Source: Terriglobia bacterium (GTDB taxonomy: Bacteria > Acidobacteriota > Terriglobia > Acidiferrales > UBA7541). Taken from it: DNA of 39,907 nt. The DNA lies in assembly GCA_020072765.1 (NCBI GenBank), contig JAIQGD010000011.1, positions 1 to 39,907 of the forward strand, given 5' to 3'. Both the position numbers and the translations under genes were made by a program. The notes under the pieces were generated by a model. The model had not been told where the DNA came from. It worked only from the letters and a program-made list of their open reading frames with translations, and did no database searches. Position 1 is the first letter of the stretch. The number at the start of each line of letters is the position of its first letter. Positions 1 to 39,907 of this stretch are shown here, piece by piece.

Positions 1-186
1 GTCGAGTCCACCGCCAACCAGGACAATCCGCTGCTGGACGGCGGCAAGGCGTTCTTCGGGCTGGACGTGTGGGAACACGCCTACTACCTGAAGTATCAGA
101 ATCGGCGGGTGGAATACGTCGAAGCCTGGTGGAGTGTGGTCAACTGGGCGCAGGCGGCGGACAACTACGCGGCGGCGAAGAAGTAG
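1..186 (+). CDS. Superoxide dismutase (Fe/Mn type), C-terminal part
   Basis: The frame is open from the window edge to TAG at 184-186 and gives the last 61 residues of an Fe/Mn superoxide dismutase, which converts superoxide to peroxide and oxygen. Visible are the TANQDNPL segment and the signature [11 protein letters not shown], in which Asp22 and His26 of this fragment are the two C-terminal metal ligands. The family's C-terminal helix, with [11 protein letters not shown], follows and ends normally. The start codon lies outside the window. Metal preference cannot be judged from this part. The family is certain; only length and localisation are unknown. Confidence 0.95.
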
Positions 187-528
187 CGTTCGCGGCCACG
201 GGCCATTGTTCTTCTCGCGGGAACGGGGCCGGGACGGTGTGCATCCACCGCCCGGCGCCCGATTCCGCGGCGCGCCGCTGGGGCGCGGGCGGGCGTCGTT
301 TCCAAGCGTGTTGTCGTTTGCTTCCGCGGGCTCGCGCGGCGGTCCCGCTCGATCCTTCCTTGCAGTAGCTCCGACCCCGACAGGCTGGCCCCGGCAAGAA
401 AAGGGGAAGTCACTCCGAGGGAAAAACTTTCAGTGGTGGCGGTCATTACCCGGAGAGTTTCTAGTTCCTTTTAGGACTCGCGGGCTCTTGACGGCGACGC
501 GGAAATCTGTAAACTGCGGTTTTCGACC
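187..528. other. Intergenic region after sod
   Basis: These 342 bases separate sod from the small gene at 529. Open frames here are short, disagree between strands and have no ribosome binding site, so I see no gene. The last 45 bases hold a promoter-like sequence, annotated separately. Confidence 0.6.
488..515 (+). promoter_or_regulatory. Putative sigma70-type promoter for the 529 gene
   Basis: TTGACG (488-493) and TAAACT (510-515) are separated by 16 bases, close to the housekeeping consensus. The expected transcription start, near 522, would leave a very short leader before the ATG at 529. No Shine-Dalgarno sequence is seen, so the message may be nearly leaderless. Assigned from sequence pattern only. 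Confidence 0.35.
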
Positions 529-813
529 ATGGCGACGATGACCAACCCGCTGGAAGAACGGTTGCAGGATTTTCAATTCCCGCAACGCGAGGCGGCGTTT
601 TTCTACGGGCTGTTCCTGCGCGGCCATTCGGCCGACGAACTGCGGCGGGATATCAGCGTGCCGGCGGCAGTGCTGGCCAAGTGGGACCGCGAGACCGAAC
701 GCGAGCCGCGGCTGCGCCCGCTGCTGGAACGGATCGTGCGCTACCGCCAGGACGTCCTGGCCATTTTCGAGAACCTCATCGTCCACGACGCGGCCACGCA
801 ACGGCTGCAATAG
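529..813 (+). CDS. Conserved hypothetical protein, 94 aa
   Basis: A small soluble, charged protein with no signal peptide or membrane segment. The middle reads FPQREAAFFYGLFLRGHSADELR and then a stretch of short helices rich in Arg and Leu, ending near RYRQDVLAIFENL. The RGHSADELRRDISVPAAVLAKW part looks like a helix-turn-helix-type repeat in which a condition is matched before a Trp, but no named family can be assigned. From memory, similar short proteins recur in Acidobacteriota genomes. ATG at 529 is chosen because the promoter-like TTGACG/TAAACT sits just upstream and no better start exists. It stands alone, 153 bases before the tRNA. Confidence 0.6.
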   Translation: MATMTNPLEERLQDFQFPQREAAFFYGLFLRGHSADELRRDISVPAAVLAKWDRETEREPRLRPLLERIVRYRQDVLAIFENLIVHDAATQRLQ

Positions 814-902
814 TTCCCCTCACATTCGGGCCGCGCTGATGGTTTGCCGCGCTCTCCTCGCGCGCGGTGCCTTCGCTTCCTCGCACATGCCGGGAGGTCG
901 CG

Positions 903-931
903 TTGACTCCGCCCTGCCCCTCGATTACACT
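903..931 (+). promoter_or_regulatory. Putative promoter of tRNA-Asn
   Basis: TTGACT (903-908), a 17-base spacer, and TACACT (926-931) form a good sigma70-type promoter. Transcription would start near 938, about 29 bases before the mature tRNA end at 967. Position and spacing fit a stable-RNA promoter. Confidence 0.55.
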
Positions 932-966
932 TTTTTCGCCAGCCTTCCGCTGCAGACGCCCGCGAC

Positions 967-1042
<76 letters not shown>

Positions 1043-1065
1043 TCTTCCTCTTTAGCTTCATTGCC

Positions 1066-1404
1066 TTACGCAGTTCTTGCCGACAACTCACTTTGGGTGC
1101 AATTAGGTGCAACAACGGTATCCGAGGTCGGAAGCTCGAAGCCAATTCCCACTTGCTCCGCGACCTTCTTACGGAACGCCACGTCCTCCTTCAACTTGCT
1201 GTAGTCGTCCGTGACGCTCTTATTCGCGTGGCCGAGCCAGAAACGAATCAAGTCTTCTGGCGCGCGTTGCTTCCTCAACCATGTTGCGCGGAACCTCCTG
1301 AATGCGTGGGCACCTGACTTCGGCAGTTTCACTTTCTCAAGAAGTGGATGTAAGGAATCATACGACTCCGGACCTATTGTGCAAGGCGTCGGGATGCTCG
1401 CCAC
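1066..1404 (-). pseudogene. Tyrosine recombinase/integrase, C-terminal relict
   Basis: About 100 residues match the C-terminal catalytic part of a phage-type tyrosine recombinase. HAFRRFRATWLR supplies the H-x-x-R box, FWLGHANKSVTDDY supplies the GH motif and the nucleophilic Tyr, and a VGIGFELP-type tail follows. The N-terminal arm- and core-binding domains and the first catalytic Arg are missing. The open frame starts inside a foreign piece, the signal-peptide gene overlapping at 1358-1480. Its stop lies 24 bases from the tRNA. It is therefore a dead remnant of the enzyme that inserted the island. The exact junction with unrelated sequence, roughly 1340-1400, cannot be fixed by eye. Confidence 0.8.
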
Positions 1405-1480
1405 AATTGACGCCTAATTGGGCGAGCGCAGTGCTGGCGCAAAACAGAGCCGCACAAAGCAGCGCAATGCGTGTCTTCAT
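1358..1480 (-). pseudogene. N-terminal stub of an exported protein, 40 aa
   Basis: Starting at an ATG (1480) preceded by a strong AAGGAG ribosome site, the frame encodes a textbook Sec signal peptide (MKTRIALLCAALFCASTALA, then QLG). It breaks off after about 20 further residues. The stop lies inside the sequence that, in another frame, encodes the recombinase relict. The simplest reading is a deletion that joined the 5' end of a secreted-protein gene to the 3' end of the integrase gene. A genuine 20-residue secreted peptide (two Cys, NCGEHPDALH) cannot be excluded. It lies downstream of the monoheme cytochrome gene, on the same strand. Confidence 0.45.
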
Positions 1481-1575
1481 CGCGAACTCCTTCCTTCGCA
1501 GTTTGCAAGTTCAAGACTTTCCACGACAACGGGGTCTTTGCAGGAAAACAAGAGGCGCGCCATCTCGTCGGGCAC

Positions 1576-1605
1576 TGGACACACGCACCTTGCAGCGTGT
1601 GTCCA
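1576..1605 (-). terminator. Stem-loop downstream of the monoheme cytochrome gene
   Basis: An 11-bp perfect stem (1576-1586 with 1595-1605) with an 8-base loop lies 54 bases past the stop of the minus-strand cytochrome gene. No T-run follows on either strand, so it could be a weak terminator or an mRNA 3'-end stabiliser. Confidence 0.45.
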
Positions 1606-1658
1606 ATGCGCACGGGAGATCGCGCGATCGAGTTGGGTGATTCTCGCGGGAAGGCCGC

Positions 1659-1994
1659 CTACTTCTTGTTGGCCAAGGTCCGGACGAACGAGACGAGCTG
1701 CTTGATCTGATCCTCGGTGAGTTTGTCCTTCTGGGCCGGCATCTTGTTTTTTCCGTTGGTGACGATGCCGATCAAGTCCGCATCCGAGTTCTTCTGCACG
1801 ACGTCGGACCGCAGATCAGGGATGTTCAGCGACTTCCCGACCGGGCCGCTACTGCTGCCGTCGGCCGAATGGCAGATGGAGCACTTCGATTTGAAAAGGT
1901 CGGATGCATCCTGCGCCTGCGCAGGCGAAGTGCAGAGCAAGACGAATCCAGCCATCAGGAATGCAGCGCAAGCGGACCACATAAAATGACGCAT
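1659..1994 (-). CDS. Periplasmic monoheme cytochrome c, 111 aa
   Basis: A small class I-type c cytochrome that would shuttle electrons in the periplasm. A Sec signal peptide (MRHFMWSACAAFLMAGFVLL, cleaved after PAQA) is followed by one haem site, CSICH, and a C-terminal TEDQIKQLVSFVRTL helix typical of cytochrome c6/cbb3-III-like domains. The Met in NGKNKMPAQ is the likely distal ligand. The ATG at 1994 is chosen because GAGGAGG precedes it at good spacing and the signal peptide starts there. Longer upstream extensions have no such signals. It is transcribed divergently from the 16-heme gene, so it may feed electrons to, or share control with, the multiheme cluster. Confidence 0.9.
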   Translation of the reverse strand: MRHFMWSACAAFLMAGFVLLCTSPAQAQDASDLFKSKCSICHSADGSSSGPVGKSLNIPDLRSDVVQKNSDADLIGIVTNGKNKMPAQKDKLTEDQIKQLVSFVRTLANKK

Positions 1995-2238
1995 TGTATT
2001 TGTATCCTCCTCAGGAATGTGCCGCAGTATTTCTCCGCGGCCGGTTCGAGCCAACAACACAGGTACGGGAAGACAAGCGGATCGTTCCGCTGCGTTCCCC
2101 ATCCTGTTTCCAGCAACAACTGCGCTGCCCATGCCAACCACGCGAAGGCCAAGCGCACCAATCGCGGTGTCTTCGGCGCCCGCGTGGGAAGCACTCGCGG
2201 CTGCAACACGCAACCACACGTAAGCGTGTGCATGCTTG

Positions 2239-2331
2239 CTAGTAGACGAAAACCGCCGCGGCCGTTGCGGAAAGCCAAATGAAAAGAACCACGCAAAAGC
2301 GGAACACTGTTGAATGTGAGCACCGCTGCAT
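2239..2331 (-). CDS. Possible small membrane peptide, 30 aa
   Basis: An ATG at 2331 follows GAGGAG with an 8-base gap, a good ribosome site. It opens a 30-codon frame with one hydrophobic segment (FRFCVVLFIWLSATAAAVFVY) ending at TAG. It could be a single-span membrane peptide, or the leftover signal sequence of a deleted gene. It lies between the CRP-type sites and the monoheme cytochrome gene and reads in the same direction as the latter. I recognise no family. Confidence 0.3.
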   Translation of the reverse strand: MQRCSHSTVFRFCVVLFIWLSATAAAVFVY

Positions 2332-2411
2332 CCCAAGTCTCCTCGTTGTACGAGCCACATAGGGCGCAGCGCGCCCACCGGTGAAGTCTGCCTTCTGGGG
2401 CGCAACGAATT

Positions 2412-2429
2412 CTGTGACGCTTATCACAG
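2412..2429. promoter_or_regulatory. CRP/FNR-family operator 1
   Basis: CTGTGACGCTTATCACAG is a perfect palindrome in its outer halves (TGTGA-N6-TCACA plus the flanking C/G pair). This is the consensus of CRP-type regulators. It is centred 39 bases from the second site and 91.5 bases upstream of the 16-heme start codon. It also lies upstream of the minus-strand genes. Confidence 0.65.
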
Positions 2430-2450
2430 TAGCGGTAAAGATCTACCAGA

Positions 2451-2468
2451 TTGTGATAATGGTCACAA
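2451..2468. promoter_or_regulatory. CRP/FNR-family operator 2
   Basis: TTGTGATAATGGTCACAA again gives a perfect TGTGA-N6-TCACA with a flanking T/A pair. It ends 43 bases before the 16-heme start codon. GATAAT (2455-2460) inside it resembles a -10 element, so binding here could either block or position RNA polymerase for the plus-strand operon. Confidence 0.65.
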
Positions 2469-2511
2469 GATTTCCTCTCCTCGCTGCGCATAATTTCGCC
2501 CAGAGGCGAGC

Positions 2512-3906
2512 TTGGGAACCCGTACTCTCTTCGTTCTATTGCTACTGGGCTGTTCGGTTGCCGCACAGGGCGGCGAACATCCGGTGCCGCTGTCTGCCGA
2601 TTTTGATCCCGCCAAGTGCGTCGAATGCCACCGAGATCACACGGAGGGAAAGTACGTCCACACGGCAATCACCCTTGGGTGTAACGCTTGCCATGAAGTC
2701 AAAATCGAAGGCGCGGTCACATCGGTCACCACGATCGCCAAGGGCAACGCTCTGTGCGTGAGCTGTCATACAGACAAGGACAAAGCGGAAGCAAAGGGGA
2801 CCCTGCATCCGCCGGTGGCCCAGGATTGCACGAAGTGCCACAGTCCGCACAGCTCGCCGTACAAGTTCCAGTTATTGAAAGAACGCTCCGGCGGGCCCGC
2901 CGAAAACCTTTGTCTCGGCTGCCACGATAAAGGAGTCAACGTCCCCGACAAGGGCAGCCGGCACATCGCGTTGGATATGGGTTGCGATACCTGCCATGTG
3001 ACGCACAAGACCGGCGAGCCGGGGAAGAAGGAATTCGATTTCCACCTCACCAAGTCTCCTCCCGCGCTGTGCCTGGATTGTCACGATGCCAGCGACAAGA
3101 CGTTGAAGGAGGCGCATCACAACCAGCCGTTCGAGAAAGCGGATTGCACCGAATGTCACGATCCGCACCAATCTGCGTCACCCAAGCTGTTACAGAAGTA
3201 TGTCCACTTCCCCTTTGGCGAAAAGATGTGCGAGGTGTGCCACCAGCCGGCCAAGGACGGAAAAGTGGTTCTGAACGAGGACGGCAAGTTCGCGCTCTGT
3301 TACACGTGCCACGACGAGATCAAGAAGGTGGTGGAAACCTCCAAGAACCAGCACCTGGCATTTGCCGTGACCGATCGCTGCACCACGTGCCACAGTCCGC
3401 ACGCGAGCCAGTATCCGCGAATGCTCAAGCAACCGGTGGCCGTGTGCGAACAGTGCCACGAGGATCGCGCCGAGGAGCACCGCACGAAGAAATTCTTGCA
3501 CCAGCCGCCGTTCAAGGACGGCTGCTACATCTGCCACCAGCCACACGGGTCCGAAAATCCCACTCTCTTGCGGGCGGCGCAAGTCAATGACATTTGCCTG
3601 ACGTGTCATAGCATCACCCCGCGCGTCGAAATGAAGCCCGGCTCGGCGACGATGACCCTCTTTTCGAACGTGACCTTGCCGGACGACTACCTGGACTCCG
3701 TCAAGCACATCGACGTGAATTCCAGCGGGAGGGGCCACCCCATCGGCAATCACCCGGTCTCCGGGATGCCCGATCCGTCGAAGCCCGGCAGCGCGATTAA
3801 CTGCATCAGTTGCCACGATCCGCACGCCTCGGACTTCACTAAGAGAATGTTCCGGATGAAGCAGGGGCAGAAGGTCGTGTGCCTGAAATGTCATGGAAAG
3901 CAGTAG
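2512..3906 (+). CDS. Multiheme c-type cytochrome, 16 haem sites, exported
   Basis: A 464-residue exported cytochrome with 16 CXXCH sites spread evenly along the chain. Many are in the doubled form CHxPH (CHSPH, CHDPH, CHQPH), which marks bis-His haem wires such as the cytochrome c3/NrfB-like families. The start is TTG at 2512, after GAGGCGAG. It gives a signal peptide MGTRTLFVLLLLGCSVAA. LLGC resembles a lipobox, so the mature protein may be a lipoprotein; cleavage near AAQ is the alternative. It is the first gene of the plus-strand series and follows two CRP-type sites. It probably carries electrons between the periplasm and the outer-membrane conduit. Its exact side of the membrane is unknown. 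Confidence 0.92.
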   Translation: MGTRTLFVLLLLGCSVAAQGGEHPVPLSADFDPAKCVECHRDHTEGKYVHTAITLGCNACHEVKIEGAVTSVTTIAKGNALCVSCHTDKDKAEAKGTLHPPVAQDCTKCHSPHSSPYKFQLLKERSGGPAENLCLGCHDKGVNVPDKGSRHIALDMGCDTCHVTHKTGEPGKKEFDFHLTKSPPALCLDCHDASDKTLKEAHHNQPFEKADCTECHDPHQSASPKLLQKYVHFPFGEKMCEVCHQPAKDGKVVLNEDGKFALCYTCHDEIKKVVETSKNQHLAFAVTDRCTTCHSPHASQYPRMLKQPVAVCEQCHEDRAEEHRTKKFLHQPPFKDGCYICHQPHGSENPTLLRAAQVNDICLTCHSITPRVEMKPGSATMTLFSNVTLPDDYLDSVKHIDVNSSGRGHPIGNHPVSGMPDPSKPGSAINCISCHDPHASDFTKRMFRMKQGQKVVCLKCHGKQ

Positions 3907-3919
3907 AGGAGTGTCCGCC

Positions 3920-5038
3920 ATGAAAGAGACGAGATGGTTTCGGTGGGTCGCGCTGGCGCTGGTGAGTGTGACGCTGGCGGGATCACCGGTCTGCGCAGCC
4001 GACAAGAAGAAGACGACAAAGCCGGTTGTGGACATCAACCGCGTCTGGCCACCACCTCCGCAGAAGGCGCACTTCAAGCTGCTGCAAATCATCAATGGGG
4101 AAGGCGACGTGGTCGGAAAGAAAAAGGTCAGCCTGTTGTCGCGCATCGTGGCGGACGAGTCGGCTCCCAGCTACATTCATTTCAGCCGCCCCTATGCTCT
4201 AGCGGGGGATCGTCACGGCAAGCTGTATGTCACCGACACGCAATTATCCTCCCTTTTTGTCATTGATCCCAAGGACCGCAGCTTCAAGGTATTTGGAGCG
4301 GATGCCGACGTGCAACTCAAGCTGCCGTTGGCGGTTACGGTGGATAGCGACGACCGGGTGTGGGTTGCCGACGGCGCTATGAAGAGCGTGCTCTGCTACA
4401 GCTCGGATGAAAAGCTGCTGTTGCAGTTCGGCAGCGACCCGGGGACGCCCGCGGCGCCCGTTCCCACGCTGGAGCGGCCCACCGGCGTGGCCTTGGACGA
4501 ACGCCGGCAGCGCGTCTATGTCTCCGATGCCAAGCTGAACAAGATTTTCGTTTTCACGACGAGCGGAAAATTCGTCAAGCAACTCGGCAAGGGCGGTTTT
4601 GAGCCCGGGGAGTTCTTCTTTCCCGGCCAGTTGCTGGTGGATTCCAGCGGCCGGCTGTACGTCGTGGACACCCAGAACGCGCGCGTGCAGATCTTCGACC
4701 CGGACTTCAACGTCCTCAAGGTCATTGGCAAGCGTGGCGATGGCATCGGCGCTTTTGCCCGGCCCAAGAGCATCGCGCTGGATAGCCAGGGCCATCTCTA
4801 CGTGAGCGATGCCTGGTGGCACAACATCCAGATCTTTGGACACGATCCCCGCGTGAAGGATCCCAACGAACTCTCGGTGTTGCTCTTTATTGGAGAGGGC
4901 GGGACCAGGCCGGGCGATTTTCAGGGCCCCGCCGGCATTTATATCAATTCGTACGATCAAGTTTTTGTCGCCGACCAAATGAACAGCCGCATTCAGGTTT
5001 TTCAGTTTCTGGGCGGAGACGAAGAGCAGAAGAAGTAG
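3920..5038 (+). CDS. Exported NHL-repeat six-bladed beta-propeller protein (first copy)
   Basis: 372 residues. A Sec signal peptide (MKETRWFRWVALALVSVTLA, cleaved near VCAA) is followed by the WPPPPQKAHFKLL entry motif and about six NHL-type blades. These repeat units such as GVALDERRQRVYVSDAKLNKIFVF and LVDSSGRLYVVDTQNARVQIF. NHL propellers are non-enzymatic binding platforms. ATG 3920 is chosen over the in-frame ATG 3893 because AGAGGA precedes it and the signal peptide begins there. It starts 13 bases after the 16-heme gene and ends 77 bases before the tetraheme gene. From its company I infer a periplasmic or surface factor for cytochrome or filament assembly. A paralogue lies at 9166-10218. 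Confidence 0.9.
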   Translation: MKETRWFRWVALALVSVTLAGSPVCAADKKKTTKPVVDINRVWPPPPQKAHFKLLQIINGEGDVVGKKKVSLLSRIVADESAPSYIHFSRPYALAGDRHGKLYVTDTQLSSLFVIDPKDRSFKVFGADADVQLKLPLAVTVDSDDRVWVADGAMKSVLCYSSDEKLLLQFGSDPGTPAAPVPTLERPTGVALDERRQRVYVSDAKLNKIFVFTTSGKFVKQLGKGGFEPGEFFFPGQLLVDSSGRLYVVDTQNARVQIFDPDFNVLKVIGKRGDGIGAFARPKSIALDSQGHLYVSDAWWHNIQIFGHDPRVKDPNELSVLLFIGEGGTRPGDFQGPAGIYINSYDQVFVADQMNSRIQVFQFLGGDEEQKK

Positions 5039-5115
5039 GAGAAGTAGAAACAGTCCAAGGCAAGGTCTTTCTCGGAGCTTGCCGGCGACAACATACATCA
5101 GGAGGAAAGGGAACC

Positions 5116-5925
5116 ATGAGAAAGCAATTCTTCTTAGTTCTTGTTGGTTTGTTGTTTTGTAGCGTGTCGCTGTGGGCCCAGGATGGCAGCAAAGACGCGA
5201 TCCTCACCACGGCGCACGACTTTACCGATGCCGCGAACATTACCAAGTACGGCGTGGACATGACCGGCGAGAATGTCCCTCAGGTCTGCGCGTATTGCCA
5301 TATTCCGCACGCCGACATGTCGAACCAAAGCCCCGCCAAGACGCTGTTGTGGAATCACGTCATCCCCGCAACGACAACGTACAAGGTCTATTCCAGCCCC
5401 TCGCTGAAGGCCACACCAACCGCCCTCAACACAGGCGATGCCACGCAACTGGGAGGCGAAGCCTTCTATTCGCTGGCTTGCTTGAGCTGCCATGACGGTT
5501 CCACGGCCATCAACGCGGTTTACCGTGTTCCCGACGGCGTCACCCTGACGGGCAGTACCACGATGGGTGCGATTCCTGGAGACGGTGTGATGCATTTGAT
5601 CGGCCAGAACGCGGATCTCAGCCAGTCCCATCCGGTGAATTTCACCTACGACGCCGCTTTGGTCGCAGCCGACACCGGCATCTGGGACGTGGGTACCGGG
5701 GCGAATATCCGGTCACTCGGGACCAGCATGATCAAGGCCGTGCGTCCTACCAACACGCTCGATGCTTCCGGCGCACTCCAACAACCCCTGTTGTTTAACA
5801 ACACGGTCCAATGCGCAAGTTGCCACAATCCCCACAGCGACACCAACGGGCCTTACCTGCGCACGTCGGTCGTAAACAGTCAGCTGTGCTTCAAGTGCCA
5901 CAGCACCTCAGCAACATATAACTAA
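5116..5925 (+). CDS. Tetraheme c-type cytochrome, OmcE-like filament subunit candidate
   Basis: 269 residues: a signal peptide (MRKQFFLVLVGLLFCSVSLW, cleaved after WAQ) and four haem sites, CAYCH, CLSCH, CASCH and CFKCH. The order AHDF, CHIPH, LLWNH, YKVYSS, CLSCHDGS, SHPVNF, CHNPH and LCFKCH matches, as I recall it, the OmcE-like tetraheme cytochromes that polymerise into extracellular wires. Six His outside the CXXCH sites are available as distal ligands, one more than two per haem pair needs. That fits bis-His ligation and possible sharing of a ligand between subunits. The ribosome site GGAGGAAAGG is the strongest in the cluster, and a 12-bp stem-loop follows the stop. Both suit a highly expressed structural subunit. 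Filament formation is inferred. Confidence 0.88.
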   Translation: MRKQFFLVLVGLLFCSVSLWAQDGSKDAILTTAHDFTDAANITKYGVDMTGENVPQVCAYCHIPHADMSNQSPAKTLLWNHVIPATTTYKVYSSPSLKATPTALNTGDATQLGGEAFYSLACLSCHDGSTAINAVYRVPDGVTLTGSTTMGAIPGDGVMHLIGQNADLSQSHPVNFTYDAALVAADTGIWDVGTGANIRSLGTSMIKAVRPTNTLDASGALQQPLLFNNTVQCASCHNPHSDTNGPYLRTSVVNSQLCFKCHSTSATYN

Positions 5926-5941
5926 CCCTAACTTCACTTCG

Positions 5942-5972
5942 CTGGAGCGGCCGTCTTTGGCGGCCGCTCCAG
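5942..5972 (+). promoter_or_regulatory. Intercistronic stem-loop after the tetraheme gene
   Basis: A perfect 12-bp GC-rich stem (5942-5953 with 5961-5972) with a 7-base loop lies 17 bases past the tetraheme stop and just before the ppiC ribosome site. There is no T-run, so read-through is likely. Such hairpins often protect the upstream message from 3' decay or partly attenuate transcription. Here that would raise the tetraheme subunit over the downstream assembly proteins. Confidence 0.6.
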
Positions 5973-5987
5973 GAAGGAGCTATCGCG

Positions 5988-6941
5988 ATGAGAGTATTGA
6001 TCGTATGGATGTTGTGCTGCACCGTGGTGGTGGGCGCCGGCACGGCCAGCCTGCCGCAATTGCCTGCCCAGCAGGTGGTCGCCCGCGTCAATGGGGTGGA
6101 GCTGCGCGGCGCCGCCTTGAATGACTACGTGCAGGCAGTCTTCCCTGATTTCTCTTTTCACGGCAAAATCCAGCCCGAGAAGCTCAACGTGTATCGCCGG
6201 GCGGCGCTGGACCGCATGGTGCTGCATGAATTGATTTACCAGGAAGGCGTGCGGCGGAGGATTGCCGTACCGCCCGCGAAAATCGATGCCGAAGTGGCGC
6301 TCATGCGGGGCCGGTTCCGTTCCCCCGAGGCCTTCGAGCACTCCCTGTCGGAGCACGGTCTGACCCTGGACCAGTTGCGCGCCCACATTCGACGCAGCAT
6401 GGTGATCGCGGCTGTGGTCCGTCGCGATGTCACCGCACGTGCGGTGGTGACCGACCAGGAAGTCCACGCCTACTACCAGAAGAATTTGCCGCGCTTTCAC
6501 GAGCCCGAAGTCGTCCACGTGCGCGAGATCTCCATCCCGCCGGGTCCGCTGGCGGCCAAGCAAGCCGGCGACGTGCGCGCCCAGGCCGCCGCCAAGAACA
6601 CCAGCGCCCAATTCGATCTACTGGCTTCCCGCTACTCGAAAGATGATTACCGCGTGATGGGCGGCGACCTCGGCTGGGTCCATCGCGGCGGTATGGACCC
6701 GGAATTAGAGAAGACCGTCTTTGCCCTCCGCCTAGGTCAACTCAGTCCGGTGATTGAGACGAAGACGGGATTTTATCTCCTCCGGGTGGAAGGCAAGCGG
6801 CCGGCGCGGCTGGTGCCCTTCACTGAGATGAGAGGCAAGATTCGCAGCCAACTGATCGCCGAGAAGAGGAAGCAGCTGAGTGAGGCTTTGCGTGCGCGGG
6901 TTGCCAAAGATGCCAAGGTGGAGCTCCTGGCCAAGTTTTAG
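5988..6941 (+). CDS. Periplasmic PpiC/SurA-like peptidyl-prolyl isomerase
   Basis: 317 residues: a signal sequence (MRVLIVWMLCCTVVVGAGTA), a SurA-type N-terminal helical chaperone region (about 30-170; VARVNGVELRGAALNDYV then LDRMVLHELIYQEGV) and one parvulin domain (about 172-270). The latter is recognised by VVHVREISIP, FDLLASRYSKD, GGDLGWVHRGGMDPELE and TKTGFYLLRVE. Proteins of this kind hold and fold outer-membrane beta-barrels and exported proteins. AAGGAGC precedes the ATG. It sits directly before the beta-barrel gene, whose ATG touches this stop codon, so it is probably the dedicated folding factor for the barrel and perhaps the cytochromes. Confidence 0.92.
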   Translation: MRVLIVWMLCCTVVVGAGTASLPQLPAQQVVARVNGVELRGAALNDYVQAVFPDFSFHGKIQPEKLNVYRRAALDRMVLHELIYQEGVRRRIAVPPAKIDAEVALMRGRFRSPEAFEHSLSEHGLTLDQLRAHIRRSMVIAAVVRRDVTARAVVTDQEVHAYYQKNLPRFHEPEVVHVREISIPPGPLAAKQAGDVRAQAAAKNTSAQFDLLASRYSKDDYRVMGGDLGWVHRGGMDPELEKTVFALRLGQLSPVIETKTGFYLLRVEGKRPARLVPFTEMRGKIRSQLIAEKRKQLSEALRARVAKDAKVELLAKF

Positions 6942-8996
6942 ATGGTCGCCAAATGCCAATTCGGCAGAGCACGAGCCTGGTTGCTGGCCGCTTTTCTGGT
7001 CGCGCCATGCGCCGGGCGCGCGCGGGCCCAGAACGCCCCCGGAAATCTCCCCTGGGGCGCGGCGCCTTCCAGTAACGCGCCCACCACCCAGCAAACAAAT
7101 GAGCAGGGCGGCAGACACCTGGCACCCGCCCTTGCCGGCGAGATGTTCCGCCATCTTTACGGCGCCGCCTATTTCGGATTCGACAGCACGGGTTCTGACT
7201 CCAGCCGGACGAGCACCGACGATTATGGCTTCAATCTGAATAGTAGCGGGTATTTGCTGGACCCGCGTCTGTGGACCCAGGTGATGAGCGTGGACTTCGA
7301 CCACCTCGGTGGAGGTTCCGGCGGTGCATCGCGGAATCTGGGCTTCCATCTCAATGGAACGCTGCTGCGCAGCCGGTCGTTTCCCCTGCGCGTCATCGTG
7401 GTCCGCCGCATGGCCGATGCGAACTCCTTGGGAGTCGAGAACCACAGCAACTATGACAGCCTGACCCTGGACTGGGCGCTGCGCCAACCCAAACTGGCCA
7501 ATATCGGCATCTCCGCGACGTTCGGGGGAAGCTCGCAGGAGACCTCGCAGAGTATGCCCTTTCCCGTGGTGCCCTTTCGGGAGAGGGATCAAAGCCTCAA
7601 CGGCCAAATCACTCGTATCATCCGAGGCTGGTCCCTCATGGGATCGGCCTACCGTGTGCGCATGCACACTTCGCAGCAGGATCTCCGGGAGGAGATCGGC
7701 GGACGCCACTTTCAAGTGGAGCGGCGCTTGCGCGTGGGCGAGAAGGGATACTTCCAGACTTCTCTGCGGCACGACCAGCGCAGCGATTCCCGGCGCAGCA
7801 GCAATCTGAGTTTCACGGCCCCCTCCACGAGCATTTTGCTGAATCGGGCGCAGGCCACCTTCGGGTATCAGCACACAAAGAAGTTCCGGGGCTCTTACAG
7901 CGCTGGCTATACGAGCAACCTCAGTGAGGCGGCCATTTCTTCGGCGTTACTGTCCTCGACCGGTGCGGGAGCAGGCTCGCCCGTACAGCTGGATCCCGGC
8001 CTGAGCCAGGCGCTCGCCTTGCGTCACACAAGTTCGTCGCTGGGCATCAATGGGGGCTGGACCTACAACGTGACACCCCGCTTGTTCTTTGGCGGAAGTG
8101 TGGGCCAAACGTTTCTGAACTCCCCCGACCGCCTCTTCAGTATTCCTGTCGCCAACAATCAAATCGGCTTGCTGAAGTCCTACACCAGCCTCGGCGGAAG
8201 TTTCGGCTACCAGCGAAACTTTGGCAAGTGGGACACGAGCTGGCGCGGCAGCCTGACGCACGATTGGGATTATCGCCGGCGGGGCCCTGCATTTGGAGAG
8301 GATTCGCGGTCGTTCGGAGTGGACGTGAGCCGGGGTTTTCGTGGCTGGGTGTGGACCTCCGATCTTTCCTATACCGACTTCGTGAGCGGGCAGACCGGGG
8401 CTCGGCTGTATAGCGAGGAACGCTGGGTGAACACCCTGAAGACGCACCTGAATCCTCGGCTTACGCTCGATTTGGGAGCCGAGATCCTGCATCTGGATAC
8501 GAATCTCACGTCTTTGCTGCTGCGTAACCCGAGTAGCGGCACGGCGCTGTTGCGTGACACGAGCAGGGACACGGCGCTGCTGCTGCATGGAGCCCTGTCC
8601 AGCCGGCGCTGGAACGTGGCTGGTGGCTCGGGGTTGCGTAATGCGAACTCGATGGCCCTCGCCTTGGACGTCACCAATCCGCTGAATACCATCTTGCTCA
8701 GCCAGTTCACGCCGCTCGCCAACACCCTGGCCACCGCCGATCATTATGCCGAGGTATTCGGCAGTTATACTCCGCGGCACAATTTGAGCTTCAACGGCGC
8801 CTATCGGCGCGACAACTTCCGGATCCTGGAGGCCGATCTGAGCCGCTATAGCGGCATGGAATTCGGCGTCGAATATCACCTGCGGAAATTGACGGTCGAG
8901 GGCGGCTATCAACGACAACACCAGCAGACGGGAAAGGCGAAGTACGGCCGTGACCGCTTCTATGTGCGCATCCGGCGGCCCTTCCGGATCTACTAG
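6942..8996 (+). CDS. Outer-membrane beta-barrel protein, porin of a porin-cytochrome conduit
   Basis: 684 residues with a signal peptide cleaved near RARA (residue 29) and no haem sites. From about residue 60 onward the chain alternates short amphipathic strands with Gly/Asn/Ser turns (for example FFGGSVGQTFLNSPDRLF, SLGGSFGYQRNF and WRGSLTHDWDY). It ends in FYVRIRRPFRIY, with a C-terminal aromatic residue, the usual outer-membrane insertion signal. Length and context fit the large barrels that sheath multiheme cytochromes in porin-cytochrome complexes of Geobacter type. Sequence similarity to a named family is not claimed. The ATG abuts the ppiC stop, so the two are translationally coupled. 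Confidence 0.85.
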   Translation: MVAKCQFGRARAWLLAAFLVAPCAGRARAQNAPGNLPWGAAPSSNAPTTQQTNEQGGRHLAPALAGEMFRHLYGAAYFGFDSTGSDSSRTSTDDYGFNLNSSGYLLDPRLWTQVMSVDFDHLGGGSGGASRNLGFHLNGTLLRSRSFPLRVIVVRRMADANSLGVENHSNYDSLTLDWALRQPKLANIGISATFGGSSQETSQSMPFPVVPFRERDQSLNGQITRIIRGWSLMGSAYRVRMHTSQQDLREEIGGRHFQVERRLRVGEKGYFQTSLRHDQRSDSRRSSNLSFTAPSTSILLNRAQATFGYQHTKKFRGSYSAGYTSNLSEAAISSALLSSTGAGAGSPVQLDPGLSQALALRHTSSSLGINGGWTYNVTPRLFFGGSVGQTFLNSPDRLFSIPVANNQIGLLKSYTSLGGSFGYQRNFGKWDTSWRGSLTHDWDYRRRGPAFGEDSRSFGVDVSRGFRGWVWTSDLSYTDFVSGQTGARLYSEERWVNTLKTHLNPRLTLDLGAEILHLDTNLTSLLLRNPSSGTALLRDTSRDTALLLHGALSSRRWNVAGGSGLRNANSMALALDVTNPLNTILLSQFTPLANTLATADHYAEVFGSYTPRHNLSFNGAYRRDNFRILEADLSRYSGMEFGVEYHLRKLTVEGGYQRQHQQTGKAKYGRDRFYVRIRRPFRIY

Positions 8997-9165
8997 CCCG
9001 GATTCTCTTGCACTGCCGATAGGCGTACCAATCGCCATTGTGAGTGGAGCGCTCGCCGTTTCAGGCTTCGAGATCCTGCATACATTTGGGCGCTCGGAAC
9101 GGTCGGTTTCAGTAGAATGGAACAGCGCCGCGCCACTGGAGCGGCTGGTTCACGGGACGAATTGC

Positions 9166-10218
9166 ATGCGGCTCTCACGGTCTTTGAGATCACACGTACT
9201 CAAATTTCTGCTTGCCGTGGCATTGTTGGACTGGCTCAGTGCCCGCCCTTCGCAAGCCCAGGTATGGCCTTCGGCTCCCGATACTCCACGCATCCGCTAC
9301 GAAGGAAGTTTCCGCAAACTGGATGACGGCGCGAAGCGCGCCTCGTTCTGGCACCGGCTGTTGAATGTCATGGTGGGTGCACCACCGAACTACAGCATGG
9401 TCCGGCCGTTTGGCATCAGCACGGATCCGCAAGGGCGCATTATCGTTGTGGACACGGAACAACGCATGGTTCATGTGCTGGACTACGCTCGCCACCGCTA
9501 TCTGCATCTGGCCGGCAATTCCAAGGAACGCTTCGTTTCGCCGATTGGCGTGGCGCTGGACGAGCACGGCGATATCTTCGTCACGGATTCTTATTTGGGA
9601 AAGATCTTCGCGTTTCGGCCCAATGGCAAGTTCTGGCGCTTGCTCGGCGATGTGCGCGGGGAAGGAATGTTCAAGCGTCCCACGGGGCTGGCCTACGATT
9701 CGCAGCGCCATGTTTTTTACTTGACCGACACCTTGCGCGACAAAATCTTTGTTCTCGATCCGGAGGGGCGCGTGTTGCGCAGCTTCGGCGAACGCGGCAC
9801 CGAACCCGGACACTTCAACTATCCCGTGGCGATCGCCTTATACTACGACTCCCTGTACGTGGTTGACGCGATGAATTTTCGCGTTCAAGTCTTGGACTTG
9901 AAAGGGACTCCCCTGACGCAGTTCGGAATGCCCGGTGACGGCTCGGGTAGTTTTGCAAAACCAAAGAGCGTCGCGCTGGATTCCGAAGGCCACGTCTACG
10001 TGGTGGATTCCTTGTTCGAAGTGGTGCAAGTGTTCGACCGCAACGGACGTTTCCTTCTGGCGTTCGGCGGCACCGGAACGGGCCCCGGCCAATTCGAACT
10101 GCCCACCGGAATTTATATCGATCCGGCCGACCGAGTTTACGTCTCCGATTCGTTCAATAGCCGGGTGCAGGTCTTCCAGTATCTGAAGGCCGCCCCGGAT
10201 GAGCCGGGGGAACAGTGA
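9166..10218 (+). CDS. Exported NHL-repeat beta-propeller protein (second copy)
   Basis: 350 residues, paralogous to the protein at 3920-5038. Both have a VWP-x-P entry motif, the same blade pattern and endings SRIQVFQFL and SRVQVFQYL. The ATG at 9166 gives the signal peptide MRLSRSLRSHVLKFLLAVAL, cleaved after SQAQ. Upstream in-frame starts would place the signal inside the protein. Blades such as GVALDEHGDIFVTDSYLGKIFAF and SVALDSEGHVYVVDSLFEVVQVF are clear. A 169-base gap separates it from the barrel gene, and its TGA overlaps the ATG of the 12-heme gene. Each propeller gene therefore directly precedes a cytochrome gene of the same module type, which suggests a matched assembly or binding partner. 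Confidence 0.9.
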   Translation: MRLSRSLRSHVLKFLLAVALLDWLSARPSQAQVWPSAPDTPRIRYEGSFRKLDDGAKRASFWHRLLNVMVGAPPNYSMVRPFGISTDPQGRIIVVDTEQRMVHVLDYARHRYLHLAGNSKERFVSPIGVALDEHGDIFVTDSYLGKIFAFRPNGKFWRLLGDVRGEGMFKRPTGLAYDSQRHVFYLTDTLRDKIFVLDPEGRVLRSFGERGTEPGHFNYPVAIALYYDSLYVVDAMNFRVQVLDLKGTPLTQFGMPGDGSGSFAKPKSVALDSEGHVYVVDSLFEVVQVFDRNGRFLLAFGGTGTGPGQFELPTGIYIDPADRVYVSDSFNSRVQVFQYLKAAPDEPGEQ

Positions 10219-12212
10219 TGGGGCGCCTCCGCTTGTACGGTTTGGTGTTCTGGGTCATTTGCGCGACCACGCTGCTGTTTGCTCAGGACAACGGCAAGCA
10301 ATATATTCTAGATTCCTCGCACAATCTGTCGGTTTCGGGGCCCGGGCCCGTCAAGGCATCCACGGAAACACAAGTCTGCATTTTTTGTCACACGCCCCAT
10401 AGTGCGAGTCCAGCTGCCGGTTTGTGGAACCACGTAGGATCGGCGGTGACTTATCAGGTTTATAGCAGCACGACCATGAATGCGCCCACGGGCGTGCCCA
10501 CACAAGCTTCCAAGCTTTGCTTGAGCTGTCATGACGGGACCATCGGGCTGGGCCAGACCGTGGGCAACGGGAACATCAATGTGGCCGACACCAGCGGGAC
10601 ACTGCTGGACCCGGATACGAGTTTCTCTTCGACAGCCTCGCCAAATCTGGGCGGCGCGTCGGGGAGTGAATTGCTGAATGATCACCCGTTCTCGTTCGCC
10701 CCCATTCAGGATGGTTTGCTCGTCGCCGGCGTGACCAACAGCCCTCCCAACCCTTCCGTCCCGGAAGTTCAGTTGCGGAATGGCGCCATCGAGTGCATCA
10801 GTTGCCACGAGCCGCACCGCCAGGATCTGGATGCCATCACCCGGAAATTCCTGGTGGGCAGCAACGTGGGTGGAAGACTTTGTCTGGCTTGTCATCAGCA
10901 GTCCCTGGCCAACAATTATTGGAATCTGGCTTCGCACAATACATCCGCCAAAACAACTCCCACGGTTCCCGCCAGTAGCTGGGCCGGGTATGGAACCGTC
11001 GCGGGTGACTCCTGCATGGCCTGCCACGCGACGCATTCGGCTACCGTGAACCAGCGGCTGTTGCGGGCTCAGGAGGAAAACACCTGTTTCCTGTGTCACG
11101 GCAGCAGCAACACCATCGCAAGCTACAATATCCAGGCGGAATTCAACAAAGTCGGCAGCGTTGCGGGAGTCATCAAGTACGCGCACCCCACCGTTGCGGT
11201 TACGCCGAGTGTTCATGACCCTGCCGAGCTTCCACCGCCCATCAATGGCTATCCGAGAGCCACCGCTCCGGCCATGCCGGAAACCAGTCCGGGGCAGCCA
11301 CGCCATGCCGAGTGCGTGGATTGTCACAATCCCCACGCTGCCAATGCAACCGGGGCCGCTGCTATCCCCCCGGCGGTGCCCTCAAACATGAATAGTGTTA
11401 CGGGTGTCAGCGGTACCGCGACCGATGGCCGCACGCCGGTCACGCCGGCGGCGTATGAGTACCAAATCTGCTTCGTTTGCCATGGCGACAGCGCCAACAA
11501 GCCCCAAAACACCAGTTATTCCGATTACGGGCGTACCGTTTTCCGGCAGACGTATGCGACGGTCAGCGATCCATTCAATGAACGTTTGGATTTCGCCTCG
11601 ACCGCTTCCAGGCACAACGTCACTCAGGCCCGAGCGGCCATCTCGGTTCCCAGCCTGCGGAATTACATCCTCAACCTCGACGGCAGCACGGGACGTTTCC
11701 TGGGATCTGGCACCTACATCTACTGCGCGGATTGCCACAACAACGACCAGGCGCGCGGTTCCAAGGGCCCCGGGCCGAACGGCCCTCATGGCAGTATCTG
11801 GTCGCATCTGCTGGAACGCCGGTACGACGTGGAAGGCCCGCCATCGGTTCCAGGCGCCAACGATGGGCAGACGGTGAACTCGGGAACCGTTGCCCCGGGG
11901 ATCGCCACCACCAATTATGCCCTGTGCGACAAATGCCACGATGTCGCTGCGCTTCTGACCGATGCGACCTTCAAGCACAGCGTACATGTCATCGGTGCGG
12001 GAGCCTCTTGCTCGACGTGCCACGCCGGTCACGGCATCCAGCAGCAGGTTGCGACGAATGGCAACACGAACAATCGGCTGTTGGATCCCGATACGAAGAT
12101 TGTGGGTCCCGTCCCTTCGGGCACCTATGCGGGTTGGCTGGTGATGAATACGAACACGCGGACCTGCTATCTGCAATGCCACGGAACCACACACACCGGG
12201 TCAACCTACTGA
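10218..12212 (+). CDS. Multiheme c-type cytochrome, 12 haem sites, with N-terminal tetraheme module
   Basis: 664 residues: signal peptide (MGRLRLYGLVFWVICATTLL, cleaved after FAQ), 11 CXXCH sites and one CXXXCH (C650-Y-L-Q-C-H655). Residues about 30-230 repeat the tetraheme protein's order: SHN, CIFCHTPH, LWNH, YQVYSS, CLSCHDGT, DHPFSF, CISCHEPH, LCLACH. Eight further haems follow, in a part rich in Ala, Thr and Pro linkers. Stop and start overlap as TGATG with the propeller gene, so ATG 10218 is preferred to the GTG three bases earlier. It is the last gene of the series. I infer a surface or filament-associated terminal cytochrome. Alternatively it is the extracellular partner of the barrel. 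Confidence 0.9.
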   Translation: MGRLRLYGLVFWVICATTLLFAQDNGKQYILDSSHNLSVSGPGPVKASTETQVCIFCHTPHSASPAAGLWNHVGSAVTYQVYSSTTMNAPTGVPTQASKLCLSCHDGTIGLGQTVGNGNINVADTSGTLLDPDTSFSSTASPNLGGASGSELLNDHPFSFAPIQDGLLVAGVTNSPPNPSVPEVQLRNGAIECISCHEPHRQDLDAITRKFLVGSNVGGRLCLACHQQSLANNYWNLASHNTSAKTTPTVPASSWAGYGTVAGDSCMACHATHSATVNQRLLRAQEENTCFLCHGSSNTIASYNIQAEFNKVGSVAGVIKYAHPTVAVTPSVHDPAELPPPINGYPRATAPAMPETSPGQPRHAECVDCHNPHAANATGAAAIPPAVPSNMNSVTGVSGTATDGRTPVTPAAYEYQICFVCHGDSANKPQNTSYSDYGRTVFRQTYATVSDPFNERLDFASTASRHNVTQARAAISVPSLRNYILNLDGSTGRFLGSGTYIYCADCHNNDQARGSKGPGPNGPHGSIWSHLLERRYDVEGPPSVPGANDGQTVNSGTVAPGIATTNYALCDKCHDVAALLTDATFKHSVHVIGAGASCSTCHAGHGIQQQVATNGNTNNRLLDPDTKIVGPVPSGTYAGWLVMNTNTRTCYLQCHGTTHTGSTY

Positions 12213-12611
12213 GCGAACCTGGATCTTGGCGGTTCCTCACTTAGAAAAGTGCGCGAGCAGTCGGAACGTGAAGGTGTTTAGACTGTGGTAGCACTGACGA
12301 GTTGTTACAGAAGGCAGAGAGGCGATGCGTCTATAAATCTTGCAGCTACAATCAGTTCGGCCACAGACTGGGGGTGAGTTTGTGACACTCATGTGCGCGA
12401 AGGGCCAAAAAATCACGACTGTCACCAAATTGTCACTAAAGACCAAGCAAAACGGGCAAAAAACCAGCAAACTCCAAAAAACTGGAAGTGGCGCTATCTG
12501 ACGGCTGGCAAAAGAATTCAGTTGAGTTGTGTGCCAGATAGCAAAACGGCGGTTTAATTTTCCAAGACCGTTGGGTTACAACAGCTTAGTGGTATGAAAC
12601 GCGGCATTAGA

Positions 12612-12715
12612 GCAAAGCGGTTTGGGTGCAGGATTGGGTGCAACTAAAGAGCGAAGAATGGCTCCCATTTGCTTGCAAGCGACACCAAATGGGGCACTGT
12701 GAGTTTTGTGAGTTT
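12612..12715 (-). pseudogene. Possible second integrase C-terminal tail
   Basis: Read on the minus strand, this piece resembles the end of the relict at 1066-1404. CAAATGGGA stands for CAAGTGGGA, and GTTGCACCCAATCCTGCACCC for GTTGCACCTAATTGCACCC. In protein the shared feature is VAPN before the end. It runs directly into the tRNA copy on its upstream side, so nothing of a catalytic domain remains. It may descend from a related element that used the same tRNA. Confidence 0.35.
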
Positions 12716-12716
12716 T
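12699..12716 (+). repeat. Two tandem 9-base repeats next to attR
   Basis: GTGAGTTTT occurs twice without a gap, eight bases before the right attachment repeat. It could be an integrase arm-binding site or a chance repeat. Confidence 0.3.
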
Positions 12717-12723
12717 GACAACC

Positions 12724-12773
12724 TCGGCTGTTAGCCGAAGGGTTGCCAGTTCGAATCTAGCCCGGGGAGCCAT
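12724..12773 (+). repeat. Right attachment repeat (attR), displaced tRNA-Asn 3' half
   Basis: This copy matches 993-1042 at 48 of 50 positions, including the anticodon loop, T arm and CCA. There is no 5' half, so it is not a tRNA gene. One of the two changes (12747, T to C) breaks a T-stem pair, as expected for the displaced, unselected copy. It marks the right border of the island. Confidence 0.8.
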
Positions 12774-13191
12774 ATCAGGTTACGCGCGGGATGGAGTTGC
12801 ACAGCGTTTACCGCGGGCACGATCGCGGAGGGATTGGCTCGCGACAGACCGGCTGCCAGCGACGGGCCAACCCTTGGCGCTTGGTCCAATGAGGTTGCCC
12901 GGTCGCGCTGCCACACGCAAATAAACCTGCAGATCCTTGTCCCACGCAATTTCCTGGCAGGTCGCTGCGCAGGGTTCCGCTTCATCGGAAAGAAGCCCGG
13001 CAGGAGCATGTCTAACCGCACCATTAGTTGCTGTAAGAGATAATGAGCGTTTTTTAGTGTCCGCGCGAAATTGGCTTGCGAGGGCGCGGCATCGCCTGTC
13101 AAATAGTGGTAGTGGCTTGGGATCACGCTCTGCTTGCTTTAAGGCCGGGTGGTGGCTGCGGTGGAGGCCTGCCGGGACACGGGGTCGCGCG
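12774..13191. other. Region between island border and the histidine kinase
   Basis: The frame of the kinase stays open back to 12937, but the stretch before 13192 reads as low-quality protein (Arg/Ser/Ala-rich, no domain) and contains no good ribosome site. I treat it as intergenic, probably holding the kinase promoter. No clear -35/-10 or sigma54 (-24/-12) element could be identified. Confidence 0.45.
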
Positions 13192-15447
13192 TTGAGCATT
13201 GCCGAACAGAACAAGGGCACACAGGAACTCCTCCACAGTCCGGCGTACCTGGCCGGGGTCGTCGAATCGGCGGCCTATGCCATTCTCGCCATCGATGCGC
13301 ACGAAAAAATCGTGTTGTTCAATGGGGCGGCGGAAGCGATGTTCCGCTGCTCGGCCGCACAAGCGCTGGGCCAGTCCTGCACGCAGTTTCTTCCCGAAGC
13401 TCTTTGCGATCAACACCGCGCCTGGGTGCGCGGCGTTGGCGACGGCACGGCGGCACCGCGGCAGATGGAGCCCTTGAATGAAGTGGCCGGCGTGCGAGCC
13501 GATGGCAGCCGGTTCCTGGCCGAAGCTTCGATTTTGAGGAGCACCGCTGACGGCGAGCGTTACCTCACGGCTCTCCTGCGGGACGTTACGGCACGCCATC
13601 AGGCCCTGGAGAGCATCCGCGCGAGTGAGGAGCTGCTGCGCAGCCTGTATAAGTCTCTTCCCGTTCCCACCTATTCCTGGCAGTGGCGGGAGGGAGATTT
13701 TGTGCTGGTGGGTTTCAGCGACACGGCCGAAATAGTCGCGGGAGGGAGCCTTTCCGGCCTCTTAAATGCCAAAATCGGCCACATTTTTGCGCATTCCGCG
13801 GACATCGCGGCCGACCTGCGCCAGTGCCATGCGGAGAAGCGCACCATTCACCGGAAATGCGTCTACAACTTTTTGCCGACGGGGCGCAACGCGGATATTG
13901 ACGCCACGTACGTGTTCGTCCCCCCGGACACGGTGCTGGCTCACGCCTACGACGTCACCGAGCAACGGGAAAATGAGCAGGCGCTGATCAAGTTGTCCAG
14001 CGTGGCGGAACAGACCGCGGACGCGGTCATCATTACGAACCGGGACGGCGTGATCGAATACGTCAACCCGGCGTTCGAGAATTTGACGGGCTATCGCAGC
14101 GGGGAAATGGTGGGGCACAAGCCCAACGTGCTGAAGTCGGGAAAAGTGGCCCAGGAATATTTTGAAGAACTGTGGCAGACGATTCTGGCGGGGAAGGCCT
14201 TCCGCGGGTTGTTCCTGAATCGCAAGAAGAACGGGGACCTGTTCTATGAAGAGAAGACCATCTCGCCTCTGAAAAACGCGCGGGGGGAGATCACGCATTT
14301 TATTTCGGTCGGACGGGACAAGACCGCACAGATGCAAGCCAGCGAAGAGGAGAGGCGGCTCCGGGCGGCGCTGGAAAATGCCGCGCGGGAGTGGAGGCTC
14401 ACGTTCGATGCCGTCGAATCGGCCATTCTGCTTACCGACGTCGAGGGTTCAATCCGGCGGCTCAACCGGCCGGCCAGCGTGCTGCTGAATCTGGGTTTTG
14501 AGGCGGCGATCGGATGCCGGATATCGCAATTTTGCCCGTCGGAACCCTGGCAGACCGTGCAGACGGTCATGGCGGAAGCCCGCGAATGGCGCCAGGCCTC
14601 TTCCCGGCAAATTCGAGATGCGCGGAGCGGCAAGAGCTGGCAGGTGACCGTCAGCCGGTTTGTGGATCCGGCGATGGAGCGGGAACAAATGATCGTGACG
14701 CTGCGGGACGTCAGCGCCACGGTCGAGCTGCAGGAGTCGCTGCGCCGCAGCGAAACGCTGTCGGCGATGGGCACGTTGGTGGCGGGCGTCGCGCACGAGG
14801 TGCGCAATCCGCTGTTCAGCATTTCGGCGACGATGGACGCGTTCGAGGCGCGCTTTGGGGTGCAGCCGGAATACGTGGAATACCGGAGGGTGTTGCGGCA
14901 GGAACTGAACCGCATGACCGGTCTGATGCAGGAGCTGCTCGACTACGGCAAGCCAGCCGTCCTCCACCTGGTGGATACCGAGGCCAGCGCGCTGGTGAAT
15001 CATGCGGTGGAAGCGTGCGCCCATCTGGCCGGCAAATACAATATCGAAATCCGCAAGGTGCTGGCCCCGGATTTGCCCATGGTCCGCGTGGATGCCCAGC
15101 GCATGGCCGAGGTGTTTCGCAACGTGATTGAGAATGCGATTCAGCATTCGCCCAAAGGCAGCAAAGTGACCATCGAGGTGCGGTCCCTCCGCGAGGTACA
15201 TCAGGCGTGGATCGAGTGCGCGGTGCGGGACAGCGGTCCGGGTTTTGACCTGGAGGACTTGCCGCGGCTGTTCGAGCCTTTTTTCACGCGGCGGCGCGGC
15301 GGAACGGGCCTGGGCCTGGCCATCGCCGAGCGCGCCATCGAACAGCACGGGGGCAAGATCGTGGCGCGCAATCATCCGGAGGGTGGCGCGGAGATGGTGA
15401 TTCGCTTGCAAGCCTTGGCGGGCGATTCGAGTTCCCGGGAGGCCTGA
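13192..15447 (+). CDS. Multi-PAS sensor histidine kinase, NtrB/AtoS-like
   Basis: 751 residues from the TTG chosen at 13192 (SIAEQNKGTQELL follows). No membrane segments are seen, so it is cytosolic. Four PAS-type regions are visible at about 15-135, 145-255, 270-380 (clearest: DAVIITNRDGVIEYVNPAFENLTGY) and 398-510. Then come a HisKA domain with phosphoacceptor His535 (AGVAHEVRNPL) and a HATPase domain (N-box NVIENAIQHSPKG, G1 DSGPGF, F-box FEPFFTRR, G2 GTGLGL). The next gene, four bases downstream, is its probable cognate sigma54 activator. The ligand is unknown. The start is uncertain because the upstream frame is open and no start has a strong ribosome site. Confidence 0.88.
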   Translation: MSIAEQNKGTQELLHSPAYLAGVVESAAYAILAIDAHEKIVLFNGAAEAMFRCSAAQALGQSCTQFLPEALCDQHRAWVRGVGDGTAAPRQMEPLNEVAGVRADGSRFLAEASILRSTADGERYLTALLRDVTARHQALESIRASEELLRSLYKSLPVPTYSWQWREGDFVLVGFSDTAEIVAGGSLSGLLNAKIGHIFAHSADIAADLRQCHAEKRTIHRKCVYNFLPTGRNADIDATYVFVPPDTVLAHAYDVTEQRENEQALIKLSSVAEQTADAVIITNRDGVIEYVNPAFENLTGYRSGEMVGHKPNVLKSGKVAQEYFEELWQTILAGKAFRGLFLNRKKNGDLFYEEKTISPLKNARGEITHFISVGRDKTAQMQASEEERRLRAALENAAREWRLTFDAVESAILLTDVEGSIRRLNRPASVLLNLGFEAAIGCRISQFCPSEPWQTVQTVMAEAREWRQASSRQIRDARSGKSWQVTVSRFVDPAMEREQMIVTLRDVSATVELQESLRRSETLSAMGTLVAGVAHEVRNPLFSISATMDAFEARFGVQPEYVEYRRVLRQELNRMTGLMQELLDYGKPAVLHLVDTEASALVNHAVEACAHLAGKYNIEIRKVLAPDLPMVRVDAQRMAEVFRNVIENAIQHSPKGSKVTIEVRSLREVHQAWIECAVRDSGPGFDLEDLPRLFEPFFTRRRGGTGLGLAIAERAIEQHGGKIVARNHPEGGAEMVIRLQALAGDSSSREA

Positions 15448-15450
15448 GCG

Positions 15451-16803
15451 TTGGCGAGAAACCGCATCTTGCTGGTGGATGACGAAGCCGGAATCCGCTT
15501 CGCGGTCGGAGAATTCCTGAAGGCCCACGAGCAGGAGGTGCGCCTGGCCGAGTCCTGCGCGGAAGGCGAGAAGGTGCTGCGCTCCTGGAGGGCGGATATC
15601 GTCCTGTGTGATTACGTGTTGGCCGATGGGAACGCGTTGGAATTGCTGCCCCGGTTGAAAGCCATCGACCCCTACGTTTCGGTCGTTCTCCTGACGGGCC
15701 AAGGGAGCATCGAACTGGCGGTGCAGGCGATCAAGAACGGCGCCGAACAATTTCTGACCAAGCCGGTGGAGTTGCCGGCACTGCTGGTGGTGCTGGAGCG
15801 GCTGTGCGAGCAGCGGCAGAACCGCCAGCGGCAGATGGCCACGCAGTCCAAGGAGTCGCGCTCGGCGGTGGATCCGTTCGTGGGAGCCGATCCGCAGATC
15901 AAGCGTCTGCGGGAAATCGTGGAGCGCGTGGCGGCGTCGGATAGCCCGCTGCTGATTCAGGGGGAGACGGGAACGGGCAAGAGCGTGCTGGCGTCGTGGA
16001 TTCACGAGCACGGTCCGAGGGCCAAGGAAGCGTTTGTGGATTTGAACTGCGCGGGATTGTCGCAGGAACTACTGGAGACGGAGCTGTTTGGGCACCAGAA
16101 GGGCGCGTTTACCGGGGCCATGAGCAATAAGGTGGGCCTGCTGGAGGTGGCGCACCGCGGCACGGTGTTTCTGGACGAGATCGGCGACGTGGACCCGGCC
16201 GTGCAGCCCAAGCTGCTCAAGGTGGTCGAGGAGAAGCGCTTTCGCCGGCTGGGCGACGTGCAGGATTGTTCGGTGGACGTGCGGCTGATCGCTGCCACGC
16301 ATCGGGATTTGGCGGCCCGCGTGCGCCAGGGATTGTTCCGCGACGACCTCTATTTCCGCATCAGCACGATTCCGATTCGCGTGCCGTCCCTGCGCGAACG
16401 GCGCGGAGACGTTCCCGCGCTGGTGCAGCAGATTCTGGATGGTTTCGCCGGGCGCTACGGGCGCAAGGGAATTGCGCTGGCCGCGGACGCGATGGGCGCG
16501 CTGCAAGCCTACGATTGGCCGGGAAACATCCGGGAAATGCGGAATGTGCTGGAGCGCGCCGTCCTGTTGACGGAAGAGAACGTGATTACCCGGCAGGACC
16601 TGCATTTCGAACAGCCCGGCCAGGAAGGCGGCGCGGCGTTCGACCCCTCGCTCTCTCTGGCGCAGGTGGAAAAGCAGCACATCACGCGGGTGCTGCAATG
16701 GGCGGGCGGACAGGTGGACCAGGCGGCCAAACAGCTGGACATGCCCCGCAGCACGCTCTACCACAAGATCAAACAGCACGGGATCGTTCTGTCTAAATTC
16801 TAG
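15451..16803 (+). CDS. NtrC-family sigma54-dependent response regulator
   Basis: 450 residues: a receiver domain with phosphoacceptor Asp54 (VLCDYVLADG), an AAA+ domain with Walker A GETGTGKS (171-178), the sigma54-contact loop GAFTGA (218-223) and Walker B VFLDEIGD. A Fis-type helix-turn-helix near the C-terminus reads VDQAAKQLDMPRSTLYHKIKQHGI. All parts needed for activating sigma54 promoters are intact. The start is TTG at 15451 with GGGAGG upstream, three bases after the kinase stop, so the pair is co-translated. Its targets are unknown. I searched the nearby intergenic regions by eye for TGGCAC-N5-TTGC and found no convincing site. Confidence 0.93.
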   Translation: MARNRILLVDDEAGIRFAVGEFLKAHEQEVRLAESCAEGEKVLRSWRADIVLCDYVLADGNALELLPRLKAIDPYVSVVLLTGQGSIELAVQAIKNGAEQFLTKPVELPALLVVLERLCEQRQNRQRQMATQSKESRSAVDPFVGADPQIKRLREIVERVAASDSPLLIQGETGTGKSVLASWIHEHGPRAKEAFVDLNCAGLSQELLETELFGHQKGAFTGAMSNKVGLLEVAHRGTVFLDEIGDVDPAVQPKLLKVVEEKRFRRLGDVQDCSVDVRLIAATHRDLAARVRQGLFRDDLYFRISTIPIRVPSLRERRGDVPALVQQILDGFAGRYGRKGIALAADAMGALQAYDWPGNIREMRNVLERAVLLTEENVITRQDLHFEQPGQEGGAAFDPSLSLAQVEKQHITRVLQWAGGQVDQAAKQLDMPRSTLYHKIKQHGIVLSKF

Positions 16804-16938
16804 ACACGCCGTCCAAGATTCGGCAAAGACGCCGCGCGCCCTCCGCCCTCCTTTTCCATCCTGTTGAAAACAAGCATGTACCTACCAGTTACCCCCTTTT
16901 AGCAATTGTGGCGATCAAACTGCCTTATTCCCTGGGTG

Positions 16939-17340
16939 ATGGCACACCGGGCGCTGTTTGTGGATGACCAGGACGTGATTCTGTTCGCGATGCGCGAGTA
17001 CTTTACGTCGCTGGGCTATGAAGTGGAGTGCTCCAGCGAGCTGGACGAAGCGGTCGGACTGATCGCGGCCCGCGAATACTCGCTGGTGATCGCGGATCTG
17101 CAATTGACCGGATCGCGCGGCACGGAAGGCTTGGATCTGGTGCGGGCGGTGCGCAGCAAGTCTCAGGTGACGCGGGTGATCATGCTGACCGCGTATGGGT
17201 CGCCGGAGGTCGAGGCCGAGGCCAGAAGGTGCGGCGCGGATGCGTTTCTCCACAAGCCGCAGCCCCTGGCGAACATCGCGTGGCTGGCGGAGCGGCTGAT
17301 CGAGGGACCGGCCAGCGTGGCGGCAAGCCCGGCGTCGTGA
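16939..17340 (+). CDS. Stand-alone response regulator receiver protein
   Basis: 133 residues forming one receiver domain. Acidic pocket FVDDQD, phosphoacceptor Asp53 (LVIADLQLTG), conserved Thr in MLTAYG and Lys in FLHKPQ are all present. There is no output domain, so it acts through protein contacts or as a phosphate sink. ATG 16939 is used; a GTG at 16936 and a TTG at 16906 are in-frame alternatives and none has a good ribosome site. It lies 24 bases before cheA on the same strand, so CheA or the upstream kinase may phosphorylate it. Confidence 0.85.
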   Translation: MAHRALFVDDQDVILFAMREYFTSLGYEVECSSELDEAVGLIAAREYSLVIADLQLTGSRGTEGLDLVRAVRSKSQVTRVIMLTAYGSPEVEAEARRCGADAFLHKPQPLANIAWLAERLIEGPASVAASPAS

Positions 17341-17364
17341 GCGCGGGCATGGAAAGGGACACAG

Positions 17365-19509
17365 ATGGCGCGTAAGAATTTCGATGAAATTCTGAAAGAG
17401 TTTCTGGACGAAAGCTCGGAAGGCTTGCAGCAGCTCGATACGCTGCTGGTGAAGCTGGAGCACGGGCGCGACGCGGCGCGCGTGGACGACATTTTCCGGG
17501 TGATCCACAGCATCAAGGGCACGTCGGGACTGCTGGGGCTGAACAATCTGGAGATGCTGGCGCACGCCGGCGAAGACCTGCTCACCGAGATTCGCGACGG
17601 CAACCTGATCGCCGGCAAGGAAATCACCACGGCGCTGCTGCAGATGGTGGACAGCCTGCGGGCGGCGATGGGACTGGTGGCCGAGAAGAAGTCGGACGCC
17701 GGGTTCAATGCGAGCAGCCTGATCGCCCGGCTGGAGTCCCTGAAGGATAGCGAGAGTGAAGCGGTGCTGGGTCAGGAAGAGAGCCTGGAGCCGGCGGCAG
17801 CGGAGGCGGAGCAGGACGTCGCGGCGGCGCGGGCTCACAACGGAGTGGGCGCGCAGCACCTGCGCGTGGATGTTTCGCTGCTCGACAAGCTGATGAACAT
17901 GGTGGGGGAACTGGTGCTGGTGCGCAACCAGATCATGCAGCTGGGCCATTCCAATTCCGCGATCACTTCGTCGTCGCAAAAGCTGCACCAGATCACCACC
18001 GAGCTGCAGGAAGGAATGATGAAGACGCGCATGCAGCCGGTGAGCAATCTGTGGGACCGGGTGCCGCGGCTGGTGCGGGACGTCTCGATCACTTGCAACA
18101 AGCAGGTCCGCGTGGAATTCGAAGGGGGCGAGACGGAGCTGGACAAAACGATTTTGGAAGCGATCAAGGACCCGCTGACGCACCTGATTCGCAACGCCAT
18201 CGATCACGGCATCGAAACGCCGGCCGAACGGCGGGCGAAGAGCAAGCCGGAAGAAGGCACGATCATTCTGCGGGCCTACCACGACGGCGGGCAGGTGTGC
18301 ATCGAAGTCAGCGACGACGGGAAGGGAATCGACACGGCGCGCATTGTGGCCGACGCCGTGGACAAAGGCTCGATCAGCGCGGACCGCGCCGCGCGGCTTT
18401 CCGAGCGGGAGCAGAAAGCGCTGATGTTCCTGCCCGGGGTGAGCACCTCGGACGACATCACCAAGGTTTCGGGCCGCGGCGTGGGCATGGACGTGGTGAA
18501 GACCAACACCGAGCGCATCGGCGGAACGGTGGACATTCTGACGGCGTCGAACGGAGGCGCCTGCTTCCGGCTGACGATCCCGCTGACGTTGGCGATCATT
18601 CCGGCGCTGGTGGTGGTGAGCCGGGGCATCCGCTATGCCATTCCCCAGGTGAACATTCTGGAACTGGTGCGGCTGAGCGCCGATCAGGCGGCGGCGGGCA
18701 TCGAAGAAGCGCGCGGCTGCAGCGTCTACCGGCTGCGCGGCCGGCTGATTCCCATCCTGTACCTGCACGAGGTGCTGCGGCTGAAAGACGGAGATGCGCG
18801 GCGCGGGCAGCAATCCGACGACGTGAATCTGGTCATCCTGCAGGCGGGCCTGCACTCGTTCGGCCTGGCCGTGGACGACATCAACGACACCGAAGAGATC
18901 GTGGTGAAACCGCTGGCCCGGCAGCTCAAGGGGCTGACGGTGTGTTCGGGAGCGACGATCATGGGCGACGGAGCGGTGGCCCTGATTATCGACGTGATCG
19001 GGCTGGCGCGCCGCGCGGGCGTGGAAGTCCAGAACGAGGCGCAATCCCGGACGGCGGCGGCGGCCGAGCAGGACGCGAAGATCGAACGGCTGGTCATCTT
19101 CCGGGTCGGCAAGGACCAGCGCTTGGCCATGCCGCTGCATCTGGTCGCGCGGCTGGAGGAATTTCCCCGGAACAAGCTGGAAACTTCCGCCGGGCAGCTC
19201 GTCGTGCAGTATCGCGGCGGGGTGATGCCGGTGGTCAAGCTGGCGCGCGTGCTGAATCTGGAAAGCGACAGCGAAGGCAGCGATTTGGCGCAGGTGATCG
19301 TGTACGAAAAGCAGGGCAAGAGCGTGGGGCTGATCGTCGACGAGATCGTGGACATCGTGGAGGAACGCCTCACCGTGCACGAAGCCGATTTCCAGAAGAA
19401 CATCCGGGGCCGCGCGGTGATTCAGGGACGCGTGACCGACCTGCTGGAAATCCCGCACATCTCCGAGCTGTGGACCGGCGCGGCCGAGACCGTTCGAGGG
19501 GTGAACTGA
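17365..19509 (+). CDS. cheA: Chemotaxis histidine kinase CheA with two CheW-like domains
   Basis: 714 residues. The Hpt domain carries phosphoacceptor His48 (VIHSIKGTSG). A short Ala/Glu linker stands where P2 would be. The dimerisation domain begins near LRVDVSLLDKLMNMVGELV (166-184). The ATPase domain has N-box HLIRNAIDHG (273-282), G1 DDGKGID and G2 GRGVGMD. Two CheW-like (P5) domains follow, about 408-548 and 572-700. It autophosphorylates under receptor control and passes phosphate to CheY and CheB. The second CheW-like domain is an addition to the standard layout, and no clear CheY-binding P2 domain is seen. Its stop overlaps the cheW start (TGATG). Confidence 0.95.
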   Translation: MARKNFDEILKEFLDESSEGLQQLDTLLVKLEHGRDAARVDDIFRVIHSIKGTSGLLGLNNLEMLAHAGEDLLTEIRDGNLIAGKEITTALLQMVDSLRAAMGLVAEKKSDAGFNASSLIARLESLKDSESEAVLGQEESLEPAAAEAEQDVAAARAHNGVGAQHLRVDVSLLDKLMNMVGELVLVRNQIMQLGHSNSAITSSSQKLHQITTELQEGMMKTRMQPVSNLWDRVPRLVRDVSITCNKQVRVEFEGGETELDKTILEAIKDPLTHLIRNAIDHGIETPAERRAKSKPEEGTIILRAYHDGGQVCIEVSDDGKGIDTARIVADAVDKGSISADRAARLSEREQKALMFLPGVSTSDDITKVSGRGVGMDVVKTNTERIGGTVDILTASNGGACFRLTIPLTLAIIPALVVVSRGIRYAIPQVNILELVRLSADQAAAGIEEARGCSVYRLRGRLIPILYLHEVLRLKDGDARRGQQSDDVNLVILQAGLHSFGLAVDDINDTEEIVVKPLARQLKGLTVCSGATIMGDGAVALIIDVIGLARRAGVEVQNEAQSRTAAAAEQDAKIERLVIFRVGKDQRLAMPLHLVARLEEFPRNKLETSAGQLVVQYRGGVMPVVKLARVLNLESDSEGSDLAQVIVYEKQGKSVGLIVDEIVDIVEERLTVHEADFQKNIRGRAVIQGRVTDLLEIPHISELWTGAAETVRGVN

Positions 19510-19988
19510 TGGCCACGCAGCAATTTTGCACGTTCCGGGCCGGCGGCGAATTATTCGGCGTCGAGGTGGAGCGGGTTCAGGAAGTGATCAACTACCAGCA
19601 GATGACGCCCATTCCGTATTCGTCGGCGCTGCGCGGGCTGATCAATCTGCGCGGCCAGATCATCGTGGCCATCGATCTGCGGACGCGGCTGCGGATGGAG
19701 GAGCGCCCTTCGGGATACGCGCCCATGAACGTGGTGCTGCGCGGCGATGACGGAGCGGTGAGCCTGCTGGTGGATGAGATCTGCGACGTGGTGAATGTGA
19801 CCGAGAAGACGTTCGAAGCCGTTCCAGTCACCATGAGCGCGGCGTTCAAGGAAATCATCAGCGGGGTCCACAAACTGGACGGGGATCTGATGCTGGTGCT
19901 CGATGCGCAGCATGCCATCAACGTGGGCATCGAGATGCCGGAAGCCAATTCCGCAGGGCCTGCGTTGAGTCCCAAGGAAGCGAACTGA
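19509..19988 (+). CDS. cheW: Chemotaxis coupling protein CheW
   Basis: 159 residues, one CheW domain joining receptors to CheA. Typical motifs are FCTFRAGGELFGVEVERVQEV, the RGLINLRGQIIVAIDLR core and the C-terminal LMLVLDAQHAI strand. The ATG overlaps the cheA stop, implying coupled translation and matched amounts. The last 20 residues are a short variable tail. Confidence 0.95.
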   Translation: MATQQFCTFRAGGELFGVEVERVQEVINYQQMTPIPYSSALRGLINLRGQIIVAIDLRTRLRMEERPSGYAPMNVVLRGDDGAVSLLVDEICDVVNVTEKTFEAVPVTMSAAFKEIISGVHKLDGDLMLVLDAQHAINVGIEMPEANSAGPALSPKEAN

Positions 19989-20035
19989 ACGGTGAGGCGG
20001 GATGTTGTTTCGCGGACGATGAGGGAGGAGACACT

Positions 20036-20416
20036 TTGTTGCGTCAACGCGCTCTGATTGTGGATGACTCGCAGGCGACCCGGTCGATGCTGGCCACGAT
20101 GATGGACGAACTCGGGTTTGACGTGGAAGAAGCCTTCGACGGCGCCAATGCGATTGCCATTCTGCGGACGGGAATGACGTTCGATGTCCTGCTGGTGGAC
20201 TGGAATATGCCCAACGTGGATGGGGTGCAATTCGTCCGCGCGGTGCGCAACGACCCGTTCTACAACCAGCAGATTCGGCTGATCATGGTGACGTCGGTGG
20301 ACGAACCCAACCTGATGGAAAAGGCGCTGGGAGCCGGAGCGAACGAATACCTGATGAAGCCGTTCACCAAAGAGATGCTGGCCGACAAATTGACGCTGAT
20401 TGGAATGACGAGGTAA
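20036..20416 (+). CDS. cheY: CheY-like chemotaxis response regulator
   Basis: 126 residues, a single receiver domain. Acidic pair VDDSQ, phosphoacceptor Asp55 (LLVDWNMPNVDG), switch Thr in MVTSVD and Lys in YLMKPF are in place. WNMPNVDG is typical of chemotaxis CheY. The TTG start at 20036 is chosen because GGGAGGAG stands at good distance; no ATG fits. It should be the diffusible output to the flagellar or pilus motor; no motor genes are in the window. Confidence 0.92.
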   Translation: MLRQRALIVDDSQATRSMLATMMDELGFDVEEAFDGANAIAILRTGMTFDVLLVDWNMPNVDGVQFVRAVRNDPFYNQQIRLIMVTSVDEPNLMEKALGAGANEYLMKPFTKEMLADKLTLIGMTR

Positions 20417-20421
20417 CGCCC

Positions 20422-21492
20422 ATGCCCAACATCCGCATTCTCATCGTGGAAGATTCCAGCCCGATCCGCCAGGCGATTTCGTCGCTGCTGACCGAGGAGC
20501 CGGATATGCAGGTGGTCGGGATCGCGCCGAATGGGCGCGTGGGCGTGGAGAAGGTCGAGCAGGTGCGGCCGGACGTGGTGCTGCTGGATATCGAAATGCC
20601 GGAGATGGACGGGATGACGGCGCTCAAGCTGATTCGCAAGAATCACCCGCGGCTGCCCATCATCATGTTCAGCGCGCTGACGACCAAAGGCGCCACGCAA
20701 ACCCTGGAAGCGCTGGCCCTGGGCGCCGACGATTACGTGGCCAAACCCACGATGCAGGCCTCGATGGATCAGGCCCTGGAGAATTGCAAGCAGGAACTGG
20801 TTCCGAAAATCCGGGCGCTGCATGAGCGGTCCGGGCAGGAGAAGGTGACGGTGGCGCGCGTGGCGGCGCCGGCGCGCGGCATCGTCTCGAGCCATGCGGA
20901 TGTGGTGGTGCTGAGCGCTTCGACGGGCGGGCCTACCGCGCTGGCGGAACTCCTGCCGAAGTTTCCCGCCAGTTGCCCAGTTCCCATCGTGGTCGTGCAG
21001 TCCATGTTGCCGCTTCTGATTACGAGCTTTGTCGAGCGCCTGCAGAAGAGCTGCCAGATGAAAGTCATGGAAACGGGAGCCGCGCAGCGTCTGCATCCGG
21101 GCATTTACGTCGCCGCGGGCGGGAAGCATACGGTGGTCGAGCGCGCCGGCTCGTACGTGCAGATTCAAGCGCAGGATGGTGTGCCGGAAAATGCTCACCT
21201 GCCGTCGAGCGATGTCCTGCTGCGCTCGGTGACGGGCGCTTATGGCGGCAACTGTCTGGTGGGGATCTTGACCGGCATGGGAGTGGACGGTGTGAAGGGT
21301 TGCGAGCGCGTGCGCGCCTGCGGCGGCGAGGTTCTCGTGCAGGACCAGGAAAGCTCCAAGGTCTGGGGTACGGCCACGGCCGTCCTGGAAGCCAGGCTGG
21401 GGCACGGCGTCTATCCGCTCCATGGGTTGTACGACCAGATCTACAAGAGAGTAATGGCGAGTAAATCCATGCCGGCACTGGCGGCCTCGTGA
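20422..21492 (+). CDS. CheB-like receiver-methylesterase lacking the catalytic histidine
   Basis: 356 residues: receiver domain (phosphoacceptor Asp56, VVLLDIEMPEMDG) and a CheB methylesterase domain. The nucleophile Ser167 (SASTGGP) and the acid Asp289 (GMGVDG) are present. The position of the catalytic His, in the family motif VQHMPP, reads VVQSMLP with Ser194. The downstream CheB at 26660-27793 keeps His204. Without the His of the Ser-His-Asp triad (Ser164/His190/Asp286 in Salmonella CheB), demethylation or deamidation should be strongly impaired. The protein may instead act as a regulatory or phosphate-competing CheB homologue. It starts five bases after cheY and overlaps cheR. Confidence 0.9.
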   Translation: MPNIRILIVEDSSPIRQAISSLLTEEPDMQVVGIAPNGRVGVEKVEQVRPDVVLLDIEMPEMDGMTALKLIRKNHPRLPIIMFSALTTKGATQTLEALALGADDYVAKPTMQASMDQALENCKQELVPKIRALHERSGQEKVTVARVAAPARGIVSSHADVVVLSASTGGPTALAELLPKFPASCPVPIVVVQSMLPLLITSFVERLQKSCQMKVMETGAAQRLHPGIYVAAGGKHTVVERAGSYVQIQAQDGVPENAHLPSSDVLLRSVTGAYGGNCLVGILTGMGVDGVKGCERVRACGGEVLVQDQESSKVWGTATAVLEARLGHGVYPLHGLYDQIYKRVMASKSMPALAAS

Positions 21493-22364
21493 GCGGAACC
21501 TTGGGCATGTCGGTCCGGCGGGAGGATTTCGACTACATCCGCATGCTCCTGAAGGAGCATTCCGGCGTAGCGCTGGAAGACGGCAAGGAGTACCTGCTGG
21601 AAGTTCGGTTGTCGCCTTTGTACGACGAGATGAAGGTGGATTCGATCGCGGAAATGGTCCAACTGCTGCGGCGCGATAACAGTGCCGCGCTGCGCGAACG
21701 CGTCCTGAATTGCCTGCTGACCAACGAAACCTATTTCTTCCGCGACATCCATCCCTTCGAGATGTTGCGCACGGAAGTGCTGCCGGAGCTGTTTGCGGCG
21801 CGTGCGGCGAAACGGCACCTGCGGATCTGGTCGGGAGCGTGCTCGACGGGCCAGGAACCGTACAGCGTGGCCATGATCGTCAACGATCTGCTGGAGCGTT
21901 TTCCGGGTTTCACGGTGGAGATACTCGCCACCGACATCGCCGAGGAAAACCTCGAGCGGGCCATGTCCGGGCAGTACAGCCATGCGGAAGTGAACCGCGG
22001 CCTTCCGGCGCAGATGCTGATCCGGCACTTCACGAAAAAAGAGGCGGTCTGGCAGGTCAATGAATCGATCCGGCGCATGGTGACGTTCCGCAAGCTGAAT
22101 CTGTTCGGATCGTGGGCGGGCATCGATCGCGCCGATCTGATTCTGCTGCGCAATGTCCTGATCTATTTCGAGCAGGACGCCAAGAAGGAGATCATCGGGC
22201 GCATCCGGCGGAACGTGGCCGATGGCGGGGCCGTGATTCTGGGCGCGTCCGAGACCGTCCTAGGGCTTTCCGAGGAGTTTCACATCGTGCATGCGGGCAA
22301 GGCGTCGCTGTACCGGCCGAAAGCGGCCGAACCCGTGGCGGTCCTCAGCGGGGTGAAGCGGTGA
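21489..22364 (+). CDS. cheR: Chemotaxis protein methyltransferase CheR
   Basis: 291 residues. An N-terminal helical domain, then the SAM-binding fold: ETYFFRDIHPFEML, motif I IWSGACSTGQEPYS, the acidic ATDIAEENLERA loop and LILLRNVLIYFE, as in CheR. It transfers methyl groups from SAM to receptor glutamates. GTG 21489 overlaps the previous stop (GTGA); ATG 21507 is the alternative start and would remove six residues. The substrate here is probably the globin receptor encoded at 23035. Confidence 0.94.
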   Translation: MSGTLGMSVRREDFDYIRMLLKEHSGVALEDGKEYLLEVRLSPLYDEMKVDSIAEMVQLLRRDNSAALRERVLNCLLTNETYFFRDIHPFEMLRTEVLPELFAARAAKRHLRIWSGACSTGQEPYSVAMIVNDLLERFPGFTVEILATDIAEENLERAMSGQYSHAEVNRGLPAQMLIRHFTKKEAVWQVNESIRRMVTFRKLNLFGSWAGIDRADLILLRNVLIYFEQDAKKEIIGRIRRNVADGGAVILGASETVLGLSEEFHIVHAGKASLYRPKAAEPVAVLSGVKR

Positions 22365-22478
22365 GAGGTTCGGTGGCAGAGCGGTTGGGCACGGGGAAGC
22401 AGAGGAGTTCCGGCAGGGGATGCCGAAGGCGCGCGGCGGGGAACGAAGGCAAATCCGGCCGCGGCGGGAGGAGTTGAA

Positions 22479-22841
22479 ATGTTGCATCTGGCTTCAACAC
22501 TGGTTTTGTTTCTGGTGGCGGCGGGGCTGTGGATCCGCAAGAAGAATCCGCAGTGGCATCAGCGGCTGATGGTGGCGGCGTTCAGCAGCGATCTGCTGCT
22601 GGTCCTGTATATCGAATTCACGCGCCACGCGGTGGAAAAGGTGGTTTCGCGCGTGCGGCCGCTGATCTGGTTTCACGCCGCGGTGTCGCTGGCGGTGCTG
22701 GGCTGCTACGTGACGATGATCGCGCTGGGACGTCCCATGCTGGCGGGAAGGTACGAGACGCGGGCGCTGCACCGCGCGGTCGGAATCACCTTCGTCGTGC
22801 TCCGCAGCCTGAATTACGTCACCAGTTACATGGTGACGTGA
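22479..22841 (+). CDS. DUF420-like four-span membrane protein
   Basis: 120 residues with four hydrophobic segments and His at 27, 50, 66 and 98, in the contexts QWHQRLM, FTRHAVEK, WFHAAVS and LHRAVG. The pattern H-x-x-L-M-x-A-A-F, L-Y, H, then a His-containing third span and H-R matches, from memory, the DUF420 family, which includes the haem-copper oxidase assembly factor CtaM/YozB. A haem or metal ligand role for the His is plausible but not shown. GGGAGGAG precedes the ATG. Its place between cheR and a haem-binding receptor is unusual. Confidence 0.7.
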   Translation: MLHLASTLVLFLVAAGLWIRKKNPQWHQRLMVAAFSSDLLLVLYIEFTRHAVEKVVSRVRPLIWFHAAVSLAVLGCYVTMIALGRPMLAGRYETRALHRAVGITFVVLRSLNYVTSYMVT

Positions 22842-23034
22842 GGCGCGGCGCTGTGGGCGTTTGCGAGCGGCCACGCGTGTGTGCCGGGCCAGATGCGGAA
22901 CGAGTGCACGGAACACGGGTGGAAGGGAACGACCGGAATTGCCGGAACGGGTTTCACGGGTCCAAAGCAAGACACCAGTTGCCTGGTGAAATGAAAGCGC
23001 TCCGCCACGGAGCCTAAAGAGAAAAGGAGTCGTC

Positions 23035-25029
23035 ATGGGAGTCAAACTGCCGTCCGTGCGCCGCACCGATTCGCTGTACGCCCAGCTGGGCGGAAAGGCG
23101 AACATCGCCGCGGCGGTCGAAAAGTTCTACGAGAAAGTCCTGGCGGACAAGGAGCTGCAGCCGTTTTTCGCCAAGACGAACATGACCTGGCTGAAGATGC
23201 GCCAGACGCAGTTCATGACGCAGGCGCTGGGAGGTCCCGCGGAGTACAAGGGCCGCTCGATGAAGTCGGCGCACGCCCAGCTGCTCATCGAGCCGCGGCA
23301 TTTCGAGCGGGTGGGGACGCATCTGGCGGTGACACTGACCGAACTCGGCGTGCCGCCGCAAGTGGTGGATTCGGTGATGGAAAAAATCGGAGGACTACAG
23401 GAGGAGATCGTGACCGCGAAGAATCATGAAGTGGGGGAGACCGGGCAGGGCCTGACCATGGCGCAAACGCAGGCCATGCTGGAAAATTCGCCGATCAACA
23501 TCATGCTGGCGGATTTGGACATGAAGATCATCTACGTGAATCCGGCGTCCGAGAAGCTGCTCAACGTCATCGAGAAATTCCTGCCGGTGAGCGCCGACAA
23601 GGTGCTGGGCTCGAGCATCGACATTTTCCACAAGAACCCGGCGTACCAGCGGAAGATCCTGAGCAACCCGAGAAACCTGCCCCACCGGTCGAACATTCAG
23701 ATCGGCGATCAGACGGCCGACTTGCTGGCCACGGCGATCTACGACGAGAAGAACAACTACGTCGGCCCGATGATCACGTGGTCCTTGATCACCGAGCAGT
23801 TGAAGATCGAGACGGAGATGTCGCGCGTGATGTCCATGATGGAGAACGCGCCGATCAACATCATGTCCGCCGACGTGGATCTGAAACTGCAGTACCTGAA
23901 TCCGGCGGCCAAGAACCTCATGAAGAAGATCGAGCAGTATCTCCCGATCCGCGCCGATCAAATGGTCGGCACGCCCATCGACATCTTCCACAAGAATCCG
24001 GAGCACCAGCGGAAATTCCTGGCCAACGACCGCAACCTGCCGTTCACCACGCAGATTTCGATCGGCCCGGAAACGTTCAGCCTGCAATGCAGCGCCATCT
24101 ACGATCAAAACAAGAAATATCTGGGTCCCATGGTCACCTGGGAGCACATCACGGAAAAGCTGGCCATCGAGGCCAAGGTGAGGGAAGCGGCCGAGCGCGA
24201 GAAGAAGCAGATGGAGGAGCTCAAGACGACGATGGCGACGGTGGCCCAGAACGCTTCGGGACTGGCGACGGCGTCGGAAGAACTCACGGCCGTGAGCCAG
24301 CAGATGAGCACCAACGCGGAAGAGACCGCTTCGCAGGCCAACGTGGTCTCCGCCGCTTCCGAGCAGGTGAACCGCAACCTCCAGACCGTGGCCACCGGCA
24401 CCGAGGAGATGAGTTCCAGCATCAAGGAGATCGCCAAGAACGCGGCCGATGCGGCCAAGGTCGCCAGCGAAGCGGTGAAGATCGCCCAATCGACCAACGC
24501 CACGGTCGGCAAGCTGGGCGAATCGAGCGCGGAAATCGGCCAGGTGATCAAGCTGATCACCTCCATCGCGCAACAAACCAACCTGCTGGCTCTCAACGCC
24601 ACCATCGAAGCCGCGCGGGCGGGTGAAGCCGGAAAGGGTTTCGCCGTGGTCGCCAATGAAGTGAAAGAGCTGGCGAAGGAAACCGCCAAGGCCACCGAGG
24701 ATATCAGCCGGAAGATCGAGGCGATCCAGAGTGACACCAAGGGCGCGGTGGACGCCATCGGGGCCATCGGAGCGATCATCAATCAGGTGAATGATTTCTC
24801 CAACACCATCGCCACGGCCGTCGAGGAGCAGAACGCCACGACGAACGAGACGACGCGCAACGTCAACGAAGCCGCCAAGGGCGCCGCCGAGATCGCCAAG
24901 AACATAGCCGGCGTGGCCGAGGCGGCCAAGAGCACATCCCGCGGGGCGGGCGATTCGCAGAAGGCGGCGCAATCGCTGGCCTCGATGTCCGCCGAATTGC
25001 GCGGGCTGGTCGGCCGGTACAAGTTCTAA
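23035..25029 (+). CDS. Soluble chemoreceptor: truncated haemoglobin-PAS-PAS-MCP
   Basis: 664 residues with no membrane segment or HAMP domain. Residues 12-125 match group I truncated haemoglobins: [17 protein letters not shown] with B10 Tyr32, ALGG, and proximal His80 in MKSAHAQL, followed by HFERVGTHL. Two PAS domains (149-250 and 269-370) are tandem copies sharing [30 protein letters not shown] and GPM-x-TW. The MCP signalling region (400-664) has the hairpin tip [28 protein letters not shown]. It probably senses O2, NO or CO by haem and signals to CheA through CheW. AAGGAG precedes the ATG. No CheR-tethering pentapeptide occurs at the C-terminus (GRYKF). Confidence 0.93.
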
Positions 25030-25096
25030 GGCCGGCCGCGGAACCCGGACGAGCGACGGAGCATGCCAGGGACCGTAAGATCGCTGGAGACGGCGA

Positions 25097-25112
25097 CCGC
25101 GCGATCGCGCGG
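25097..25112. repeat. 16-base perfect palindrome before the UbiB-like gene
   Basis: CCGCGCGATCGCGCGG is a perfect palindrome that ends next to the ribosome site of the next gene. It contains GCGATCGC. It could be an operator, a hairpin shielding the start, or a chance product of high GC. Confidence 0.4.
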
Positions 25113-25123
25113 GGAGTGTATCC

Positions 25124-26656
25124 ATGCAGCGTAAGCTGAAGCGCGCTGCCGAGCTGGGTGGACTGGCCCGCAACTTGGCGAGTCTCCGGCGCGGCAGCAG
25201 CGCTTCGGCGAAGAAGTCGCAATTGGCGGTGGTGCAGCGGCTCGCGCGGTTGCACGGGTTGCCGCAAAAGATCGGGCAAATCCTTTCCCTCGGAGAACTG
25301 GGCGAAGACGAGCCGTGTTTCAGCTCGCTGACCGAAACCGCCCCGGGCCTCTCCGCCCAGGAGGCCTTCCAGGAAATCGAAGAAGCGCTGGGCCGTCCTT
25401 TGGAGGACTGTTTCCTCCGCATCGAAGAAGAAGGAGTGGGCGCATCGCTGGCGCAGGTGCACCAGGCAGTGCTGCGGGACGGGCGCACCGTGGCCGTCAA
25501 GATTCAGTATCCCGGCATGGCCGAGGCGCTCGATGTGGATCTGCACGCCCTGGGCTGGCTCACGGCGCCGGTGGGAGGCTTGCACCGGGGATTTGACCTG
25601 TCCGGGTATCGCCGCGAAATCGGAGGGATGTTCCGCGAGGAATTGGACTTCCGGCACGAGGCCCGGATGCTGGGGTCCTTCGTTCGAGTAGCGCGCGGTT
25701 TTCCGCGGGTGGAAATTCCCGAAGTGATCGAGGAGTGCAGCGGCCCTCGCGTCCTGACCATGACCTGGCTTGGCGGCGAGCCTTTCTCGTCCACGCAGGC
25801 ATGGCCGCTGGAGGCGCGGCGCGAAGCGGCCTCCACCTTGCTGCGGCTTTTCCTGGAGAGCTGTTTTTCCTGGGGACTTCTGCACGCCGATCCGCACTCC
25901 GGCAACTATCGCTTCCGGCTTGAGCACGAACGCCCGGTGATCGGCCTGCTCGATTTTGGCTGCGTGAAGAAACTGGATGCCCGGACCACGTGGGCGCTGG
26001 CTTCCCTCATTGAAGATACGGCGGCGGACCAACTCGAGGCCACCCGCGCGAGCGCGCACTTTGAAACGCTCGGTTTTCAGGCCCTGCTGCTCGTGCCCAT
26101 GCAGCATCTTCTCCCCGGGTTGTGCGAAATCCTGTTCGAGCCGTTCTGCACCAGCGGGCCGTTCGACCTGCACGCCTGGCGGCTGGGCGAGCGCGTGGAA
26201 GCGCACTTGGGCGAGTTTCGCTGGAATTTCCGGATGGCCGGACCGCCCGAGCTGATCTTCTTTATGCGCGCCTATCAGGGCCTGATCCAGTACTTGAAGG
26301 CGCTGGAAGCTCCAGTAAATTGGCAGGAGGCGTATCGCAGCCTCACCATGCCGGCGCTGCTTCAGCAGCCGCGAAGCGACCAGCCGGTGCGGCCTGCGCC
26401 CGCCGTTCCCGTCCTATCGCGCGCCCTGAAGATTCGCGTCCTCCAGCACGGCTGCACCAAGGCGGAGGTCACCTTTCCTCCCACCGCGGCGGAAAATCTC
26501 GTGGAGTTGTTGCCGCCGGGGCTGGACGAGAAACTCTCCCGCCGGGGCATTGATGTGGCGCGCATCGCGCGGGAAACGGCTTCCGGTGGCTTTGCGCCCG
26601 GCGATCTGTTCCAATTTGAAGAAGGAGCCAAGAGCTACCGCGTTTGGCTTGAATAA
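25124..26656 (+). CDS. UbiB/ABC1-like atypical kinase with extra C-terminal domain
   Basis: 510 residues. Signature motifs of the UbiB/ABC1/ADCK family are in order: the K-x-G-Q motif KIGQ (49-52), Ala/Gly-loop region LAQVHQAVL, lysine AVKIQYPG (Lys126), EELDFRHEA, catalytic loop HADPHSGN (254-261) and the metal-binding LDFG (Asp277). There are no C-terminal membrane helices of the quinone-linked UbiB type. Instead residues about 431-510 form a small domain (KIRVLQHGCTKAEVTFPP and PGLDEKLSRRGIDV) that I cannot name. The family are ATP-dependent atypical kinases, some needed for ubiquinone synthesis. Its place between a receptor and CheB suggests a role in signalling or membrane lipid/quinone status. 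GGGGAGTG precedes the ATG. Confidence 0.88.
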   Translation: MQRKLKRAAELGGLARNLASLRRGSSASAKKSQLAVVQRLARLHGLPQKIGQILSLGELGEDEPCFSSLTETAPGLSAQEAFQEIEEALGRPLEDCFLRIEEEGVGASLAQVHQAVLRDGRTVAVKIQYPGMAEALDVDLHALGWLTAPVGGLHRGFDLSGYRREIGGMFREELDFRHEARMLGSFVRVARGFPRVEIPEVIEECSGPRVLTMTWLGGEPFSSTQAWPLEARREAASTLLRLFLESCFSWGLLHADPHSGNYRFRLEHERPVIGLLDFGCVKKLDARTTWALASLIEDTAADQLEATRASAHFETLGFQALLLVPMQHLLPGLCEILFEPFCTSGPFDLHAWRLGERVEAHLGEFRWNFRMAGPPELIFFMRAYQGLIQYLKALEAPVNWQEAYRSLTMPALLQQPRSDQPVRPAPAVPVLSRALKIRVLQHGCTKAEVTFPPTAAENLVELLPPGLDEKLSRRGIDVARIARETASGGFAPGDLFQFEEGAKSYRVWLE

Positions 26657-26659
26657 TCC

Positions 26660-27793
26660 ATGCCGCCCATTCGTGTTCTGATCGTGGATGATTCCGTCGT
26701 CGTTCGCAAGGTCGTCTCGGACGCCCTCGCCGTGGATCCCGGCATCGCCATTGCCGGCACGGCGGCGGACGGGCGAATCGCGCTGGCAAAAATTCCACTC
26801 CTGACTCCCGATCTCATCACCCTCGACGTGGAGATGCCCGGTTTGAACGGCATCGAGACGCTGAAAGAGATTCGCAGGCTGTATCCGAAGCTGCCGGTGA
26901 TCATGTTCAGCACGATGACCGAGCGCGGCGCGGCGATTACGCTCGATGCGCTGTCGCTGGGGGCCGCCGACTACGCCACCAAGCCCAGCAAAAGCGGCGA
27001 TCCCGATGTGGCGGCGGAACGCGTTCGTTCCGAGCTGATCCCCAAGATCAAGGCCATCTGCGCGCTTCGGTCCAGTGAGCCAGAGCCCTTGCTGGAGCCT
27101 CTCCGAGGCGTTCCGACACAAAACCAGATTGCGCCGGTGGCGCAGCGGCAGGACTCCTCGCGGATCGACATCCTGGCGATCGGGGCCTCGACGGGCGGTC
27201 CCAACGCTCTGGCCCAAATGCTCCCTGCCTTCCCCAAGAATTTTCCCGTGCCCATCGTGATCGTGCAGCACATGCCGCCGCTGTTTACGCGGCTTCTTTC
27301 GGAGCGGCTCAACGACAAGTCGAAGATCGCCATTCGGGAGGGGGAGCCGGGCCAGATTGTGGAGCCGGGAGTGGCCTGGATTGCGCCCGGCGACTTCCAC
27401 ATGACCGTCGAACGCTTTGGGGGTTCCGTCCGCATCGTGATGAACCAGGAGCAGCCGGAAAATTCCTGCCGTCCGGCGGTGGACGTGCTGTTTCGCTCGG
27501 TGGCCAAGGTCTACGGCGCCAACTCGCTGGCCGTGGTCCTGACGGGAATGGGTTCCGACGGGGTGCGCGGCTCGCAGCACATTCGCGAGCAGGGCGGCCG
27601 CGTGTTTGTGCAGGACGAAGCCAGTTCCGTGGTCTGGGGCATGCCCGGCATGGTGGCCGAGGCGGGGCAGGCGGACGACATCATTCCCCTGGATATCATG
27701 GCCTACGAGATTGTCCGGCGCATCAAGAACAGCCGTTCCGCGCCCGCGCTCGCGCCCTCCCACGTTGTTTCCGCGATGAACCCGCTGCCCTGA
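26660..27793 (+). CDS. cheB: Chemotaxis methylesterase/glutamine deamidase CheB (intact)
   Basis: 377 residues: receiver domain with phosphoacceptor Asp56 (LITLDVEMPGLNG) and a methylesterase domain with full triad Ser177 (GASTGGP), His204 (VQHMPP) and Asp300 (GMGSDG). It demethylates or deamidates receptor glutamate/glutamine residues when phosphorylated by CheA, giving adaptation. It begins three bases after the UbiB-like stop with only a weak ribosome site, so it is probably translated by coupling. This is the copy likely to supply esterase activity for the cluster; compare the His-less homologue at 20422. Confidence 0.95.
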   Translation: MPPIRVLIVDDSVVVRKVVSDALAVDPGIAIAGTAADGRIALAKIPLLTPDLITLDVEMPGLNGIETLKEIRRLYPKLPVIMFSTMTERGAAITLDALSLGAADYATKPSKSGDPDVAAERVRSELIPKIKAICALRSSEPEPLLEPLRGVPTQNQIAPVAQRQDSSRIDILAIGASTGGPNALAQMLPAFPKNFPVPIVIVQHMPPLFTRLLSERLNDKSKIAIREGEPGQIVEPGVAWIAPGDFHMTVERFGGSVRIVMNQEQPENSCRPAVDVLFRSVAKVYGANSLAVVLTGMGSDGVRGSQHIREQGGRVFVQDEASSVVWGMPGMVAEAGQADDIIPLDIMAYEIVRRIKNSRSAPALAPSHVVSAMNPLP

Positions 27794-28267
27794 AAGGGCG
27801 CTGAGGAACTTCACGCAGCTCCCACGACGTCCTCGACGGCTTCCACCTCCGGTCACTCAAAACAGAAAGAGATAGTTTGCTCAGGATGTCTCCCGTGCGT
27901 GGGTGTGTCTTGTGCCCGTGGAGGTGTGGGCTGGCGTTGGCCTCAGCACAAATGGGAACCCGTTCACGGAGCTATTGGTCGCCGACGTGCATTCATGTAC
28001 CGAGCGGCCCCGGAAAAATGGCCGTAAGAATCAGGTGCGCCCGGCAATGTTTGCCGGGTTGGAGATGTAGAACGGACCGTCGATGAGAAGTCTTTAAGGA
28101 ATTCGAGCCTGGGAACGCGAGCGTTGGATGGGCTGCTGGCGGGCGCCACCGCCAATCCGTGCGAGGGTCAATTCATCAGAAGGGCCAAAGAATTCATGCG
28201 GACGAAGGCGGGCGGCGCGGCTGGTACCGGGCTGTGCCACGGGTGAAGTTGCGGCGGAGAGGCGCGG
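27794..28267. other. Intergenic region between cheB and the glycosyltransferase cluster
   Basis: 474 bases without a convincing gene. Open frames are short and overlap one another on both strands. A hairpin lies at 28040-28058. The segment separates two functional groups and probably holds the promoter of the next one, but no clear -35/-10 pair stands out. Confidence 0.5.
28040..28058. terminator. Perfect 8-bp hairpin, CCCGGCAA/TTGCCGGG
   Basis: An 8-bp stem with a 3-base loop (TGT) lies about 250 bases after cheB. It has no T-run, so intrinsic termination would be weak. A role as an operator or RNA element is equally possible. Confidence 0.3.
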
Positions 28268-29488
28268 ATGAGCCAGGGATCATTCGTGGAAAGCGAACGG
28301 GTGGCAGGCGAATCGAAGAGCCGCGGCGCGGGGGCGCGTTCGGCGGCAGGTAGGTCCTTTCGACCGGCGGGCGTCGTCGTGCGGGGCGCGGTCTATGGCG
28401 GAAGCGGCTATGCGGATGAGACGCTGGCGGTCGTTTTGGGACTGGCGCGTCGCGGGATTCCCGTTGAGCTGCAGCCCATGTACATGCACACCGACACGAT
28501 GTCCCTGCTGGCTCCGGAGGTGCGGGACACGCTGGAGGTGCTCAAGCTGCAGCGCGTGGACCCGGCGCGCAGCGTGCTGTTTCAGTGCTTGACGGCTCAC
28601 GACTTCAGTCGCGACTTATACGCCCGGTGCCGGGTTGGCCGCACGACGTTCGAAACCGACCGTCTGCCGGTGGGTTGGCTGGAGGCCTGCCAATCCATGG
28701 ACGAGATCTGGGTGCCGAGCCAGTTCAACCGCGAGGTTTTCGCGGCGGAGGGCGTGGAGGAGAACAAATTGAAAGTCCTGCCGGAAGGGGTGCACGCCGA
28801 AATCTTCCGGCCGGATGTCGAGCCCCTGGATATTCCGCACCGGCGCGGCTTCAACTTTCTTTCCATCTTCGAATGGACGCAGCGGAAAGGGCCCGAACTC
28901 CTGCTGCGCGCCTACCTGTCGGAATTCCGCGCCGATGAAGATGTGGCGCTGATCATCAAGACCTACGCACGGCCGGACCCTCGCACCGAGATCCTGCCGC
29001 GGCTCGCGCATTTCGTGGAGCGAGAAATGGGCCTTCCGCTGGAGAAGGCGCCGGCCATCATCGTTCTGCCGGGATTCATGAGAAACGAAGAAATCCCCCG
29101 GCTGTACCGCGCCGCGGACGCCTTCGTGCTCCCGAGCCGGGGCGAAGGATGGGGCCGCCCTTACATGGAGGCTTTGGCTACGGAGTGCCCGGTCATTGCC
29201 AGCCGTTGGAGCGGCCAGACCGACTTTCTTCATGACCGGAACAGCTATTTGATCGACTGCAAGGTAGTGCCGGCGCCGGCCAACATTGATGTGGAACTCT
29301 ACGCAGGCCACTGTTGGGCCGAGCCCGACTTCGAGCAACTCCGGCACTTGATGCGCCACGTCTTCACCCACCGGGAAGAAGCCAAGTGTTTGGCCGTGCA
29401 AGGCCGGCGCGAAATGACCGAGCGCTGGGACTGGAACATCGTCGTCGAACAATGGGTGAACGAATTTCTGCGTCTGCTGGGGGATTGA
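28268..29488 (+). CDS. Glycosyltransferase, GT4-type
   Basis: 406 residues. A glycine-rich N-terminal stretch (VYGGSGYADETLAVVLGL) begins the acceptor domain. DEIWVPSQFNREVF and VLPEGVHAEIF follow, then the donor domain with FNFLSIFEWTQRKGPELLL and the E-x7-E motif EGWGRPYME. This is the GT-B fold of retaining GT4 enzymes that transfer sugars from nucleotide donors. It has no signal or membrane segment, so it acts at the cytosolic face. GGAGAGGC precedes the ATG. Two related genes follow, the last with the same DELWVPSKFVR region, which implies a joint surface-glycan or protein-glycosylation pathway. The sugar and acceptor are unknown. Confidence 0.88.
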   Translation: MSQGSFVESERVAGESKSRGAGARSAAGRSFRPAGVVVRGAVYGGSGYADETLAVVLGLARRGIPVELQPMYMHTDTMSLLAPEVRDTLEVLKLQRVDPARSVLFQCLTAHDFSRDLYARCRVGRTTFETDRLPVGWLEACQSMDEIWVPSQFNREVFAAEGVEENKLKVLPEGVHAEIFRPDVEPLDIPHRRGFNFLSIFEWTQRKGPELLLRAYLSEFRADEDVALIIKTYARPDPRTEILPRLAHFVEREMGLPLEKAPAIIVLPGFMRNEEIPRLYRAADAFVLPSRGEGWGRPYMEALATECPVIASRWSGQTDFLHDRNSYLIDCKVVPAPANIDVELYAGHCWAEPDFEQLRHLMRHVFTHREEAKCLAVQGRREMTERWDWNIVVEQWVNEFLRLLGD

Positions 29489-29515
29489 TGGTGACTTCGC
29501 GACCGAGGTGAGCCT

Positions 29516-31618
29516 GTGCAACTCGCCGAGCTGCAACGCAATTGGAACGAATTCGGCAGGACGGATCCCCTATGGTCCGTGCTGACCGATGCGCGCTTCA
29601 AAGACAACAAATGGGACCCGGTCGCTTTCTTCAAAACCGGCGAGCAGGAAGTGGAGTCCGTGCTAGCGGGCCTGACGGCCCTGGGAGTGACAATGCCCCG
29701 CCGGCGGGCTCTCGATTTCGGCTGCGCTGTGGGAAGGCTCACGCAGGCATTGTGCCGTCACTTCGAGCGGTGCGATGGCGTGGACATCGCTCCGTCCATG
29801 ATCGATCTAGCCAGAGAATACGACCAGTTCCCCAGCCGGTGCCACTACCATCTGAACGAAGCCGACGACCTGGCGCTGTTCCCGGACAACACGTTCGATT
29901 TCATTTACTCCCGGCTCGTGCTGCAGCATATGGAACCGCGCTACAGCAAGAAATACATCGCGGAATTCGTGAGGGTGCTGGCTCCGGGAGGCGTTGCGTT
30001 CTTCCAGATTCCCGCCGGACCGCCGGCGCCCGGCCAAGAACCGCCCAGGGAGTGGGCGCTGCCCGAAGCGGGATTCCGGGCCTCCATCGAGATCGACAAC
30101 ATGCCGGCCACGCTCGAAGCAGGCTCGCCGCATGACCTGCAAGTGCGAGTCACGAATAGCAGCCCGGTCGCTTGGCCTCGCGGGCAGCATTCGAGCGGGC
30201 GCGACGTGATCGTACTGGGAAATCACTGGCTGTTGGCCGACGGGAAACCGTTCACCCCCGACGACGGTCGGACCGCCCTGACCGATGGTTTGCGGCCATC
30301 GGAAACGGCGTATGTTCCGCTGCGGGTTATCGCTCCCACTGCGCCGGGAAGCTACCTTCTCGAACTCGATATGGTGCAGGAAGGGGTGAGCTGGTTCGCG
30401 CCGAAAGGTTCTCGAACTTGCAGGATAAAAGTGGACGTCTGCAAAGGCGCAGGCGCGCAGCCCGTGGAAACGGCGCCGGTGATGGAGATGTACGGCGTAC
30501 CCCAGCAGGATGTTCTCGGCGTGGTGGAGGCAGCGGGGGGCCAGATCGTCGCCGTTCTAGACGATCACTCGGCCGAGCCCTTGCTCAGTTACCAATACGT
30601 GGTCACGAAAACCAAGGCGCAGCAGAAACCAGCGCCTGCGCCCGCGGGTCGAGTCGCCGCGGCGCCTAGCGGCATTCCCGATGGAGGCAATCCGGAAGCA
30701 GATGAAGCATTGTTATTGCTCAATGGTCTCGCGCAGCATGCCGCGCTGCAGGCCCGCGTGAGCGAAGCGCTCGCCAAGCGTCTGCTGGGGATCGAGCGTC
30801 TGGTTCGTGAGACGCACGAACTGGTCAACCACGTGGGCGCAGGCGTTCCTACCGGCGGGCGGTTTGCCGTCTATCAGGGGAACAACCTGGCCCTGACGCG
30901 CATCCTGAATCGTTACAGCATGTACGTGGACACCACCGACGTCAGCATCGGGCCGCACTTGATCACGCACGGGCAGTGGGAACCGTGGATCACCAGCCTC
31001 TTTACACGGCTCCTCCGACCGGGAATGACCGCCGTGGATATCGGCGCGAATTTCGGTTACTACACGATTCTGGCCGGGTTTGCCGTGGGCGCCACAGGCA
31101 GGGTCTACGCTCTGGAAGCCGATCCCCGCAACTACGAAGTACTCCAGCTGAACCTCACCGTCAATGGGCTCCTGGACATCGTGCAGTCGCGGCAGTGCGC
31201 GGTGCTGGATGCGAAAAAGCGTGTGGAGCTGCGCCGCAATCCTACGCTTCTCGGTTGCCACAGCTTGTTTGCAGGGGAACAGGGAAGCGCCAGGAATGTT
31301 TCGGTCGAGGCCTTGCCGCTGGACGAGATCATCCCCGGCAGTGTGGATTTCATGAAAATTGACGCGGAGGGCAGCGAGCCGTTCATCTTCGATGGGATGC
31401 GCAACGTGCTCGAGCGCAGCCCGCAAGTGAAAATCATCATGGAGTTCAACGTTCCCGTGCTGAAGCTCGCCGGTGTGGATCCCGCGAGTTTTCTGCGGAA
31501 GATCCACGATCACCATTTCACGGTGTCGATCATCCCGCGCGAGGGGGATTTGGAACCACTCAACGAGCAAAAGCTGCTCGATGGCCCGCTGTATGACCTT
31601 CTGTTGATCAGGAAGTGA
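29516..31618 (+). CDS. Fusion of class I SAM methyltransferase, Ig-like region and FkbM-type methyltransferase
   Basis: 700 residues. The first methyltransferase (about 55-190) has motif I ALDFGCAVGRLT (65-76), the acidic DIAPSMI loop and FDFIYSRLVLQHME. A central beta-rich region (about 195-320; NSSPVAWPRG and PGSYLLELDMVQEGVSWF) resembles an Ig-like domain, and a Pro/Ala linker with helices follows. The second methyltransferase starts near 504 with VDIGANFGYYTILAG and continues YALEADPRNYEVLQLNL, SVDFMKIDAEGSEPFIF and IIMEFN, the FkbM pattern. Both probably O-methylate sugars of the product made by the flanking glycosyltransferases. The start is GTG at 29516 after GAGGTGAG. The gene lies 27 bases from its neighbour. 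Confidence 0.88.
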   Translation: MQLAELQRNWNEFGRTDPLWSVLTDARFKDNKWDPVAFFKTGEQEVESVLAGLTALGVTMPRRRALDFGCAVGRLTQALCRHFERCDGVDIAPSMIDLAREYDQFPSRCHYHLNEADDLALFPDNTFDFIYSRLVLQHMEPRYSKKYIAEFVRVLAPGGVAFFQIPAGPPAPGQEPPREWALPEAGFRASIEIDNMPATLEAGSPHDLQVRVTNSSPVAWPRGQHSSGRDVIVLGNHWLLADGKPFTPDDGRTALTDGLRPSETAYVPLRVIAPTAPGSYLLELDMVQEGVSWFAPKGSRTCRIKVDVCKGAGAQPVETAPVMEMYGVPQQDVLGVVEAAGGQIVAVLDDHSAEPLLSYQYVVTKTKAQQKPAPAPAGRVAAAPSGIPDGGNPEADEALLLLNGLAQHAALQARVSEALAKRLLGIERLVRETHELVNHVGAGVPTGGRFAVYQGNNLALTRILNRYSMYVDTTDVSIGPHLITHGQWEPWITSLFTRLLRPGMTAVDIGANFGYYTILAGFAVGATGRVYALEADPRNYEVLQLNLTVNGLLDIVQSRQCAVLDAKKRVELRRNPTLLGCHSLFAGEQGSARNVSVEALPLDEIIPGSVDFMKIDAEGSEPFIFDGMRNVLERSPQVKIIMEFNVPVLKLAGVDPASFLRKIHDHHFTVSIIPREGDLEPLNEQKLLDGPLYDLLLIRK

Positions 31619-31642
31619 GCTGCCACCGCAGGAGGAGTGGAC

Positions 31643-33958
31643 GTGCCCATCTATGTCGTTGCCCCACGAACCGGGGTCGTCAAGCACGTTTGCGAGCGCA
31701 GTCCGAAGGTCGCCGTCGCAACCGATGCGCGCACGCCCGAGCGGCTGCCCGCGGCGATCCATTTGGCCGGAGATATGTTGTGGACCGAGGAGTTGGCCGA
31801 TGCGTTTGCTGGAAAGGTTCCGGCCGGGCTGGATGGCGTGATTATCCACCTCGAGGGAGAGAAACTGCTTCACGGCGAGGCGGCGGACGTTCGTCGATCT
31901 CTGCTGTTCACGCCGGGCCGGCTTTCCCACGTAGCCGTGCACCTGCCGGGAGTAGCAGGTGCGGACCTGATCAGCGTGCAACCGCGAGCGTTTTCCGCCG
32001 GAGCCAGCCAAGAGCATTTGAATCTCAGTTGGCGCTTGCAGGGACCGAACGTGCTCTCCAGCGAAGCTCGGGCGGCTCTGGAGCGAAATGCCCAGCCCTG
32101 GGCGCGGTTGTATCGTGCGCTGCTGGAAGAACAGACAGGGCCGGGGGCGTGTATCGAAAGCCTTAAGAAGGTCTCGCGAATCTCAGGGCTCGAGCCCATG
32201 CTGGCCGCGCTGGCGTTGCGCAACTTGATCGTGGTCCTCTTGAGAAAGCGCGATTGGTCGAAAGCCGAGGAACTGCTCCGATTGGGAATCAAGGCCTACT
32301 CGGATTATGCGGAACTCCACTATCTGACCGGGCTGCTGTGGGTGCAGCGAAACCGGCCGTCGCAGGCCATCCCGTTCCTTGAGGAAGCGATGCGCCATCG
32401 GAGCGATGGGTTCCTCGGCGGCGGCGGCGAGAACGCCTACCGCGCGGCTTGGTTGCTCGGGTCGGTTTACGATTTTGCGGGAGACCAAGGCAGGGCGGTC
32501 AACTATTGCGCCCCGGGGCTGTATACACGGCCCGCGTTCCGGCCGTCGGTCGAACTCCTTCTTAAACAGCGCATGGCGTCCGACATCGCCGCGACGTACC
32601 GCATTCCACTTTGTGAGATTGCCAGACGCGAGCCGCAGTACTTCCAGCCCGTATTCGATTTCCTGCTGACACACCGCCTGCTGGAGGCGGCCGATGTGCT
32701 TCTCGATACCTCGCCGTTGGCCGAGGACGTCCTCCAGAACTTACGCCAGCGGTTGCAAAACGTCGCACGTCCCTTCCTGGCGCGAGAGGGGAACGATTCC
32801 ACCAGATCCGGTGTCATTCTCCGAGGGCCTTTGTTTGCCCATTCCGGTCACGCGCGCATCAATCGCGCCATCGGGCAGGCCCTGGTCCAGTCGGCCCATC
32901 TGGACGCCAGTCTGGAAGTGCAGGGCTGGAATTCAATCCCGCCCTTCTTGTTGCCGCAGGGTGAAACGCTGCAAAAGGCAACGGAGCGCTCTCCGCGCCA
33001 TCTGGATTTGACGATCCGTCATCAATGGCCGCCGGATTTTCGGCGTCCTCGTGCGGGGAAACTGGCGTGCATTCTTCCCTGGGAATACCGCGCCGTGCCT
33101 CGCCCGTGGGTGCAGCAGATCGAGCGGAGCGTCGACGAACTGTGGGTGCCATCGAAGTTCGTGCGGTCCGCGTTTATCGAGGGCGGTGTTGCGTCGACTC
33201 GCGTGCACGTCGTTCCCAACGGTGTGGACGCGAAAGTGTTTGGTCCGCAAGGCAAGAGCTGGCGTCCGGAAGGCAGTCGCGGGTTCGTATTCTTGTTCGT
33301 CGGCGGGACGATCGCGCGCAAGGGCATTGACCTGCTTCTGCAGGCCTATGGAGATTCGTTTGCGCCGGAGGACGACGTCACGCTGGTGATCAAGGACGTT
33401 GGCTCGGCAAGTTTTTACCAGCACAACACGCAGCTCGCGCAGGTCCTCAGCTTTGCCGGCCAACCGTGGTCGCCGCGCGTGGTGACGATCAGCCGGAATC
33501 TCGAGGACGAGCGTCTGGCGGAGCTCTATCGCGGCTGTGACGCTTTCGTGCTGCCTTACCGGGGAGAAGGTTTCGGAATGCCGATCGCCGAAGCGATGGC
33601 CTGCGGCAAACCCGTGATTGTGACGGGAGAAGGGCCAGCCCCGGAGTTCTGCCCATCGGATTGCGGCTACCTGATTCCCGCGCGCGAAGTGATGGTTCCT
33701 GATCCTGCTCCGCCGCTGGGCGAACTGACGGGCGAGTGGACGTGGTTCGAGCCCGATATCGTCGCCCTGGCCCGCACGATGCGGGAGGTTTACGAGCAAC
33801 GCGGGGAAGCCGCGGAGCGCGGACGGAGAGCGGCGGCGGCCATTCGCGACACGCTTACCTGGGAGCGGGTGGTGCCCATGTATTTGGAGAGAATCGCGTG
33901 CCTCACCGGCGCGGACCGGGCGCGCGCGGCTCAGCCCTCCGCGGACTCCGGGGGTTGA
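31643..33958 (+). CDS. TPR-containing glycosyltransferase, GT4-type
   Basis: 771 residues. The first 130 residues are an unrecognised domain. A TPR-like helical region follows at about 160-370 (WSKAEELLRLGIKAYSDYAELHYLTGLLWVQ). Then comes a GT-B glycosyltransferase whose donor half has DELWVPSKFVRSAF, VPNGVDAKVF, FLFVGGTIARKGIDLLLQAY and the E-x7-E motif EGFGMPIAE. GTG 31643 is preferred to GTG 31637 because GGAGGA ends six bases before it. The TPR part may hold a protein or polymer acceptor, as in large protein-glycosylating enzymes. The link to flagellin or pilin is only suggested by the chemotaxis neighbourhood. Confidence 0.85.
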   Translation: MPIYVVAPRTGVVKHVCERSPKVAVATDARTPERLPAAIHLAGDMLWTEELADAFAGKVPAGLDGVIIHLEGEKLLHGEAADVRRSLLFTPGRLSHVAVHLPGVAGADLISVQPRAFSAGASQEHLNLSWRLQGPNVLSSEARAALERNAQPWARLYRALLEEQTGPGACIESLKKVSRISGLEPMLAALALRNLIVVLLRKRDWSKAEELLRLGIKAYSDYAELHYLTGLLWVQRNRPSQAIPFLEEAMRHRSDGFLGGGGENAYRAAWLLGSVYDFAGDQGRAVNYCAPGLYTRPAFRPSVELLLKQRMASDIAATYRIPLCEIARREPQYFQPVFDFLLTHRLLEAADVLLDTSPLAEDVLQNLRQRLQNVARPFLAREGNDSTRSGVILRGPLFAHSGHARINRAIGQALVQSAHLDASLEVQGWNSIPPFLLPQGETLQKATERSPRHLDLTIRHQWPPDFRRPRAGKLACILPWEYRAVPRPWVQQIERSVDELWVPSKFVRSAFIEGGVASTRVHVVPNGVDAKVFGPQGKSWRPEGSRGFVFLFVGGTIARKGIDLLLQAYGDSFAPEDDVTLVIKDVGSASFYQHNTQLAQVLSFAGQPWSPRVVTISRNLEDERLAELYRGCDAFVLPYRGEGFGMPIAEAMACGKPVIVTGEGPAPEFCPSDCGYLIPAREVMVPDPAPPLGELTGEWTWFEPDIVALARTMREVYEQRGEAAERGRRAAAAIRDTLTWERVVPMYLERIACLTGADRARAAQPSADSGG

Positions 33959-33968
33959 AAGTTCAACC
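33953..33968. terminator. Short hairpin between convergent genes
   Basis: GGTTGA and TCAACC pair around AAGT, overlapping the stop of the TPR-glycosyltransferase and lying between two convergent genes. The stem is only 6-7 bp and there is no T-run, so bidirectional termination here is tentative. Confidence 0.3.
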
Positions 33969-34007
33969 AGGGCTTGCCCGCGGCCATGGGCACCTTCCGC
34001 GCGGGGT

Positions 34008-34310
34008 TCAGAACTTTACTTCCACGGTCTCGGTGGATTCCTTGGCGGCCGGCTCGTACTTCCAGTCCTTGACCGCTTTCAGAGCGGAGGCCGCCAATAC
34101 GGGGTGGCCGCCGATGTATTCCAGCCGGCGGACCGTGCCGTCGGGATTGATCCAGATCTTCAATTTGACGGCGCCGTGGAGATTCATCTTGACGGCAAGG
34201 TCCGGATACTCGGGTTCGGTGCGCGAGACCAGCTTGCGCTCCTCGTCGCCGGCCCGGGCGGTTCCGGCCAGCAGCAGCATGCACAGCAAGATGTGTCTGA
34301 GTATCCTCAT
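34008..34310 (-). CDS. Exported TonB C-terminal domain protein, 100 aa
   Basis: A signal peptide (MRILRHILLCMLLLAGTARA) is followed directly by a TonB C-terminal domain: EPEYPDLAVKMNLHGAVKLKIWINPDGTVRRLEYIGGHPVL, ending KDWKYEPA and VEVKF. The transmembrane anchor and Pro-rich spacer of ordinary TonB are absent, so it cannot draw energy from ExbB/ExbD by itself. ATG 34310 is chosen because AGGAA precedes it and the signal starts there; two other in-frame ATG lie slightly upstream. It follows the TonB-dependent receptor gene by 28 bases on the same strand and may be an accessory binding to it. Such free TonB_C proteins are common in Acidobacteriota, from memory. Confidence 0.8.
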   Translation of the reverse strand: MRILRHILLCMLLLAGTARAGDEERKLVSRTEPEYPDLAVKMNLHGAVKLKIWINPDGTVRRLEYIGGHPVLAASALKAVKDWKYEPAAKESTETVEVKF

Positions 34311-34338
34311 CCGATTCCTGGTCATGTTCGCCATGGCG

Positions 34339-37300
34339 TTAAAAGGTCCACCGCAAGGCCATCTGGACCAGTCGCGGGTCCCTGGCTTTCTGGACTTGTC
34401 CAAATGTCGCCGGCACCCCGAAGTCGCCCGCGGGGTTCAGAAACTGCGTGTGATTGAAGATATTGAAGAGCTCGGTCCGGAACTCGAGGTTGGAGCCTTC
34501 GCGCACGCGGATGTTCTTTTGAATGCCGACGTCGAAGTTGACGATGCCGGGGCCGCAGCACACCGTGCGCGGGGTGTTGCCGATTTGGCCCAGCGGCGCG
34601 GCGACGAACGATGTGGGATCGAAGTAGTAGCCGCCCGAAGTGCGCGGATTCAGAATCCGGAGCGGAGCCACCTGGTTCGGTTCCCCGACCACTTCGAAGT
34701 CGGTGCTGTTCATCAGTTCGTTGTCGCCGGTGGCGGTGATGCGAATGGGGAAGCCGGACTGCAGCGTCGCGATGCTGGATAGCGACCATCCGTTGACGAC
34801 GTGTTCCGCCCAGTTGTTCAGAGCAACCCTGGGGATCTGCCAGTAGGCGCTGACGCTCAGGCGGTGGCGCGCGTCGTACAGCGAAAGCGACCTGGATTTG
34901 CGCGGATCAATCGGATTGACCGAATTCTCGAAGCTCGAGGCGTTATCCATGGATTTGCTCCACGTATAGGCCGCGAGCAGCTGCAAGCCCCCGGAGAGAC
35001 TCTTGCGCAGCAGGGCTTGGAACGCGTTGTACGACGAGTTGGCGACCGGCTCGATGCCGAAAATGCTGCCGAACACGGGGATGCCGTCCGCCGGGCAACC
35101 CACGCTCGTCGTAGGCTCGCAATAGGGCGATGAGTATTTGCGCAAACCCACCAGCGTGATGGGGTTGGCGTTGGGTCCGGTGACGCTGGAAACCGAACCG
35201 TAGGGCAGGTGCAGGGTGACGCCCGCGGGAATGGCTCCTGCTGGAATATAGTAGGCACTGTCGGCGCCGTACGGACCACACGACATGCCCGGAATTTGAT
35301 TCAGGTCCAGACAGGTTTGCGCGTTGCCGTAATTCTGGTCCATGGAGGCCAGCAAGCGGTGCCCCTGGCTGCCCACGTAGCCCAGTTGCACCAAAACGCT
35401 GCGGAGAACTTCCCGCTGGACGGTCACATGATAGTGCTCGGAATACTGGTTGCGCAGCGTGTTGGGAAAGTTGCCATACAGCACGATCGGGCGAAACAGA
35501 GCGAAGTCAACGGCGGAGCCCCGGCTCGGATTCAGCGGGCCATTATAGGGATTCGGATTGATGGAGCCATTTTGATTGAGAAACGGAGTATTGAAAAAGA
35601 CGTTGCTGAATACGGTGCTGCCTCCATAGGGCGGCTGCGCGGCAAAGTCTCCTCCGAAAAGAAGCTCCTCATTGCTGTCGTAGAACATTCCCCAACCCAT
35701 GCGGACGCTGGTCTTGCCGGGACCGCCCACGATTCTTGCCAGCCATCCATCGGTCGCGGACGGTGCCCAGGCCAGGCCCAGGCGCGGCGCGAAGGCATGC
35801 AGGTAGTTGTTGGTCAGTCCCTGGGGCACTCCGGTGTCTCCGGGGAACACCAGCCCCAGCGGGAAAATGGCGTTGGCCGGGCCGGTGGGCGAGCAATCAC
35901 TGCTGCCATAGACCGCTTGCAGGGGATCGACGTATCCGTTTATGGGATTCGAGGCGGTCAGCGAGCACGAAAACATTTTCGTGGCCTGCCCGGGCCGAAA
36001 CGCCTGCACGCGATTTTGGGAATCGTACTGGGGAGTATTCCATTCCCAGCGCAGCCCGTAGTTGAGCGTCAGATTGGGCCGCAGCTTCCAGGCGTCTTGC
36101 GCGTACACGTGGAATTGCGTGGTGAGAGCATCCACGCTATTGCCGGAACCTTCGTTGAACGAGTCGGGGAGGCCGAGGAGATAGTTGGGAACGAGATCGG
36201 TGTATCCGACGTCGTTCGGTCCTCCTCCGGTGAACTGAAAGGTGCCGTTGATGGCGTAGAGATACAGTTGATTGAACTGCTGCCTGCGGATGTCGGTTCC
36301 GAACTTCAGGGTATGGTTGCCGATCACTTTGCCGTAGTTATCGATTCCCTGATAGATGTTGCCGTCTTGCCGGAACGTGCCGGAGCCATTGTTGCCAATC
36401 GTAAATCCACCCGACAGGCTGATGAGAGGCACGCCTTCGGTCTGGCCGCCGTAACCGGGATGGATGCCCAGCCGGGGATTCGAGGGGTCGCTAAAACACT
36501 GGTCGGCCGGGACGGTGGCGCAGGAGTCCTGGACCGGGTTGGTGCGCGCTGGAGCGAGCAGCTTCCCCTGAGCGCCGCGATAGAAGACCAAGCGCAGTTC
36601 GTTGGAGGTTTTGGCATTGATGGCCCAGGTGTGGCTGGCATTGAGCTGCTGGAACCGTTCCTTGGTCTGATCGCCAAAGCCGGGCAGGTTGGCGCCCAGA
36701 TCCTGGAGATCGGCGAAAGGCCGGTGCCCGGAATCGTCGGAGAAGTAGTAGTAGAAGCTGAGTTGCTGCTGGCTGGTCAGGTTGTGATCGAGCCGGAACG
36801 TGCCCTGGTCGGCCCGGCCGGAAGCGTTCGGCGAGGCTTGGAAGACGCCGTTCGTCCCCGCGGGCACGAACTGCTGCATTAAATCGGCCGCCGTCGGGTC
36901 GAAGCACTGCGTCGGAATCACATTGCCGGGGAAGATAGCCGCGTAGCTGGTTCCCGCCGCAATGGGGAGTCCGCCGGCCAGCGCGACAGCCGCCGCGCAT
37001 CCCGGACGATTGCTCAGCGTGGTCGCCACGAAGGCGTCTTGGATCTTGCCGATGAATGTCGTGCCCGCCGAGAAGTCGCCGCCGCGTTCTTGGGAGGTGG
37101 GCACCGCGACGGGTTGCGAGGTGATGCCTTGTGTGAATCGCCGCCCCTCATACGAGGAGAAGAAGAACGTTTTGCCCTGGCGAATGGGGCCGCCGAACGT
37201 GCCCCCAAATTCGTTCTGTTTGAAGTCGGGCGTGGTCAGGTCGAAATAGCCTTTGCTGTTCAGCGCATTGTTGCGGAGAAACTCGTAGGCGCTGCCGTGA

Positions 37301-38052
37301 AAGCGATGGCTTCCCGATTTCGTCACCACGTTCAACACCGAGCCCGAATTGCGTCCCAGGGCGGCGTCGTAATTGTGCGAAATCACCCGGAATTCGCTGA
37401 TGGAGTCCGGGGAAGGCTGGAGCGAAGGGAAGTTCACCATCTGCTCGCCGGCGGCGCCGCCATTCACGTTGTAGTTGTTGGAGCGGGCGCGGCCGCCGTT
37501 GACGGCGATCACGCCGGGCTTGCTGCCCTCAAAAAAGAGATTCACGCCCACCGTGCTTTGCACGCCGGGCTGGAGCTGGAGCAGTTCGAAGGTGTCGCGC
37601 GACTTCAGCGGCAGCTCAGTCACCTCGAGATCGTTCATCACCACGCCCAGCTGAGCGTTTCCGGCTTCCACGACCCCGCTGCTGCCCGCCGGCTGGGCGC
37701 TCGCCGAACCGGCCTTTTCCGACAGCACGATCGCCAGCTGTTTCACCTGCCCGATGCTGGCGCGAATGTCGCCCGCTTCGAAGTCCGGAAAGCCATCCGC
37801 CTTGACTTCGATGTGGTAGGTGCCGACCGGCAAGGAAGGGAACTGGAACGTGCCGGTATCGTCGGTGGTGGCGGCGCGCATCATGGACGTCTCGGCGCCG
37901 GTGATAATGACAAAGGCGCTGACCACCGGCTTGTGGGACGCGTCGGTCACCTTGCCCCGCACTTCCGCGGTGCTTTGCGCCCGCGACGGGAGAACCCCCA
38001 GAAAGGCCCCGAGGAAGAGAATGACAGACAGCCTTAGCTTGCGACTTCTCAT
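34339..38052 (-). CDS. TonB-dependent receptor, Oar-like, with carboxypeptidase-regulatory domain
   Basis: 1237 residues: signal peptide (MRSRKLRLSVILFLGAFLGV, cleaved near SRAQ), a carboxypeptidase-regulatory-like beta-sandwich (about 28-115; VRGKVTDASHKPVVSAFVII and GTYHIEVKADGF), a plug domain with GVIAVNGGRARSNNYNVNGG and NVVTKSGSHRFHGSAYEFLRNNALNS, then a long beta-barrel ending in ALRWTF with terminal Phe. This is the outer-membrane Oar-like receptor class greatly expanded in Acidobacteriota. AAGGAAA precedes the ATG. The transported substrate is unknown; large polymers, peptides or oligosaccharides are typical. The carboxylesterase gene upstream on the same strand, 261 bases away, may act on the same substrate. 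Confidence 0.95.
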   Translation of the reverse strand: MRSRKLRLSVILFLGAFLGVLPSRAQSTAEVRGKVTDASHKPVVSAFVIITGAETSMMRAATTDDTGTFQFPSLPVGTYHIEVKADGFPDFEAGDIRASIGQVKQLAIVLSEKAGSASAQPAGSSGVVEAGNAQLGVVMNDLEVTELPLKSRDTFELLQLQPGVQSTVGVNLFFEGSKPGVIAVNGGRARSNNYNVNGGAAGEQMVNFPSLQPSPDSISEFRVISHNYDAALGRNSGSVLNVVTKSGSHRFHGSAYEFLRNNALNSKGYFDLTTPDFKQNEFGGTFGGPIRQGKTFFFSSYEGRRFTQGITSQPVAVPTSQERGGDFSAGTTFIGKIQDAFVATTLSNRPGCAAAVALAGGLPIAAGTSYAAIFPGNVIPTQCFDPTAADLMQQFVPAGTNGVFQASPNASGRADQGTFRLDHNLTSQQQLSFYYYFSDDSGHRPFADLQDLGANLPGFGDQTKERFQQLNASHTWAINAKTSNELRLVFYRGAQGKLLAPARTNPVQDSCATVPADQCFSDPSNPRLGIHPGYGGQTEGVPLISLSGGFTIGNNGSGTFRQDGNIYQGIDNYGKVIGNHTLKFGTDIRRQQFNQLYLYAINGTFQFTGGGPNDVGYTDLVPNYLLGLPDSFNEGSGNSVDALTTQFHVYAQDAWKLRPNLTLNYGLRWEWNTPQYDSQNRVQAFRPGQATKMFSCSLTASNPINGYVDPLQAVYGSSDCSPTGPANAIFPLGLVFPGDTGVPQGLTNNYLHAFAPRLGLAWAPSATDGWLARIVGGPGKTSVRMGWGMFYDSNEELLFGGDFAAQPPYGGSTVFSNVFFNTPFLNQNGSINPNPYNGPLNPSRGSAVDFALFRPIVLYGNFPNTLRNQYSEHYHVTVQREVLRSVLVQLGYVGSQGHRLLASMDQNYGNAQTCLDLNQIPGMSCGPYGADSAYYIPAGAIPAGVTLHLPYGSVSSVTGPNANPITLVGLRKYSSPYCEPTTSVGCPADGIPVFGSIFGIEPVANSSYNAFQALLRKSLSGGLQLLAAYTWSKSMDNASSFENSVNPIDPRKSRSLSLYDARHRLSVSAYWQIPRVALNNWAEHVVNGWSLSSIATLQSGFPIRITATGDNELMNSTDFEVVGEPNQVAPLRILNPRTSGGYYFDPTSFVAAPLGQIGNTPRTVCCGPGIVNFDVGIQKNIRVREGSNLEFRTELFNIFNHTQFLNPAGDFGVPATFGQVQKARDPRLVQMALRWTF

Positions 38053-38313
38053 TTTCCTTGAACCTTTCCTTCCACCAATTGCAGGGTCTTCGGTGAGGAC
38101 TGCTATTTCTTCCGGCAGCTATATAGGAGACCGATTATGAGGGGCCCGAATGCTTCGAACGTGTTCCGGTGATCGAATCCACCGCGGTGGGCGACCGGCT
38201 CGTGCCCGCCACTCCAACTTACTGGATGGGCGATGCGGGGGGAACCTGTCCGAGTGGACAGGTGTGCCGTACCTGAAAACTAATGGTCTGCCGCGGAACG
38301 GCCCGCGGACGGT
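38053..38313. other. Intergenic region upstream of the TonB-dependent receptor
   Basis: 261 bases between the esterase stop and the receptor start, both on the minus strand. It should hold the receptor promoter; A/T-rich words near 38120-38140 (minus-strand CATAAT and TATATA) are candidates, but no matching -35 is clear. A hairpin near the esterase end is listed separately. Confidence 0.4.
38244..38263 (-). terminator. Hairpin downstream of the carboxylesterase gene
   Basis: ACCTGTCC and GGACAGGT form a perfect 8-bp stem with loop GAGT, about 50 bases past the esterase stop. No T-run follows, so it is at most a weak or Rho-assisted terminator. Confidence 0.4.
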
Positions 38314-39882
38314 TTACCGGGGAGGCCCTGGAGGAAGCAGGAGAGCGCGCAGCATGCGCTGCTCCTCGCCGTACGGGTCGTTGACGGCGCGGCACTCCTT
38401 GTTGAAGATCATGGTGGCGCGCTGCTGGTTGTTGAAGGCCGGCCAATGGGCCAGGCCGCTGTGGTTGGGATTGCCGCTGCGCGCGAAGGCCGCCCACGCT
38501 CCGCTCATGTGGGAAGCCAGCGCGTAGCGATCCTGGCCCGAGCCGGTCATCGCCTGGGCCGCGTCCACATTGTCGAAGACGAAGGGGATTTCAAGGTTGT
38601 GGAAGGCCCGGAGCTTGCCTTCCCGCACGGGCGAGTTCCAGGCGAAGTAATAATGATAGACCGGAGCCCGTCCCTGCGCCGCTTTGCGCTCCGCTTCCAT
38701 CGCCGTGCCCCGCCCGAACGTGGCGTCGGACGTGATGATCAGAGCCAAATCGGTATTGCTCGCGCCGGGGCGTCCTTTGCGATACGCGGCGATGAGCTGG
38801 TCAACCTGAGCGTCGCTGGCGCGGCTGACGCATTGCTGGACGCGCGCGTGGACGCTGGCGTCGTCCATCGGGTCCAACATCTGACCGGGCATAAACGCCA
38901 TCTCGGTTTCCGTCGTGCCGATCAGCAGCGGAATGCCGGCGGAAAGTTCGGACGCGGCGGGACTGGAAGGGGCCGCGGGAAGCGTTCGGCCATCCACCAC
39001 GGGTCCGAGCGGCAGTGTGCCGCTGCCCGGCAGGCCGTTGCCGCTCATCTCTCCCATGGCCGCCAGCAACTGATCGGTCGAAATGTTTTGGAGTTCGTCG
39101 GGTTTCTTGAGGCCCAGCTTGGCCAGAAAAGCCTCGGCCGATTGGGTGGCCGCGGCGCGGGGCAGGCCCATCGCCTGCGTGCCACTCTGAATGATCGCCC
39201 GATGAAACAGCCCTTTGGCGGCGGGCATCGCCAGCAGCGTACTGACCTTGCCGCCACCCCCGGATTGGCCGAAGATCGTCACGTTGTCGGGAGCTCCGCC
39301 AAACGCGGCGATGTTGTCGCGCACCCATTCCAGCGCGGCGACGATGTCCAGCATCCCGGCATTGCTCGCAGCCGCGTACCTTTCCCGGCCGATCTCGGCC
39401 AGATACAGGAAACCGAAAATGTTGAGGCGATGATTGACGGTGACGGCGACGAGGTCGTGCTTCCGCGCGAGTTCCTTGCCGTCGTAACAAATGAAGCCGC
39501 CCGATCCGGTGGTGTAGCCGCCGCCGTGCAGCCAGACCATCACGGGCCGCTGGTGGTCGGACCCAGGGCCCGGCGTCCAGACGTTCAAGCAGAGGCAGTC
39601 CTCGCTCATCGGCCCGCCTGGGTCCATGGCTGCGAACTCAGGGGGTACGACGCCATGAAATTGGGAGTCGAGTTGGGTGGCGCGAGGGCCGAGTTCGAAT
39701 GCGTCGCGCACGTTGATCCACGGCTGAGGTTTGGCGGGAGGCAGAAAGCGTCCCGCGCCCGCCGTCGAAGCGGGCACGGCGAGCACGAAGGGCGATAGCG
39801 TCGCGGACCTCCCGCAAATCACGTTCGCGAGCGTATCCAGGCTGGTGGTGATGTCGCGGGGCTGCTGGAACACCTCGGGCAT
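38314..39882 (-). CDS. Type-B carboxylesterase/lipase family protein
   Basis: 522 residues from the first ATG in the window. Alpha/beta hydrolase motifs are oxyanion loop LHGGGY, the type-B signature EDCLCLNVWTP, nucleophile Ser in FGQSGGGGKV (usual G-E-S-A-G is G-Q-S-G-G), the acid in GTTETEM and the catalytic His in AFHNLEIPFVFDN. The protein would hydrolyse carboxylic esters. The expected N-terminal GKVRG and FKGIPYG segment is not recognisable before STAGAGRF, and no signal peptide is visible. The same frame stays open to the window edge (39907). The gene may therefore start outside the window or have a changed N-terminus. It lies upstream of the TonB-dependent receptor. Confidence 0.88.
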   Translation of the reverse strand: MPEVFQQPRDITTSLDTLANVICGRSATLSPFVLAVPASTAGAGRFLPPAKPQPWINVRDAFELGPRATQLDSQFHGVVPPEFAAMDPGGPMSEDCLCLNVWTPGPGSDHQRPVMVWLHGGGYTTGSGGFICYDGKELARKHDLVAVTVNHRLNIFGFLYLAEIGRERYAAASNAGMLDIVAALEWVRDNIAAFGGAPDNVTIFGQSGGGGKVSTLLAMPAAKGLFHRAIIQSGTQAMGLPRAAATQSAEAFLAKLGLKKPDELQNISTDQLLAAMGEMSGNGLPGSGTLPLGPVVDGRTLPAAPSSPAASELSAGIPLLIGTTETEMAFMPGQMLDPMDDASVHARVQQCVSRASDAQVDQLIAAYRKGRPGASNTDLALIITSDATFGRGTAMEAERKAAQGRAPVYHYYFAWNSPVREGKLRAFHNLEIPFVFDNVDAAQAMTGSGQDRYALASHMSGAWAAFARSGNPNHSGLAHWPAFNNQQRATMIFNKECRAVNDPYGEEQRMLRALLLPPGPPR

Positions 39883-39907
39883 TACCTGCTTCAGCTCGGT
39901 GATCGGC

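What the first reader, a model, noticed from the sequence alone, without database searches (positions are those of the whole stretch)
2512..12212. Candidate cytochrome-nanowire and outer-membrane conduit system
The order 16-heme, NHL propeller, tetraheme, PpiC, beta-barrel, NHL propeller, 12-heme combines an OmcE-like tetraheme subunit with a folding factor, a barrel and two large cytochromes. The parts fit a filament, its assembly apparatus and the porin-cytochrome conduit in one locus of a likely acidobacterium. The family pattern of the tetraheme protein (CHIPH, LLWNH, CLSCHDGS, SHPVNF, CHNPH) is recalled from filament-forming cytochromes; the system as a whole is inference.
Basis: partly seen in the sequence, partly recalled or inferred. 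Interest (0 to 1): 0.85.

Follow-up and report, generated by a model that had tools for sequence, protein, structure and literature searches.

The report
OmcE-type cytochrome nanowire gene island
A soil acidobacterium carries, on a piece of foreign-looking DNA inserted at a tRNA gene, a complete gene set for an OmcE-type 'electric wire' made of haem proteins, including a large haem protein that contains a copy of the wire's own building block and may be the plug that joins the wire to the cell.

Summary
In detail: seven co-directional genes (2512-12212) encode a 16-haem cytochrome, NHL propeller, tetrahaem, PpiC isomerase, outer-membrane barrel, NHL propeller and 12-haem cytochrome. The tetrahaem (true start 5116) is a full-length homologue of the filament-forming OmcE (PDB 7tfs, E 9e-26), with four haem motifs and four distal histidines invariant in 33 relatives. 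The barrel is predicted with 28 strands. That it polymerises remains inference.

(1) Residues 18-228 of the 12-haem protein are themselves a complete OmcE-like domain (7tfs, E 9e-21). Most such domains form one clade separate from filament-type subunits, and in several genomes the domain is a separate gene. I propose that it is the adaptor joining filament to conduit. (2) Sampled neighbourhoods show this module in about a dozen phyla. (3) Here it sits on an 11.7-kb island at tRNA-Asn (50-nt repeats 993-1042 and 12724-12773, integrase remnant); the filament gene is absent from 19 congeners. Two perfect TGTGA-N6-TCACA sites precede the operon.

Filament-plus-conduit clusters (osc/Oet, OmcS-based) are known, so this is a new variant of a known kind. 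The anchoring hypothesis is the valuable part.

The parts
967..1041 (+). tRNA-Asn (gtt), insertion site of the island
   Evidence: ARAGORN
993..1042 (+). left att-like repeat (3' end of tRNA-Asn)
   Evidence: 50-nt direct repeat, 96% identical to 12724-12773
1066..1404 (-). tyrosine-recombinase remnant (C-terminal catalytic part only)
   Evidence: PF00589 E 2.6e-4, profile positions 126-169 of 172, below the curated cut-off; motif HAFRRFR...GHANKSVTDDYSK
1659..1994 (-). small monohaem cytochrome c, divergent from the operon
   Evidence: PF13442 E 6.5e-13
2413..2428 (+). perfect TGTGA-N6-TCACA (Crp/Fnr-type) site
   Evidence: only two sites with up to 1 mismatch in the window, both perfect; function inferred
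2452..2467 (+). second perfect TGTGA-N6-TCACA site
2512..3906 (+). 16-haem cytochrome, MtrA/DmsE-like, putative periplasmic input
   Evidence: 16 CxxCH; 6r2q_A (MtrA position in the Mtr complex) E 6e-12; TIGR03508 168 bits, below its cut-off of 192
3893..5038 (+). NHL beta-propeller 1, signal sequence by eye
   Evidence: PF01436 E 1.6e-29
5116..5925 (+). OmcE-family tetrahaem cytochrome, putative filament subunit
   Evidence: 7tfs E 9.1e-26 over residues 11-263; 8 haem-ligand His invariant in 33 sequences
5988..6941 (+). PpiC/SurA-type periplasmic prolyl isomerase
   Evidence: PF13145 E 4.4e-20, SurA_N_3 E 2.1e-11
6942..8996 (+). outer-membrane beta-barrel, about 28 strands, no plug domain found
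   Evidence: AlphaFold2 pLDDT 64, signal helix 6-20, 28 strands; outer-membrane proteins as Foldseek matches, including MtrB 6r2q_B
9166..10218 (+). NHL beta-propeller 2 (frame open from 8950, likely start near 9166)
   Evidence: PF01436 E 6.6e-26
10215..12212 (+). 12-haem cytochrome: N-terminal OmcE-like tetrahaem domain (residues 18-228) plus C-terminal 8-haem part; proposed filament adaptor
   Evidence: 7tfs E 9.3e-21; invariant haem motifs and H36, H62, H157, H201 in 26 sequences
12724..12773 (+). right att-like repeat; preceding 100 bp shared with other islands in two congeners
12937..15447 (+). PAS sensor histidine kinase (outside the repeat); possible regulator
   Evidence: Pfam PAS/HisKA/HATPase; HK-RR pairs beside several homologous cassettes
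15451..16803 (+). sigma-54-activating response regulator
   Evidence: PF00158 E 5.5e-63

Best explanation
The locus is a horizontally acquired cassette that builds an OmcE-type cytochrome filament and wires it to the cell. Proposed working: the subunits are exported by Sec and receive haem in the periplasm; PpiC and the two propellers hold or fold them; the 28-strand barrel lets cytochrome through or across the outer membrane; electrons pass from the MtrA-like 16-haem protein to the 8-haem part of the 12-haem protein and leave through its OmcE-like N-terminal domain. That domain would act as the 'zeroth subunit', because it keeps the four OmcE-type haems and all four distal histidines, including the N-terminal HNLS histidine. 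The tetrahaem polymer would grow on it. Shown: the homologies, the domain fusion, its separation from filament-type subunits in a tree, conservation of the gene set, and the island. Inferred: export, polymerisation, docking, topology and direction of electron flow.
For: Tetrahaem: 7tfs E 9e-26 and a second solved tetrahaem, 9yuq, E 3e-9; exactly four invariant non-CxxCH histidines matching four haems. 12-haem: N-terminal 210 residues match 7tfs at E 9e-21; all 12 haem motifs invariant in 26 sequences from about a dozen phyla. In a domain tree 68 of 75 such N-domains group together (support 0.96), and the only 6 tetrahaems inside that clade are split-out versions beside a 7-haem gene. Linkage: of 46 tetrahaem loci in the phylum sample 45 have a propeller and 36 a fused or split 12-haem gene nearby; of 72 from other genomes, 68 and 50 (contigs are truncated, so these are lower bounds). 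In the order, 17 of 95 genomes have the family, and nearly all pair a short frame with a longer one (mostly 596-1077 aa). Barrel. Precedent: filament plus porin-cytochrome clusters in Desulfobacterota (PMC10553843) and the osc operon with folding and secretion proteins (PMC13194489).
Against: No structure supports polymerisation: the tetrahaem model has pLDDT 47. The inter-subunit histidine of OmcE was not located by a tool here; equating it with the N-terminal HD/HN histidine is inference. The 12-haem protein has no lipobox by eye and no OmcA/MtrC-type match, so its outer-surface location is unproven. The barrel model is moderate (pLDDT 64), and TonB receptors score as well as MtrB. Physiological roles of such filaments are disputed even in Geobacter (PMC11077965, abstract). 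The integrase is a fragment, no empty site was found, and the locus could be silent.
Confidence: 0.5

Rival explanations
1. The OmcE-like filament and its cassette are real, but the 12-haem protein is not an adaptor. It is the extracellular terminal cytochrome of an ordinary porin-cytochrome conduit, and the shared domain reflects only common ancestry; barrel plus 16-haem plus 12-haem work like Mtr/Ext, and filaments attach elsewhere or not at all.
For: The Ext conduits of Geobacter also combine a barrel, a 5-haem and a 12-haem cytochrome (PMC6148476), and many homologous cassettes hold a 5-haem gene beside the barrel. The 16-haem protein resembles MtrA.
Against: The N-domain keeps every OmcE haem and ligand, including the N-terminal histidine, across distant phyla, and is a tetrahaem gene of its own in some genomes, which fits interaction with the filament better than drift.
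Confidence: 0.27
2. The barrel, propellers, PpiC and 12-haem protein are mainly a secretion and assembly machine for the filament, like the proposed OscE/F/G/H functions, and do not carry current across the membrane; electrons reach the filament by the genome's separate DmsE/GSU2204-like conduit on contig C114.
For: Roles assigned to osc proteins in folding and secretion (PMC13194489); a separate decahaem plus large predicted barrel locus exists in the same genome; a FimD usher is among the VIA-align matches.
Against: A dedicated assembly factor need not have 12 strictly conserved haems, and the MtrA-like 16-haem gene is in the same operon.
Confidence: 0.25
3. The tetrahaem does not polymerise; all the cytochromes are periplasmic or surface-bound electron stores.
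For: No filament was shown; the folding prediction is uninformative.
Against: Full-length homology to a cytochrome solved as a filament with identical ligand positions.
Confidence: 0.2
4. The locus is a decaying passenger of a defective island and is not expressed.
For: Integrase truncated; none of the 19 congeners has the filament gene.
Against: All seven frames are intact, all haem motifs are kept, and two perfect Crp-type sites precede the operon.
Confidence: 0.08

Closest known systems
OmcE filament of Geobacter sulfurreducens (PDB 7tfs)
   Same: tetrahaem, full-length homology (E 9e-26), four distal histidines in the same places, NHL propeller beside the gene also in the Geobacter-like loci L178-L181
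   Different: 269 aa against 232, with a longer loop between the third distal His and haem 3; in the Geobacter-like loci no PpiC and no 12-haem gene was seen within the fetched neighbourhood
osc operon (omcS companion) and OetABI cassette of Desulfobacterota (PMC13194489, PMC10553843, PMC5539420)
   Same: one cluster with filament cytochrome, propeller, prolyl isomerase, outer-membrane barrel and two large cytochromes
ExtABCD / ExtEFG conduits of Geobacter (PMC6148476)
   Same: barrel plus a 12-haem cytochrome, with a 5-haem one in many of the homologous cassettes
   Different: ExtC and ExtD are lipoproteins; no filament gene in those clusters; homology not tested
MtrCAB
   Same: MtrA-like multihaem plus a large barrel; mobility of the genes is known (PMC8805035)
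   Different: no MtrC-type protein; barrel not recognisably MtrB by sequence

Membership tests
OmcE-type filament cytochrome | full-length sequence homology to OmcE | tested here: met
   7tfs E 9.1e-26, residues 11-263
OmcE-type filament cytochrome | four c-haems with bis-histidine ligands at conserved places | tested here: met
   4 CxxCH plus H34, H65, H172, H240 invariant in 33 sequences
OmcE-type filament cytochrome | OmcE fold | tested here: inconclusive
   AlphaFold model pLDDT 47, no haems, shallow alignment
OmcE-type filament cytochrome | polymerises, haem ligated by a histidine of the next subunit, extracellular | not testable with these tools
   needs cryo-EM or biochemistry
porin-cytochrome conduit (Mtr/Pcc/Ext) | large outer-membrane beta-barrel | tested here: met
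   28 predicted strands, outer-membrane proteins as best fold matches
porin-cytochrome conduit (Mtr/Pcc/Ext) | periplasmic MtrA-like multihaem cytochrome | tested here: inconclusive
   6r2q_A E 6e-12 over about 130 residues; TIGR03508 below cut-off
porin-cytochrome conduit (Mtr/Pcc/Ext) | surface lipoprotein cytochrome of OmcA/MtrC type | tested here: inconclusive
   the 12-haem protein shows no lipobox by eye and no OmcA/MtrC-type match; no dedicated lipoprotein predictor was run
osc/Oet filament-and-conduit cassette | filament cytochrome is OmcS-type hexahaem | tested here: not met
   tetrahaem OmcE type; so it works like, but is not filed as, an osc/Oet cassette
osc/Oet filament-and-conduit cassette | propeller, prolyl isomerase, barrel and large cytochromes in one cluster | tested here: met
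tRNA-integrated genomic island | tRNA gene with 3'-end direct repeat at the far end | tested here: met
   993-1042 and 12724-12773, 96%
tRNA-integrated genomic island | intact integrase | tested here: not met
   only a 112-aa C-terminal remnant, PF00589 E 2.6e-4; so an island scar, not an intact mobile element
tRNA-integrated genomic island | empty site in relatives | tested here: inconclusive
   left flank conserved in congeners; right flank not found beside the tRNA in any

The most novel reading that the evidence does not exclude
The 12-haem protein is the base piece of OmcE-type nanowires: a conduit cytochrome fused to a permanently anchored 'subunit zero', kept across about a dozen phyla, that nucleates the filament and gives an unbroken haem path from periplasm to wire; in this lineage the whole wire-plus-socket kit is carried on tRNA-Asn islands and can be gained as one unit.
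Probability: 0.35. Interest if true: 0.87.

Novelty: new variant of a known kind. Interest (0 to 1): 0.66.

Why it matters
How cytochrome filaments are secreted and anchored in the outer membrane is described as speculative even for Geobacter (PMC12307469). A protein that contains both the filament's building block and a conduit-sized haem array, next to a barrel and the filament gene in many phyla, turns that question into a direct experiment. It also suggests that wire and socket move between bacteria as one cassette, and gives a marker (the 12-haem protein, better conserved than the filament protein in the alignments made here) for finding OmcE-type wires in genomes.

Tried and rejected
AlphaFold of the tetrahaem (33 sequences) gave pLDDT 47, so no fold search was made with it. 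The barrel fold search does not separate MtrB from TonB receptors. The sigma-54 promoter scan gave 19 matches against 21.6 expected, so no evidence of sigma-54 control. The idea that the contig was binned into the wrong genome was rejected: its first 1050 bases match 12 or more congeners at 71-84%. The plasmid collection had no match to the 12-haem protein. The papers on OmcE (PMC9357133) and on nanowire ubiquity (PMC10330847) are not held, so novelty against them could not be checked. Crp-type sites are not conserved upstream of the cassette in other genomes. Whether ExtD/ExtG or OetA/OetB are homologous to the 12-haem protein could not be tested, because named Geobacter sequences were out of reach; Geobacter-like genomes do hold a split homologue (4-haem plus 7-haem genes, NHL, PpiC) at another locus, which from memory may be the omcG/omcH region. 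An empty insertion site was sought and not found.
Full report
WHAT IS THERE. The window is one whole 39,907-base contig (C25) of a 3.78-Mb assembly, 96.6% complete. Same-phylum contigs found by search have the same lengths as named Acidobacteriota records (G339:C113 and JACQDB010000008, 26,150 bases; G207:C32 and JAADFN010000032, 55,892), and a same-family contig equals a 'Terriglobia bacterium' record (G732:C53 and JAIQEV010000016, 64,960). Corrections: the tetrahaem starts at 5116; the twelfth haem motif of the last protein is CX3CH; NHL2 probably starts near 9166.

THE TETRAHAEM. It matches OmcE (7tfs) end to end at E 9e-26 and a second solved tetrahaem cytochrome, 9yuq, at E 3e-9. In an alignment of 33 relatives the only invariant histidines are the four of CxxCH and four others (H34, H65, H172, H240), exactly what four bis-histidine haems need. 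OmcE and OmcS filaments have one haem per subunit ligated by a histidine of the neighbour (PMC12307469). Which histidine that is in OmcE was not established here.

THE 12-HAEM PROTEIN. Its first 228 residues match OmcE at E 9e-21 and nothing else in the PDB set reached E 0.01. It keeps the OmcE pattern (HNLS, CIFCHTPH, CLSCHDG, NDHP, CISCHEPH, CLACH), and all twelve haem motifs are invariant in 26 homologues. Most of these N-domains (68 of 75) form one clade apart from filament-type subunits (support 0.96); the six tetrahaems inside that clade come from genomes where the protein is split into a 4-haem and a 7-haem gene (L038, L040, L041, L057, L059, L077). Seven fused proteins fall outside the clade, so the separation is not perfect. 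A protein joining an OmcE-like domain to an 8-haem part, encoded beside an outer-membrane barrel and the filament gene, is best read as the piece where wire meets conduit. This is inference; the alternative is shared ancestry without docking.

THE BARREL. No Pfam or NCBIfam hit. Homologues at the same position fall into one similarity cluster of 58 sequences, and 61% of the positional candidates end in F, W or Y against 15% of background frames. AlphaFold2 with nine sequences gives a signal helix and 28 strands (pLDDT 64); the Foldseek matches shown are outer-membrane barrels, among them MtrB of the Mtr complex (6r2q_B). The fold does not tell conduit from secretion pore.

THE 16-HAEM PROTEIN. 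It resembles the first chain of the Mtr complex entry (6r2q_A; titled oddly in the table but in the MtrA position) at E 6e-12 and the DmsE family below cut-off. It is the natural candidate for periplasmic input.

CONSERVATION. In 396 genomes of the phylum, 52 have the tetrahaem family. Neighbourhoods show the order multihaem - NHL - tetrahaem - (PpiC) - barrel - NHL - 12-haem again and again; L068, L234 and L235 repeat the window's order with a 16-haem first gene. In other phyla (Bacteroidota, Chlorobiota, Calditrichota, Gammaproteobacteria, Planctomycetota, Verrucomicrobiota, Nitrospirota, Desulfobacterota, Campylobacterota, Gemmatimonadota, Zixibacteria, Poribacteria, by record titles) the PpiC slot is often a 5-haem gene. 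Of 118 tetrahaem loci, 113 have a propeller and 86 a fused or split 12-haem gene nearby; contig ends make these lower bounds. The set came from a search for the tetrahaem, capped at 80 loci, so it is a sample, not a census.

THE ISLAND. tRNA-Asn lies at 967-1041; its 3' half is repeated at 12724-12773 (48 of 50 identical). Between them lie a tyrosine-recombinase remnant, a monohaem cytochrome and the cassette. GC is 58.9% inside, 64.8% to the left and 62.9% to the right. The left flank is conserved in congeners. The barrel was not found in the other 94 genomes of the order, 19 congeners included, and the tetrahaem in none of the 19 congeners but in 16 other genomes of the order. The 100 bp before the right repeat occur, with the repeat, at several places in congener G764 and once in G772, so tRNA-Asn is a hot spot for a family of such elements. 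A Bacteroidota cassette (L129) also lies between tRNA-Pro and a copy of its 3' end plus terminator, 15 kb apart. Against: the integrase is truncated and no empty site was found. Mobility of extracellular electron transfer genes as such is known for mtrCAB (PMC8805035).

REGULATION. Two perfect TGTGA-N6-TCACA sites lie 39 bases apart just upstream of the operon and are the only ones in the window even with one mismatch allowed. The fetched loci hold 11 perfect sites in 2.25 Mb, one of them about 80 bases upstream of the decahaem gene of the genome's other multihaem cluster on C114 (L236, 10541). A Crp/Fnr-type control is likely but untested. A PAS kinase and a sigma-54 activator follow the right repeat; homologous pairs stand beside several other cassettes, and the kinase's DNA closely matches only two other genomes of the family, both of which carry the cassette.

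COMPARISON. Filament plus conduit in one cluster is a published idea: OetABI with OmcS/OmcX (PMC10553843), the osc operon (PMC13194489, reporting Shen et al. 2025), and the four-gene core of propeller, isomerase and 16- and 26-haem cytochromes (PMC5539420). The present set works like those but uses an OmcE-type subunit and an OmcE-domain fusion that none of the passages read mentions; the OmcE and 'ubiquity' papers could not be read. Hence 'new variant of a known kind'.

SHOWN versus INFERRED. Shown by computation: gene content, homologies, domain fusion and its near-separate clade, conserved linkage, repeats and island, predicted barrel. Inferred: export, polymerisation, docking of the 12-haem N-domain, direction of electron flow, regulation, recent transfer.

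Noticed in passing
window 993-12773: 11.7-kb island at tRNA-Asn with att-like repeats and an integrase remnant; absent from the 19 congeners judged by barrel and tetrahaem.
   Followed up: partly
L225 (G764:C96) 883-5350; also G764 C3, C339, C67: Array of several tRNA-Asn 3'-end fragments, each with the same 100-bp left neighbour carrying TTGGGTGCA repeats: a family of small tandem elements at one tRNA gene, one unit with an ATPase-like frame.
   Followed up: partly
L129 5166-20385: Bacteroidota cassette, close to dnaA, between tRNA-Pro and a copy of its 3' end plus terminator; no integrase seen.
   Followed up: partly
window 17365-27793: Chemotaxis-like cluster (CheA, CheB twice, CheR, response regulators) with a methyl-accepting protein that begins with a bacterial globin domain (23035-25029), possibly an oxygen or haem-based sensor next to the cytochrome island.
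   Followed up: no
window 2413-2467; L236 10541: Perfect Crp-type palindromes upstream of both multihaem clusters examined in this genome.
   Followed up: partly
L236 (G000:C114:60000-76000): Second multihaem cluster in the genome: DmsE-type decahaem, 954-aa frame weakly similar to GSU2204, cytochrome b, NrfD, 9- and 8-haem cytochromes; likely the native electron conduit.
   Followed up: partly
window 28268-34782: Glycosyltransferases and an FkbM-type methyltransferase; OmcE filaments are glycosylated (from memory), so a link is possible but untested.
   Followed up: no
L075, L081, L089, L108, L110, L116, L141: Histidine kinases with one CxxCH motif paired with sigma-54 regulators beside homologous cassettes, perhaps haem-based redox sensors.
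   Followed up: no
L196-L201 (Geobacter-like genomes): Split homologue of the 12-haem protein (4-haem plus 7-haem genes) with NHL and, in most, PpiC next to tRNA-Asp/Val genes, away from omcE.
   Followed up: partly
PDB 9yuq: A 2026-copy PDB entry called 'putative multiheme cytochrome c', 218 aa, 16 chains, is a second solved relative of the tetrahaem.
   Followed up: no

Follow-up and report, generated by a model that had tools for sequence, protein, structure and literature searches.

OmcB-type outer-surface cytochromes of Geobacter carry twelve haems and have a barrel gene nearby. In the filaments of OmcE and OmcS, each interface has one haem that takes a ligand histidine from the adjacent subunit (PMC9473688; PMC12954529). 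A cluster named osc (omcS companion) has been described for OmcS filaments (Shen 2025, as described in PMC13194489), and the OetABI conduit of syntrophic sulfate reducers consists of a probable barrel and cytochromes that cluster with filament-type cytochromes (PMC10553843). Here we analyse a locus in the window, by which we mean the whole stretch of 39,907 nucleotides from a Terriglobia bacterium (contig JAIQGD010000011.1), where a 12-haem cytochrome that begins with an OmcE-type module is encoded in the same operon as an OmcE-type tetrahaem cytochrome. From sequence and from gene neighbourhoods in many phyla we predict for the 12-haem protein a dedicated role at the end of an OmcE-type filament, as its end-piece or terminating adaptor, a reading that we hold with somewhat better than even confidence. 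The literature searched, outside which the primary OmcE, archaeal nanowire and osc papers lay, contained no earlier description of this protein.

The 12-haem gene is the last of seven genes on the same strand (Table 1), and the tetrahaem gene lies 4.3 kb upstream of it. Its reading frame extends from the ATG at 10218 to the end of the stop codon at 12212, exactly where the initial annotation had placed it; the ATG overlaps the stop codon of the preceding NHL gene, and an alternative GTG at 10215 would add one residue. The 16-haem cytochrome at the head of the operon is likely to provide the periplasmic electron supply, given its presumed location. The 684-aa exported protein has no Pfam or NCBIfam match and is probably an outer-membrane barrel, judged by its size, position and terminal aromatic residue; C-terminal Phe or Tyr occurs in 45 of 58 ORFs at the barrel position. 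The gene order is retained in Acidobacteriota relatives, in some of which the isomerase was not recognised.

Table 1. Features of the nanowire operon, its flanks and the 12-haem gene (positions in the window)
Feature	Position	Strand	Remarks
Intact tRNA-Asn	967-1041		Left flank of the operon
tRNA-Asn and integrase C-terminal remnant	967-1404		Left flank
Multihaem cytochrome, 464 aa, 16 CxxCH	2512..3906	+	TTG start; doubled-CXXCH repeats
NHL beta-propeller protein 1	3920..5038	+	Pfam NHL 1.4e-29
OmcE-type tetrahaem cytochrome, 269 aa	5116..5925	+	OmcE 7tfs E 9e-26; predicted filament subunit
SurA/parvulin-type prolyl isomerase	5988..6941	+	Pfam Rotamase_2 4e-20, SurA_N_3 2e-11
Exported protein, 684 aa, C-terminal Tyr	6942..8996	+	Probable outer-membrane barrel
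NHL beta-propeller protein 2	9166..10218	+	Pfam NHL 6.6e-26; translationally coupled to the 12-haem gene
12-haem cytochrome, 664 aa	10218..12212	+	Signal peptide, no lipobox
OmcE-type putative docking module (residues 25-234, haems 1-4)	10290..10919	+	Within the 12-haem protein
His35 codon	10320..10322	+	Invariant (78/78); predicted ligand for haem 4 of the last filament subunit
8-haem tail (haems 5-12)	10920..12209	+	Putative constant terminal unit; free protein in split loci
His240 codon	10935..10937	+	Invariant (78/78); predicted to ligate haem 4 of the module in cis
Haem 12 motif CYLQCH (CxxxCH)	12165..12182	+	Invariant in the family
Partial tRNA-Asn 3' end	12724-12773		Right flank; exact 26-bp repeat at 12748-12773

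The whole operon between the tRNA-Asn repeats is probably an integrated island of 11.7 kb. G+C content is somewhat lower in the operon than to its right, and the 12-haem gene is absent from all 19 congeners; when these were searched for an empty integration site, the right flank of the island was found to be absent there as well. A chemotaxis cluster stands right behind the operon and includes a methyl-accepting chemotaxis protein whose N-terminal domain is a globin (23035-25029), possibly involved in oxygen or redox taxis. Glycosyltransferase and methyltransferase genes occur near the operon (28268-33958), and OmcE filaments have been reported to be glycosylated (PMC9473688).

The 12-haem protein contains eleven CxxCH motifs and one CxxxCH motif (CYLQCH, residue 650). 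Because C650, C654 and H655 of the latter are invariant in 78 homologues, twelve is the correct number of haem sites even though one of them departs from CxxCH, and the eight further haems that the initial annotation had counted behind the module are all present. The conservation of CxxxCH at haem 12 in 78/78 homologues may mark a special last haem.

Residues 17-227 match OmcE (7tfs) with E 9e-21 over the whole OmcE chain, so that the protein is homologous to OmcE throughout its tetrahaem module. The local alignment of the tetrahaem protein with residues 23-240 scores 190, compared with 53 ± 10 (maximum 99) in 1000 shuffled controls, in which all CxxCH cysteines and histidines were fixed in position. 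The remainder of the 12-haem protein scores only 65-68 against the tetrahaem, within the range of the shuffles. The motif order that the initial annotation reported for residues of about 30-230 is exact, the homologous region being about 25-234. A profile-profile comparison of the module with 56 tetrahaems gives 366 against 79 ± 16 in controls (maximum 105). An arrangement of three OmcE modules in a row finds no support in the sequence: a second module matches only at the haem 7-8 pair and a third does not score above its own control.

An alternative would place the 12-haem protein inside a mixed filament, as a long subunit to which another tetrahaem could be added, at haem 12 or at some other site. 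The motif order of haems 5-8 (His, CxxCHxxH, CxxCH, HP, CxxCHxPH, CxxCH) is of the same kind as that of the module, and the haem 7-8 segment scores 94 against the tetrahaems compared with a control of 42 (maximum 49). The likeness between the tail and the tetrahaem is, however, not significant beyond this pair, and His659, which follows haem 12 by four residues and is kept in 75/78 homologues, should close that end. We regard a mixed filament as improbable.

The 12-haem protein and the tetrahaem are the only strong OmcE-type matches in the 3.78-Mb genome. A tree of 139 modules (78 from 12-haem proteins, four from split versions and 57 tetrahaems including OmcE) separates the 78 modules and the four split ones from all tetrahaems (98/97; the bootstrap had not fully settled). 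The module from the window groups with other 12-haem modules and the tetrahaem from the window with other tetrahaems, which rules out a recent local duplication of the tetrahaem as the source. The module had been called a copy of the tetrahaem module; the homology stands, and the sequences identify an ancient, separately retained homologue in place of a recent copy.

For their four haems, the 56 tetrahaems have four conserved distal histidines (H34 in 52, H65 in 55, H172 and H240 in all 56), and 54/56 have no histidine after haem 4, the chain usually ending one or two residues further on. By elimination, we infer that in OmcE-type tetrahaems the natural ligand between subunits is the N-terminal histidine. 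The tetrahaem in the window combines homology to OmcE, four CxxCH motifs, the N-terminal distal histidine and the lack of a histidine after haem 4, and this census makes its His34 the predicted inter-subunit ligand. The equivalents of the four histidines in the 12-haem module are H35, H61, H156 and H200, each present in 78/78 homologues. The module has in addition His240, which is located 8-21 residues after haem 4 in all 78 and is absent from the tetrahaem subunits. Because the chain does not end after haem 4 and continues with His240 and eight more haems, we do not class the 12-haem protein as a filament subunit. Across the full chain, about 16 histidines outside the haem motifs are conserved, about four more than 12 haems require; the ligand assignments in this protein are consequently ones that we infer, and counting does not by itself prove His35 to be free.

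Further evidence on the histidine behind haem 4 comes from 18 loci of Geobacteraceae and Acidobacteriota in which a 4-haem protein and an adjacent 8-haem protein replace the 12-haem protein; the 18 splits are partly related by descent and do not represent 18 independent events. In the 4-haem part, the N-terminal histidine is retained and the chain finishes behind haem 4 with no histidine there. Behind its signal peptide, the 8-haem part starts with a histidine that precedes the first CxxCH by nine residues (PHIDR, PPHLDR, THLDG, SSHLDW, TPHMDP and similar starts). As the split 4-haem part lacks this residue and the 8-haem part possesses it, the histidine expected to close haem 4 is always on the downstream polypeptide, whether fused or split. 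One locus (L153) encodes a filament-type tetrahaem, a split 4-haem protein and an 8-haem tail together.

Homologues of the tail also occur without an OmcE module, next to OmcS-like hexahaem genes, at four loci. The hexahaems at L172 (on the same contig as L150) and L168 match OmcS with E 1e-14 and E 4e-7, respectively, while those at L174 and L170 score 126 and 74 bits against the L150 hexahaem, the latter without a PDB match. In the cases inspected, the part in front of the tail holds a histidine and about two haems. The presence of related tails with a two-haem front beside OmcS-like genes suggests that the 8-haem tail is a terminal unit that stays constant while its front differs with the wire. 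In G094, G095, G111, G067 and other Geobacteraceae, very large proteins of about 950-2500 aa include a segment akin to a portion of the 8-haem tail, and this portion thus appears to be a more widely used haem block.

The variable front also bears on the possibility that the 12-haem protein is a periplasmic adaptor loading electrons into the wire before or during its secretion. A signal peptide and no lipobox would suit a periplasmic protein, and secretion factors (the isomerase and the probable barrel) share the operon. The 16-haem cytochrome of the cluster (or cytochromes of 5 to 13 haems) would be a better candidate for electron loading, however, and a front that changes with the type of wire fits contact with the wire rather than supply. 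We consider a periplasmic adaptor to have little probability.

The distribution of the 12-haem protein was surveyed in a scan of 84,980 species genomes, which yielded at least 537 relatives, and 80 loci were kept. These belong to Acidobacteriota, Planctomycetota, Nitrospirota, Verrucomicrobiota, Bacteroidota, Pseudomonadota, Desulfobacterota, Gemmatimonadota and other phyla. An NHL gene is directly upstream of the 12-haem gene in 75/83 loci, often overlapping it by a few bases. An OmcE-type tetrahaem is also present in 59 of the 61 12-haem loci whose upstream sequence extends to 7 kb or more, and in the two exceptions (L047 and L102) it is found elsewhere in the genome. The scan patterns were derived from the OmcE-type module, which biases this co-occurrence, and as an unbiased test we searched 247 genomes of the phylum using only the tail profile. 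The tail was detected in 24 of the 247 genomes, and 21-22 of these 24 encode a separate tetrahaem; the association has p of about 3e-17 by Fisher's test, a statistic that ignores relatedness. Conversely, 17 of 40 genomes in this sample that bear an OmcE-type module have no tail. These two numbers together indicate that the 12-haem protein depends on the tetrahaem and not the reverse, and the second that the wire does not always need the tail. The question raised in the initial annotation, whether the two always co-occur, is thus answered in one direction only: the tail is nearly always accompanied by a tetrahaem, and the tetrahaem can occur without a tail.

Close relatives of OmcE (L146, L147) have no 12-haem gene beside the omcE-like gene. 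The best OmcE match among the Geobacteraceae genomes searched was 64%. In G063 there is no tetrahaem in the genome, but the 12-haem gene is interrupted. In a finished Acidobacteriota MAG chromosome (CP070706; L041, 8870-10870) the 12-haem ORF stops after six haem motifs and a tetrahaem was not found in the genome. A lone stretch of 136 bp in L032 (9998-10133; G000:C150:45997-46132) is 84.6% identical to 11641-11776 of the 12-haem gene and may be what is left of a second copy now lost, or a fragment that has recombined.

The association with the tetrahaem is also relevant to a different scenario, in which the 12-haem protein acts by itself as the surface reductase of a porin-cytochrome conduit of the OmcB/Oet kind and the module is a relic kept for haem packing and not for docking. 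Like conduit clusters (PMC10553843), this one includes a probable barrel together with a 16-haem cytochrome and a large exported one, and neighbouring genes need not encode proteins that touch. However, a relic would not be expected to keep His35 invariant in 78/78 sequences when His240 is also present, nor the tail to be accompanied nearly always by a tetrahaem, and a lipobox, the mark of the lipoprotein cytochromes of conduits, is found in only 8/78 homologues with a loose pattern and is missing from the protein in the window. The conduit scenario appears unlikely to us.

Structure prediction adds little. AlphaFold modelled the 12-haem protein fairly well (pLDDT 74.6, pTM 0.78), though weakly in the module region, and the tetrahaem monomer poorly (pLDDT 52.1). 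A Foldseek search returned nothing at E 0.001, and the sole VIA-align match, an octahaem nitrite reductase (Z 3.4, residues 218-636), is uninformative.

These results lead us to propose how the 12-haem protein could terminate a filament. The tetrahaem would polymerise like OmcE, its N-terminal histidine serving as the sixth ligand for the last haem of the neighbouring subunit. The 12-haem protein would use its His35 to plug the haem-4 site left open at one end of the wire, and its His240 would ligate the module's own haem 4 within the same chain, leaving no place for a further subunit. His659 probably closes haem 12, and the wire would end there. The 12-haem protein is accordingly predicted to bind only one of the two wire ends. 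The 8-haem tail could then carry electrons to or from the wire, its partner being more likely an outer-membrane barrel/propeller complex at the cell surface than a distal acceptor. Because a propeller gene and a probable barrel gene constantly accompany the 12-haem gene, we lean towards a base at the cell surface rather than a distal tip. Of the roles suggested initially, that of a cap, base or linking subunit is well supported, if indirectly, by the neighbourhood in 59/61 loci, the genome-level association and the histidine pattern, with one docking ligand and haem 4 apparently closed; a branching subunit is not favoured, because only the N-terminal ligand is free in this scheme, with no second open site, and such a protein could only end a chain.

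It is possible that the same arrangement holds more generally, although we advance this tentatively. Nanowires may have a conserved end-piece, in which an 8-haem tail sits on a wire-specific docking module (OmcE-type in OmcE-type clusters, two-haem in OmcS-type clusters), gives the last histidine and seals the wire. If so, histidine ligation would govern how filaments terminate and attach, on one principle across many phyla. With its two named histidines and natural split versions, the conserved candidate end-piece lends itself to direct tests; it would also serve to mark functional nanowire clusters in metagenomes and might give a handle on wire length or attachment.

Among the described systems, the OmcB type resembles the 12-haem protein in its twelve haems and neighbouring barrel gene, but the latter carries an OmcE module and no lipobox, and we set the two apart by these features. 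The same operon content, a probable barrel and cytochromes together with a filament-type cytochrome, links the window to OetABI; OetB is described as a lipoprotein (PMC10553843), whereas the 12-haem protein has no lipobox. OmcE of Geobacter sulfurreducens (PDB 7tfs) shares with the 12-haem module four CxxCH motifs and the same pattern of distal histidines, but OmcE ends right after haem 4, whereas the 12-haem protein continues with His240 and eight haems and its modules form a separate lineage. The osc cluster, as presented in PMC13194489, has the same kinds of part that share one operon here, namely a filament cytochrome, a PPIase, a propeller and a channel-like protein; the likeness is one of part kinds, as in the window both the predicted wire and the front of its putative end-piece are of the OmcE type.
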